Assembly (NCBI GenBank): GCA_032622095.1
Contig: CP136068.1
Span: 48,354,443-48,418,442, forward strand
From: Siphonodentalium dalli
Lineage: Eukaryota; Mollusca; Scaphopoda; Gadilida; Siphonodentaliidae
Reading direction: 5' to 3'
DNA: 64,000 bases
Both the position numbers and the translations under genes were made by a program. Below, in pieces: positions 1 to 64,000 of the stretch. The notes below the pieces were generated by a model. The model was given only the letters and a program-made list of their open reading frames with translations, did not search any database and was not told where the DNA came from. Each line of letters opens with the position of its first letter. The first letter of the stretch is position 1.

Positions 1-134
1 CAGTGTGTGCACGTTAAAGAACGCTACTGGAGTCACCACAGGGTTATAAAGTTACTCGGCCGTGGTAGCACCTGGACCTCCACATAATCCTCAGAACATT
101 GAGGGCGATGGAGTATCGAGTAGATAGATAGATA
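1..134. repeat. Dispersed-repeat fragment ending in a GATA microsatellite
   Basis: The first ~30 bases contain a TGTGTGCACGTTAAAGAAC phrase that I associate with dispersed repeats of marine invertebrates. The stretch ends in about three GATA units at 122-134, directly before the start of the 8 kb duplicated segment. No coding frame is seen. The family assignment is from memory and weak. Confidence 0.35.
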
Positions 135-189
135 GTCAATCTGATAGAATTCCCAGAATCTCTTTAATATTGTCATGCCATGGCCAATT

Positions 190-840
190 TAACACTAAGT
201 GAACGTTCAGATTACCACGATACAATTGTAAGTAGGTAAAAAATAATATCATGCACTGTTTTATTTAAAAGCGAAATTGTGGCGTATCCTTGGTTATCCC
301 CATTTGCGACGTAATCACTAATCAGTCATGTGTATGTAAAAAGTGTGGCCTGAAGGAACGCATGATAGTCAATCACATGCTTTACAAAAAAACTGTGATT
401 TCATCATGTACGACATCGTAATCGTGTGAACAAACTATCCACGATCTCGTCGATCCCGGTTCCTCCACTTAAGATTATATCTTTCATCTGTACGTTCACT
501 GAGTGAACATTCATGATTCATATGACTACGATTCAATTGTAAGTGGACAGATTCCCATCTTGGGTAATAACCGATAGTTGGACTGCGCATGCTCACGACA
601 TGATCACGAGTTATATCAATGCAGATTTGCAAAAATTGTGACGTATCCTTGGTTACCTCCACTTGGTGAAATTTGCGTGTACGTAAAAATCGTACAAAGT
701 AAATAGAAATATCATAGGATAGTTAATCACGTGGTTAACCACCGATATTAAATATTCTCATCTGCGATGACATCGTAACAAACTATCCATGATTTTGTCA
801 GGCCCGATTCCTCCACTTACGATTGAATTATGGTCTTCTG
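190..840. repeat. Diverged two-unit tandem repeat (~330 bp)
   Basis: Two related halves lie at about 190-470 and 500-835. Each has, in order, a CACTAAGTGAACGTTC or GTTCACTGAGTGAAC phrase, 'acgattcaattgtaagtgg', 'gtgacgtatccttggtta', and 'gacatcgtaa...aaactatccacgat'. The equivalent pair is in copy 2 at about 42660-43370. The open frame at 435-662 on the minus strand lies inside it, and I consider it non-coding. Confidence 0.6.
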
Positions 841-1273
841 ACATCTGAATCGTCGAAAATGCTAATATTGTTGGAAGAATGAACTTTACACTTGGTTTTT
901 GAATATGTTTGCAAATTATGAAAATACATGCATCCATATCACATACATATATATGCAGCATACATGTACATGTATTTTTTCTTCAATTACAGAAATACCA
1001 GATTCATTAGCCATGGTGGATGCGGCATCATGCCCTCTCATCTTCAACATATGAAGATTGATTTCGCCCATGATTAGTCTAAGCGTCGGTCCTGTCTAGC
1101 TAGACACGTGGCAATGAACAATTGACAGGTGAAATATTACTGGAAGTCTGTTCGCCAAAATACCAGTGGTGAGTTTATAATCTACATGTATAGCTACCAT
1201 GCAGATGAATATTTGTACATTGTCACCAATACATGTATATACTGCTATCCTCAAAATTATGGACCTTAAAAAT

Positions 1274-1425
1274 GGGGGGGGGGGCAGGGGGGGGGGGGCG
1301 AAAAAAACTGCAGACACAGGGTGGAAAAAACTGTTTTCTTCGGTTTGGGTATCCCCCCCCCCCCCCCCAAAACAGCAAAAACTGCATTTTTTTTCCACTG
1401 ACCATTTGCCCGCCCCCCCCCAAAT
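1274..1425. repeat. Poly-G / poly-C runs in a foldback context
   Basis: There are runs of G (from 1274) followed by runs of C (1352 onward and ~1412 onward), separated by repeated 'gaaaaaactg' phrases. The G tract can therefore pair with the C tracts, or form G-quadruplexes. The copy-2 counterpart (43783-43928) has different run lengths. Several open frames through here (Gly/Pro-rich) are products of low complexity. Confidence 0.8.
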
Positions 1426-1643
1426 CAAATCTACCGCAGCCGGACAACAACTCGGTTTGACCGGAAAGCGAAAAAAACACCGGAGCATACAATTCACGAG
1501 AAGGTGCTTGTTAACTTAGTTTAGATTATTGTGACTAAAATGGTCATTGTCTACCAGTAGAACGCAGATTTGTACCTCGTGATGTCATGACATGTACAAA
1601 CATGTATATTGGTGATCGCAACGCTATGTATACACTTTAAAAA

Positions 1644-1973
1644 ATGACAACTAGTCATTACCTCGACTTTGAAAAAGATGCAAATGAGATGAGTGAGATA
1701 CCAGCATATAACTGTTTTCTGATACCATTGGAGGAGAAATTGTTTAATACATGGGATAGTTCTGCAGTAAAAATTTGCCAGATAAGCGATCGCAGGGTAG
1801 AATTCTGCAATTGACTGGTAGACACTGACATAGTTGGCATTATTAAGAGGGTTAATGGGGTCAATATCACATGTACACCAAGACAGTGGTTATCCAAAAT
1901 TGTTTTATGTGGATTGTATTACTCATGTATATATGATTTGGATATTAAGGTTAATCCATATTCTATAAAATGA
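1644..1973 (+). pseudogene. Disrupted copy of the 110-codon ORF found intact at 44154-44486
   Basis: The frame starts at ATG 1644 and ends at TGA 1971-1973. It matches the intact copy-2 ORF except for an in-frame loss of one codon near residue 11, one Thr/Lys replacement, one synonymous change, and a CGA to TGA change at 1812-1814 that stops it after 56 codons. I do not recognise the product. It has no signal peptide or membrane segment and no known motif. The minus strand of the same stretch is also open (1658-1897), so the coding strand is not certain. If the plus-strand ORF is real, this is its broken paralogue in the first copy of the duplication. Confidence 0.4.
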
Positions 1974-2039
1974 GAGAAAATTGAAGTTGTGAGTCTGAAA
2001 ATACATATTTGGAAAAATATTACATGCAAATTTTTTCCG

Positions 2040-2170
2040 ACAACCCCCCCCCCCCCCCCCCCTAAATGAATAAGGAAAAAATTTACGTGTAAATTTTTTA
2101 CGCCTAAGTCCTAAGTACCACCCCACCCCCCCGGTATGTTGTGTCCCGCAGTTGTTTTCCGGGGGGGATA
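2040..2170. repeat. Second poly-C / poly-G cluster
   Basis: A C run at 2045-2062, C-rich stretches at ~2118-2132 and a G run at ~2161-2167 surround 'aaatttttta' stretches. In copy 2 (44544-44660) the first C run is much shorter and the second longer, consistent with slippage. Confidence 0.75.
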
Positions 2171-2623
2171 CCTGGTAATGATCGCAGTATATACGGGCAG
2201 TATATGATATCCACCACGGTATCAAGTCGATTACTGTTGTGGAGCACCATGCAGTTATGATACACCAACAAATATCACACCAAAAGTTGAAAATTAAAAC
2301 AGCCACATGGATCTTGTTCAATGAACTTATATATGCATGAATAAGATGAATCACTAAATTATCTTTTCATGCTTGTTTGTGTAATGCCAATCAATGCAGC
2401 CTGACAACATGGATGGGTGGAGTTTATAAATTGACAGCCTAAACAATGTTGGCAACTTAAAAGTTCATTATGTGCTACATTTAACTCCCGTATATACAAT
2501 ACAATTTTTCTATCAGCGTTCCCATGTCCTATATTTGGAATAATATATACATGTACATGTAACGAAGGCCATCCGTTCCACAGATAGGAGGAAAAACACT
2601 GCATTTTATTTTCATGCATGCGA

Positions 2624-2789
2624 AACATGACAACATGCATATGGGGTGTAACATGACAACATGCATATGCCATATGGGGTGTAACATGACAACATGCATA
2701 TGGGGTGTAACATGACAACATGCATATGGGGTGTAACATGACAACATGCATATGGGGTGTGACATGACAACATGCATATGGGGTGTAAC
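2624..2789 (+). repeat. 26-bp minisatellite, about 6 units (copy 1)
   Basis: The unit is aacatgacaacatgcatatg followed by gggtgt. The second unit carries a 10-bp internal duplication (catatg repeated). The open frames that cross it on the minus strand (repeats of 'HVVMLHPICMLSCYTP' type) reflect only the repeat. Confidence 0.95.
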
Positions 2790-3450
2790 TGTGGTATATG
2801 CAACGTTGAAACTGTACTAGTAACCATAATGAGGTGTTGGAGGTTACTGTGCTTTATATATCTTTAATACTGCAGTATTAACGGGGGCACTATACTAAGA
2901 GGTGGCCAATTACTTTGAGTATACATGTAGCCATACCTCACACATGGAACAGGGCTTGACTTATTTTTAGGTACATGGAAAAATAGGTACGCAGAGCAAT
3001 ACATAACACCTAGTCTGCTTCGTATATTTTACATAAATATCAACCGATTTGGTGCAGTGTTGAAGCGGTAACCTTTCTAGTACTGCTGTGTTAGAAGTTG
3101 CTGGTGTGAGACCACACAAGCCATATTTCTGAATAAATCCTGAAAAATTACCCACAATCCTGAGGTTAAGTGGTCACTTACTTTGGGCATTACTGTAATT
3201 CCCTGACATTCCCCCAATCTTTGACTAAAAGAAAATTCACCCTTTTGATATCATTTGACCATGAAATGGCCCGAAAAAGATGTTTTATGAGATTTACGTT
3301 TGTTTTTTATTTAATTTTGTTTGTTCAAGTAACATATCAAATGAGTGAAATTTTATTTTAGTCATTCATGTGGGTATTGTTAGTGGGGAGATATTTAAGG
3401 GGAGGTATCCTGTTACAACGGTATATGCTACTAGTATATGTACATAAGTA

Positions 3451-3597
3451 TTAACTGTCATGTGGACTGTTTTTATGGAGATGTAACCGTGAGGTAAGTG
3501 GACATAACTTGTGTAAAACCCAAAGGGTTTTACATACAAGTTATGACCACTTTCCTCACGGTTACATCTCCATTAAAATAGTCCACATGACAGTTAA
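3451..3597. repeat. Long near-perfect hairpin (arms ~71 bp)
   Basis: The arms at 3451-3521 and 3527-3597 are reverse complements with few mismatches around a tip reading AAACCCAAAGGGTTT. The element starts TTAACTGTCATG and ends CATGACAGTTAA. The same hairpin in copy 2 (45912-46051) lacks 7 bp at the tip. Confidence 0.92.
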
Positions 3598-5386
3598 TCC
3601 TTATATTTATATACATTTAGCGAAAAAGCCACTTTTGTAAATGTATTTAAATTGAATAGTGTATCGTGACAAAAAACAGCCCAAAGTACCCAATAGCACC
3701 CTTGGCAAAAGTTAATAGGAACAATTTCTCTTCATATTGCAACCAGATGATGTATTAAGTCAATCCTGCGCGAGTCCAAATGCTCCCAAAACATTACGCG
3801 TTCGTCTTTCCAAACCCAATGACGTATGTATGGTGTTGTGAGCTTGGTGTTATGAGCCGTTGCGCATTCACCGAGAAATAACTGCAACTAGCCACGTGGG
3901 CGCCGACCAATCAGTATGCTGGATTTAGTGATGACAACACTTAGTATGTAAATATATGTATTTGTAGCTGATTCTGACCAACATGCAGCGTTTGAATGGA
4001 TAACATTACTGTTATAACTGCCCCTCCACCCCCGGTGATTAATTTGGACCGTACATCTTAATAATATGTACATGATTAGTCATTCCGCTTTTCTGATGTC
4101 ATTACAAGCATTCAAATCTTATTTTTCAGACAGGAGGAGCTGCCTGACTGGATTGAGACATACACATTTCATTCAAGGCATGATATCTGACAACCAATCA
4201 TAGAATCATGTTTCCTGAGTGTTTCTTGCAGATAATGATTACCCTTGATACCAATATTATTAATTCTGTCCAGGACTGGATGAGGAAGGATTTCAAATGT
4301 TATTCGGTGTACATGTAACGGATACATGTAATCTAGATGTTATCGGTATTCGTCCATGCATGACATAATGTGAGTTGTTGCTTTGTGACAGTCCTGGCTA
4401 TATACATGTACCATATGTATGCCAATGGACGGTATGCACTGAATCCAGTACTGTGCAGCGAAGGGGAGGCTTTAATATATAACCAAATGATGACCAATGT
4501 CTTCATCAAAGGCAAAAATGACACATCAATTCCTTCCTTGATGGAGACCGATCAGTGACGTCTACATTTTATCAGACTTAGTGGTGAAAATCTTGGCAAG
4601 TGAAGTTAGTGAATTCAATTCTACAACATACATGTACCTGTATGCTTCTGTATGTACCTGTATGAGTCTCAGAAAATGTGCACTATGGCATCCAGTGTAT
4701 GCATAACCTTTGTTATACCGTACTTCATACTACATTGACCAGAATTTGGAGGTGTACCAGTTTCATATCTCTACACAAACCACAACAGTACCCATGGATC
4801 AGTCTCAAGCCTTGTTTCTGAGCTTGTCTGAAGGATATGAACTTTTAAAGATATATTATGCACTTGTTCTGGTGCGTGAAACTGATCAGTTAGTACCAAG
4901 GCGCTATGCCAACTGGAATAAGGTAGCATTCTACTAACATAGCCGAAAATCGAAAGCAAATCAACCGTAATACTCCATAGAAAACATTGTCTGAACTACG
5001 CTCAATTGTGAATATTTACTACTCGATTCGGGGCGCATCTATCGGCGATAATATAACGAAAACGAGTTCGCCTTTGATAGTTACTGCATTTAATTATGTA
5101 TACGAATGATGGTGTGTGTTGTTAATTTGGATATAATGTTTGTAAAAAGTACTACTTTTAACAAGATTATTCTCCATTTATATTTTATCACCCTATTGGA
5201 GTGTTTCACATCACTTCAAGTGACACATTTTTGCAGCATGTCAATATAATCAGATTCATGTACATGTACACACATACAGGCCTTAAAATCCATCACAGAA
5301 TAAAAATATTCTGATGTTCCTTTATCTTTGTCAACCTGCTGTATCACCAAGTAATCTGTACAAGGAGCTTAATGTGGCTTAGACAT

Positions 5387-6286
5387 AGAGCACATTCATT
5401 TGTTGCATATATTCTGTTGAGTATACAAGGAGATGGTCTCATAAATGGCCGGATTTAGTGTACCCTTTAATGCTTGTAATACATGCATGTACTAGTACCT
5501 GTTTAGACCAAGTTTTCCCTGTCCACAACTTGTGGTATCGGTTGGGTTTATGCTGTTTTGGACCGAGTCCCATCCCGATACTCTTCTATAATGGACTTTA
5601 CGCCCAGAATTGTGGGTTGAAGTTATCTTGATTGTAGCACTACCAGTATTTCGTCAGATTAGGTCAAAGTGACGCTTTTTTATAAGAACATAGAGGGCAG
5701 CCTTTCCCAAGCGTGATGATTTCAAACCTACATATACTTAAAGTAATTGACCATCTCTAACGTGGTGTTACCCAGGTAATGCTGTGGTATTACACTGCAG
5801 TAATTTCCAACACCATGGTAAGGTTGTCACTTGAACACAAAACAGCACCACGATGGATGCGGTATGCAATTAAAATGCAGTGATTCTCCTTATATCTTTG
5901 GAACTTAAAGGAATGGATGGCCTTCGTTATAGGTTATAATTTATAAATAACATTTACAAAAAGTTTCCCAAGAATATACTAATAGTATAGGATAATGTTC
6001 ATATGAATGCGTTATTATCCACAAAACACACTTTGTGTGAGTCAATCGTTTGTTTATATACAGCAGTAAATAGTGAGCGATAAGTAAAACACTCAACACC
6101 GTTGCGATTGTTTAATTGAGCGATTCATGGTGACCCATTCAACACTTCAAAATCTTGAGAGGTTATAGAAGAGTAGCCGGACAGGACTCGATCCAAAACA
6201 GTTTCAACTGCAGTAATGCTCTAAGTAATCAACTCCTGAACCACAGCAGAATTATGGGTAACTTTTCAGGATTTAGTTGGAAATAT
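5387..6286. other. Copy-1-specific spacer between homologous blocks
   Basis: About 900 bp with no counterpart in copy 2. No coding exon is recognised. It ends inside the left arm of a foldback element (6211-6423), where homology to copy 2 resumes. Confidence 0.8.
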
Positions 6287-6423
6287 GGCTTGTTGCCATT
6301 CATCGGAAAGCTCTCAGAGAGCTTTCTGATGAATGGCAACAAGCCATATTTCCGACTAAATCCTGAAAAGTTACCCATAATTCTACTGTGTTTAAGGAGT
6401 CGATTATACTCTGGGCATTACTG
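6211..6423. mobile_element. Palindromic MITE, Tc1/mariner-like ends
   Basis: The element starts CAGTAATGC and ends GGGCATTACTG, followed by TA. The two halves are inverted copies of each other, meeting at ~6312 in 'aaagctctcagagagcttt'. A complete relative at 48130-48313 is flanked by TA on both sides. CAGT-type ends at TA sites fit a non-autonomous Tc1/mariner-type element. There is no transposase. Confidence 0.8.
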
Positions 6424-7096
6424 TATTCGATATCTCAAGCTGTTGCATACCGAAAAGACTTGGGCTAGTACCTGAACAGTAAACCTGCAATCTGCATGAT
6501 TCATGAAACAGCTATTGAAACCATGCTGTATATACTTAGAATTACACAATTTTGTTTATGGGTTTGTTGATATGACACGAGTGCTAGCGCACAATGACGG
6601 AATGAACAGCACACCCTAGAGTTCTATCTTTCCTCAATGGCACAAGTGCTGTATCAACAAATCCATTAATACAAGTGTCTTTCTGTGTTTATTACACATC
6701 ACCCGTCCTAGAATATGTGCATTTAAAAATACAGGGTTACGATGTTTATTAAGGCACATACAGTGCTTGTTTTGTCATGTGTGATGAATTTTTATCCTAT
6801 CGTTTGAACTGGATACTCAAATAACAGAAATTGTTATATATTATTTTTGCAACCGACAGATTTGAGGTAACTCTTTCTATAAATATATTGAAAATCATGT
6901 GTCGGGATGTAATATTAGCAATCAATATATTTTTTGTTGCGTATATAGGTTTATACAATTTTAAGAGGCAGAACAAGATACAGGTACTTTGTATAGTTTC
7001 ATTTCGCGAATGTACACAGTATCTTGTTTGGCCACTTGCAATTTTAGAAACCCATAACTGTAACGAGAAATTGTTGACTGTATATTTAAAGTTTAA

Positions 7097-7588
7097 AGGT
7101 ACGGGAGGACTTGGCGGTGGGTATGCTGTGAAAATATTTCCACCGGTCAAAAACCGCCACAAACAGAAAGAATATTAAAATGCAGACAGACTTTGTCCGT
7201 ATACAAATAAGAAATATCGCATAAACAGTATGTTATTGTCATATGTTTGACCATTCTTATGTAAACAAAAGCATAAAAAGGTACTTTCCTGGTGTTTGTT
7301 TATATTATGATGGTAAACATAAAGAGCGTTCATTGTTGCTGAATTTTGATATGGAACGAATAAAGAGCATTTATATCATTTGTGTGTGATTAGCCAGTAA
7401 CACTGTGCTGCCTTCTGTAACACAATCAGGCTCCTGCTTAGGTAAAATATAGTAGGTCTTTATGATAGCATGCTGTTTACGCGATGGTCATGTTTATATG
7501 AACAAAACTGTATGCGTTTTAATGTTTTTCTGTTTACGGTGATTGAAACAAATATGAATATTTTCGACAACTAAGGTCTCCCGTGCCT
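7097..7588. mobile_element. TTAA-flanked inverted-repeat element (Kolobok- or piggyBac-like)
   Basis: The ends are AGGTACGGGAGGACTT (left) and the inverse of AGGCACGGGAGACCTT (right), each bordered by TTAA (7093-7096 and 7589-7592). TTAA duplication is shared by piggyBac and Kolobok elements. The AGGCAC-type end resembles Kolobok MITEs as I remember them. No transposase reading frame is present in the 492 bp. Confidence 0.7.
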
Positions 7589-7599
7589 TTAAGCCCCCT

Positions 7600-8218
7600 T
7601 ATTGTCTCTATTTTTATATTCAGAATAAATGTCAATTGTATATTTTAAAACACAATTGAAATTATATATTAATTTAAAATTAAATGTTTTTCATAATTAA
7701 GAATTGTTTTCTAATATATCTTTCCTAATTGGGGAAAATATTCCTAGTTAAGAAAACTTGTTTTCCTCACTTAGATTTATTTTCCTGCTTGAGAAAATCT
7801 CATTCTAGAAAAAATTGGCATCACTTAAGAAAAAATATCTTGACGATATTTCTTACTATAGAAAATATAATTTCTTGTTCTAGATTAATTGTATAGCTTT
7901 CTTAAATTTCTAGCTATTCTCCCAAGATAATCGCAGTATCTTAAACTTATCTTATTTCAAGAAAAATAAACTTATGTGAGAAAAACAATCTTTCCTACAT
8001 TAAGAAAAAAAATCTATACTAAGATTTTTTTACTAGGATTTTCTTACTAAGATTACTGTGTTTTCTTAAAGAAATTTTCTCAGACAAGAAATTATCCCAC
8101 CCTTTCATTTCTTGACCTAGAAAATATGTTTTTCTTATTTTTCTAGCTATTCTCCCAAGATAATATCTCATTTCAAGATTATTTTTTTCCTGAATTGAGA
8201 AAATATTTTTGGCAGTGT
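7600..8218. mobile_element. AAGAAAA-rich element ending in GGCAGTG
   Basis: This stretch is very AT-rich and full of alternating 'ttcttaa', 'aagaaaa' and 'ttctagc' phrases. It ends in TTTTTGGCAGTG at 8218. The inverse of this end (CACTGCCAAAAATA) starts a related AAGAAAA-rich stretch at 37687, so it is a recurrent terminus. I could not find the opposite end. Confidence 0.55.
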
Positions 8219-8796
8219 GACTATAACTAAGCAACACACACGATGAAGCTACGTGTTTTAGTTACTAAAGTCACAAAATCTTATTTATATTGGTCTGATT
8301 GTCGCTCAAGTGTAATGCATTGTGACTTACGTACTGCCACAAATACTATAAAAAGGTAGTACTTAAAATGTGATTATGTATAACACATATTATTGTGGAA
8401 TGGGAGACAACTAATAAAACATAGACCAAAATTTCACATTTTTCCAATGAAAATATTGTTCATTACAGAAAGCCAGCAGTGGATGCAAACACAACGAAAT
8501 GGAAATACCGACAGTATCAGGTGATTCGGAATGCAGCACAATAACAGGTATGCACGGGCACCAGACACAAGATATGTTATACATGTAGAGTCGCACACCA
8601 TCATCAGATATTGTTTAAATATTAACAAATAGAAAGTGCAAGAATCTTATAGCCAAGTTATAGATAGATAGATAGATACTCTAATGCGCAATCGCTATAC
8701 GGATACAGGATATGGCTAAGAAAGAAAAAAACAAAAATATATACATAAACATGCAAATAAAATATATGACTAGAATATTTGTGCTGAATGATTACA

Positions 8797-10500
8797 GTGT
8801 TATTGTCGTAATATTTCGGCTTCAATTAAATATTTACTTAGAGCTCTGCTCAGTTGTTTATCATTAGATATGAATATTTCTTGAAGCTTTTGGCGTTCGT
8901 CTAACACATCGTAATTTGATATCACATTCTTCTCGTAACTGCTAAAGACTTGCCTGGGACTGTGGTACTTAGGGCAGTGTAATAACAAGTGAGACTCATC
9001 TTCAATATGTTTATCTTTAGCGTGAATATTATAATAATAATAATAATAAATAGTTTTTATATAGCGCTTTATCCCATATGGCCCAGAGCGCTTATGACTA
9101 CATTGTTTGCAAGTCCGTTCCTATACGGGGATTGGATTAGGTTTCACATGTCTGCCTATTTCTATTTCTAGCTTGTGCGAGCTTGTAACAAGTTTCGATA
9201 TTGGACGTCTTTCATTTCGAGATAACGTTGTTAAATAAGAAGCCCTTGTTTCAAAATATGTTTTGATTTTTTGCCATAAATTCTAATTGACTTTTTTGCA
9301 CATGCACCTTTTATATCAAGGTGCCTCCATGCTTGTCGGAAATGGTCTTGTAATCGGGATTGAAATTTCTCCCCAAAAGTATCTATGTTGACCGATTTTG
9401 GTGATTCCCACACGTACCCAAATCCATATTTATATAAGTTATTTGTAATACACTGTAACCACTCATTATCCGCATAACAAGAAATCAATTCTAAACATGT
9501 ATAAACCAATCGTTTCTCACACAAAGTGTTAGCTCGAAGCCAATAGAGTATCATGTTCCTTAATACAATGATATAGATCGGAAATCTACCCATTTCGGCT
9601 CGTACAGCCATATTAGATGTGTTCCTAAATAATCCCAAAATTCGTTTACAAAATTGTATGTGGAATTTTTCGGAAGGAACCTCCATTTCGTTTAAGTATT
9701 CGTCTAGACGCCCAAGAAGAATGCTGGCATACATTTTCCCAAGAACACTAGTTAATGTCAGACCCCGCATCTGGTCCGGGGAATTTGCATTATTACATTT
9801 TGGAATAGCAACAACTATGCCTTCAGTCCATTTGCTGGGTATATGTCCCTTACTAAGAACCAAATTAAAAAGACGTGTTAACAGTGGGAGAGTATATACT
9901 TTAGAAGCTTTCAGCATTTCTGCGTTAATGTTGTCAGGGCCGGCCGATTTTCCGATTTTTAAATTACGCAACGCTTTTTCAACATCTTCTGTAGATATGT
10001 CATAATCAGGCTGATTATTGGAGGAGATATTTTGTTCCATGTCAGATGTACCATGGATGTTATCAGAAAAATGGTCACCGGTGTCGTCCGTTTTCTGTCC
10101 GAGATTTTTATAGGGTTCGTAGAGTTCAACGGGGCTAACTGATTGCGACATTTTATTTGAATTAGAGGATTCGCGATCCAATTGTTTAACTAGCGCCCAG
10201 TATTCCTTCGGCTTATTGTTTTGCATGTGTACCAGTTGCCCATATATATTACTCCGATAATCACCACGTTTCCTTTTTATGAGTTTTATATTGACGTTTT
10301 AGCGAAAAATAATTTTCCCGGACGACTGGATCATAGTGCTGAGCATTAAGTTCCCGTGCACAAAGCTTCAATTGTTGTTTCTTTCCACGACGAAAGTTAC
10401 ATCACATGGAGCTTGTGTCCATTTATTTGTGCTGCCTTTCCCGATGTTGTGAGATTGATAATGGGTTATAGGATCGTCGCCCGGGTTTAGTTTCTTGTTT
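8797..10500 (-). pseudogene. LINE ORF2 reverse-transcriptase remnant with internal deletion
   Basis: This is a decayed non-LTR retrotransposon. The main open part (9231-10226) shows the N-terminal reverse-transcriptase blocks: a GKSAGPDNINAEMLK motif, a GHIPSKWTEG stretch with IPK, and RGLTLTSVLGKMYASILLGRL. It then jumps in frame at about 9680 to the post-RT region (FHIQFCKRILGLFRNTSNMA, then GRFPIY). The catalytic palm including the expected (F/Y)xDD box is absent. After a single stop at 9231 the frame continues (QRYLEMKDVQYRNLLQAR). It is then split by a ~140-bp insertion (about 9023-9165) and resumes as DESHLLLHCPKYHSPRQVF down to ~8800. Upstream of 10226 a frameshift near 10270 separates further LINE-like sequence (RELNAQHYDPVVREN). 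The type resembles the Jockey/RTE-X-like LINEs of marine invertebrates. The clade is a guess. The element cannot encode an active enzyme. Confidence 0.9.
9023..9170. repeat. Short dispersed repeat inserted in the LINE
   Basis: It begins with an AATAATAAT microsatellite (about 9031-9050) and contains 'tttttatatagcgctttatc' and 'cagagcgctta'. These are hallmarks of a common short dispersed repeat in marine invertebrate genomes. It interrupts the LINE C-terminal coding region. Confidence 0.6.
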
Positions 10501-10569
10501 TAATCGTATCACGATTGTCCGTTGATGCCGATCGCGTTACTACTCCGTCTTTGTTTGTGTTGGTTGCCG

Positions 10570-10865
10570 CCATATATATATATATATATCTTTATTATCC
10601 TCCATATATGGAGATTCATATATGAATGTTTATATTATGAGAACAAACACAATTTGGTACATAACACAGTGTATAAAAAAATTAAGATTACAAACATATC
10701 TACAACACATGTCTCAATATGTATGATGAACCAACTAAACATGCACATATACACACATTCATGCACTACAAAAGGTAGACATTCCATTCTACAGCCATAT
10801 CGTACTTACATACAGAGAAATAGCATACTCCGAGACGACCAAGCCGGAGTTGGACCCACTTCAGT

Positions 10866-10904
<39 letters not shown>

Positions 10905-11130
10905 AAGACCCACAAACGCCAATGCCTTTGTGCAGTCTTACCGACTCGGAGCCGACCATTTCCCAGCACCACTCATGTGTGTATATATATATATACAGCC
11001 ATATCGTACTTACAGACATACAGGCGACAGTCAGACAAGCAGGCATACGAGACAAACAAACAAACGACAGACATACATACATACAGACTAATGTACTTAC
11101 TGGTAAAACAATACACAGATACATGTGATA
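10570..11130. repeat. Microsatellite-rich retroelement tail
   Basis: It starts with (TA)n and 'tctttattatcctcc' (the inverse of a GGA..AATAAAGA tail). It then contains a (CT)n tract at 10868-10902, a TATA run at ~10981-10993 and irregular ACAG/ACAA repeats. A similar layout recurs at 20935-21400, suggesting the same retroelement 3' end in reverse orientation. The long open frames here are repeat artefacts. Confidence 0.6.
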
Positions 11131-11230
11131 TATACAGATAAAGTCGCTAAGTAGGTCATCGTTTCTCTATAAGGAGCCTGTGAATTTTGCGATAAAATAC
11201 ATTTAAATTTGCTCGGTGGATAAACAGAAC

Positions 11231-11370
11231 ATCCACATAGTGTAGCTGAATAGAGAATTTATTTTTGCTCGTATGTGGGCATATATTTGGCTCGCCTATA
11301 GAGGCTCGCCAAATAGATGCCCACATACTCGCAAAAATAAATTCTTTATTCAACTCCACTATGCGGATAT
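11231..11370. repeat. Foldback element (arms ~68 bp)
   Basis: The left arm (atccacatag...gtatgtgggcatatatttggc) and right arm (gccaaatagatgcccacatac...atgcggat) are inverted copies around 'tatagag' at about 11298-11303. There is no coding sequence. Confidence 0.8.
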
Positions 11371-11380
11371 TCTCTATTTG

Positions 11381-11830
11381 TTTCATTGCGTAACATGCGT
11401 GAAAATTAAATTTATATCTCTGTTCCTCATTCCTGTTACTCGGAATTTTGTTCGTGTTTGGCACATTTCTTATTCACCGTTCGACGTTCCCGCCAATTAT
11501 ACGCTTAGTTCTCAAAAGTAGTGTTTAAATGATGCAATATTAAAGAAGGGAAGAGGCTCTGCTTTCGAATGATGTGTAACATGTATTGTTTCAATGTGTG
11601 AAAATTAAGTTGATATCTCTGTTCCGCATTCCTGTTACTCGGAAAAATTTACGTTTTTAGCAAATTTCCGATTCTTTCGAATGATGTATAATATGGATTG
11701 TTTCATAGCGTAAAACGCGAGAAATATGGGCTTATATATCTGTTCCTCATTCCTGTTACTCGAAATAGTCAATCTGTTACTCGGAAGTGGTTCCTGTTCC
11801 TCGTTCCGTTCCTGCTACTCGAAATAGTCC
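11381..11830. repeat. Diverged tandem repeat
   Basis: Three related segments (from about 11380, 11580 and 11700) share 'tttcat.gcgtaa', 'gaaaat', 'tatatctctgttcctcattc' and 'ctgttactcgga'. The spacing is irregular (about 120-200 bp), and the array ends in extra short copies of 'cctgttactcgaaatagtc'. Confidence 0.7.
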
Positions 11831-12286
11831 ATCCTTGACAATTCCGAGTCATTACTGACTAAACTGAGGTGCTTGAAATTTATGTATGTGCTTTTGATGT
11901 GACATACTCCTCATACTCCTCAAAACATCATATTTAGTTTAGCGTCTAAAGCCTAGGTGTCGTTAATTGGTCCTCCACATTTTATTATCGATCAGGTTTC
12001 TTGGTAAGTATAAACACCTTTGTGGACAACGTCAATATATACTCGTCTTATGTTTTCTCGAGTTTGAATTTACCCGTTCTTACTGATAGCGTTGTATATT
12101 AAATAATTAATTATGATCAAAGTTTCTGAGTAGCAGCCGCACTTGTCTGGTGACGACTAATAGATCGAACCATTAGTGAACAACGGCCATTGATCACATG
12201 TATCGCGCGTCTTCACACCGAGTAATCGATCGGGGGGTTTGTTGGACGCTTGGAGGATTCGCACTTTGGTGCAAGTTTTTTATTAA

Positions 12287-12520
12287 CCCTTTCATAACGG
12301 GAGATGCGATAGTGCATCATTAAATATCCGCTGCCAGAGTGGTACCTCATATATTCGAGTCTCCCATAGCGAGCCTCGCATATATAATATAATGCACTGG
12401 CTTACAATGTAAAGGTTAATAGTGTAATGTATTTTCTTATATATGCGAGGATCTCTATGTGAGTGAATGTAATGTCATTGAATGTTCGCAACATTTCAGG
12501 AAGCTCCAGTCATGAAAGGG
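12287..12520. mobile_element. piggyBac-like MITE
   Basis: The element has 17-bp ends, CCCTTTCATAACGGGAG on the left and the inverse of CCCTTTCATGACTGGAG on the right (15 of 17 identical). TTAA flanks it at 12283-12286 and 12521-12524. CCCTTT ends at TTAA sites are typical of piggyBac-derived non-autonomous elements. The 234 bp have no coding capacity. Confidence 0.85.
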
Positions 12521-12859
12521 TTAAAATACAAAGAGGGTCACTGATTGGTAATAGACAGGTAAATGCTAATACATGTAGTTGCTCGTTTCCTAGTGCAGAG
12601 ACACTTCTCACACAGGTATAGGCAATCGAATATGTGTAGAATATGGCCCAGGGTTTGTAGATATCCTGTTCTAGTCGTTGTCTTTTTGTTTAAATTTTAC
12701 AGTCGACATGGATGGCATTATCGTCAATAGAAGATGAGTGTCACATTCTTCCAGGTCATATATTGACTGTGTACTCACTGATCAAGTTGTGTTGATTCAC
12801 TGAGTTGACCCGGGTTGCCTTCTGTTTACATTTTATATTTGGCAATTATGTCTTATCAA

Positions 12860-13440
12860 TGTCGGTGCCGCGACCCCGCCCTAACTCGGATGGTGCAACT
12901 TTGGCATCTTGAAGCCCCACCAGTAGATTCCTCGTGTCATGTAAATGTCTGATATAAATTTAGAGAAAATCTCTTAACTAACACGGATTTATCAATTATG
13001 GTGTCTCCATGCAGCTCAACACACCAACGTCAATCAGGGCCGCTAATTCACATCATATATTTATCGAAAATGGCAGCAAGATGTCGCACATCGCAGTAAG
13101 CACTCATTTTATGCTTGACATATTTAAATAAGTTATGCTGATTCACTATATTTACAAAGAGTTTTCCTTTAAAAAGTACCCCCGAACATGATATATGGTT
13201 CAGTATTCTATTGGCAATTTTGATTTTATCAAAATTGGTACCGTGACCCGCCCTAACTCAGAGGGTGCACCATTGGCATCTTCAAACCACATCAGCAGAT
13301 ACTTTGTATCACGTAAATGACTAATATAAATTTTGATGAATTTTCGTAGCCAACACGGCTTTATAAATTCTCGTGTCCCTTGCGCCCCATCCCCAATGTC
13401 ATCAGGGCCGGAAATGTACGTCTTAAATTGATCGAAAAAA
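12860..13440 (+). repeat. Two diverged copies of a ~200-bp repeat
   Basis: The segments at ~12862-13060 and ~13240-13425 share, in order, 'ggt(g/a)ccg..gacc.cgccctaactc', 'ggtgca.c.ttggcatctt', 'tcacgtaaatg.ct.atataaatttt' and 'atcagggccg'. They are old direct copies. No coding frame is seen. Confidence 0.65.
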
Positions 13441-13589
13441 AATAAAGCAAAAATATAAAAGTATCAGTTTATGCTAGGTGAATATGAATGTCATGATTCG
13501 CGTCCCAATATACTTATGACTGTTGGGAAGATATAAGAGTTAAATTGACTTATATTGGTCACCAGTTTGCGAAGTAAAACGAATCTGTC

Positions 13590-14070
13590 TCGTTTTTGGA
13601 GGGTCGCTGGCAACATTATTTTCAACGAAAATCGGAACACATTGACGGTTCCCATCTAGATGTCACCCCGATGTCAATATGAAGTTTGGTGATGATAGGA
13701 TGAGGGATGTGGTCTGTAGGGTTTGTCAAACATTTTAGTCAAGCAAAGAATAAAATCCAAGATTGCTGTGTTGCGTCGAATTTTTTTTCATATTCGTCAA
13801 CTCTCATCTAGAGTTACCTAAACCTGCCTGTAATTTTTAAAGACAATTATGCAATAAATTTATGGTGTGCTGATGGATACAAATTAAAAAAATTCAAGAT
13901 GGCTGCTGGCGACCATGTTTTTAACGAATATCGGAGAGAAAATGATAGGCCCCATCCAGAAGTCACACCGAAGATACGTATGAAGTTTTGTGACGATGAG
14001 AGATGTGACATGTAGGGCGTGCTAACGGACATTGTTGACAGACGCACGGGTAAACCCCTCAGCAGGTTGT
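13590..14070 (+). repeat. Dispersed repeat family, two diverged copies
   Basis: Two copies (about 13600-13770 and 13885-14060) share 'cccatctagaggtcaccccgaag'-like, 'atgaagttt.gtgatgat' and 'gatgtggtctgtaggg' phrases. A further copy pair lies at about 36600-36840. This is an interspersed family of unknown class. Confidence 0.65.
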
Positions 14071-15036
14071 CGAGTAAATGCAAGGACAGTATGGCCTAAA
14101 ACTTGGTCCAACTTTGCGTGGTTTTAGACAGTTTTGTTTAAACGTTTCAAAGGCCCATAACAACAGTTAATATGGCATTTGATACAAATGCTTGATGGCT
14201 TAAGCTCGTAAACCCAAAATAGCTCCCAAACCATGTACATACCAAAGTCGAAACCACATATATCGGTTTCGTAGGCGAAAACGGACACATGAAGGGTGGA
14301 TGCCAACCCACGGCAATTGCTCAATCAGGTCTTCGTCAAGTTAAGCTAAAAATGCACCAAAAATGCTCGAATCCTCGTTGGCAGATCAATGAATCACCCT
14401 TGCGCCCAACGAATCCCGCGATCGATTACGGCGTGTGTTCCAAAGTAACAGAATGACAACCGTCTAATATGTACACTGTATACCGGAGATTGCGTTGATC
14501 AGGAATTAATTTTACCACTTATAATTGTGTGCTGTAATTATGACAAAACTTTGCCGAAAAACACAACAATAGCAACATTTGAAAGACTAAACAAAGCAAT
14601 TCAAACATCAAAAACCACAACAGAAAAGTATTCATATATCAGGCATATATATTCAAAATTCACGAGCGTTGTCGAAAGTTTTTTTTTATGATGAGTGTGT
14701 TGTCGAGGACATGTTTTGCGTTTCCTTTGGTGAATATCCTACCATTCTTGTGATACTGATTCACGAAATGAATTTACTTAGGAAAATTGGAATCAAATAA
14801 GTCTTTCAACTATAACATTTCATGAACTGCACACAGAGCCAGTTAGTGATTGTTAATAAGAGTCATACGTTCTTAATCGTTGCCACGATTTTACAGCAAA
14901 GTATAACGAAGAAATAAATCATGGTTCAGACTATGCTCGAACAGCTGAAGCGACACCATAAACCAAACCAAACCAAACTATACTACACTAGTTGAATAAG
15001 TGTCGCATTCACAATCATGTTGATTTGATTTTTCAG

Positions 15037-15258
15037 TCCAATGTCCTGTTTGGCAGGGATATATGTCTCAGAATATTTCTGGGAAGATTTTCTGCTGGAA
15101 GTTTTACTCCGATAAGTCAACTCACACTGAGGCGGAAAGCACGTGCACTCTTGATGGCGGCCATCTCATTTACGTGCCCGACAGCGTTACGCATCAACTT
15201 ATAGCGAGCCAACTCACAACTTTGAACGTGCTACCCGCTTCACCAAATTGGAAAGATC
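15037..15258 (+). CDS. C-type lectin domain gene, exon encoding the N-terminal half
   Basis: This is an internal exon bounded by a pyrimidine-rich acceptor (TTTGATTTTTCAG ending 15036) and a GTGAGT donor at 15259. Its 222 nt encode 73 whole residues between two phase-1 introns. It begins QCPVWQGYMSQN and continues KIFCWKFYSDK, THTEAESTCTLDGGHLIYVP and HQLIASQLTTL. This is the classic first half of a CTLD: the CP.W start, the FCWKF strand, the AE..C helix with GGHL, and the following helix. Extracellular carbohydrate or protein recognition is the family role. The ligand cannot be predicted. The exon ends just where the WIG-like strand should start, and the exon at 30216 supplies exactly that with the same splice phase. 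Upstream exons (signal peptide or membrane anchor) were not found with confidence. Confidence 0.85.
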
Positions 15259-15311
15259 GTGAGTATACAGTATCACACTGGGTGAAGTGGTCATGTTATT
15301 GTGATATGGGC

Positions 15312-15746
15312 CGGATTCGTCATCTCAGGTTTAAACCTGGTCTACGTAAGCCTCTAGGTTTAAACCGCAGTGAGTCGGCTAAATATGTGGTTTAAACCCG
15401 AGACTGCAGGTCTGAGTGACGCATTCGTCATCTCTGGTTTAAACCTGGTCCAGACCAGTGGTTTAGCAATAGTGTCTCTGTATCATCGAGATAATTAATT
15501 GTACTTTCCTAATGCGGACCGACTCGTTTTGTTGCTTGCGAAAATCAATAATTACGACAGCGAGCATATTTTGATTGGAAATGTATAAGCGAGAAGCACT
15601 CACACCTACAAAGCGTGTGAGAATAAGTTTTTGTCAATTTCGAAATTTTGTTGCGTTTTATCAGCTTAAACCGGCAACTAAACCATCTAATTCGGCGGTC
15701 CAGCTAAACCAGCTTTACCAAGGGTAAACTTGAGATGACGAATCCG
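15312..15746. mobile_element. Inverted-repeat MITE rich in GTTTAAAC
   Basis: The ends are CGGATTCGTCATCTCAGG (left) and the inverse of CGGATTCGTCATCTCAAG (right). Internal 'ggtttaaacc' palindromes repeat several times, and a second left-end-like copy lies at ~15424-15450. It belongs to the same family as the larger element at 27474-29537. No target duplication is evident. Confidence 0.7.
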
Positions 15747-15749
15747 TCT

Positions 15750-17455
15750 TTTCTTCATCGCGGTTTAGAATTGTCAAACAATAAGCCTTATTACTGGTTC
15801 GCGATTTTCAAGATGGCCGATGGTTCCATATGGTCCGATTCCTAGCTTTTTATCCAACCCACCGGTAAAAGCCGATAAAAGGTCAAAGTTGAGAAGTAGC
15901 ATCCATTTGTAAACATTCGACAGCTGAGTGCGATAATTTTTTATCAACATTTTATGGCTTAATTTCATTTATTCTGAGTGCAGCTACGTGTTTAAGAATT
16001 GTTTTGTGGCCATATCATCTATAGAGTTAGGATCTGGTGACGATGCAGACATTCAGACGCCCTTTTTTGTCAACGAACTTCCCATATATTACTGATAAAT
16101 AGCGAGTTCTTGCGTTAAAAAAATAACTCAAAAACATATGTGATACATCCAATCCATCTACTGTGCGAAACCTACGTGTTGTATGTATCCAGGGTGAGTG
16201 TTTAATTAGTTTATGAAGTTCTCGCACCTGCGACTCGGTAACGGCCTGTTGCCATTTTATTTTGGGAATTCCCAGACTGGAGTCATATGCTAAAAATAGA
16301 TGCTACTTGTTAACTTTGACCTCCGGAGACCAAATGGCGGATTCACCGCGAGTAAGTGATATCACTTATTAGTCAAAGGGTTGAGCTGTAAATCTCGAGT
16401 GATGGCGTGGCTATGTGGCAACCGCCGACTGGTGCTATGTAACAGTTGATTCATTCGCACATGAGCTTTGCTCATATATGGACATGTTCCTTCAATATCA
16501 TTTTTACAACTATCTTGTAGCTTTTTTTTGGCTTGTGATAATCACAAATACTGGTGTTTTATACGAATTTATTTGAACGGTTCAACGTTTTAATTTTTAT
16601 ACCAAGAACGATGCCAGTGCATGACCAGATATGTTATAAACATAGTTTGCAATCCTAACCTTATATTGCTATATGAGTCAAATTTGATAACTTATTTTGA
16701 TGTAGATCATGTCATAACGCTCTACTCTAGCTACGCCCATAACTTCCCATAATATTCCACCAGTTCAATACCTCGCAACTGTTTGATATTCTGCATGACG
16801 GGAACGTTATTACATTGAAAAAAGCAACGCATGTAATATATTTCTTTATTAAAATGTGCCCCTCTGCATGGTTGCCCACTTCCGACAGTTCTGATGCCGC
16901 TTCTTGTGTGCACTTATAAGCAAATTGCCTTTACTTGAATAAGCTGTTGGTTCATGATTGACTCGATAATGGAGCCTTTATTCAGCGTCAGAGGCTCATG
17001 TGGGCCATTTGTGTGATAAGGGCCTGCGACACCTTTGCGAACATTTTGATCATTTGAATAGTTTAATTTAAAAAAACATTTAATTAAATTTAAAACTTTC
17101 AAAATCTAACGCTGTTATATCATCCGAGTCACCACACCTAATTTGGTTTAAGTCGGTCCAGTGGAATGGGAGAACAGTTGCGATTAGACATGCAGATAGA
17201 CAGCTCCTATACCCTTCAATATATACAGATATACATATAAATACGCCCAAATGTTGTCTTTGCGGGTAAAGCACCTTGTAGGAAATGTATCACGAACAAA
17301 GTGATGAACAGCGCGTTAAACTCGTGTTGAGCGACATTCCCTTTGGCAGATTCATTTAAACCAGAATGTTCCCACCTTAGCTATTGTGCTATCTAATTGG
17401 TGCGTGCGTCATATAACAAAATAATCATATTAAGCCTGCTATCTGACTACTGACC
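15750..17455. other. Intronic stretch without recognised genes
   Basis: Only short unrelated open frames occur (for example 16027-16227 and 16914-17102, minus strand), none with a recognisable motif. Confidence 0.5.
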
Positions 17456-17459
17456 TTGA

Positions 17460-17560
17460 GCCCCGGTATAGCCAAGTCAGTAAAACGCATGGATCGTCGG
17501 TCATAAGTTGGTAACCGCTGTCGATCCGGGATCTCGTCCTTGTATATACGCAGGACGAGT
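17460..17560 (+). repeat. Possible decayed tRNA-derived SINE head
   Basis: TAGCCAAGTCAG resembles an internal A box. About 55 nt downstream, TGTCGATCCGGG weakly resembles a B box. No cloverleaf is supported. Low certainty. Confidence 0.3.
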
Positions 17561-18028
17561 AGCTTGGATTGTTTTATTATATGGGTGTGTTAGTTACTGA
17601 CCGGGAATCGGTACTTTATACATGCGGTGTGCGTCTTTCCTTCGCCACTAAACTGACAGCGTATTGATGCTAATTATGTCCATCATTCATGATGATGGTT
17701 TCTGAATAAGACCACGTATAAAACCCCAACTCCTAATAACCAACTGGCAAACCATTATATGAGATCGGCTTGTTCTGTCACACAACAGCATACATACTCT
17801 GCATATGCATAGATCAGATGTGTTGAAATATAAAACCCAACATCATACTTGTGCATATATACATACAAACATTGTAAATGCATACGTAAAATTAATGTAC
17901 ATGTGGCCCATAATATATACTGAACAGTTTCGTGTATTTGTTTGTATATATCGAATATAACATATCCCGCAAGTGGGATTATGAATATGCCCGGTTAAGT
18001 GATACATGTTTATCTGTATATATATACA

Positions 18029-19647
18029 CTAGCTGGGTACCCGTCCTGACGGGGAGAGTCGTTGTGTTGTTTTTTTACACCAACACCCAAAAATCGTGGA
18101 AATCGGCCCAGCGGATACCGAGATACAGGTTCAAGGTCATTTGAAAGGTCAAGGTAACGCTGGGTGGGACGAAATTTATTGGCATCCCCATCTACACCAA
18201 CACCCCAAAAATGGTGGAAATCGGCCTAGCGGATACCGAGATACATGTGCAAGGTCATTTGAAAGGTCAAGGTCACGTCGCTACCCTTTGAAAATGTTTG
18301 GCTACCCGAACTGTCGCTACCTACGAAATTTCATCCCGATCGTCCCATCGGATCCTGAGATAGATAGTCAAGGTCGTTCAAGGTCAAGGTCACGCCGCGC
18401 GGGCATCTCGGTGGGACGAAATTTATTGGCATCCCCATCTACACCAACACCCCAAAAATGGTGGAAATCGGCCCAGTGGATACCGAGATACCATGTGTAT
18501 CAAATTTCGTCCGTAGAAATCCGCCAGTTTTACCCAATTCTACTCAAGTCGATAAACGCTCTTTGATAGCGACGCCTCATATACACACGCTCATTAATTA
18601 TCAAGCTTCAAAAGAATCGAGTTAAGCAATTTTGATGTAAATAAACCAAACGTGTAGCCAAAAAACAGCTAAGATCTGTTACACGGATTTAACCAAAATT
18701 TCGGCCATTCTGGAAGCCATCTCAGCTAAATGGATTTGATCGACTTTTACCCGAGTGCAGATTCGAGAGCTAGACAATCATGAATTCGCTCCACTTTTTT
18801 TTTTTTTTAGAACCCGGGCATATCGGCTGGAGCACCCCGAAAGAGGTGACCCACCCTTACGAGATGGTCAAATTGCCTGTCGGTGTCAGTCCCCGCTAAA
18901 GCGGAAGTCCGTCAGTCAGTCACGACCACTCGTCCTCCTCGGGCTGCGAACCCACACCGTGGAAGTCCCGTCCGATGGGGTGACCATCGTCGGGGACGTA
19001 TCTCACAGCACGGGCTCGAGCCAAAAAGCCGAGAAGCGATCGAATGATCGCCATCCCTATGGTCCGGAACCCCAGCCAAATGGAGTGGTGGATGAGAATC
19101 GAGGCTCTTGGATGAGATTCCAGACCATAACGATGATGATATTTAGCGAACTTTTACCCGGCACCTAACTCTAAACGACTTCGCACTAAGTGAGGTGTGG
19201 AAAATAATAGCATAAAAATATAAATGTATCCTAAATAGACTTAAGAATATCAGCTGTAACAAAAATGTATATATCATAAATGTAAATGCTATATTTTGGG
19301 ACGGAGCCGGGAAATGCCGTATTTTCACTCAAGTAGATACACGATTCTTAATAGCCTGCAAATTGACAATATATGTGTGTTACGTTCGACGACGTTGTGC
19401 TGTTTACGTCATGTGAATATAGAGTTGTCCTTCCTGCATCTGGTCACACAATCACGCCGTGCCAAGGACTCTAGCACTGGGGAGTGGTCAAGGTCACACC
19501 GCGCGGGCAAATGGATGGGCCTATGTTAGTCATCGGTGATACTACGTAGCCGTACCAAGTTTCGTCGAAATCGATTCGGCCGTTTTCGAGTCCATCGCGG
19601 CCACACAGACACACAGACACACAAACTTTCCTCAAATATATATTAGA
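18029..19647 (+). repeat. CTAGCTGGGTACCCGTC repeat element, long copy with internal insert
   Basis: It starts CTAGCTGGGTACCCGTCCTG. It contains several sub-repeats of 'ccaaaaatggtggaaatcgg' and 'ataccgagatac.ggttcaa', with AGGTCA-rich segments. It ends 'aaactttcctcaaatatata' plus TTAGA. That 3' tail (a 'tcgtcgaaatcg.ttc.gccgttttcg' phrase, ACAC repeats, then AT-rich sequence) resembles retroelement tails in invertebrates. About 0.9 kb in the middle (18560-19460), including a GC-rich stretch at 18815-19130, is absent from the adjacent short copy. The class is open. Confidence 0.7.
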
Positions 19648-20033
19648 CTAGCTGGGAACCCGTCCTGACGGGGAGAGTCGTGTTGTTGTTTTTTACACCA
19701 ACACCCCAAAAATGGTGGAAATCGGCCCAGCGGATACCGAGATACGGGTTCAAGGTCATTTGAAATGTCAAGGTCACGACGCACGGTCATCCGGGTGTGA
19801 CGAAATTGCTCGGCCCCTCAAACTGCCCCCACATACCAAATTTGGTTGAAATCGGCCCAGCTGGAGCCGAGATACAGGTTCAAGGTAAATGCCACGCCGC
19901 ACGGGTAAACGGATAAGCCCATTTTAGTCCTCGGGTCGAATTACGTGCCCGTACCAAGTTTCGTCGAAATCGGTTCAGCCGTTTTCGCGGCCACACACAC
20001 ACACAGACAAACTTTCCTCAAATATATAATAGA
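19648..20033 (+). repeat. CTAGCTGGGAACCCGTC repeat element, short copy
   Basis: This 386-bp copy lies head-to-tail directly after the long copy. It has the same start, the same 'aaaaatggtggaaatcgg' and AGGTCA phrases, and the same 'aaactttcctcaaatatata' end. It probably represents the basic unit. Confidence 0.8.
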
Positions 20034-20934
20034 TGATACCGATTTCCGTCAAAATTATAAATAACCATTTTCATGCCATATGATGATTCCAATAAAGTGG
20101 TTTAAATAGACGCCAAACTGGTGACGTTCCAGTCAGAGATGGGAGAACAGAGGGTACATAAGTTGATAACAATATTTGCAATTGATTTGCGCCTGCCATC
20201 CATTGATCCAGCTGGAGTCTCAACGCGTCATACCATTACTTGCATACTTTGAATCCGACATTTATAACACACAGCGTGCAATATATATATATACATGTAT
20301 ACGCATCTGGGACGAATTTGCGAACGTGTTGTATGCATGTGTATGTAGACTTCAAGATAAGGACAACAACAGCTCTAGGCTCGTCACCACGTATTCATAA
20401 TCGACAATATCGATTGGCAAGTGTTGCTTTTCATAGATCCATCAGGAAGAGAACTATTGCTGTTTTGTTACAAAACATTGAATGGAGTTCTCACCACGAC
20501 AACACAAAGGGTGCTTACTATCCACGACATACATGTTATATGTTTGGGATGTTGTTTATTACTCTTATGAGACTGGTGTCGTTTTGTTGTTGCTGAATTG
20601 GAGTGGGGACCAAAATTAGACTTTGGTTTATCAAACAAGTTCTATTGAAATTAACTTTCTATAGGATAGACCAGATGGCTTATCGAAGCTTTCCAGGTAT
20701 ATCTGGATAATGGCCATGTCTGCAATAGACTAGAACATTAAATCCTGAAATTTCCGAAACACAACGGCAATTCAAATTTCAAGCAGAATACAGATTTTAC
20801 GTCTTTTGCAAAGAAACTGGCTAATATTGACCACTTTTACACACTAATTGGTTCATCGTTCTAATGTCCGAACCAGAACTAAGAACTCACGAACTGTAGC
20901 ATCTTTGGCGAATATTGCACTGCATGCGCATCTT

Positions 20935-21277
20935 CATTTATATATATATCCTTTATTTCCTCCGTAAACGACGAGATTTTACAGCACAATTTAGATGCTT
21001 ACACACATGTAATGAACAAATGAACCAATACAAAAAATAAATAAATAGACAATAATATACAAGGTAAACAGATGAGCCTGCTACATATTAGTCGAGGAGG
21101 CAATCAAACATGCACACAACGAGACAGAGGCAGGCATGCTTTCGGACAGGCAGACATGCAGACAGTAGATTAGACAGACAGACACACACACATACAAACA
21201 GACATGCGTGTACGCAGTCGGGCGGGCAGACATATATGCATATACAGACAGACCGATCGACATCCATTAATCCATAT

Positions 21278-21316
<39 letters not shown>

Positions 21317-21400
21317 ACATATATATATATACGGGCAGACAGACAGGCAATCAGGCATACAAACGGATCTTAGAATACGATGTATGGTTATATAGACTTG
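20935..21400. repeat. Microsatellite-rich retroelement tail, second copy
   Basis: It starts TATATATATATCCTTTATTTCCTCCG, followed after ~160 bp by irregular ACAG/GCAG repeats and a long (TA)n tract at about 21290-21330. This is the same arrangement as 10570-11130. The Cys/Val-rich minus-strand frames are artefacts. Confidence 0.6.
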
Positions 21401-21542
21401 CGAGAGCGCATCACGCTCAGTGAGAGCTTCTGTTGAATCACACGAAATTAGGCAACACTATATTATGTACATTTCAGAGCATGAAAGAGGGTGTGTATAT
21501 TTGGTTTTCAGAAAATCCAACAGGCTTAACACTCTAATTCCA

Positions 21543-21750
21543 ATGTCAAGCGGTACGGATAGTTTAATATGTCAAGCGGTACGGATAGTTTAATATATCA
21601 AGCGGTACGGATAGTTTAATATGTCAAGCGGTACGGATAGTTTAATATGTCAAGCGGTACGGATAGTTTAATATGTCAAGGGGTACGGATAGTTTAATAT
21701 GTCAAGCGGTACGGATAGTTTAATATGTCAAGCGGTACGGATAGTTTAAT
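21543..21750 (+). repeat. 26-bp tandem array, 8 units
   Basis: Eight nearly identical units of tgtcaagcggtacggatagt plus ttaata stand head-to-tail. Only two substitutions are seen among the units: 'tatcaag' in unit 3 and 'aagggg' in unit 6. There are no spacers, so it is not a CRISPR. Confidence 0.95.
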
Positions 21751-22269
21751 TAACGGGTCATGTGAGTGATTTAGATTCGTACTTACAATGTTTTCTTGGT
21801 CAACCATCTGAATTATGCACGTTATGATATATTTCAATGCATAGGAAGTAATTTTGAGTTTGTATTATGTATAAATTAATTTGACCCTTCAACAGTTACT
21901 GGCAAAGATTGTAAAAGAGCTTAAGAAAACAATTGTCCTTTCCAAAGAATAATATATGCACTAACATCTAGCTGATTCAGTTCTCACATCCACATTTGAT
22001 CATCTGATTGACACTGTTAGATGCCAGTATCGTTTCCTTTAGTAACATGATATGATTGCGAATCTTGTTCACAACATCGTTACACTAACGGAATTCCACG
22101 GGATCAATATTTGGTGGTATCCAACGACATGCATTTTTCATAATGTGCACAACCCCTCAACACGTTGACACAACACTTCATTGGCAACGATGTAAGGCCT
22201 TAAGTATTGGTGCGGAAACATGATTTGCTGGAGATGTTTTATGTTTTCATGATTTGAACCTTGAACTTG

Positions 22270-24031
22270 TCATATTTGGTTCACAGGATGCCCGTAACAT
22301 ATTTCGATGGACTCCGATAACTCTGCGATTATTCGGTTATTATTTAATTCGATATTACCAATATGCTCGCAATCAGTATCCGTACGTTCAATTTCACCTT
22401 CAAAGGGCCAGAAAATTGAGAAACTGTGCCGCACCCAGTTAGAGCATGAGTTACATGCAAGACGAATTTTGACAATATCCGTATGTTTTCTGATGTTGAT
22501 TCGTTTTCTTTCTTTGGCGAATGACTCCATGACAATATCATTTGCCAGTCACTTATCCACATAGAACCACATGAGAAGGAGAAGGACTAACACAATCCAT
22601 GTCATCACAAATGACTACACTACTTGCTGCTGACAACCCCCTCAACAATTGATACACGTTGGTGGATGACGATAACATCTGACTTCTTGTGTGTGATTAT
22701 GTCATTTCGATGACAAGTCTCTCCGGCATATATTTAAATTGGAACGCTTTCTGTCCCAGTTAATACAAGTTTATGATGGTACGATATGAACTGTTGACAA
22801 TTATTTAAGATTTCCGATACAATTAGATCAATCAACTGTATTTTGTTAAATGAAACGACCAAAGTGACCTTCGGTGTCGGCAGCAGCATCCATTTTGATA
22901 GCCCGCGTTTCCTACTGGCGGATGCGTCACGTGTATTCAAACATTGGCATCAATTAATGTCTCTATAATTTATGTTTACACTTCAATAATGTCTCTACCT
23001 GTTGCTTGTAAAACATAGTCCTGACATAAATGACATGTAATCATCCTCTTGTCAATATTCACAGATCTTTCTGCACCGTGAAGTGCCACACCTTCTGATT
23101 TGGAGATATTTGTATAGAAGGCATCAGGCCAAGATAGTTCGAACTCGAGCATCACTCTCTTGTCAAGTTCTAGGGATTCATCAACATTGGCCCGATCGAT
23201 GTTATCTTCCCACTAGCTATACTGACGATTCCTTCACTCGGGTGACATGTATTGACTAGTGGATCCACACCTTTTTTTGCAAATTTGTCTTTCGGTTTGC
23301 ACCTACCTGACGAATCATAAATGATGTGTCGTTTCATTTCTTTTTTGTGCACATCCAAATGTGTTGCCCTGAACACAGCTTCATCTGAAACCACTTTTAC
23401 CATTCTAGCATATATGAAGACGGAGATCCCACGTTCTAATTGAGTTCTGTTTCAGTGGTCTTTTTTGCATACCTCATAAATTTGGTTCCAATGAACAAGG
23501 CTGACCACATACCACTCCATGTTCCTGGTTGATTGATCGCCTAATGGGTTCACCTTCCAAGAAATGCAACAAAGCATCTGGAGGTAGAGACTCACCGGAC
23601 CAAAGATAGTACAAACCATAGTGAACAAAATTATGACCAGCCACAAAGTACGGCATCATGAACAGTAATGTTGACAGGTGTTGTGGCCAATCAATCTCTT
23701 TCTGCACGAACAAACATCATCATCCGCATGTTAATCCAGAGCTTTGATGTTTTGCTATGGTCTGCCTTCTCGACAAGACTGTGGACAATCTCAGTTGGTT
23801 TATCAATATTGACGAGAACTGTCCTTAAAAATCTGCCAAATTTTTCCGGAGAGCTGTCAAATTATGTGAAAATGTTTTCCCCAGAAGCATTTTCTCAATG
23901 CCTTCAAATGCATAATAACCGATAGTCACAAGAAGGCCATTAGTAAAACAACACTTCCAACAAAACTCATGATAAAATACATAGCTCCAAGTCTCAGAAT
24001 GAAATTTCCATATCGATGTGGATTTGCTCAT
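22270..24031 (-). pseudogene. Decayed copy of a large multi-copy invertebrate protein family
   Basis: Read 5' to 3' on the minus strand, collinear fragments in shifting frames resemble one long protein family that I have seen repeated many times in marine invertebrate genomes. The family has no function I can name. In order they are: a glycine/leucine segment ending KMLLGKTFSHNLTALRK (~23830-24030); SKTSKLWINMRMMM with WPQHLSTLLFMMPYFVAGHN (~23630-23790); an HFLEGEPIRRSINQEHGV segment with GTKFMRY (~23450-23560); IIYDSSGRCKPKD and EGIVSIASGKI (~23190-23340); KVTLVVSFNKIQLIDLI with HHKLVLTG (~22760-22880); and HALTGCGTVSQFSG (~22400-22450). In intact relatives the last motif reads TGCDT, so here the Asp is lost. 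Frameshifts and stops break every segment. The TGCDT segment recalls PIN/FEN-type nucleases, which is inference only. It sits in the lectin intron in antisense, probably as a mobile-element passenger. Confidence 0.75.
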
Positions 24032-24262
24032 GTGATTTTAACAGCAACACCGAATAGTTGTTGATGACAGGTAAAAATATTTATCACATAATTTGGCCAT
24101 AAAAGCAGTTTCATAATTATCGGTAATAGACACGTTTAATATCAGCGCGTGCGATGACGTCACGGCGTTCTTCAAATCACTTGCGATCGCTGTAGTTTAT
24201 GCTTGTTGTTTTCGATGAATATTTCGCGTTGCTTCGGGTTTATTTGATCATGTGATAAAAGG

Positions 24263-24406
24263 TATCTCACACTCGTCCTATTTTATACGTAATTTATCAA
24301 CCTCGTCCTCTAAATTCTATTTGAGCCTCGGTAAACCTCGGCTCAAATCGAATTTAGTGGACTCGGTTGATAAATTTCGTATAAAATAGAAACTCATGTG
24401 AGATCC
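24263..24406. repeat. Foldback element (arms ~70 bp)
   Basis: The arms 'gtatctcacactcgtcc...' and '...tcatgtgagat' are inverted, with several mismatches, around 'gcctcggtaaacctcggc' at ~24325-24342. No coding sequence. Confidence 0.8.
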
Positions 24407-24419
24407 TCTATATATAATT

Positions 24420-27400
24420 TTGTCCAACCTGTATGTATAGTCTTTCAGCATGAACCATTAGTCAAGATTGTTTCCAGGTCGATTAGTTTCATGCCTATCA
24501 ATGGCACGTAAGTGGACATAGACTTTAACATTTTCATAGTAATTCATATGCTGGTGAATTAGCTTCCCATAGTGTGCAATCCGGTACAGTTGAGGTTAAC
24601 CATCACTCATTGCAGATGCCAATGAACGCTTAACTTTTATAGGGATCATAGATTATTGTATACCAACATCCTTGGGTACACCTCATGGTATTTGTCACAG
24701 AACCAGTAGAATGCCTGTGTGAGTCCTATAGCTGTGCGTTTTAATTTATGAGAATTAAGTGAGCTATGAGCAATACAGATGTTTAGAAGCCAATGTTAAT
24801 GTTAGTGTACACTTCAAACAAGCTGGAACGTACACTAATGATTATTGTTAGTATACATATTTAATTTCATATTTGTCCTCATCATTTTGTTTATCTGGCT
24901 AAAAGCAGTTCGGTGATTTATTGATGACTACACTTAGCCTGTGGAATGTATGGGAGACTGTTCTTGTATTTGAAAGCCCACCACTTTTTATTGCACAGTT
25001 GCAATCTAAAAATACAAGTTATAAAAAATGATCAACATTTAGAGCTTGGCACCCTCCAGATTTGGGTTGTGGGATATCTCCAAATACTATTTCTGCAAAA
25101 AACCTGCTTTGAGACCAAACTTTCCGGGTTCAGTTGAAAAAGTATATTTGGCTGCTGGACTGACATATGCACTGGTGTTTTTACACATGCCAACTCTGCG
25201 AGAGAATAACTTTATATTTTTTCTCAACGGGAAAAAAATAAACACTAAATGTGCACCGCTTCGTTTAAGTCCATTATACATTACACCAAAGCTAAGCAGC
25301 CATACAATCACGACAAGATATAGTATCAATGTACATGCACAATCATTCCTTTCCAGAAACTAGCGGTCAGATGCTCGTAGCCCGTTTATATATAACCATA
25401 GGTATATGCCAGAAAAAACGCCGTTCTTTTGACCGTCTATTTATCCATTGTGTGTGTGCCTGTGGCTGTCCGTAACCTGGTGCCCGGTGTTATTGTTTTG
25501 AAAGGTAATCATGTTCGGCTGGTGTTGTTAGATTGGTAATGAGATTAGCGGTTTCTATGTCTTGTCTAGTCATATTTACTGTTTGAACTTTGTCTGAAAT
25601 AGACGCACTTTTTATACTAGAATTTGCTCAAAAGGAGCGAAGGGCAATCGCACGTCGAGTTGGTTTAAGGGTTTTTAGAAAAAGTATTTATATGAAATAG
25701 AGAGGCCAACATAACGATATCATATATATACTATATTCGACTGCATACAGTTTGGGTTTATTGTGATGTCTTTAGTGTAGTTTTGTGTTTATGAGAGCTC
25801 ATTTACCCTTGTTTTCTGCTCCATATGTGGTCTTCTCCTTTAAAAACGCAGGGGCTATAGTATACGATTCCCCGACAGGTGGTGGGCGGGCTTTATCTAC
25901 CGGGTTGATCATTGCAGATCTCACCGACGGGGGTGGCTATACATCCCCGACAGGGATGGGGATGTAGCCCCCTGACTCATCCCCGGGTGCCACCCAACAT
26001 AATTTAGTATCGATCATTTCTCGTCTTAAGCGAATGCAAGACCGCGCTCTTAGCATGGAGTGCCAACAGGGACGTGTCGACAGGGGTGGTTATGCTGTGT
26101 CTTACCCCCAAACTGTAGTCAAACATAATGCAACATTAATTGGAAAATTCACAACAAAATTAGGTTGAAATTGAAGTTTGATTTTCCAACAATTTCTTAG
26201 TGACGAATTTGTTGTTTTTAGACCAACATTTGCATATTTCCCTCTCTTTTGCAAAATTCTGGACTGAAATGGCCATTAGTTGGCAATTTTCAAACCTAAG
26301 GGTAAGTGTGAGGTTTAAAATTGCCCCGAATTGGAAAGCTTGAGGCCAGTCTAGATGCTAGGATTATCAAAGTTTCATGTTCAGATTTTCAAAATGTTCT
26401 CACATCGGTCCTAACCATCGGCCGACCCGTGTGTTCTGTGCCCTTGTCAGTAGTTACTTGCTAATTAATTTAAGAAAAAATAAATCGTGGTGTAAATTTG
26501 TCTGGCATTATACCACTAGATGTTAGGATTTTTAAATCTCATACTGGGCCGAACCATCCTTTTCATCCCCCTGCATGGCCAGTGGCCACAAGTCTACTGG
26601 TCCATTTAGAATAGGCTACCATCTAGTAGTCTGTGAGGGAACATTTGGGAAACATCGAAGCACCGGTGGTGGGAGGTGCAAATTTAATTACGCAAACTTA
26701 TGAGTTTGGTGTGTTCAATGGGGTGGGGTGCAGTTGGATATTCCAAGGTGGAGACCACCCAAACGAAAAGCCTCTAGCCAAGTCCCGAGTGCCAAATATC
26801 CCAGACTCAACAAGGGGTGCCCCTCGCGACATACATGTAGTTTCTGCTTTCGGCATAGAAGAGCACGTGGGATAAATGTGTTTTCTATCCGAGAATACAC
26901 TGCACCGGCAATATATTGACCATACTCTGAATGAAAACGCTTCCGTGGCGATCACACGGTAACTTCGTGCTGACAGTGAGACGATAATTGTGGTGTAGAA
27001 ATGATACGGAAGACCGATTGTCAAAAAACGCAACATCAAAATACACAGGGCAAGGCTTATCGATCAAAACTGTGGAGTGTGTTTTCATTGTGTATTTCTC
27101 GCGTATACCCATGGTTATATAAAAACGGGCTACGAACATCTGACCGCAGAAGTTCCATACTGTCTATGCCCGGGGCTAATTGACGCAAAAATTAAAACGC
27201 GCTTATTAGTTTCTTATTATTTACTGACATAATTTTCTCCGAGAAGATAACAAAATAACTTTACTAACTTTATATCATTATATCACATTGTTGCGTCCTA
27301 GCTCTCTGCACCAAATCAATATGTGAGAATATAGGTTCTGACACAAGATCAGATAATATACATGTTGGTATATTGTTACTCAAAACACATACAATAGTTA

Positions 27401-27473
27401 ACCGAGGTTGAGACAAGTCACAATGACATTGCTGGCTATACGTATTTTGAGAAGTCAAGAAGTGAAGTGTAGG
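24420..27473. other. Intronic stretch without recognised genes
   Basis: Only short unrelated open frames are present. A repeat segment at about 26160-26300 ('gaatttgttgtttttagacc', 'aacatttgcatatt', 'agttggcaattt') has an inverted relative at about 37370-37480. Confidence 0.45.
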
Positions 27474-27911
27474 GTCCGAATCGGCATCTCTGGTTTAGAC
27501 TAGGTTTTATTCTATACCTGGTTTTACTCTAGTTTAAACTAGGTTTAAGTATGAGTAAAACTTGGTTTTACTGCTTTACTGTAGTAAAACTAGGATTTAC
27601 GGGCCTGAAACTAGGTTTGAATGTAGTTAAACCCAGTTTTGTAATAAACTCAGTTTTATTGGCGTGATAAAGTTATGATAATATCGCTAATTGTTTGTGG
27701 TGAATTGGGGATATAACGATCAGGAGACGATTATCTATGTCTGATTTATCCGTACCATACGTCTCATCTCGAAAATATACGTTTGAATATACTTTGAAAA
27801 AACATCAAAGTAAAACCACCCTACCCCAGGTTTTACTAAAACCTAGTTTGGTGTGTTTTAGTATTCGGTCGATTTTTTTCGCCCAGTTTGATGTTGTTTC
27901 TTCGCTTATAT

Positions 27912-28591
27912 CACTGTCGGATACCCGTTTAGGTTCGGACATTCCAAGATGGCGGCGCCCAGTAAAGAAGATAAATATTTATCGTTTTTTTTTTACGAAT
28001 AGAAGATAATCAATACGCACAAAAACGCAATAAGAAAGCGATTGCACCTCGGCATGTCACTTCTATGCGAGGTTTTTGATGCGTCCGAACCTGAACGAAA
28101 TTTGTCCGAACCCGAACGAAAATTGTGTCTGAACCTGAACAAAATAATCGGGAATATTGCGCATCTGAACCTGAACATTTTGAAATTTTCAAAGGTCGTT
28201 TTTCGGAGTTAGACAATAAAAATATCGCCGGTTTTGCATTCCGAAGATGTGTGGTAACCTAATCTACCCACAACAACACATAAATTTGCGGATCCATGAG
28301 CCCAGGGCCAAAACAAATACGAAAAAGCGAACATTTCGCCGCCTCGATAAAATTTCGAAAAATTATGACGACTTGACACGCCAAATACAACAATTCACAT
28401 GCCTGTCATGCGAAAGGCGTGTTACGTAGGTGTTGGGCATACAAATTCCTACATAACTGTTTAAAGGTGTATCACCGAAAGATGTCGTTAATTGATGCTT
28501 GGAGACAATATAATTATATACTTACCGTTTATCTTCTTTACTGGGCGCCGCCATCTTGGAATGTCCGAACCTAAACGGGTATCCGACAGTG
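27912..28591. mobile_element. CACTG-ended element with 64-bp perfect inverted repeats
   Basis: The inverted repeats at 27912-27975 and 28528-28591 are identical over 64 bp, starting CACTGTCGGATACCCG. TATAT flanks both sides (27907-27911 and 28592-28596), compatible with a 3-bp TAT or 5-bp TATAT target duplication. Inside, at about 28082-28175, a motif like GTCCGAACCTGAACGAAA recurs four times. The same motif (GTCCGAACCTAAAC) is part of the terminal repeat. CACTG ends, a 3-bp duplication and subterminal repeats would fit the CACTA/CMC group, while a 5-bp duplication would point elsewhere. Perfect ends suggest recent insertion. It is non-autonomous (680 bp). Confidence 0.85.
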
Positions 28592-28739
28592 TATATGGGA
28601 GTGTTTCTTTTGCGTTTGGGAAGGCGTTTATGCTCGGGCGTTTGTCACTCAATATTAATTTATGTACACATATGAGAGATTCAGTGGAATTCGGGGAGGG
28701 GATGTCGGTACTTATAACTTCTAACAAATATGCCAGCGT

Positions 28740-29220
28740 TATACCCATTTCGACCCCCTCGCGTGGTACCACTCGGTGAGGGGTGGTGTGTTTCTATGGG
28801 GTATTTGGGGGCCACGCACCATGCCGTAAAACTTACCGAAATATACATTTTTTTGCGAATAAGTCATAAAATGGTCCATACCCCATTTTCACCCAGCGGG
28901 TAGTTCCCCCCAGGGATGAGGGTGGGGTGTTTCTGTGGGGTATTTGGTGCGGGCCACCCAGTCAAATCGGTCGAAATCCTTACCGTTCTCAAAAATGGCC
29001 CATATCCCATTTCCACCTCATCGCGTGGTACCCCTCGGTTGAGGGGTATGGTGGGGTGGGGGGGGGGGGGTTCTATGGTGTATGCCAGTCCTGCTGTCAA
29101 ATTAGCTTAAATCCTTACCGTTCCCGCGAATGGTCCATACTCTATTTTCACCCCCTCCGGGTGGTACCCACGGGGTGAGGGTGTTTCTAGTGAGTATTTG
29201 GGGCGGTCAAATTGACCGAA
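28740..29220 (+). repeat. ~130-bp tandem repeat, four diverged units
   Basis: Units starting at about 28740, 28877, 29000 and 29136 each read 'atacccatttcaccc', 'gtggtacccctcgg', 'gaggggt.tggggtgtttct', then 'aaatccttaccgttc'. A G run of about 14 occurs at 29057-29070. The open frames on both strands here reflect the repeat. Confidence 0.8.
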
Positions 29221-29537
29221 AGAGATGTTTTGCGAATAAGGAATAGTGAATAAGTTTCAATCGTCATGATCGTCCATGATATTAGATAATAAGTAACCGC
29301 TATACAACAGTTCGTGAATTCGTTGTGATTTCTCAAAGCGCACGGGTTATTCGCCTGCTTAGGAGATTGGATTGGGACAACCGGGCGCGTGACCCGACAA
29401 TGTATTGACAAGTAGCCATAATAAACAGACAGACCACGCCTCCTACCCTTGTAATTGCACAATTGTGGCCCATAGGTAACGCAATCGATCAAATCCATGT
29501 CGTACCCGTGGTCTAAACTGGAGATGCCTGTTCGGAC

Positions 29538-30190
29538 TTAAATCACCATTGGCTGTACATTTCCAACATAAGGGGGTTACGTTGGAAATTGCCAAACGTT
29601 GTTCATATTGAAGTACCATTTGGAAAATTCTAATCCAAGGATATGAGCAAATGAGATTTTCCAAAGTTAGAACTTTTGATATTGGTGTATAGTCTTAATT
29701 TCCAAGGTGTACACCCGCAATGGAGACCGTCTGATAACGTACCTGGCTTTAACCGATAAAATATTATCAAAGGTTAACACATCTCAACCTGGGCAACGCC
29801 GGTTGACACTGCTAGTGATTAATATACTATTTAAACCCACTTTCAAATTTAGTGTTTCAATGTGATGATACAAACATGTCTGTATATTCCAGTGGTATAG
29901 TATTGGTGACTGCAGTCTGGTATTAGTAGTGGTACTACACATAACTATGACTCTATCACCCTATGACTATTGAATCACAACATGCATGTGTGGTTGCTCC
30001 AATACTCGCCAAGTTCGGTCATATTAATTTTCAACAGCAACCGACAACGAAAAAGTCCACCGCCGTGTCCTACGTCAGAAACGATCTAACCATTCCATTC
30101 CCTGGATGAAGCAAGATTAAATTTAGATGTGTTTCATATAGACCATAACTGTCCAACCCAAAGAATCATACTTCCGTTCCCCAACCAATA
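29538..30190. other. Intron end, nothing recognised
   Basis: No repeat family or coding signature is evident before the acceptor at 30215. Confidence 0.4.
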
Positions 30191-30215
30191 TACATGCACC
30201 TTCATTGCATTGCAG

Positions 30216-30430
30216 AAACCATTTGGATGGACGCGAGAAGGCTCAACTTAACTTCACCGTGGATGTCCTGGAGGGACGAGGTGACATGGGTTCCCTGGTA
30301 TAACGATCATTCACACACTGATGGAGAGAACTGTGCGTTTGCAGTAGAGTGGGGTGATTACCTGTATGAAGACATGGCGTGTGGTGGATCTACACAAGTC
30401 AGCTTTGCGTGCCAGATCGAAGTTAATTGA
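30216..30430 (+). CDS. C-type lectin domain gene, terminal exon encoding the C-terminal half
   Basis: The acceptor TTCATTGCATTGCAG ends at 30215, and the exon runs to TGA at 30428-30430, entering in phase 1. It encodes TIWMDARRLNLTSPWMSW, then VTWVPWYNDHSHTDGENCAF, AVEWGDYLYEDMACGG and VSFACQIEVN. These are the second half of a CTLD: the WIG-like strand, the long-loop W, the ENC cysteine, the penultimate cysteine (MAC) and the final FAC cysteine. The usual calcium/sugar motifs are altered. No EPN or QPD is seen before ENC, and the WND position reads YED. Canonical calcium-dependent sugar binding is therefore doubtful, and another ligand is possible. The protein ends five residues after the last cysteine, so the CTLD is C-terminal. 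It continues the exon at 15037-15258 in the same phase. Confidence 0.88.
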
Positions 30431-32985
30431 ATCACGGATTGAACATAGTTTGACATTGCGTGTAACCCCGTTATCTACTGAATGTGTTTTCATATTTTGA
30501 TTACAAATGAATGCACTTGGATGGCCTACATGTATTATTCATATGTAGGTACTTCCGATAAGAAATGAGCAGAAATGAAAAAAAATTCACGCTCACTCAA
30601 TGTAAAACATGTATTTAAGTTCGTGGTATATTATAAACACCATTATTTTACACGTTAATTACGCATGTCGACGTTTAAAAATTAGTATGCTGTGTGTTTA
30701 TCGACATTCCGGAACTGTATACTGATCTCAGAAATAATATGACAATTGTGTACTACATAATAAGAAACCATACACAGTCCATGTCCAAATGAAATTGTTT
30801 CAAGAACAGGGCATAGTAGATACATTAAATTGGTAAATATACGTCCATGAAATATAATCAACTAGAGCATACATGTACCATACCATAAAAGGGTTTTGAG
30901 CATTTGACATAATATGTCAACAAACCATTTTATTGTAATGGGTCAGTGATAAGTTAGCAACGAATAGCAATGGTGCCCCCATATCGCAAGTTGATACATA
31001 TGCATTGATATGTGAACTATATTTTATCTTGGAAAAAACATTTAATGATGAAAAATCTTTTTTGGATATTCCCACAAAAGCGTGGAAACTAAACATATTT
31101 AAGTCCTACTTTACCAAATATTTAACAAATAATTTCCCATTGCGACCAGTTTATGAATACTGAATAAAACGTGGTGTGAAATTCACTACAGTAAGGGCTA
31201 CGAGCGATTCACAATATTCACAATACAAACCGTTCATAACACCATCAGTAGCTCGAAGCGAATGTGACTCACAACACTTTAGTTTTTCAACCAGGCTCTG
31301 TTCGGGATTTAATCCATTAACTGGATAATTGTACATGCCCACCCCAGATACGAAATGATATCATATGCGTATCGCGATTCACTTTAGACTTACTGTTATT
31401 GAAATTTCAATCCACACCGACAAATTGTGGGCTGGTACAATGATAATTTAATTTCTCATTTCTAATAGCATGACATTTTATGCCTAAATCAAAATAGCCA
31501 TGCTGTAACAATTGAAATTGGTAACTAAAGAAGTCGGCCCAATGCAAATTCGACCCCAAACGAAGACGGCCCCACGTGAACTCGACCCAGATAGGTCAGC
31601 CCTATGAACGAAAGAACAAATACAACAAAATTCTGTCGCTGTCACGTAAATGTCGTTATCAGTGATGGCCGCAGAAATCTCGGCGATACTTCTTAGTAGC
31701 TGGAAAACTATGGGATGTTGCATTTCAAAGAACATCAGGTTTTAAGCATGCAGATTAATGGACAACATTTACAGGCTCAAAGAACGTTTGTTATTCAGCA
31801 TGTCACATCGATACTATTGTATTAAGACCATAGTTAATAAATATATTTTAGCACCAGTCAGGGGTCTCAAAATACGCTGATTAGTCATTTAATAATAATT
31901 ATTCTCGAAAGGTTTCTTATTTTGAACAATATACCGTAATTATATTAAACATGTAAATGATGGCATAAATATTATCAACAATCTTGTTTACATTAATTTA
32001 TGCGAATGTAGCATGTGTTTAACTTGAGGGACATGAACATCATTCAGGATAAAAATCCTTTAAACGTATATGTACATGTATAATCATGAAACATAGGGTC
32101 CTCTAAATTTGCCCCTGCAATAAGCAATGACGTGGGAAACGCTGTGGCAACATGTATAATCTATAATGCAGTATGGTTCCTTATGTGTTGATTCAAAGTG
32201 CAGTATTTGTCATGGGGATTTGGAAATCTATATATTTTCGGAAAGGTTAACCCTCGCTGAGTTTAAAAAATCGGTGTTTCCATTGTTCACGACGCCCCAT
32301 GGTGGCCATCTTTGATTTTTTTTAAATCGCCGTCAAAACATTAATATTAGTTTTCCATTGAATGGAAGTATCCAATGGACGTCCATACAGAATAATTATC
32401 AATTGAACATGCATCACTTAATGAGTTTGGATGCACTTGTATTATTTTCACTTAACAAGCAGCACAACATTGCTTCCTGTCGTCCATCATGGACTTACAA
32501 AATAGCCGGCTAGTAGATATTTGCCATTGAAATTACATCAATAAGAACTTATGGTCGTTATAGTATAGCGGCCTCGTGCATATATTTTGGAGCAATTGTT
32601 GATGGATCACGGACGCACAACCGGACGATGGGCGCAAAACCATAGCAATAGTTCAAACTTGATTTTGTCAAGTCGAGCTAATAAAAGCTTTAACATAAAT
32701 AGCACAACCTGTTTGTATTTATTTTAAATAAGGACTCTGGCGAAAGAAGAAGAACCCTGGCTGGGGCGTCAATTTGTTTCAAAATCCTACCTAAACTTAA
32801 GTTTAGTTTTAAGTTTATTGTCGTTGCAATGCCCTTAAATATAATACAATACTGCCTATATGTCTAAGGCATGCTATACTACAGTGAATCAATGAACAGG
32901 CATAGTGAGCTATTGCCTCCATGAATCTGACATATCAATATTGAACGGTCCACATGGTTTGTTATACAGTATTTCAATTAATTAT
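30431..32985. other. Flank downstream of the lectin exon
   Basis: This presumably includes the 3' untranslated region. The first clear AATAAA is at ~31161, far from the stop. A short run of 'tcgaccc'-like phrases occurs at 31533-31605. No further gene is recognised. Confidence 0.4.
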
Positions 32986-32987
32986 CC

Positions 32988-33195
32988 ATAGCCGAGGTGG
33001 AGAGGTGGTGGACACACACACAGTTTGGGCTAGACGAGGTTTTCGCGTGCTCAAACTATTACATTGGCAAACATCGGGACCGCTTTCAATCATACTACGA
33101 GTTGAGAGACATTTCAATATGCAATTCCGATTGATACATATCCATTCTGATAATAAATGAGAACTTATTCACGCAAATCGAAGCAATGAACACAG
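32988..33195 (+). mobile_element. tRNA-derived SINE, diverged copy
   Basis: It reads AGCCGAGGTGGAGAGGTGGT, cacagtttgggctagacgag, a decayed B-box region, 'catcgggaccg', and a tail 'gagaacttattcacgcaaat...gaagcaatgaacac'. This is collinear with the minus strand of 51329-51545, which shows that the unit is dispersed. Confidence 0.75.
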
Positions 33196-33299
33196 TACAT
33201 CCATCAATTTGTTTAAAAATTTAACCTAAACTTAGTTTTAAATATATTGTCTTTTCAACACCCTCATCCCTAAATATACATGTCGTGTGTCCGTCCGTC

Positions 33300-34170
33300 T
33301 GTCCGCAGACACTTTACGCATAATACGACAACTCAAACATTTTCTATCCGATCAGAGCCATATTTTGTATATGGGTTTCTCAGGCTAAAATACAGATCAA
33401 GTTCAAATATGGGTTTGATTCAAGTTTTTATTTAAATAGTTATGGCCCTTTTTCGACTTAGAATTCACGCATTCTACCATAACTCAAACATTTGTTATCT
33501 GATTGGAACCAAATTTGGTATATGAGTTTCTCAGCACAACATACAGATCGAGTTTGAATGTGGGTTTTTTTAATGGAGTTAAAAGTTTTAATTGAAATAT
33601 TGTTCATTTGTATGGATGTTCTCATTATATTTTTTCAATTAATCATTCTTCTATTATATCTCCAGGTTTCTCCTCATTCACTTGCATGGATTTCTGTTGT
33701 TAAAAAATAACACTTCTCAACATTCCTGATACTTTCATTTGGTATGTCTCATTTTATATTGGTTTATTTAGACACACTCTTTGCCCCTATTGATTGATTA
33801 ATTTATTTTTATTTTTATGTGTATCCATACCATAGTATGGTACACATATTGTCGATGTCCGGATTGACCACTTGTCGTCCGTCCGGTAGACACATTACGC
33901 ATGGTGCGATAACTCAAACATTTTTGTATACGATCGGAACCAAATTTTGTATATCTGTTTCTCAGCCCAAAATACAGATGGGTTTGATCTAATGTTTTTT
34001 AATGGAGTTATGGCCCTTATTCGACTTATAATTTCAATCATGCTGCAATAATTACAAAAAAGATATCTGAAATCAAATTTGGTATGCGAGTTTCTCAGCC
34101 CAAAATACGGATATAATTCGAATATGGGTTTGATCCGATTTGTTTAACAGAGTTATGGGCGTATTTAAAA
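33300..34170 (+). repeat. Diverged tandem repeat ('gagttatggccctt' family)
   Basis: Four or more units share 'gataactcaaacattt', 'ga.cggaaccaaattt.gta', 'gggtttctcagcccaaaata', 'atgggtttgatc' and 'ggagttatggccctt'. They are placed near 33325, 33480, 33905 and 34040, with unrelated sequence between the second and third. The phrasing resembles repeats known from mollusc genomes. Confidence 0.7.
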
Positions 34171-34369
34171 CAAATCTTGTTATAATCTTTGAAGATTGAC
34201 ATTGAATGTTATGGATTTTAGATTCCTAGCTGAAAATAGCTAATCACTATCGCCAAGTTATGGGTTAAACATCTGCCGATCGTAATCGGCCTCTCGTTTT
34301 AATTTGGCCACAATATTTCTCGATCCAACGCGAACACTGTATACAAAACACCTTACCAATGACCATACA

Positions 34370-36152
34370 CACAGTGGATCAACGGACACAAACGAAAACC
34401 GGAAGTCGTAGAGTTCGAGGCGAGGAATTTGTGTTTGCCGACACTGTCTGACACCGTTTTTCTTCTAATAAACACATTTAGACACCAATTCTGAACAGTG
34501 AATATTTCGTCACTAATATTCGACCCGCGGCGATCAGTTATAATCAGTTGTCAGTGCTTTATCGCGGAAAAATATGCAATATAATCATCGCCGCGCGACG
34601 ATTTGTTCCACAAGAAAATGTCAATTATCACAATCATCTCAACAACTTTTCGCCACAACCGTTATATCGATCGAAGCGCCTGTACTCCTCCCACATATAT
34701 TGAGTATTGTCATGGAATGTCTCAGTATTCCAATTTTCCACATTATATACAGGTACCGCTTCGAAATTACTGTCCGGTTAGTCCAAAACATTCAATCATT
34801 AGTCGCTAAATATCTGTCCGCTTAGTCGTGATTCAATTGAAGAGTACCATCTACAATTTATGGTGGAATAAACTCTTTTTCGCAGATTATAAATGCCCTT
34901 CATTATATTTTTGCGTGGCGATGACGGTTATGGATCTTTATATTTCCCCGGCTACAACATGGTCTTTAAGCGGTGTCTTATGCACGCGACACTGAAACTG
35001 ATATCCAATCCTGAAGTCTGACCATGGTCAGTTCTAGATATTTCTGAATCATAATAGACTGATTAATGTGTCATTGAAACTTAATTTGACGATTAAGGCA
35101 CAAGAAAAAGTTTACATAAAAATTATCCAAAGAAAAACAATCAGGAGGGGACTAAAACTGGTATATGATGGGGTGTGTATACTTGTATAGCCATTTTATA
35201 TTGGTCCAATTTCCAGTGCAAGAAAAAAACAGTATTTTGTTATTCCAGGTGATATATACTTGTGACGAAATGCCCACATATTTTCATATGTGACCGTTGT
35301 GAGACACAGGCTGGTGGTTTTTCTGAGGCAATTGGCCATGGAATTCTATAGCATCCAAGTGAACGTTTGTAACTAAACTTTCGCGTAACAAATCAGGAAA
35401 ATACCACCAAAATTGTATGGACACTTCGTCGTGGAGGATGGTGTATGATAGGATAAGAGTCTATCAGACTTGTTCTGTTTTATTTATTATGATTATTATG
35501 ACTATGACTATGTTGTTTGGAGAGAAAAAATGAGCAAAATGTGTTCGGTAACAAAACTAAAACAGCATACTCTTTGCAACAGAGAAAATGTTGGCCAAAT
35601 GTGTCAATTTTGGCGAAAGGCAGCCAACGAAATAACCCAGTTCGACACTGGGGTGAACACCAATAACTGTCCACCGGGTCTGGTCGATCGCGACTAAATT
35701 TCGGGGTGTACAGGACAAACCGGACAGTAATTTCGAAGCGGGTACCTGTAAATAAATTGGAAATTTGGAATACTGAGACATTCCATGACAATACTCAATA
35801 TATGTATTTGTGGGAGGAGAACAGGCGCTTCGATCGGTATAATGGTAGTGGCGAAAAGTTGATGAGATAATTGTGAAAATTTACATTTTCTTGGATATAT
35901 TGTGGAAGACATCGTCGCGCGGCGATGATTAAATTGCATATTTTTCCGCGACAACTGATTCTAACTGATCGCGGCGGGTCGAATATTAGTGACGAAATAT
36001 GCACTTACCTTAAATTGTTCAAAATTGGTGTCTAAATGTGTTTATTAGAACAAAAACGGTGTCATAAAGTGTGTGCAAACTTTGACAACACAAATTCATC
36101 GCCTCGAACTCTACGACTTCCGGTTTTCGTTTGTGTCCGTTGATCCATTGTG
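34370..36152. mobile_element. Transib/RAG-type inverted-repeat element, non-autonomous
   Basis: The left end starts CACAGTGGATCAACGG and the right end is the inverse of CACAATGGATCAACGG. The first ~50 bp of the two ends agree at all but about two positions, and looser inverted homology extends ~430 bp into each side (to ~34795 and from ~35697). The element is bracketed by an exact 5-bp duplication, ATACA (34365-34369 and 36153-36157). Terminal CACARTG heptamers with 5-bp target duplications are the signature shared by Transib transposons, ProtoRAG elements and V(D)J signal sequences. An ACGAAAACC stretch, one base from the RSS nonamer, lies 15 bp after the left heptamer. The ~0.9 kb centre has no transposase-like frame (the one at 35470-35697 is unremarkable). 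Confidence 0.8.
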
Positions 36153-36599
36153 ATACAGCTCTTCCAGGTATACAAATACCCTACACACGGCCATTTATAC
36201 CTTCCAGACTTGCAAAAACATCATTCGTAATCATATATTAACTTTGTGAGAGAAAACTGCATTAGTTCTGGTAATGTCAGTGGTTAAAATAGTAACTATT
36301 AACCAAGGTGTATCAGCAACGTTAGTATTCAATGTATAAGGCATATAAGTCAATTATGTCTTATAGTATCAACCAAAACCTGTAACTGATTACACGGCGG
36401 GCTGGGGCAATATTTATACTCCCTTGGCATCTTGGTGTTCAGTTTGAGTCAATCTGCGGTGAAATGTTATACCGTATTATGTAAACTTAAAACTTTGAGA
36501 GATCGGAAGGGCCTGCGACCCACATAATGGCATATTCCATTGCTCCAATGATCAGTTAACATAAAAGATATATAATAAATGCGGGTTGCAGTGTGCGGC

Positions 36600-36840
36600 G
36601 ATGGATTCAAATTTGAAATTCAAGATAACTGCTGACGGTCATGTTTTTTAACGGATTTTGGACAAAAATGGCTCCCATCTAGAGGTCACCCCGAAGATAG
36701 TTATAAAGTTTGTTGTTGATCGGATGAGGGATATGGTCTGTGTGGTGTGGCAAATGATTTAGTCATGCAAAGAGTGAAATCCAAGATAGCTGTCGGCGGC
36801 CATGTTTTTCATCGAAAATCATTCAAAAATGGTCAGAATC
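36600..36840 (+). repeat. Dispersed repeat, relative of 13590-14070
   Basis: It contains 'tcccatctagaggtcacccc', 'gatgagggatatggtctgtg' and, twice, 'caagata.ctg.cgg..catgtttt'. Confidence 0.65.
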
Positions 36841-36959
36841 CATCAATGAAGGCGCTGTTATATAGGATTGTTGCCACACGAGGACTCCCGCCAACGGTCT
36901 CTCGCCATATTAACAGTCCAGTTTTGATAAAATTGAGAAAAAATACCACGGACTGAAGG

Positions 36960-37686
36960 GATGTACAATCAAAAGATATGGGGTGTGACAACGACCGTGC
37001 TATCGTGGACTACAGGTATATAGCAGTATGGATATGGACTGAGATAATCATGCTCCCATGAGACCTTGAGTAGCTGGGTGGAAAGTTTAACAGAGAGGTT
37101 AAAATTGTATAGACCAAATTAAGTTCCCGTCCCATACACCAAAAATTAAAAACGAAATTCTGAGTCAAAAGGGGCATAAATCAGATAACATTCATTGAAC
37201 CAACCCATTTTCGTATTATTATGATCCACATGTCACATCTGAGTCGAAAGGGGACATATCTCCATCAAAAATGGTTGGACCAGACCCAAATTTTGGTGTG
37301 GATCAAGTAGGTGGGTTCAGTTGAAAATTCCAAGGCGGATATTCCGACCTGACACCCAAATAAAGTCGGTAAATTACCAACTGATGGTCTTCTCAGTCAA
37401 TCATTTTTGACCAAAATTATGAGAATATGCAAATGTTGGTAAACAAAACAACGAATTCCCTAGTAAAAAAAAACCCTGTCGCCACGTCGCCACATGATGA
37501 GTGGAGGTTTGTTGGACGCTATAGAATTTAAGCACAATCCAAATACTAGACATGATCTATTTCCTATAATTTCCGAAGAAATTGCTTTCCGGCACTGGTG
37601 GATGGTTTCGATCTCTTTGTTTTCAAGGATTTTGATGTTTCAATGCACTATATATATGCTCAAAAAGTGTTGCGTTCATCGGTTCA
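36960..37686. other. No gene recognised; one dispersed-repeat relative
   Basis: About 37370-37480 is an inverted relative of 26160-26300. The rest shows only short frames. Confidence 0.45.
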
Positions 37687-37990
37687 CTGCCAAAAATAAT
37701 TTCTTAATAAGATAAAATATCTTGAAACAAGAAAAACTATTTCCTGAAACAGGAAAATAAATCTTATTTTGAGAAATATACCCCCAAAGTCTGCTACATC
37801 AAGAAAATTTAAGAAACTCCCACCAGACAAAAGATAGTTTTCTCAAAAAAGATAGATTTTAGTCTTGAAACAAGAAAAAATTTCCTTACTAAGAAAATGG
37901 CTTCAAAAATTAAATATATATTTCTTGTTTCAAGATTTTTTTTCTAAGTTAAGAAATACTTAAAGAAAATATTTCTAAACCAAGAATTAA
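37687..37990. mobile_element. AAGAAAA-rich element starting CACTGCC
   Basis: It starts CACTGCCAAAAATAATTTC, the inverse of the terminus at 8218 and 50554. It is filled with 'caagaaaa', 'ttaagaaa' and 'tcttgtttcaag' phrases. The other end was not located. Confidence 0.55.
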
Positions 37991-38059
37991 TTGTTATGTA
38001 CAAATTACTGCTGTAATAGAATAACTAAAAGTCCAACGATAGCAAAATTGTGATCAAAA

Positions 38060-38350
38060 TTTTATGGTAAACATTGAAAAAAGTCCAACCTGTTGATTAA
38101 ATATTCTGAAATTCATATTCATACTTAAATATTTGAACTACATGTAATACTACAGCTATAGGATTATATCATTGTTGACAAGTCACTCACTGTAACAGTT
38201 TTGTTTACATAACATTGGAAAAGGTCCAACCTGTTGATTAAATATTCTGAAAATGTTATTCATAGTTAAATATTTGAACTAATAATACAGCTAGAATTAT
38301 ATATTTGTTGACAAATCACTGTAACAGTTTTGTTTACATAACAATAGTTT
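38060..38350 (+). repeat. Two-unit tandem repeat (~140 bp)
   Basis: 'gtccaacctgttgattaaat' occurs at ~38083 and ~38228. Each copy is followed by 'atatttgaact', an 'acagct' phrase and 'ctgtaacagttttgtttaca'. Confidence 0.8.
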
Positions 38351-38639
38351 CAACAGCTGTAATTTTGTTATTGGCAATCTGTCAGTAAGTGTTTTTATCT
38401 ATTACTCAATGCGCTTAGGGCATGCTGACCTTTATACAATTTTAATAAAATTTTGTTTGCACAATATAGTGGGTCGCCATTGAGGAGGCCTCCCTTGAAA
38501 TCTCCAGTTGGTGGTTTGCCACACCATCCCGAACTAGACAAACCTCTCTGGTGGCCCCTTGCATTGAACCTATTAATTAAACCGGTACTTCAAGCTGGTA
38601 TATACCCCTCTTATATAAGGATGGAAGATGCTACCAATT

Positions 38640-41265
38640 TCAAACCGATGGTATTTCTTCAGAGTTGACTCTCTTGTATTATGAAAGCAAGCCCAATGAG
38701 GCCATGCACCTATTGCATGTTTATAACACACAAAAGACTATATCTTAGCAGAATGCATGTCTCTGATGATACAAACAATAAAATATCCAATTTATCCATA
38801 GTTGAATTTCATTTGGCTATATAGGAAAGCATACAATGTGGCTTTTATTTAGTTTCCACAAAGTATTTTAAGTAAAATATCCATCAAGTGATGTATTCTG
38901 CCTTGTCCTATATATTAAAATGCATGCAATGGCCATGAGAAATGCTTAATTTATTGGTAGAGATGTCAATCAGATAAGAAATACTGACATTTTAGGTTTG
39001 ATACACCATTTCAGCTGGCTTGGCATCTTTTAAATTTGGAACCTAAGGGAATTTATTCAGCTTTGACTCTCTAAATTATGGAAGAAAGCCCAAATGAAGC
39101 CACTATTTGCATGTTAGTAACATGTATAAGGCTATATCTCAACAGAATACATGTCTCTGATAAAATGCACAATAAAATATCAATAGTTCAATTGCATTTG
39201 GCTATAGAGGGATGCATACAATATTGGTTTTATGTAGTTTCCACAGACTATTTTAAGTAAAATATCCATCAATTGATGTTTTCTACATAGCCTTGTATAT
39301 TAAAATGCATGTAATGACCATGGAAAATGTTTAATTCATTAGTTGATAGGTCCATCTGATAAGAAATACTGACAATTGAGGTTTAAAATACCATTTCATG
39401 GGATTATGGGATCATAAATATCAAACTAAGGGAATTTCTTCAGATTTGACTCTCTAAATAATGGAAGAAAGCCCAAATGAAACCACTATTTGCATGTTAA
39501 TGACATGTATAAGGCTATATCTCAACAGAATACATGTCGCTGATAAAATACACCATAAAATATCCATAGTTTAATTGCATTTGGCTATAGAAGGATGCAT
39601 ACAATATTGCTTTTAAGTAGTTTCCACAGACTATTTTAAGTAAGATATCCATCAAATAATGTTTTCTACCTTGCCCTATATAGCATAATGCACGCAGTGA
39701 CCATGAGAAATGTTTAATTTATTGGTAGAGATGTCCATCTGATAAGAAATACTGCCATTTGAGGTTTGATACACCATTTCAGCTGGCTTGGCATCTTACA
39801 AATTTGAAATAAGGGAATTTATTCAGCTTTGACCCTCTAAATTATGGGAAAAAAGCCTAAATTATGCCATTATTGGCATGTTTATAACATATATAAGGCT
39901 ATATCTGAACAGAATACATGTCTCTGATGAAATCAACAATAAAATATCCATAGTTTAATTTGTTTTGGCTATACAGGGATGCATACAACATGGCTTTTAG
40001 GTTGTTTCCACAGACTATTTTAAGTTAAATATTCATCAAATGATGTTTTCTGCCTTGTCCTGTATATTAAAATGCATGCAATGACCATGAAAAATGTTTA
40101 ATTTATTGGTAGAGATGTCCATCTGATAAGAAATACTGCCATTTGAGGTTTGATACACCATTTCAGCTGGCTTGGCATCTTACAAATTTGAAATAAGGGA
40201 ATTTATTCAGCTTTGACCCTCTAAATTATGGGAAAAAAGCCTAAATTATGCCATTATTGGCATGTTTATAACATATATAAGGCTATATCTGAACAGAATA
40301 CATGTCTCAGGTGAAATAAACAATACAACATCCATAGTTTAATTTGATTTGGCTATACAGGGATGCATACAACATGGCTTTTAGGTTGTTTCCACAGACT
40401 ATTTTATGTAAAATATCCATCAAATGATGTTTTCGGCCTTGTCCTGTATATTAAAATGCATGCAATGACCATGAAAAATGTTTAATTTATTGGTAGAGAT
40501 GTCCATCTGATAAGAAATACTGTCATTTGAGGTTTGATACACCATTTCAGCTGGCTTGGCATCTTACACATTTGAAATAAGGGAATTTATTCAGCTTTGA
40601 CCCTCTAAATTATGGGAAAAAAGCCTAAATTATGCCATTATTGGCATGTTTATAACATATATAAGGCTATATCTGAACAGAATACATGTCTCAGGTGAAA
40701 TAAACAATACAACATCCATAGTTTAATTTGATTTGACTATACAGGGATGCATACAATATTGCTTTTATGTAGTTTCCACTGATTATTTTAAGTAAAATAT
40801 CCATCAAATGATGTTTTCTACATTGCCTTGTATATTAAAATGCATGTAATGACCATGGGATATGTTTAATTTATTAGTTGATATGTCCATCTGATAGGAA
40901 ATACTGACATTTGAGGTTTTAAATACCATTTCATGGGATTATGGGATCATAAATATCAAACTAAGGGAATTTCTTCAGATTTGACTCTCTAAATGATGGA
41001 AGAAAGGCCAAATGAAGCCACTATTTGCATGTTTATAACATGTATAAGGCCATATCTTTGCAGAATGCTTTTCTCTGATAATAAAACAAATAACATATCT
41101 ATATTTCATAGTTTAGTTGGCAAAACAGGGTGCATAACATGTGGTTTTAAAGTAGTTTCACAGACTATTTTAACTAGAATATCAATTAAATGATGTAATC
41201 TAACTTGCCCTGTGTTTTAAAATGCATACACTGACCATGATAAATGTTTAATACAAACACCGTCC
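38640..41265 (+). repeat. Satellite array, ~384-bp unit, about seven copies
   Basis: The phrase 'ttga(c/t)..tctctaaa' recurs near 38665, 39063, 39446, 39831, 40215, 40599 and 40983, giving periods of 398 then 383-384. Units carry 'aaggctatatct.aacagaat', 'ttggctata.agggatgcata', 'ttccacagactattttaagt' and 'ggtagagatgtccatctgat'. Units 4-6 are nearly identical. Units 3 and 7 share variants not found in 4-6 ('catgggattatgggatcata'). The small frames within it are not genes. Confidence 0.92.
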
Positions 41266-41302
41266 TTAATGCTGCACCAGCCTAACTCCAGTTATGAAAG
41301 GG
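41240..41302. mobile_element. Isolated right end of a piggyBac-like MITE
   Basis: CTCCAGTTATGAAAGGG, followed by TTAA at 41303, repeats the right terminus of the element at 12287-12520. No matching left end was found, so this is a truncated copy at the edge of the satellite. Confidence 0.55.
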
Positions 41303-41385
41303 TTAAATTAATAAACAAAGGTTACACAGACATCCCCCCTTCAACAGCGCGGTGAGTGTGTTTTTTGTGTAATATATGTCATATC

Positions 41386-41760
41386 CGGTATAAGAGCCCC
41401 CCCCCCCCATTTCGTACGCTGTATTCCATGCCCTGTTATGAGGTACGCCATATTCCGGCCCCTCTGTTAGGAGGTATTCGGTATTCCAAAAATACCGGTA
41501 TTCGTATACCAACCTTCCAATAAAACGATCATAAGAATAATACAAATGCGATGTTTGTCACAATAAATGCACGGTTTGACATACAGATCGTCGATCATCA
41601 ATTTATATCAATTTAGACATGGACATGATGACCGGCGTTCTTACGGCAATAGAGAATTTATCCATATGGCTGTTAACTGGTATTTCCTATTCCACCCTCT
41701 GTGTTAAGTGGTATTATTCCGTATTCCAGGGGGTTGGGGTGCTCTTATATGGTGTGAAGT
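41386..41760. mobile_element. Possible inverted-repeat element with poly-C near the end
   Basis: Left 'ggtataagagccccccccc' and right 'ggttggggtgctcttatatg' are inverted relatives. Between them 'tattcc' phrases ('gtattccatgccctgttatg', 'ggtattcggtattcc') recur on both sides. No target duplication was determined. Confidence 0.4.
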
Positions 41761-41769
41761 TTACAACTA

Positions 41770-42600
41770 ATGTGGCAGTCATGAAATTTTTAATTATTAG
41801 AACTGTTTGGGATATATACACCCCAATAACCCTGTCTTCACGCTCCTGTTGGTGGTGGCCTTATCAATCTATTGCTTCGTTGAACTTTTATTTGAGGTGA
41901 TAGTTCTTGATGCGTGTAATTTCGTTCCACTTTACAACAGCGCACAATGATTCCTATTTTTTTTACCTACCGGCGCAGATCGAGGCTGGACGTACATCTT
42001 ACGTTTTCATACTCATAGGATACAAATTGATCGGATTTTAGGTAAGTGAAACTAATTAGTAATCAATTGAAGTGATTTCTCATTATGAACAGACTGTTAC
42101 TAGTAAAATACTTAATCGAACTACAATTAAAAATGCACGACTTATCCTGTTTTATTCAAATGAAATTTGATAGTAAATCGGCCTAATTTTGTTTCCGTTA
42201 AATATTTCAGAAAATGGAATCCGTCATTGATAAATGAACATTTTTTTGGTCAAAATAGTAACTTCTGACGGACTATGATTATATGGCATTTATGAATCAT
42301 ATATAAAGGTAGCCCTACACAATATTCCCAACTGTGTTCCCAACTGCAAAAACGATTTTTAATGAATTATAAATTGGCCTAAATTTGATGCTTCATAAAA
42401 GGAAAAACTGTCCGGGAATGGCTATTTTCGTCTGCAAAATCAAATTCTGCCATAAATGCAGTGTATTATCGGTCGACATTAATATGACAATAGTTGGAAT
42501 ATTAAAAGTTCCCAGTTATTGAAAATATACATGTAGCTTATAAGGAAATTGTCAGTTATGATCAGTTATACCGGTACTTCATACCATTATTCTAACAAAT
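41770..42600. other. No gene recognised
   Basis: AT-rich sequence just upstream of the second duplicated segment. There is no coding signature or clear repeat. Confidence 0.4.
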
Positions 42601-44153
42601 GTCAACCTGATAGAATTCCCACAATCTCTTTAATATTGTCATGCCATGGCCAATTTAACACTAAGTGAACGTTCAGATTACCACGATACAATCGTAAGTG
42701 GAAATATTTCTGTCGTAGGAAGTAACCGCTCAACTGTGCATGCTCACCTCAAAATCGTAGGTAAAAAATAATATCATGCACTGTTTTATTTAAAAGCGAA
42801 ATTGTGGCGTATCCTTGGTTATCCCCATTTGCGACGTAATCACTAATCAGTCATGTGTATGTAAAAATTGTGGCCTGAAGGATCGCATGATAGTCAATCA
42901 CATGCTTTACAAAAAAACTGTGATTTCATCATACATGTGTACGACATCGTAATCATGTGAACAAACTATCCACGATCTCGTCGATCCCGGTTCCTCCACT
43001 TAAGATTGTATCTTTCATCTGTACGTTCACTGAGTGAACATTCATGATTCATATGACTACGATTCAATTGTAAGTGGACAGATTCCCATCTTGGGTAATA
43101 ACCGATAGTTGGACTGCGCATGCTCACGACATGATCACGAGTTATATCAATGCAGAATTGCAAAATTGTGACGTATCCTTGGTTACCTCCACTTGGTGAA
43201 ATTTGCGTGTACGTAAAAATCGTACAAAGTAAATGGAAATATCATAGGATAGTTAATCACGTGGTTAACCACCGATATTAAATATACTCATCTGCGATGA
43301 CATCGTAACAAACTATCCATGATTTTGTCAGGCCCGAATCCTCCACTTACGATTGAATTATGGTCTTCTGACATCTGAATCGCCGAAAATGCTAATATTA
43401 TTGGAAGAATGAACTTTACACTTGTTTTTTGAATATGTTTGCAAATTATGAAAATACATGCATCCATATCAAATATATATGTACATGTATTTTTTCTTCA
43501 ATTACAGAAATACCAGATTCATTAGCCATGGTGGATGCGGCATCATGCCCTCTCATCTTCAACATATGAAGATTGATTTCGCCCATGATTAGTCTTAAGC
43601 GTCGGTCCTGTCTAGCTAGACACGTGGCAATGAACAAATGACAGGTGAAATATCACTGGAAGTCTGTTCGCCAAAATACCAGTGGTGAGTTTATATCTAT
43701 AGCTACCATGCAGATGAATATTTGTACATTGTCACCAATACATGTATATACCGCTATCCTCAAAATTATGGACCTTAAAAATGGGGGGGGGGGGCAGGGG
43801 GGCCGGAAAAAAAACTGCAGACACAGGGTGGAAAAAACTGTTTTCTTCGGTTTGGGTACCCCCCCCCCCCCAAAACAGCAAAAACTGCAGTTTGTTTCCA
43901 CTGACCATTTGCCCCCCCCCCCCCCCCAGAAAAATCAAATCTACCCCAGCCGGACAACAACTCGGTTTGACCGGAAACCGAAAAAAACACCTGAGCATAC
44001 AATTCACGAGAAGGTGCTTGGTAACTTAGTTTAGATTATTATGACTAAAATGGTCATTGTCTACCAGTAGAACGCAGATTTGTACCTCGTGATGTCATGA
44101 CATGTACAAACATGTATATTGGTGATCGCAACGCTATGTATGCACTTTAAAAA

Positions 44154-44486
44154 ATGACAACTAGTCATTACCTCGACTTTGAAAAATCTGATGCAAATGA
44201 GATGAGTGAGATACCAGCATATAACTGTTTTCTGATACCATTGGAGGAGAAATTGTTTAATACATGGGATAGTTCTGCAGTAAAAATTTGCCAGATAAGC
44301 GATCGCAGGGTAGAATTCTGCAATCGACTGGTAGACACTGACATAGTTGGCATTATTAAGAGGGTTAATGGGGTCAATATCACATGTAAACCAAGACAGT
44401 GGTTATCCAAAATTGTTTTATGTGGATTGTACTACTCATGTATATATGATTTGGATATTAAGGTTAATCCATATTCTATAAAATGA
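44154..44486 (+). CDS. Hypothetical 110-residue ORF, intact in copy 2
   Basis: The frame runs from ATG 44154 (context AAAATGA) to TGA. It starts MTTSHYLDFEKSDANEM and includes IPAYNCFLIPLEEKLFNTW, VKICQISDRRVEFCNRLVD and NITCKPRQWLSKIVLCGLYY. I recognise no family, signal peptide or clear membrane segment. The copy-1 version differs by a whole-codon indel, one replacement, one synonymous change and a stop. The in-frame indel is mildly in favour of coding. The minus strand is open over 44168-44410 in both copies, which argues for caution. It may be a single exon, a transposon remnant or chance. No expression signals could be assigned. Confidence 0.35.
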   Translation: MTTSHYLDFEKSDANEMSEIPAYNCFLIPLEEKLFNTWDSSAVKICQISDRRVEFCNRLVDTDIVGIIKRVNGVNITCKPRQWLSKIVLCGLYYSCIYDLDIKVNPYSIK

Positions 44487-45102
44487 GAGAAAATTGAAGT
44501 TGTGAGTCTGAAAATACATATTTGGAATTTTTTTTACATGCAACCCCCCCTAAAGGAATAAGGACAAAATTTTACGTGTAAATTTTTTACGCCCAGGTAC
44601 CCCCCCCCCCCCACCCCCGGTACGTTGTGTCCCGCAGTTTTTTTTCCACCGGGGGGGGGATACCTGGTAATGATCGCAGTATATGATATCCACCACGGTA
44701 TCAAGTCGATTACTGTTGTGGAGCACCATGCAGTTATGATACACCAACAAATATCACACCAAAAGTTGAAAATTAAAACAGCCACATGCATCTTGTTCAA
44801 TGAACTTATATATGCATGAATAAGATGAATCACTAAATTATATTTTCATGCTTGTTTGTGTAATGCCAATCAATGCAGCCTGACAACATGGATGGGTGGA
44901 GTTTATAAATTGACAGCCGAAACAATGTTGGCAACTTCAAAGTTCATTATGTGCTACATTTAACCCCCGTATATACAATACAATTTTTCTATCAGCGTTC
45001 CCATGTCCTATATTTGGAGTACTATATACATATACATGTAACGAATGCCATCCGTTCCACAGATATGAGGAAAAACACTGCATTTTATTTTCATGCATGC
45101 TA

Positions 45103-45234
45103 AACATGACAACATGCATATGGGGTGTAACATGACAACATGCATATGGGGTGTAACATGACAACATGCATATGGGGTGTAACATGACAACGTGCATATA
45201 GGGTGTAACATGACAACATGCATATGGGGTGTAA
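45103..45234 (+). repeat. 26-bp minisatellite, 5 units (copy 2)
   Basis: Same unit as 2624-2789, one unit fewer and without the 10-bp internal duplication. One unit has 'acgtgcatata'. Confidence 0.95.
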
Positions 45235-45911
45235 CTGCGGTATATGCAGCGTTGAAACTGTACTAGTAACCATAATGAGGTGTTGGAGGTTACTGTGCTT
45301 TATATCTTTAATACTGCAGTATTAACGGGGGGGGGGTACTATACTAAGAGGTGGCCAATTACTTTGAGTATACATGTAGCCATACCTCACACATGGAACA
45401 GGGCTTGACTTATTGATTCTTAGGTACATGGAAAAATAGGTACGCGGAGCAATACATAACACCTAGTCTGCTTAGTATATTTTACATAAATATCAACCGA
45501 TTTTGTGCAGTGTTGAAGCGGTAACCTTTCTAGTACTGCTGTGTTAGAAGTTTCTGGTGTGAGACCACACAAGCCATATTTCTGAATAAATCCTGAAAAA
45601 TTACCCACAATCCTGAGGTTAAGTGGTCACTTACTTTGGGCATTACTGTAATTCCCTGACATTCCCCCAATATATGACTAAAAGAAAATTCACCCTTTTG
45701 AAGTTTTGATATCGTTTAACCATGAAATGGCTCGAAAAAGATGTTTTATGAGATTTACGTTTGTTTTTTATTTAATTTTGTTTGTTCAAGTAGCATATCA
45801 AATGAGTGAAATTTTATTTTAGTCATTCATGTGGGTATCGTGAGTGGGGAGATATTTAAGGGGAGGTATCCTGTTACAACGGTATATGCTACTAGTACAT
45901 GTACATAAGTA

Positions 45912-46051
45912 TTAACTGTCATGTGGACTGTTTTTATGGAGATGTAACCGTGAGGTAAGTGGACATAACTTGTGTAAAACCCTTTACATACAAGTTATGA
46001 CCACTTACCTCACGGTTACATCTCCATTAAAATAGTCTACATGACAGTTAA
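45912..46051. repeat. Long hairpin, copy 2, with tip deletion
   Basis: Counterpart of 3451-3597. The tip reads 'gtgtaaaaccctttacatac', 7 bp shorter, with the loss exactly at the apex of the palindrome. Confidence 0.92.
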
Positions 46052-47858
46052 TCCTTATATTTATATATATTTAGCGAAAAAGCCACTTTTGTAAATGTAT
46101 TTAAATTGAATAGTGTATCGTGACAAAAACAGCCCAAAGTACCCAATAGCACCCTTGGCAAAAGTTAATAGGAACAATTTCTCTTCATATTGCAACCAGG
46201 TGATTTATTAAGTCAATCCTGCGCGAGTCCAAATGCGCCCAAAACATTACGCGTTCGTCTTTCCAAACCCAATGACCGTTGACGTATGGATGGTGTTGTG
46301 AGCTTGGTGTTATGAGCCGTTGCGCATTCACCGAGAAATAACTGCAACTAGCCACGTGGGCGCGGACCAATCAGTATGCTGGATTTAGTGATGACAACAC
46401 TTAGTGTGTAAATATATGTATTTGTAGCTGATTCTGACCAACATGCAGCGTTTGAATGGATAACAATACTGTTATAACTGCCCCCCCCCCCCCGGTGATT
46501 AGTTTGGACCGTACATCTTAATAATATGTACATGATTAGTCATTCCGCTTTTCTGATGTCATTACAAGCATTCAAATCTTATTTTTCAGACAGGAGGAGC
46601 TGCCTGATTGGATTGAGACATACAAATTTCATTCAAGGCCTGATATCTGATAACCAATCATAGAATCATGTTTCCTGAGTGTTTCTTGCAGATAATGATT
46701 ACACTTGATACCAATATTATTAATTCTGTCCAAGACTGGATGAGGAAGGATTTCAAATGTTATTCGGTGTACATGTAACGGATACATGTAATCTAGATGT
46801 TATCGGTATTCGTCCATGCATGACATAATGTGAGTTGTTGCTTTGTGACAGTCCTGGCTATATACATGTACCATATGTATACCAATGAATGGTATGCACT
46901 GAATCCAGTACTGTGCAGTGTGCAGCGAAGGGGAGGCTTTAATATATAACCAAATGATGACCAATGTCTTCATCAAAGGCAAAAATGACACATCCATTCC
47001 TTCCTTGATGGAGACCGATCAGTGACGTCTACATTTTATCAGACTTAGTGGTGAAAATCTTGGCAAGTGAAGTTAGTGAATTCAATTCTACAACATACAT
47101 GTACATGTACATGTATGCTTCTGTATGTACCTGTATGAGTCTCAGAAAATGTGCACTATGGCATCCAGTGTATGCATAACCTTTGTTATACCGTACTTCA
47201 TACTACATTGACCAGAATTTGGAGGTGTACCAGTTTCATATCTCTACACAAAGCACAACAGTACCCATGGATCAGTCTCAAGCCTTGTTCTGAGCTTGTC
47301 TGAAGGATATGAACTTTTAAAGATATATTATGCACTTGTTCTGGTGCATGAAACTGATCAGTTAGTACCAAGGCGCTATGCCAACTGGAAGAAGGTAGCA
47401 TTCTACTAACATAGCCGAAAATCGAAAGCAAATCAACCGTATCACTCCATAGAACACATTGTCTGAACTACGCTCATTTGTGAATATTTACTACTCGATT
47501 CGGGGCGCATCTATCGGCGATAATATAACGAAAACGAGTTCGCCTTTGATAGTTACTGCATTTAATTATGTATACGAATGATGGTGTGTGTTGTTAATTT
47601 GGATATAATATTTGTAAAAAGTACTACTTTGAACAAGATTATTCTCCATTTATATTTTATCACCCTATTGGAGTGTTTCACATCACTTTAAGTGACAAAT
47701 TATTGCAGCATGTCAATATAATCAGATTCATGTACATGTACACACATACAGGCCTTAAAATCCATCACAGAATAAAAATATTCTGATGTTCCTTTATCTT
47801 TGTCAACCTGCTGTATCACCAAGTAATATGTACAAGGAGCTTAATGTGGCTTAGACAT

Positions 47859-48588
47859 GTACCATACATGTACATTTAAAGACAGATAATCCGAGTTCAC
47901 GCTCCTCAATTACCATTTCTTTGGCTTCAGGGGTAAAAATAACTTATTCGAGTTGAGGAACACACCCTTTTAAGTTCTGAGTTAAAAAATATAATTTTTT
48001 GAAATTATTTCCCGGCCTAGCAAATATTCAATGAGTCGATTGACATAATCTTGATACCAAGTTGCGATGAACAAAATGTTGATTTATAACACGTTTTGGA
48101 AAATGTTACACTAGAGTTGACAGTAGTTACAGTAATGCCCAAAGTAATTAACCACTTAACCACAGCCGAATTAAATGGCTTGTTGCCATTCATCGGAAAG
48201 CTCTTGGGGAGAGCTTTCCGATGAATGGCAACAAGTCATATTTCCGACTAAATCCTGAAAAATTACCCATAATTCAGCTGTGGTTAAGTGGTCGATTACT
48301 TTGGCCATTACTGTAGCATTATGTTTTGGTAATTAATTGATTAAGAAATGTTGTTCTTAGAATCTGATGATATGGAGACCATGGAGAGATTGTTTACCTT
48401 TAATTGTCAATGTTGAGTTTAAAGCATACTAGTAACATATGTTATGTTTATTTTATGTATCCCTGCATAAAATGGGGTGATAAATTTATATTATACTCAC
48501 ATCTGGTCTTTCGATATTTTGTGAGTAATTTATATGAAAGAATGGCATTGCATGCTAGCAATTCTGATAAACATCACTGTTAAAATGA
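47859..48588. other. Copy-2-specific spacer between homologous blocks
   Basis: 730 bp unrelated to the copy-1 spacer. It contains a complete foldback MITE (48130-48313) and an inverted pair near 47895-47966 ('cgctcctcaatta' / 'cgagttgaggaac'). No gene. Confidence 0.8.
48130..48313. mobile_element. Palindromic MITE, Tc1/mariner-like ends, complete
   Basis: The termini CAGTAATGCCCAAAG and the inverse of CAGTAATGGCCAAAG are flanked by TA at 48128-48129 and 48314-48315. The two halves are inverted copies meeting at 'aaagctcttggggagagcttt'. It is 184 bp long with no coding capacity. Confidence 0.88.
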
Positions 48589-50554
48589 GGCTTGTTGCCA
48601 TTCATCGGAAAGCTCTCAGAGAGCTTTCCGATGAATGGCAACAAGCCATATTTCCGACTAAATCCTGAAAAGTTACCCATAATTCTACTGTGTTTAAGGA
48701 GTCGATTATACTCGGGGGCATTACTGTATTCGATATCTCAAGCTGTTGCATACCGAAAAGACTTGGGCTAGTACCTGAACAGTAAACCTGCAATCTGCAT
48801 GATTCATGAAACAGCTATTGAAACCATGCTGTATATACACAGAATTACACAATTTTGTTTATGGGTTTGTTGATATGACACGAGTGCTAGCACACAATGA
48901 CGGAATGAACAGCACACCCTAGAGTTCTATCTTTCCTCAATGGCACAAGTGCCGTATCATAAAAACCCATTAATACAAGTGTCTTTCTGTGTTTATTACA
49001 CATCACCCGTCCTAGAATATGTGCATTTAAAAATACAGGGTTACGATGTTTATTAAGGCACATACAGTGCTTGTTTTGTCATGTGTGATGATTTTTTTTC
49101 CTATCGTTTGAACTGGATACTCAAATAACAGAAATTGTTATATATTTTTTTTGCAACCGACAGATTTGAGGTAACTCTTTCTATAAATATATTGAAAATC
49201 ATGTGTCGGGATGTAATTATTAGCAATCAATATATTTTTTGTTGCATATATAGGTTTATACAATTTTAAGAGGCAGAACAAGATACAGGTACTTTGTATA
49301 GTTTCATTTCGCGAATGTACACAGTATCTTGTTTGGCCTCTTGCAATTTTAGAAACCCATAACTGTAACGAGAAATTGTTGATTGTATATTTAAAGTTTA
49401 AAGATACGGGAGGCCTTGGCGGTGGGTATGCTGTGAAAATATTTCCACCGGTCAAAAACCGCCACAAACAGAAAGAATATTAAAATGTAGACAGACTTTG
49501 TCCGTATACAAATAAGAAATATCGCATAAACAGTATGTTATTGTCATATGTTTGACCATTCTTATGTAAACAAAAGCATAAAAAGGTACTTTCCTGGTGT
49601 TTGTTTATATTATGATGGTAAACATAAAGAGCGTTCATTGTTGCTGAATTTTGATATGGAACGAATAGAGCATTTATATGATTTGTGTGTGATTAGCCAG
49701 TAACACTGTGCTGCCTTCTGTAACACAATCAGGCTCCTGCTTAGGTAAAATATAGTAGGTCTTTATGATAGCATGCTGTTTACGCGATGGTCATGGTATA
49801 TATGAACAAAACTGTATGCGTTTTAATGTTTTTCTGTTTACGGTGATTGAAACAAATATGAATATTTTCGACAACTAAGGCCTCCCGTGCCTTTAAGCCC
49901 CCTTATTGTCTCTATTATACATTTAACAATGATATTTACAAAGAAGTTTTTATATTCAGAATAAATGTCAATTGTATATTTTAAAACACAATTGAAATTA
50001 TATATTAATTTAAAATTAAATGTTTTTCTTAATTAAGAATTGTTTTCTAATGTATCTTTCCTAATTGGGGAAAATATTCCTAGTTAAGAAAACTTGTTTT
50101 CCTTACTTAGATTTATTTTCCTGCTTGAGAAAATCTCATTCTAGAAAAAATTGGCATCACTTAAGAAAAAATATCTTGACGATATTTCTAACTATAGAAA
50201 ATATAATTTCTTGTTCTAGATTAATTGTATAGCTTTCTTAAATTTCTAGCTATTCTCCCAAGATAATCGCAGTATCTTAAACTTATCTTATTTCAAGAAA
50301 AATAAACTTATGTGAGAAAAACAATCTTTCCTACATTAAGAAAAAAAATCTATACTAAGATTTTTTTACTAGGATTTTCTTACTAAGATTACTGTGTTTT
50401 CTTAAAGAAATTTTCTCAGACAAGAAATTTTCCCACCCTTTCATTTCTTGACCTAAAAAATATGTTTTTCTTATTTTTCTAGCTATTCTCCCAAGATAAT
50501 ATCTCATTTCAAGATTTTTTTTTTCCTGAATTGAGAAAATATTTTTGGCAGTGT
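48589..50554 (+). repeat. Segmental duplication, copy 2, block B
   Basis: Counterpart of 6287-8218. It starts inside a foldback arm, so 48589-48726 is a MITE lacking its outer left half. It carries the TTAA element (49402-49892) and keeps ~33 bp near 49918-49950 missing from copy 1. It ends at the GGCAGTG terminus. Confidence 0.95.
49402..49892. mobile_element. TTAA-flanked inverted-repeat element, copy 2
   Basis: Counterpart of 7097-7588, flanked by TTAA at 49398-49401 and 49893-49896. The right end is the inverse of AGGCACGGGAGGCCTT. Confidence 0.7.
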
Positions 50555-50604
50555 TGTGTACCCCATCCTTTCCATCGGTTACTCGTGATCGAACTGAACC
50601 AAAC

Positions 50605-50688
50605 ATGAATACTGTTACTCTGCTATGCGCAGCGTGTTTTATGTACGTAAACGGTGGTCAATCCATGATTGTCCCCCAAACAACTTGA
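50605..50688 (+). CDS. Possible signal-peptide-like short ORF or first exon
   Basis: Just after the duplication ends, ATG 50605 (context AAACATGA) opens a 27-residue frame, MNTVTLLCAACFMYVNGGQS and seven more residues, before TGA. The first ~20 residues look like a secretion signal. No convincing GTAAG/GTGAG donor was found inside it, so a role as first exon is speculative. A 95-codon minus-strand frame overlaps it (50658-50945), also unrecognised. Confidence 0.2.
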   Translation: MNTVTLLCAACFMYVNGGQSMIVPQTT

Positions 50689-51328
50689 TTGAATAATCCC
50701 ATACTGCGCGGCGATGTCTTCCCACCGATGTTCACCGATAGGTTCGCATTGAGCGTCGCCTCGTATAAACTACCTGGACTATATATAAACCCAGCTGGTG
50801 AATACGACCCCAGTTGTTTTCTTGTGGGCATGACCTCATTGGAAATAGAATAAAATATAAACACCCCTGTCCCAATTGTTTTGGCCCTGTTTATAGAGGA
50901 AACACAGCTTAAGTTTATTTCTGGAATTAATTTGGTTCCCTGCATATTGCGTTGATATTTATAAGACCATGTTTAATTAATTTTATGTTTAGCGTCAATC
51001 GCCGCATTTTATTTTTTTGCAGAAAATAGTAATGAATTTTATTAAATTATTAGCACAATACAATTGTGCCAAAGAGTGTTCCTTGTGAAAATTAAGATAT
51101 GAACATTTAAAACTTAAGTTTAAACCATGGATTAAACGTGCCTACAAATTTGGTTCTTTAGAATATCGTGACTTATCCCGCCAAATGCAACTCCAAAACT
51201 ATTTAACTATTTACCATAGTTGCATTTTTTATTAATTATTATGTTACAAATTCGCGTTCACATGACTAATATAGATATGCCTATATATATATATATGTCA
51301 GAGTTATGGAGGCACGGACTCAGTATGA

Positions 51329-51545
51329 GTGTTCATTGCTTCATATTTGCGTGAACAAATTCTCATTTCTTATCGAAATGGCCATGTGTCGATCGGAATG
51401 GTACATCGAGATGTTCCCCAAACCAAATCAAGCTTGAAACCCGGTCCCGATTTCCATCCATGCCGGGGTTCGAACCCGCGCCAACCTCGTCTAGCCCAAA
51501 CTGTGATGATCTTATCCACGACCTAACCACCTCGGCTACGGGGAC
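51329..51545 (-). mobile_element. tRNA-derived SINE, array copy 1
   Basis: On the minus strand it begins GTCCCCGTAGCCGAGGTGGT (A box TAGCCGAGGTGG). About 55 nt later comes GCGGGTTCGAACCCC (a perfect B box), then an unrelated body ending '...gaacac'. A diverged relative lies at 32988. The spacing recalls a tRNA with a long variable arm. No folding acceptor stem is apparent, so it is not a functional tRNA. Confidence 0.82.
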
Positions 51546-51751
51546 ATCCTTAAAAAGGAAGCCCTATCACCGAGAGTTAGGAAGCGTATCAGTCTGAACA
51601 TGGGTTCGAACCCACTACCTTCGAAATTCTTGATCTGCCATTCTGGAAACATGTCAATGCACTTCCTCCGAAATTGCATTTGTGACCATACGATTACTGG
51701 TACTGGCGTATATATATATGTCAGAGTTATGGAGGCACGGACTCAGTATGA

Positions 51752-51968
51752 GTGTTCATTGCTTCATATTTGCGTGAACAAATTCTCATTTCTTATCGAA
51801 ATGGCCATGTGTCGATCGGAATGGTACATCGAGATGCTCCCCAAACCAAATCAAGCTTGAAAACCGGTCCCGATTTTCATCCATGCCGGGGTTCGAACCC
51901 GCGCCAACCTCGTCTAGCCCAGACTGTGATGATCGTATCCACGACCTAACCACCTCGGCTACGGGGAC
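51752..51968 (-). mobile_element. tRNA-derived SINE, array copy 2
   Basis: Nearly identical to the copy at 51329, with A and B boxes intact. Confidence 0.82.
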
Positions 51969-52172
51969 ATCCTTAAAAGGAAGCCATTTCACCGAGAGTT
52001 AGGAAGCGTATCAGTCTGAACATGGGTTCGAACCCACTACCTTCGAAATTCTTGATCTGCCATTCTGGAAACATGTCAATGCACTTCCTCCGAAATTGCA
52101 TTTGTGACCATACGATTACTGGTACTGGCGTATATATATATGTCATAGTTATGGAGGCACGACTCAGTATGA

Positions 52173-52389
52173 GTGTTCATTGCTTCATATTTGCGTGAAC
52201 AAATTCTCATTTCTTATCGAAATGGCCATGTGTCGATCGGAATGGTACATCGAGATGTTCCCCAAACCAAATCAAGCTTGAAACCCGGTCCCGATTTCCA
52301 TCCATGTCGGGGTTCGAACCCGCGCCAACCTCGTCTAGCCCAGACTGTGATGATCTTATCCACGACCTAACCACCTCGGCTACGGGGAC
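52173..52389 (-). mobile_element. tRNA-derived SINE, array copy 3
   Basis: Nearly identical to the copy at 51329, with A and B boxes intact. Confidence 0.82.
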
Positions 52390-52459
52390 ATCCTTAAAAG
52401 GAAGCCCTTTCACCGAGAGTAAGGAAGCGTATCAGTCTGAACATGGGTTCAGCTTGTAA

Positions 52460-53780
52460 TATAACATGGATTTCTAGAATTCTTAGTTCTCCATGGTCCC
52501 CTTTCTTTGGATACTAGTGCATGCAGCTGAAATTAGTGGGAATATGATGACGTTTGCGTGATGTCACTATCATCACAAACTCATAGGCGTGATTCCGGCA
52601 ATCTTCGTATCTATACACGTATAACTGATTGCACGACATAGTGTGCCCCCAGAATAATAGCCAATCCTTATAAATGAATACGAGACAGTCAGACATAATT
52701 TATGGCGGCGAACGCTTTCGAAAATATTTGCCTTGTTGTGGATACCGGTTAATTTTACACGAGTATTGAATCTATTGAATGAAATTGTCATACCGGTATT
52801 GGCGGTATGTATCGGGATATATTGCATGATTGTATGTGTAACGTCCAAGTAATCAGTTGCGCTTTTTGGACGGCGAGGGGGTGCTTATTTTTCTCTTCTA
52901 CTTAAATTGCGTGTCACTTTAAAGATGCCAACATGAACCTGTGGCGTGTACTGTGTTATCGTTCAATTGGTTCCAGTCTAGAATGGTACACGGTAAGAAC
53001 GATGTCTCGTTGTTATTGTTGTTGTTGTTGTTGTTGTTGGTCCTGTTGTTGTTGTTGTCTGAGTTCGTCCGGATCAATTATATTGAACGCGAGCTGATTA
53101 CATTTGTCGGATTACCCAATGATATACAACGGTGATGACAATAACATTTACACAGTTGAAACGTGTAATGTACATGTAGATAACGTTAACTTACATGTAT
53201 ATGACACAATAATCAATGAAGTTGATCAAGATGGCGTCCTGAAATTGGCAGCAACTCTCCCGCGCATGCTTGCAATATCACGTCCGCAGTTAGTGTTATT
53301 GTATATCGTTAACCCCGCGATATTGAGCGGAGCTACAAACTAGAGTTCAAACGGTGGAGTGTTATTAATTTTAATGTTTTAATGTTACTGAAAATACGGG
53401 TACCGGGTACACATGGTCCTTAAATTGCTTTGCTTTGTCATGTTCCGTTTTGATGTGGTTTTTGTCACTGTCAGATATGAATTTATTTATCGGGGAAACG
53501 ACACCTGAACCACTTTGTAAAAGAAAGACAGGCGATGATTTCTGCCGCGGGTCTCGCTCTACTTGTCAGTCATTGCTCTTAACTTCTAGTAAAATATACT
53601 ATTCAGTGTATAAGCAACAATACTATTCGGAGTTTATATATAGACGTGATTAAAGTCTTGTTGCTGTGAAATTGTGTTTAAGTGTTAAAAATTTTACCGA
53701 TTTATTATTCTAATAGGGGCGTTTTCTTTGTTCTCCTCTGATAAATTGAAGGCATTATGTGCAGACTAATACGTTAATAC
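52460..53780. other. No gene recognised; (GTT)n microsatellite
   Basis: A GTT-repeat tract lies at 53012-53058, giving an artefactual poly-Leu frame. The remaining short frames have no motif. Confidence 0.5.
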
Positions 53781-53789
53781 CTTGCAAAG

Positions 53790-54480
53790 TGGTCGGAAAC
53801 GTCGGACAGTATTACTCCCATAGTTGCATGTGATATACGTTTGTGTGTGTGTATATATGGTCCATCAGAGTTGCCGAATGATCAGTTGTTCTTACTGGTC
53901 GAGTTATATGTGGTAGAAACCCTGTTTTCAAACATTATATCTATAAAATTGCTCATTATGCCATGAGATTGGAAGTTAAGTAGATCGATATTAAAATCAC
54001 CCAATATAAAAGCTTGGTTTTCTGTATCATTCAATTGTTTTACGATTTTCATAACTTCTGATGTAAATTCATCTATTCGTCTATGTCAGCGATAGGGGCC
54101 GTATTGGGTATGTACATGTATTTGGATCCAACAGTGAACGGTTTACATTTCCTGCATCCAACTCTTCAAATAATGTCTCAATTACGTCTGGAATGAATAC
54201 TGTACTTTTATAAAAAAAAAAATAACAACACTACCTCGTCCATCGTCATATGGTCACGATTTAGTTTCGAGATTGTGATATCCTGGTAATGAATAATCTT
54301 CGTTAGTTCTAAATATGTATGTTAATGCTAGTATTGTCCATATAATTTCCAGGGCTTTGAATGTCAGCTAAAAGATCTACGAACGGGTCCCAATTTGCAT
54401 CTGGACTACGATAATTAAAACCAAGCATGAATAATTTTTATTTCGATGCTGCCATCTTTATCTTAAAATGAGACGATGTA
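53790..54480 (-). pseudogene. LINE endonuclease-domain remnant
   Basis: Read on the minus strand in shifting frames: FVDLLADIQ (~54370), NEDYSLPGYHNLETK (~54260-54305), STVFIPDVIETLFEELDAGN (~54150-54215), then ENQAFILGDFNIDLLNFQSH (~53960-54020), and finally RTTDHSATLMDHIYTHT (~53850-53900). GDFNIDLL and the (T/S)DH...LIDHIYT-type end are hallmarks of the apurinic-like endonuclease of non-LTR retrotransposons, which nicks target DNA. Several frameshifts and stops make it non-functional. No reverse-transcriptase sequence follows at lower coordinates. This is odd, because LINEs are usually truncated at the 5' end and keep the RT. Confidence 0.8.
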
Positions 54481-54753
54481 CTCGCTCGAGTGATGTGTTA
54501 GATTATATGGTGATGCACTTTAAACCATGTCGTCATTGTAATCAAGCCGTGGCCCTTTAAATAGCGACGAGAATGACAGAATCATCTTCCCGAATCTCGC
54601 CTTATGTGATTTTATCCGCGGTCATATGTTTTCGTTATGAACATATATAGAGTTATGCCTCTTGCCCTGAGTCGTTTCCATTTCACAAGTTGCTAAATCG
54701 ATTGTTGCCATACGCAAATAGATGAGAAATACATTGATTCAGGATTGGTAAAC

Positions 54754-54853
54754 ATGAATCAAACAAACATGAGACAGCTTGATAAAGCTACACAGTTGGA
54801 TCACGATGAGAGCATATATGAAATACTAGTGGTCAACAAAACGCCAGTAGATT
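54754..54853 (+). CDS. Possible first coding exon with ITIM-like motif
   Basis: ATG 54754 (context AACATGA) opens 33 codons, MNQTNMRQLDKATQLDHDES then IYEILVVNKTPVD, up to a consensus GTAAGT donor at 54854, leaving phase 1. SIYEIL fits the (S/I/V/L)xYxx(L/I/V) pattern of tyrosine inhibitory motifs. A short cytoplasmic head of this kind followed by a phase-1 intron would suit a type II membrane receptor. No downstream exon was identified in the window. It may equally be chance, since reading through the donor the frame stays open to 54951. Confidence 0.28.
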
Positions 54854-55289
54854 GTAAGTCATACACACGAAATGTATCATATCTCTTCCCTTTACTTTTT
54901 AATCACCGCGCAATGATTAATGAGAGTGCGTTCTTGCAAGAGAGGATTTAAATCATGATAGCTAAAACGCTTTTTATTAAATACGCAATCACACATTTTC
55001 TCGAGATATTATACCAATAAAAAATGTGGAATGTTATAGGGTCCTCTTTGGAGCATTCGCAAACAATCTGACTTAAACGTTCGATGCTAGAAAATTGCAA
55101 ATCACAATATAAATACTTTCGTGCGAATTGGGGCTGTTGCCATCCAGAATTAAACAACTTTGTAGCACAGGGATCAATATGTATTATGTTGCTTTCCTGA
55201 CAAAAGATATACGATATAAAGACGAGTAACTGACTGCACTTAAGATGAAATAACGTGTGCCCGACCCCTTGTAAAATTTCCCTATAGTC

Positions 55290-56300
55290 TGGTCGTTGAG
55301 ACTCGATTTTGAGGTGAAACTAGAACAAATTGGTTACAAGCTGTTTTTGGTGTCATTTTGTCGGGCAGAATCTGGGGAACAATATATCCAAAATCCGCTC
55401 TGGGGAACATTTTCTACAGCTCGTTGAAATGGGGTCCTATTTATGGCTTTTTGTGTAAATTTTGATGTTCCTTATTAGTCTAGTCAATCTGATGGAAAGA
55501 AAAACCCAACCGTTAACAAATTACTATGCAATGTATTTTGGTGTCTTTGAATGTGACTATATTCATATGATAACATAACCAAAATCCCCATGGATCCCAG
55601 GGTGGGAAAATCGTTTTTTTTGGGTCAAAAGACAGGAATATGTAAACAAAAATTGTGAAACTTGTAATTTTCTGGATGAGACTAAGATTTTAAGGTGAAC
55701 CTATATTAACTTGGTAACAAGCTGTTGTTGGTGTTATTTTGTCGGACAGAATCTGGGGAACAATATATCCAAATTCGCTTTGGGGGAAATTTTCTACATA
55801 TCTTTGAAATAGGGTCCTATTTATGGCTTTGTTTGTGTCAAATTTCAGTTCCTTATTAGTCCAGTCAATGGGATGGAAGGAAACGCCCAACCGTGAACAA
55901 ATTTGCTATGCAATGACTTTTGGTCTTTTTGAGTGTGACTATACTCATATAATAACATATACAAAATCCCCATGAACCAGAATGGGAAAATCGTAATAAT
56001 GGTGAATAAACAAATATGCCAACCATAAAATCGTAAAAATGGTGAATAAACAAATATGCCAACCATAAAATCACAGTCGAGTTCCCTGACTGCCAAATGT
56101 GACCATATAATAACATATCCAAAATGGCCATGCGTTTAATAAAGGGAAAGTCGTTAATTTTGGATAAAATGAAGAAAATATGTAAGAAAATGGTGAAATT
56201 TGAAATTTTTGTCTGGGAACCAGGTCGGCCAAATGCTTCTTCAGACTGGGGCCCAAGTATGAAACTTGATCCAATTTTTCGAAAGGATGTCTGCTCCAAC
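55290..56300 (+). repeat. ~380-bp tandem repeat, two to three units
   Basis: Units begin near 55312 and 55692 ('ggtgaa.ct...ttggt.acaagctgtt') and share 'gaatctggggaacaatatat', 'ttgaaat.gggtcctatttat', 'ttccttattagtc.agtcaat' and 'ataataacat...aaaatcccca'. A partial third lies at ~56090-56200. A 40-bp unit ('ggtgaataaacaaatatgcc...') is duplicated at 56001-56073. An inverted relative lies at ~61140-61320. Confidence 0.8.
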
Positions 56301-56689
56301 TAATTTGACGCTAACATGTGGCCGTGAATGTTACGGGGCAATATGGCGGAAATTTTCTGGAGTCTACTACCATTCACCACAGGGTCCTCTAAATGTATTA
56401 ATGTGACAGAAACATGCAACAAAAAAACGCATTTTTAATGTTACCATAGCATAATTATGCCTGTCATTTCGTGCATAATTTGACCCTAAAACTATACAAT
56501 GGCGAATCCTAATTCGTTATAGTAATTCATATCCCGATGATTTGACAATTCGGTGTCTAAACAGTTTTCAAAATGACAGCGAAAATGGCAGTCAGAAGTG
56601 AACAATTTAATTGTTTTTTGAATCTTACGATATTGTGTAGACAATATGTTGTCATATATATGCCACCATACGAGTTTCCAAAGCCACCA

Positions 56690-57725
56690 ATAGTTTCATG
56701 ATACATCAACTGAGTGTCCCAAACCACACAGCGTGTCCGCCCATCCATATACAGAGTTACAAAACCCATCTGGTATCAAAAAAACCCAACATGTGAGAAT
56801 CCAAATACAAACGACGGGCGCCCCAAATTCAAACAATGTTCCAAACCATCCACGGGGTGCCCCAATCCACCAAACGAGTTTCACAAACCACCCAGACTGA
56901 TGTAGACTGAGGTAGGTAGCTCCCCAAACGATACTCAACTGTTGTCAGTAACCACACATAGTCCCAAGCCATGCATCTGGTATTCCAACTCACCCAAAAT
57001 GAGTGTCTCAATCGATCTGATTAAGGACCCAATCTATTCAACGAATGTCCCCAAACCACAACAGTAGTGCTCCATATGTTGCAACCTATGTTCGAAACAA
57101 CACAATTGGCGTGTCCCAAGCCACCCAGTAGGTTCCAGAAAAATCCAATGAGTGCCCATAACCATCAGATGAGTAAAACATACAATGAGCACCAATTGAG
57201 TGTGTCAAACAACGCAATTAGTGCCCCAAACCACACACTGGGTGTATCATGGTTACCAAACCATCCACCGGGTGTCCGAAACCACACGAGGGGCAGGCAT
57301 CCAATATGCAGCCCGTGCCATATGTCATAAAACATACAACTGTCGTCTCAATCCATTCAACTGTATGTCCCAAATGGCCCAACCAGTGACCCTGTCGGCC
57401 ACGCAGTGTCCCAATGCACATAACCAGTACCTACAATCTATAGCGAGTGTCCCAAAATACTCAATGTGAACACTCCACCCAATTGGTGCCCCAAAAGCAT
57501 CCAACTGAAGTCACAAATCACCCAGCGGGTGACCCAAACCATATAACTAGCTTCATAAACCATCCAACAAGTTCCCTGTCCATCCAATTGGACAGGACTG
57601 GTGTTACGAATCAACAACAAACTGTCATATCAATACATCTACAATAGTGCACAAAACCCTGCATCGAGTATTTCACACGATCAAGTGAGTTTGTTTCAAA
57701 CCATCCAATGAGTTTACCAAAACAT
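56690..57725 (-). repeat. 21-bp minisatellite, C-rich orientation
   Basis: Degenerate repeats of the form 'ccaaaccatccaa.gagtgtc' (the inverse of gacactcattggatggtttg) run for about 1 kb. The unit is roughly 21 nt with frequent half-units and drift. Frames on the minus strand read as loose heptapeptide repeats rich in Trp. Confidence 0.75.
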
Positions 57726-57734
57726 AGTTTGATA

Positions 57735-58180
57735 TATTTGATGGATGGTTTTGTACACTAGTTTGGGACACCTATTAAATGACTGGACACTCAGTGGTGG
57801 TTTGAGACACCAGTTGGACGTTATAGACACTCCTGATGGTTTTGATAATCACCATGTGGCTTGGGACACTCATTGGATGATTATGGGCATTGATCTGTTG
57901 GTTTTGGGACACCTATTGGATGGTTTGTGGTACACACTTGATAATTTGAGACACCCACTTGTGTGGTTTGTGACACCACGTACATGAATTGGGACACTCG
58001 ATGGGTGACATATGGCAATCGTTGGTTGGTATGGAACACACATTGGACTGATTTGGGCACCAATTGGATGGTTTGTGACACTATTTGGGTGGACTGTGTT
58101 TCATATTATGTGGTTTGGGACACTCATTGGCTGATTTGGAATGCCTCTTCCATGGACTGGGACACTCACCGATTGATTTA
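57735..58180 (+). repeat. 21-bp minisatellite, G-rich orientation
   Basis: The same unit (gacactcattggatggtttg) in the opposite orientation, continuing to ~58180 with an isolated piece near 58275-58320 and another at 60355-60450. Translated, it gives loose W-D-T-x-W-hydrophobic heptads, which I take as a by-product of a unit length divisible by three. Confidence 0.78.
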
Positions 58181-58329
58181 AACATATTTTATTATCCCTC
58201 AGTCAATAAACAAAATACAAATGAAGACAATAGAATTGATGATATCGATGAGATTAATTTAGTATATTATTAAGAAAGCGGTTGAGACACCTGCTACGTG
58301 GTTTTACACTCCTTAGGTAGCAGTACACG

Positions 58330-58945
58330 ATTTCACGGGTTGTAGGGGGTCTGAAAAATAGAAATATAAGTATCTGGGGGGCATAACGACCAGTGTAGCC
58401 TGTGTTAACTGTGTCATTACTGGTTTGAAGGTTTATATATTTTACAAAACTGGGAAAGTTCTCAAAAAAGTGAAAAATTTGGATACGCAACAGGGTTTTC
58501 GTATTCAGTGAAGGCCAACTCTGTGTTATTGATTACAGGAAAATAGCCCGATTTATCTCCCCTGAATTCTGTCATCTGGGCTCGAAAGACTTTTTTTTCA
58601 AATTGATACGATAACTTTTTTTCTATTTCAAATATTTCTCAGCACTAGCATAGCTCTATCAGGTGGAAGAATCTTATTTACTGACATTCGCTCTATCATG
58701 GTCTGTTTTTGGGTTGAAAATGGCCAATTTAAGTAAAAAAAATGGGTACAATTGAGCGGTTCGTGTGTGCAAACCAAGGGGCATAACTCAATGACAAATT
58801 GTACGAAGAACCAAAAGTACATTTAAATTATTACACCTACAATTTCTGTCGAAATTAAAACATGCTTGATAATGGCTTAGCATTGATTTGAAGTACAATA
58901 CCCCCTCCCATGTTGGCAAAATTGCTGGAAATCGTGTATTGCTAC
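58330..58945. other. No gene recognised
   Basis: Unique-looking AT-rich sequence without motif. Confidence 0.4.
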
Positions 58946-59198
58946 CTTAGTGTCGGCACACACGACCCCGGTTGTCTCCGATTTATCCGGCTGCCGGATA
59001 AATCGGGGACAACCGGGATCGTGTGCGCCTAACTTTGGAGCGGTTTTTGTCGGATTCGATTTAATCGGACCGATCAAACTGAGTTTGATTTCATCAGGAA
59101 AATCCGGTTCGTGACGATGGCAACGCGCGTCACATGACCAAAACCTCATTCAAAATGTCGGAATAGTTAGCGGCGACCGCTATTCGAAATTAAATAAA

Positions 59199-59333
59199 GA
59201 ATTCTGATCGATCGACAAGGAACACCGGCTGGTAGACCAGTGGGCTGAAATTGAGTGCCTGTATTATAATCGCAACAAGAGGGCGGTAGCTGTGGAAAGG
59301 TCTATTACGCCAATTTACGGCTATTGCTCGTGA
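59199..59333 (+). pseudogene. Myb/SANT-like DNA-binding protein fragment (Harbinger accessory ORF)
   Basis: The frame reads EF, stop, SIDKEHRLVDQWAEIECLYY and then NRNKRAVAVERS up to a stop. It resembles the trihelix/MADF-like start 'F W (S/T) ..E...L(I/V)..W.E.E.LY', with the first tryptophan apparently changed to TGA at 59205-59207. In Harbinger transposons such a Myb-like protein accompanies the transposase and binds the ends. Here only the first part survives, with a frameshift relative to an ATG at 59155. Confidence 0.55.
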
Positions 59334-59340
59334 CCTCAAT

Positions 59341-59405
59341 ATATTATTAAAATAATAATATTAAATTAATTAATATATTTATTTAGTTTATTATTAATAA
59401 ATATT
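59341..59405. repeat. Pure A/T tract
   Basis: About 65 bp of almost only A and T ('attattaaaataataatatt...') directly after the Myb-like fragment. Confidence 0.8.
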
Positions 59406-60354
59406 AGTCTTTAGAAATACATATTTATATAAACCACCATCACTAGCTATAGTAACTTGCTAGATAGGCTGACCACACGAGTTGGATATATAATACAGTG
59501 ACCATAGCATGCATTTCACAGTGACCGGACGTCGTATCAGTGCTATAAGGTCGTAACTCCATTTTGGTGGGTAAAGAGTATTTGATATCATTCGAATCGT
59601 GAGAAAAAGTCCAATCCGATAGGGCCAAACTGTTTTTGTGTTATTATCACAAACCAGTGACACAAATGTCGTATCTCCAGCGATCTTCACAATTATTCGT
59701 GCTATAAGTTCGTATGTCCAACAGCAGCCAATCGGATGTTTCATGTTGTCCACGTGACTTCTGGTTTGTGTTTGTAAATTATCAAATGTGTGCTATATGG
59801 TCGTATCTCCATGTTAGTCAAGTGATCATTTGGTGATTTAAATTTTGTGATTGTTCCACAAATTTCTGTATGATGATGCACATGAGTGAATATTCATGGT
59901 GTAGAATAGGTACTTTTTAGTTAATAGACACATGCGATTGCCACCATATTTAGCTTAATCTGTATTTATTAGCACAACTTCCTTATAGCACGGAAACCAA
60001 TCGGCGTTAGCTTACGCAAAAGGTCGTATCTCCAAACAAGTTATTGCTTTTTAAAAGAAAACGAGGGAGTAGACAGAAAAAGTATGTGGTTCAATGGACA
60101 GCTAATGTCAGTTTTCATTGGGATAAATACAACAATACGTCATGCTTTGTCAACATTAGGAGAAATGTTGTCTGAAAACTTCAACCTTCATTTTCTCGGA
60201 AAGTTGAAAATGTGGGTTACGACATTATAGAACTGATGCGACGTGGAGTGAAAATCCGACTCGTGTGCGCTGACATCCCCGATTTTATCGGGCCCGATTT
60301 ATCCGGCAGCCGGATTTAACCGGGCACAATCAGGATCGTGTGCGCCGACACTTA

Positions 60355-61320
60355 GATGGTTTGGGACACGCGTTAAGTTGTTTTTGACACCCATTGGATG
60401 TATTTCGATACTAGTTTGGATGCTGTGGACACTCATCAAATTATATTCGATACCGGATATGAGAAGATTTAGTTAAAAATCAATGACGAAATAGATATTT
60501 TTGACTTTGGATTGCAATATTCGCCGCCATTTTGGTACACTGTAGGGACAAATTATCAACATATAGCTCATTATTATCGGATTAGGGTCCGGCATCATTT
60601 ACTGTTGGGCTAGCCATTACATGTTTTTCGTCTAAATGGAAACAATCTGGTGAACTTTAACGAAAATTACCAATTATTCTACTTTCAGTAGCCATAGTGT
60701 CCCTATTTTTGGAAGTGATTGCCTCGTTTCTGCTAAAATGGGCACGAGTGGTTTATATGTGCCGTCTAATGAGTATTCAATACACTGGTGTGTTCGATTT
60801 GTGGTTATTCTGGCCATTAAAATAATATTTGATTTTTCTTTGAAATATAGTACTATCTATTTCGAAGGGCCCAAATTTCCAATCCTCGTGATATGGCTCA
60901 CAACTATCAGACACTAATTTAAAATGGTGTATGTTGGCACAAATGGCCATTTAAACAAAATTTCTTATAAATAGAAACGATCTGGTGAATTTAGTGAAAA
61001 TTGTCCAATTTTACCAATTTCGGTCGCCATTTTGTCCGCCATTTTGAATTTTGACAATCAAATTGTACACGAAATAGCATACGTCTGTCATGACAACAAT
61101 AATAATTTGTTTATGTTACATATTTCTCCCATCTGTATAGCTTTAATTTAAATGACATTCATGTGTATATTTCATAAGAAACGGAAAATTATACATAAAA
61201 AACATAAATAGGACCTTTTTTCAAAATGCTCTTAGAAAATTTTCCCCAAAGCGGATTTTGGATATCTTGTTCCCCAAAAAGGACAAAAAACAGCTTGTAA
61301 CCAATTTGTTCTAGGTCCAA
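60355..61320 (-). repeat. Inverted relative of the 55.3-56.7 kb repeats
   Basis: It starts with 21-bp minisatellite pieces ('tagatggtttgggacacgcg'). It ends with 'ataaataggacc', 'ttttccccaaagcggatttt' and 'aaaacagcttgtaaccaatt', the inverse of phrases at 55325-55440. In between lie 'cgccattttg.' phrases without a gene. Confidence 0.6.
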
Positions 61321-61329
61321 TGCTTCAAC

Positions 61330-64000
61330 GACAGACTACTATAATAAGATATGTTTAAACTCATTGTGGTTCAGGGGAATCTTTAACGATTTCGTTCCGA
61401 CTCGTTTCATATCAGGATCCGACTCGTTTCCGATTTTTTTCAAAACGTTTGAGAAGTTGTTAATGCGGAATGACGAAAATATGGACGTCAGGTGCGTCTC
61501 TCGATATCTTTTCCGATTAGTATATATACTCTTTATCGGTTTCGTATGGTTGTAGTAGCCATGTTCGACCCCGAAAATAGGGCAATATATACAGATATTG
61601 ACCATTACTGAAACACGCGCTCATCTATGTGATTTACCATTGAAACTTTGCACTGTGTTTATTACCAAAAAAAGTTCGTTTGTATCTCAAGTATATGGTT
61701 ATATGTTCTTAATAAAAGGTTCTAGCATCCAATAATACAATATACATGGGTCATTCAGTCTGTTTGAGCTTCCAGACGAAATCTCCAAAATGGGTCCGAC
61801 TCATTACTGATTTTTGGACTCAGATCAGGTTATTTGTCCGTCCGTGAATAACGGATCTTTAATGATCGTAACACTTACGTTCTGTTGGCAGTGAGCAACG
61901 AGCGGGGCGACTCAATCACCATGTCAAAGATTAAAACGGTAATAATGGAAACAGTTCGTTATGCTGACTACGCCATATTAAAACTTCAATTCAATTTATT
62001 TGTATTCTGATCATAACAATAGATATAACAGAAACATATTGCAAAAGTCTATATAAATTGCTGCATGGATGCACATGTGGATATAATATAGTTGTATATA
62101 GCAATAGTGTCTTGGTCTGTATATCATTATCTTTATCTGATAGACGTATAGCATTATTGTTATTGTGTCCCGCGTTATTGGTTTTGTGTTCAGACATTGG
62201 ATATGTATTTTGACTGGCTATATAGGAATTAAGCCCCAAGAGTACTCAGATTGTAATACTTGTAGCGCATTTCGTATGAATAATGATAATTTTGGATAAG
62301 TGTGGCTAATTTCAATATATTTGGCCTCTACAAGAAATATGATTTAAGATACTTTTCTCATAGTTATTTAAGTTCACTGCAGCGTAAAATTATTCTGTAC
62401 TCGTCACCAATCTCGGAACTGCATAACGTGCATACTCGTCCAGTTAGTTAAATGTTGTTCCATGAACCTTAATCTATAGGAAGCTTGTGGATTCTAGTTC
62501 GGAATTTGATGAGGCTGTGGGCTACCCGGTTATCGTTAGTGCTATATATGTTTACGGTTCGAACTTGTTTTAATAATTCTATAAAACGAGAATTTCCTAG
62601 ATTTATCAATGGAGGTCCACCACTCTTGAATGAATAAATCACGCATCTTCTGGTTTGCGGAGCGCGTTAGGGGCTGGATAGTAGTCACCCTTTGGTTGGT
62701 CCAAACATTGTACAAACAAGTTGTACGTGCAATTATTAAGAATAGACATTTTCTCGATGATTGTCAACAAACTTATAAATATAAATATATGACTCAAATA
62801 ATACATATGGCAGAGTAGTGTCGTGCGTTAGGGGTGGAGCGCTAGAACCACCAGAAATTATGTAATCGTGTTGGTTCCGAACTATCCTCTAAATTACGCA
62901 TTCGAATTGTACGATTGGTCTAATGGTGCGGGTGGCAGATGCCAAATGACGACATTTGAGTTATGGCTTGGTATAGGCACCAAATTTGATAAAACACGAA
63001 ATTAATAATAGAACCCGTATAAAATGCTTGATTACTGTTTAAAGACACAGAGCGTCCAGTTAGTGAATCAATTTTATGAGTGAGTACTCAGGCATTACCA
63101 TTTATGGAAGAATGTGAAATTCATCTCATGTTTACGAGAATACAAACGTGTTTATTATACCATTTCAAAATATATAAGTATGACATCTGAAAATATGATC
63201 AATAGTGAATATCTACTCCTTAGCTCCATCGGGATAAACGATACTTGCAATAAATCAATCCGACAACGTGAGTCACTGCAACTACTGCAATATCCTATAT
63301 GAATACATGATACATAAGTGATGCCTATGCGCATATATGATTACACTTTATGATAAACTACTTTATACAAGAGAGTAGTCTATTCTCATCAAATGGACAC
63401 GCCACGTTAACCTGGAAAACGCCGGGTAACCATGATATGTAGCATAAGTATATGCCGTTATATATAACATGGACACATGCACTCCGAAAACTAAAACAAA
63501 AGCTCTGGCGCAAAAAAAGGTACCAAGTATCAACAGGTTAACAGATCTATATGGTAGTAACAACAATACGCGGAATGTATTGATGTTGTTAAATCCGGAC
63601 CGACTAACAGCCACGTTGAATTATGCATATGGCTTTTAACGGCAAGCCAGAGTCATTCTTGGGTTGACATGAAATGTCAACTGCGGCGTCAATGGTGTTT
63701 TCGAAAGTTTTCTAAAGTATCTAAGACTCTTGTGGCCAGTTGTAAATATCGATTTTATACATAAGGTCTCGTCACAAATACCTTGAATGTCATTTACAGA
63801 TCGAGTTATTCGATCCACATAAAGTAATTGGTATCTTCCAGTGCACGACAACGTGTTGCTGTCAATCGATCATTTAGAAATGCGTTCATCTCTGTATAAT
63901 AAAATGTCATATCTCTTGTGCTGACAAAAGACCGGTGGGATTCAATTTAATATTCAGGAGGATATAATTATACCATAGCTGCGTCCTTTTCACCCATGGT
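61330..64000. other. No gene recognised
   Basis: Only short unrelated frames on both strands. No repeat family clearly shared with the rest of the window was seen. Confidence 0.4.

Follow-up and report, generated by a model that had tools for sequence, protein, structure and literature searches.

The 64-kb window, by which we mean the whole 64,000-nucleotide stretch of DNA that was analysed, contains a real, well-bounded element at 34370-36152. Direct reading and self-alignment identified it as a 1783-bp stretch with inverted arms at both ends, each arm ending in a CAC-type tip and each tip abutting the same 5-bp sequence (Table 1). We interpret it as probably one inserted copy of a Transib-superfamily (RAG1-type DDE) transposon, of the cut-and-paste kind and non-autonomous. 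The termini are the part of the element that points to this superfamily, and both the assignment and the kind of transposase that it implies are probable on that footing.

Table 1. Features of the element and its immediate flanks (positions within the window)
Feature	Positions	Strand	Basis
Left target-site duplication copy, ATACA	34365-34369		Direct reading; sole repeat length fitting the tips
Left inverted arm, tip CACAGTGGATC	34370-34784	+	Alignment to right arm
RSS-like heptamer CACAGTG	34370-34376	+	7/7 against V(D)J consensus
Nonamer-like ACGAAAACC, 15-bp spacer	34392-34400	+	8/9 match; weak evidence
Central region, no recognisable coding sequence	34785-35712		ORF statistics, Pfam scan
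Right inverted arm, tip CACAATGGATC (reverse complement, from 36152)	35713-36152	-	Alignment to left arm
Right target-site duplication copy, ATACA	36153-36157		Direct reading

Arms, tips and target-site duplication

The two arms (about 415 bp on the left and about 440 bp on the right) aligned over 451 columns, comprising 377 matches, 27 mismatches (5 transitions and 22 transversions) and 47 gap columns. A weaker inverted match extended to 34806/35690 (82% over 474 columns). Conservation was most continuous toward the ends: the outermost 63 columns held 61 matches, 2 mismatches and no gaps, and gaps appeared in every one of the next six 63-column blocks, with the limit that mismatch rate alone did not differ (Fisher p 0.28). 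The observed/expected CpG ratio was 1.59 in each arm, compared with 0.86 in the middle of the element and 0.88 in the window; a ratio of 1.59 was reached by 21 of 1272 segments of 415 bp, including those that overlap the element. In the conserved inner tip of both arms we also noted AACCGGAAGTCG (34397-34408), which we take to resemble an ETS-factor site, and CCGGAAGT at position 30 of each arm. Repeats of GACAC in the arms (four left, three right) were rejected as a feature, given that 21.8% of 2000 random 130-bp stretches held a 5-mer at least four times.

The sequence-only reading had described CACAGTG and CACAATG termini, with the inverted ends bracketed by a 5-bp target duplication, and this description held. 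The heptamers matched the V(D)J consensus at 7/7 positions on the left (CACAGTG) and 6/7 on the right (CACAATG), and ATACA was found directly outside both tips. When tip offsets from -4 to +4 on each side and repeat lengths of 4-11 were considered, the sole finds were the 5-bp repeat lying exactly at the tips and two 4-bp fragments contained in it, leaving 5 bp as the only fitting length. The heptamer alone is unremarkable, because CACWRTG occurs 31 times on the two strands of the 64-kb window. Extended to CACARTGGATC with up to two mismatches, the tip pattern gave 26 matches in the window, below the shuffled mean of 34.9; without mismatches it occurred twice, both times as a tip of the element. 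What carries weight is that long arms, such tips and a duplication occur together.

Coding capacity, further copies and the surrounding window

The longest ORF in the element was 107 aa, and ORFs of at least 107 aa arose in 32% of 1000 first-order simulations. Among the 26 ORFs of at least 45 aa that overlap the element, 10 were searched against Pfam, and none gave a match above a curated cut-off. The only match listed was a weak Colipase-like one in a single ORF, which at 16.2 bits fell far short of its cut-off of 27 (E 0.011) and was set aside. No RAG1L or RAG2L gene was seen inside the element with these ORF and Pfam data. Because coding capacity is no more than expected by chance, the element is non-autonomous, as had been proposed for it. 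Folding of the central region gave a z score of -0.33.

Beyond the element's own arms, no match better than E 0.9 was detected in the 64-kb window, and the exact tip string was not found elsewhere in it. Exact-pattern scans of viral and prokaryotic contig collections with the terminal strings returned 0 matches, which says little because the collections searched were viral or prokaryotic. Distant blastn of the element against phages likewise gave no matches, and among the matches listed by a full-text literature search with the tip strings there was no transposon title.

A second CAC-ended element lies about 6 kb upstream, at 27912-28591 (680 bp), and has perfect 64-bp inverted ends starting CACTGTCGGATACC. 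TATAT adjoins both of its ends; as this sequence is itself repetitive, the duplication can be read as either 3 or 5 bp. The element may be EnSpm- or Transib-like; its CACTG ends, the possible 3-bp duplication and the CCGAACC repeats in its interior would suit EnSpm rather than Transib. Kinship with the element at 34370-36152 was not shown by alignment (score 11.5, reached by 51 of 300 random pairs). Both ends of the upstream element also contain CAAGATGGCGGC, which is YY1-like and holds the reverse complement of an inner motif of ProtoRAG, TR5. At each end this reverse complement, CAAGATGGC, follows the heptamer position at a distance of 26 bp and corresponds to the 9-bp TR5 printed for ProtoRAG (GCCATCTTG, PMC8289069). 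The spacing of TR5 in ProtoRAG is 27 and 31 bp, compared with 26 bp here, and the orientation is opposite to that of the printed motif. Because of this orientation, and because AAGATGGCGGC resembles a common YY1 site, we treat the TR5 likeness as a lead only.

Several other features were observed in the window. A block of about 8 kb is present twice (232-8218 and 42757-50554), the copies being about 42.4 kb apart and matching over 5217 columns at 94.5% and 1974 columns at 96.6%; a single 32-bp insertion distinguishes them and is not informative. On the + strand, 15024-15392 and 30149-30427 are possible exons of a C-type lectin-like gene, the first with a Lectin_C match that does not reach the Pfam cut-off (E 0.013) and the second having no Pfam match and being read as lectin-like by eye. 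On the - strand, a 355-aa open frame at 9234-10298 resembles, on visual inspection, part of the reverse transcriptase of a non-LTR retrotransposon; Pfam gave no match for it at E 0.01, and relaxing the threshold to E 1 brought up one weak match, unrelated and below cut-off (E 0.17). Satellite-like tandem arrays occupy 38710-41252 (384-bp unit, 6.6 copies) and 51286-52450 (421-bp unit, 2.8 copies). Outside the element, Pfam coverage extended to 16 other ORFs among the 85 window ORFs of at least 85 aa.

Assignment among transposon superfamilies

We favour Transib because RSS-like CAC tips and a 5-bp duplication fit it, while duplications of 2, 3 or 4 bp and the ends of Ginger2 or hAT elements do not fit the element. 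Such tips and 5-bp duplications are reported to go together in Transib and RAGL elements, where duplications of this length are typical (PMC4411706, PMC7204232, PMC8355894), and both were found at 34370-36152, the duplication being that of one insertion. A firmer placement would follow the Repbase practice described in PMC4455052, in which non-autonomous elements are classified from the terminal 11 bp together with the duplication length; the present assignment uses the heptamer tips and the duplication length.

The strongest competitor, which we nonetheless consider unlikely, is that this non-autonomous element belongs to a different CMCT lineage (EnSpm/CACTA, Chapaev or a relative not yet described) and acquired its 5-bp duplication by happenstance. 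CMCT lineages are characterised in PMC12730594 as having mostly CA..TG termini and duplications of 2-5 bp. Ends of the CA..TG kind are shared by our element with EnSpm/CACTA and Chapaev, EnSpm families with CAC..GTG ends are on record, and the second CAC-ended element in the window fits 3 or 5 bp. However, only 5 bp fits beside the tips of the element at 34370-36152, where lengths of 2, 3 and 4 bp do not. Neither the 3-bp duplication of EnSpm/CACTA nor that of Chapaev, whose duplications are 4 bp, can be read there. In addition, the tips are RSS-type heptamers, neither CACTA nor CACTG.

A reading without any transposon, in which an inverted duplication happens to be flanked by a chance 5-bp repeat, would draw on the abundance of other inverted repeats in the window. 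We listed pairs lying within 8 kb of each other with at least 24 of 30 terminal bases matching, mismatches allowed; the 39 resulting pairs include six inner pieces of the element's arms and the second CAC-ended element. A direct repeat of at least 5 bp flanked two of the 39, the sole two that start with CAC, whereas the other 37 yielded one 3-bp and one 2-bp direct repeat and none of at least 5 bp. In a scan restricted to CAC..GTG ends, the best 2 of 10 pairs had a 5-bp repeat; the reversed-sequence control also gave 10 pairs, 0 of 10 with at least 5 bp (longest, 4 and 3 bp). An identical pair of random 5-mers within the window has a probability of 0.0014 (200,000 draws), and the match at 34370-36152 is placed exactly at CAC..GTG tips. 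These results make a chance repeat around an inverted duplication very unlikely.

Mobilisation by a RAGL transposase (RAG1L-RAG2L, ProtoRAG-like) appears at least as improbable. CAC heptamer tips and 5-bp duplications are common to RAGL/ProtoRAG and our element, and PMC7204232 reports non-autonomous RAGL elements from the pearl oyster as well as from several deuterostomes. The terminal sequences are a poor match, however: the protostome RAGL consensus CACTWMCAAACKTYKBB was matched at 8/17 positions on the left and 9/17 on the right, the 13-bp terminal element of AanRAGL at 6/13, and no TR5-like inner element of ProtoRAG was present in the first 60 bp of the element (best 4-6/9, both orientations). 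The RAG1L and RAG2L genes of those elements were not seen either, a difference that a non-autonomous derivative would also show. The earlier suggestion of a Transib- or RAG-like transposase therefore stands for its first part, with Transib as the best-fitting superfamily by CAC tips and 5-bp duplication. A specific link to RAG or ProtoRAG is not supported, given the terminal mismatches, the unseen genes and a nonamer spacing of neither 12 nor 23 bp (see below). Also very unlikely is an element akin to hAT5 or Ginger2 whose duplication is 5 bp long: hAT families with such duplications exist, but hAT ends are of the CAG/TAG type, and moving the element start to CAGTGG (offsets +2/-2) left no direct repeat of 4-11 bp. 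Among Ginger2 elements, TDD-4 and TDD-5 are on record with 5-bp duplications, but Ginger2 termini are given as TGTNR (PMC2836005), unlike those found here. For IS481EU-7_TV, a 5-bp duplication is recorded in 1 of 11 copies.

Within the Transib superfamily, the element resembles Hztransib of Helicoverpa zea, as described in PMC1852546 and PMC8289069, in its CAC heptamer-like tips, 5-bp duplication, symmetric inverted repeats and long TIRs. The arms of about 430 bp, which had been called unusually long, thus have a precedent, Hztransib having been described with long TIRs (PMC1852546). It differs from Hztransib in that it contains no transposase gene and in that its duplication, ATACA, is AT-rich, compared with GCTCG (PMC1852546). 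Transib MITEs tabulated for two Helicoverpa species are 75-564 bp long with TIRs of 13-57 bp, compared with 1783 bp and arms of about 430 bp here; that tabulation was limited to elements of at most 800 bp, so larger ones could not appear in it (PMC9033116). A GC target preference is reported for Transib, ProtoRAG and RAG (PMC8289069), and GC-rich duplications are exemplified by that of Hztransib and by CCAGG of TransibSU-2_PM. ATACA, with one G/C in five positions, does not show this preference, which is a tendency and not strictly defining.

The nonamer-like block that had been noted 15 bp behind the left heptamer was present in both arms, where ACGAAAACC matches ACAAAAACC at 8/9 positions. 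With both heptamers, this block constitutes the likeness to V(D)J signals; the spacer, 15 bp at both element ends and neither 12 nor 23, is the difference. At other spacers the match fell to 3/9 (12 and 23 bp) and 2-4/9 (20-22 bp), and an equally good block occurred in 1.05% of 20,000 random 45-bp stretches of the window. Hence the block itself was confirmed, but its spacer is not 12, 20-22 or 23 bp, and random stretches match equally at the frequency just given. According to a figure legend in PMC8355894, Transib ends carry the nonamer-like block behind symmetric spacers of 20-22 bp or 12/23 spacers. Such a block was not found at those distances in our element; it is reported for some Transibs and is not universal, and most Transib families are described as having symmetric TIRs like those of Hztransib, with little or no nonamer similarity (PMC8289069).

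Proposed transposition and its implications

By analogy with Hztransib, the terminal inverted repeats of the element would be bound by a RAG1-like DDE transposase whose gene lies at another place in the genome; cleavage would fall immediately outside CAC at either tip and generate hairpins on the flanking DNA. The freed ends would be joined to the target with a 5-bp stagger, and repair would then copy ATACA to both sides. For Hztransib itself, PMC6941560 describes cleavage beside CAC, hairpins that form on the flanking side, and joining with a 5-bp stagger.

Taken together, these data suggest that the element is, with high probability, a passenger DNA transposon of an ordinary kind, and a probable further member of the Transib-type passenger elements, not a novel type of system. 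Taken alone, the find does not alter any open question. There is a slim chance that a RAG1-type transposase is active or was recently active in the host, moving elements with ends of about 430 bp into AT-rich targets, and that more than one CAC-ended, 5-bp-duplicating family is present. If so, such families would provide natural substrates for the study of how RSS-like ends diversify. The element would matter more if the host is a mollusc; in one survey covering mollusc genomes, the count of Transib transposase elements was just one (PMC10294476). If the element is a Transib, it would add a long-armed passenger to a superfamily thought to be ancestral to the antibody-gene recombinase, and its autonomous partner could then be sought in the same genome.
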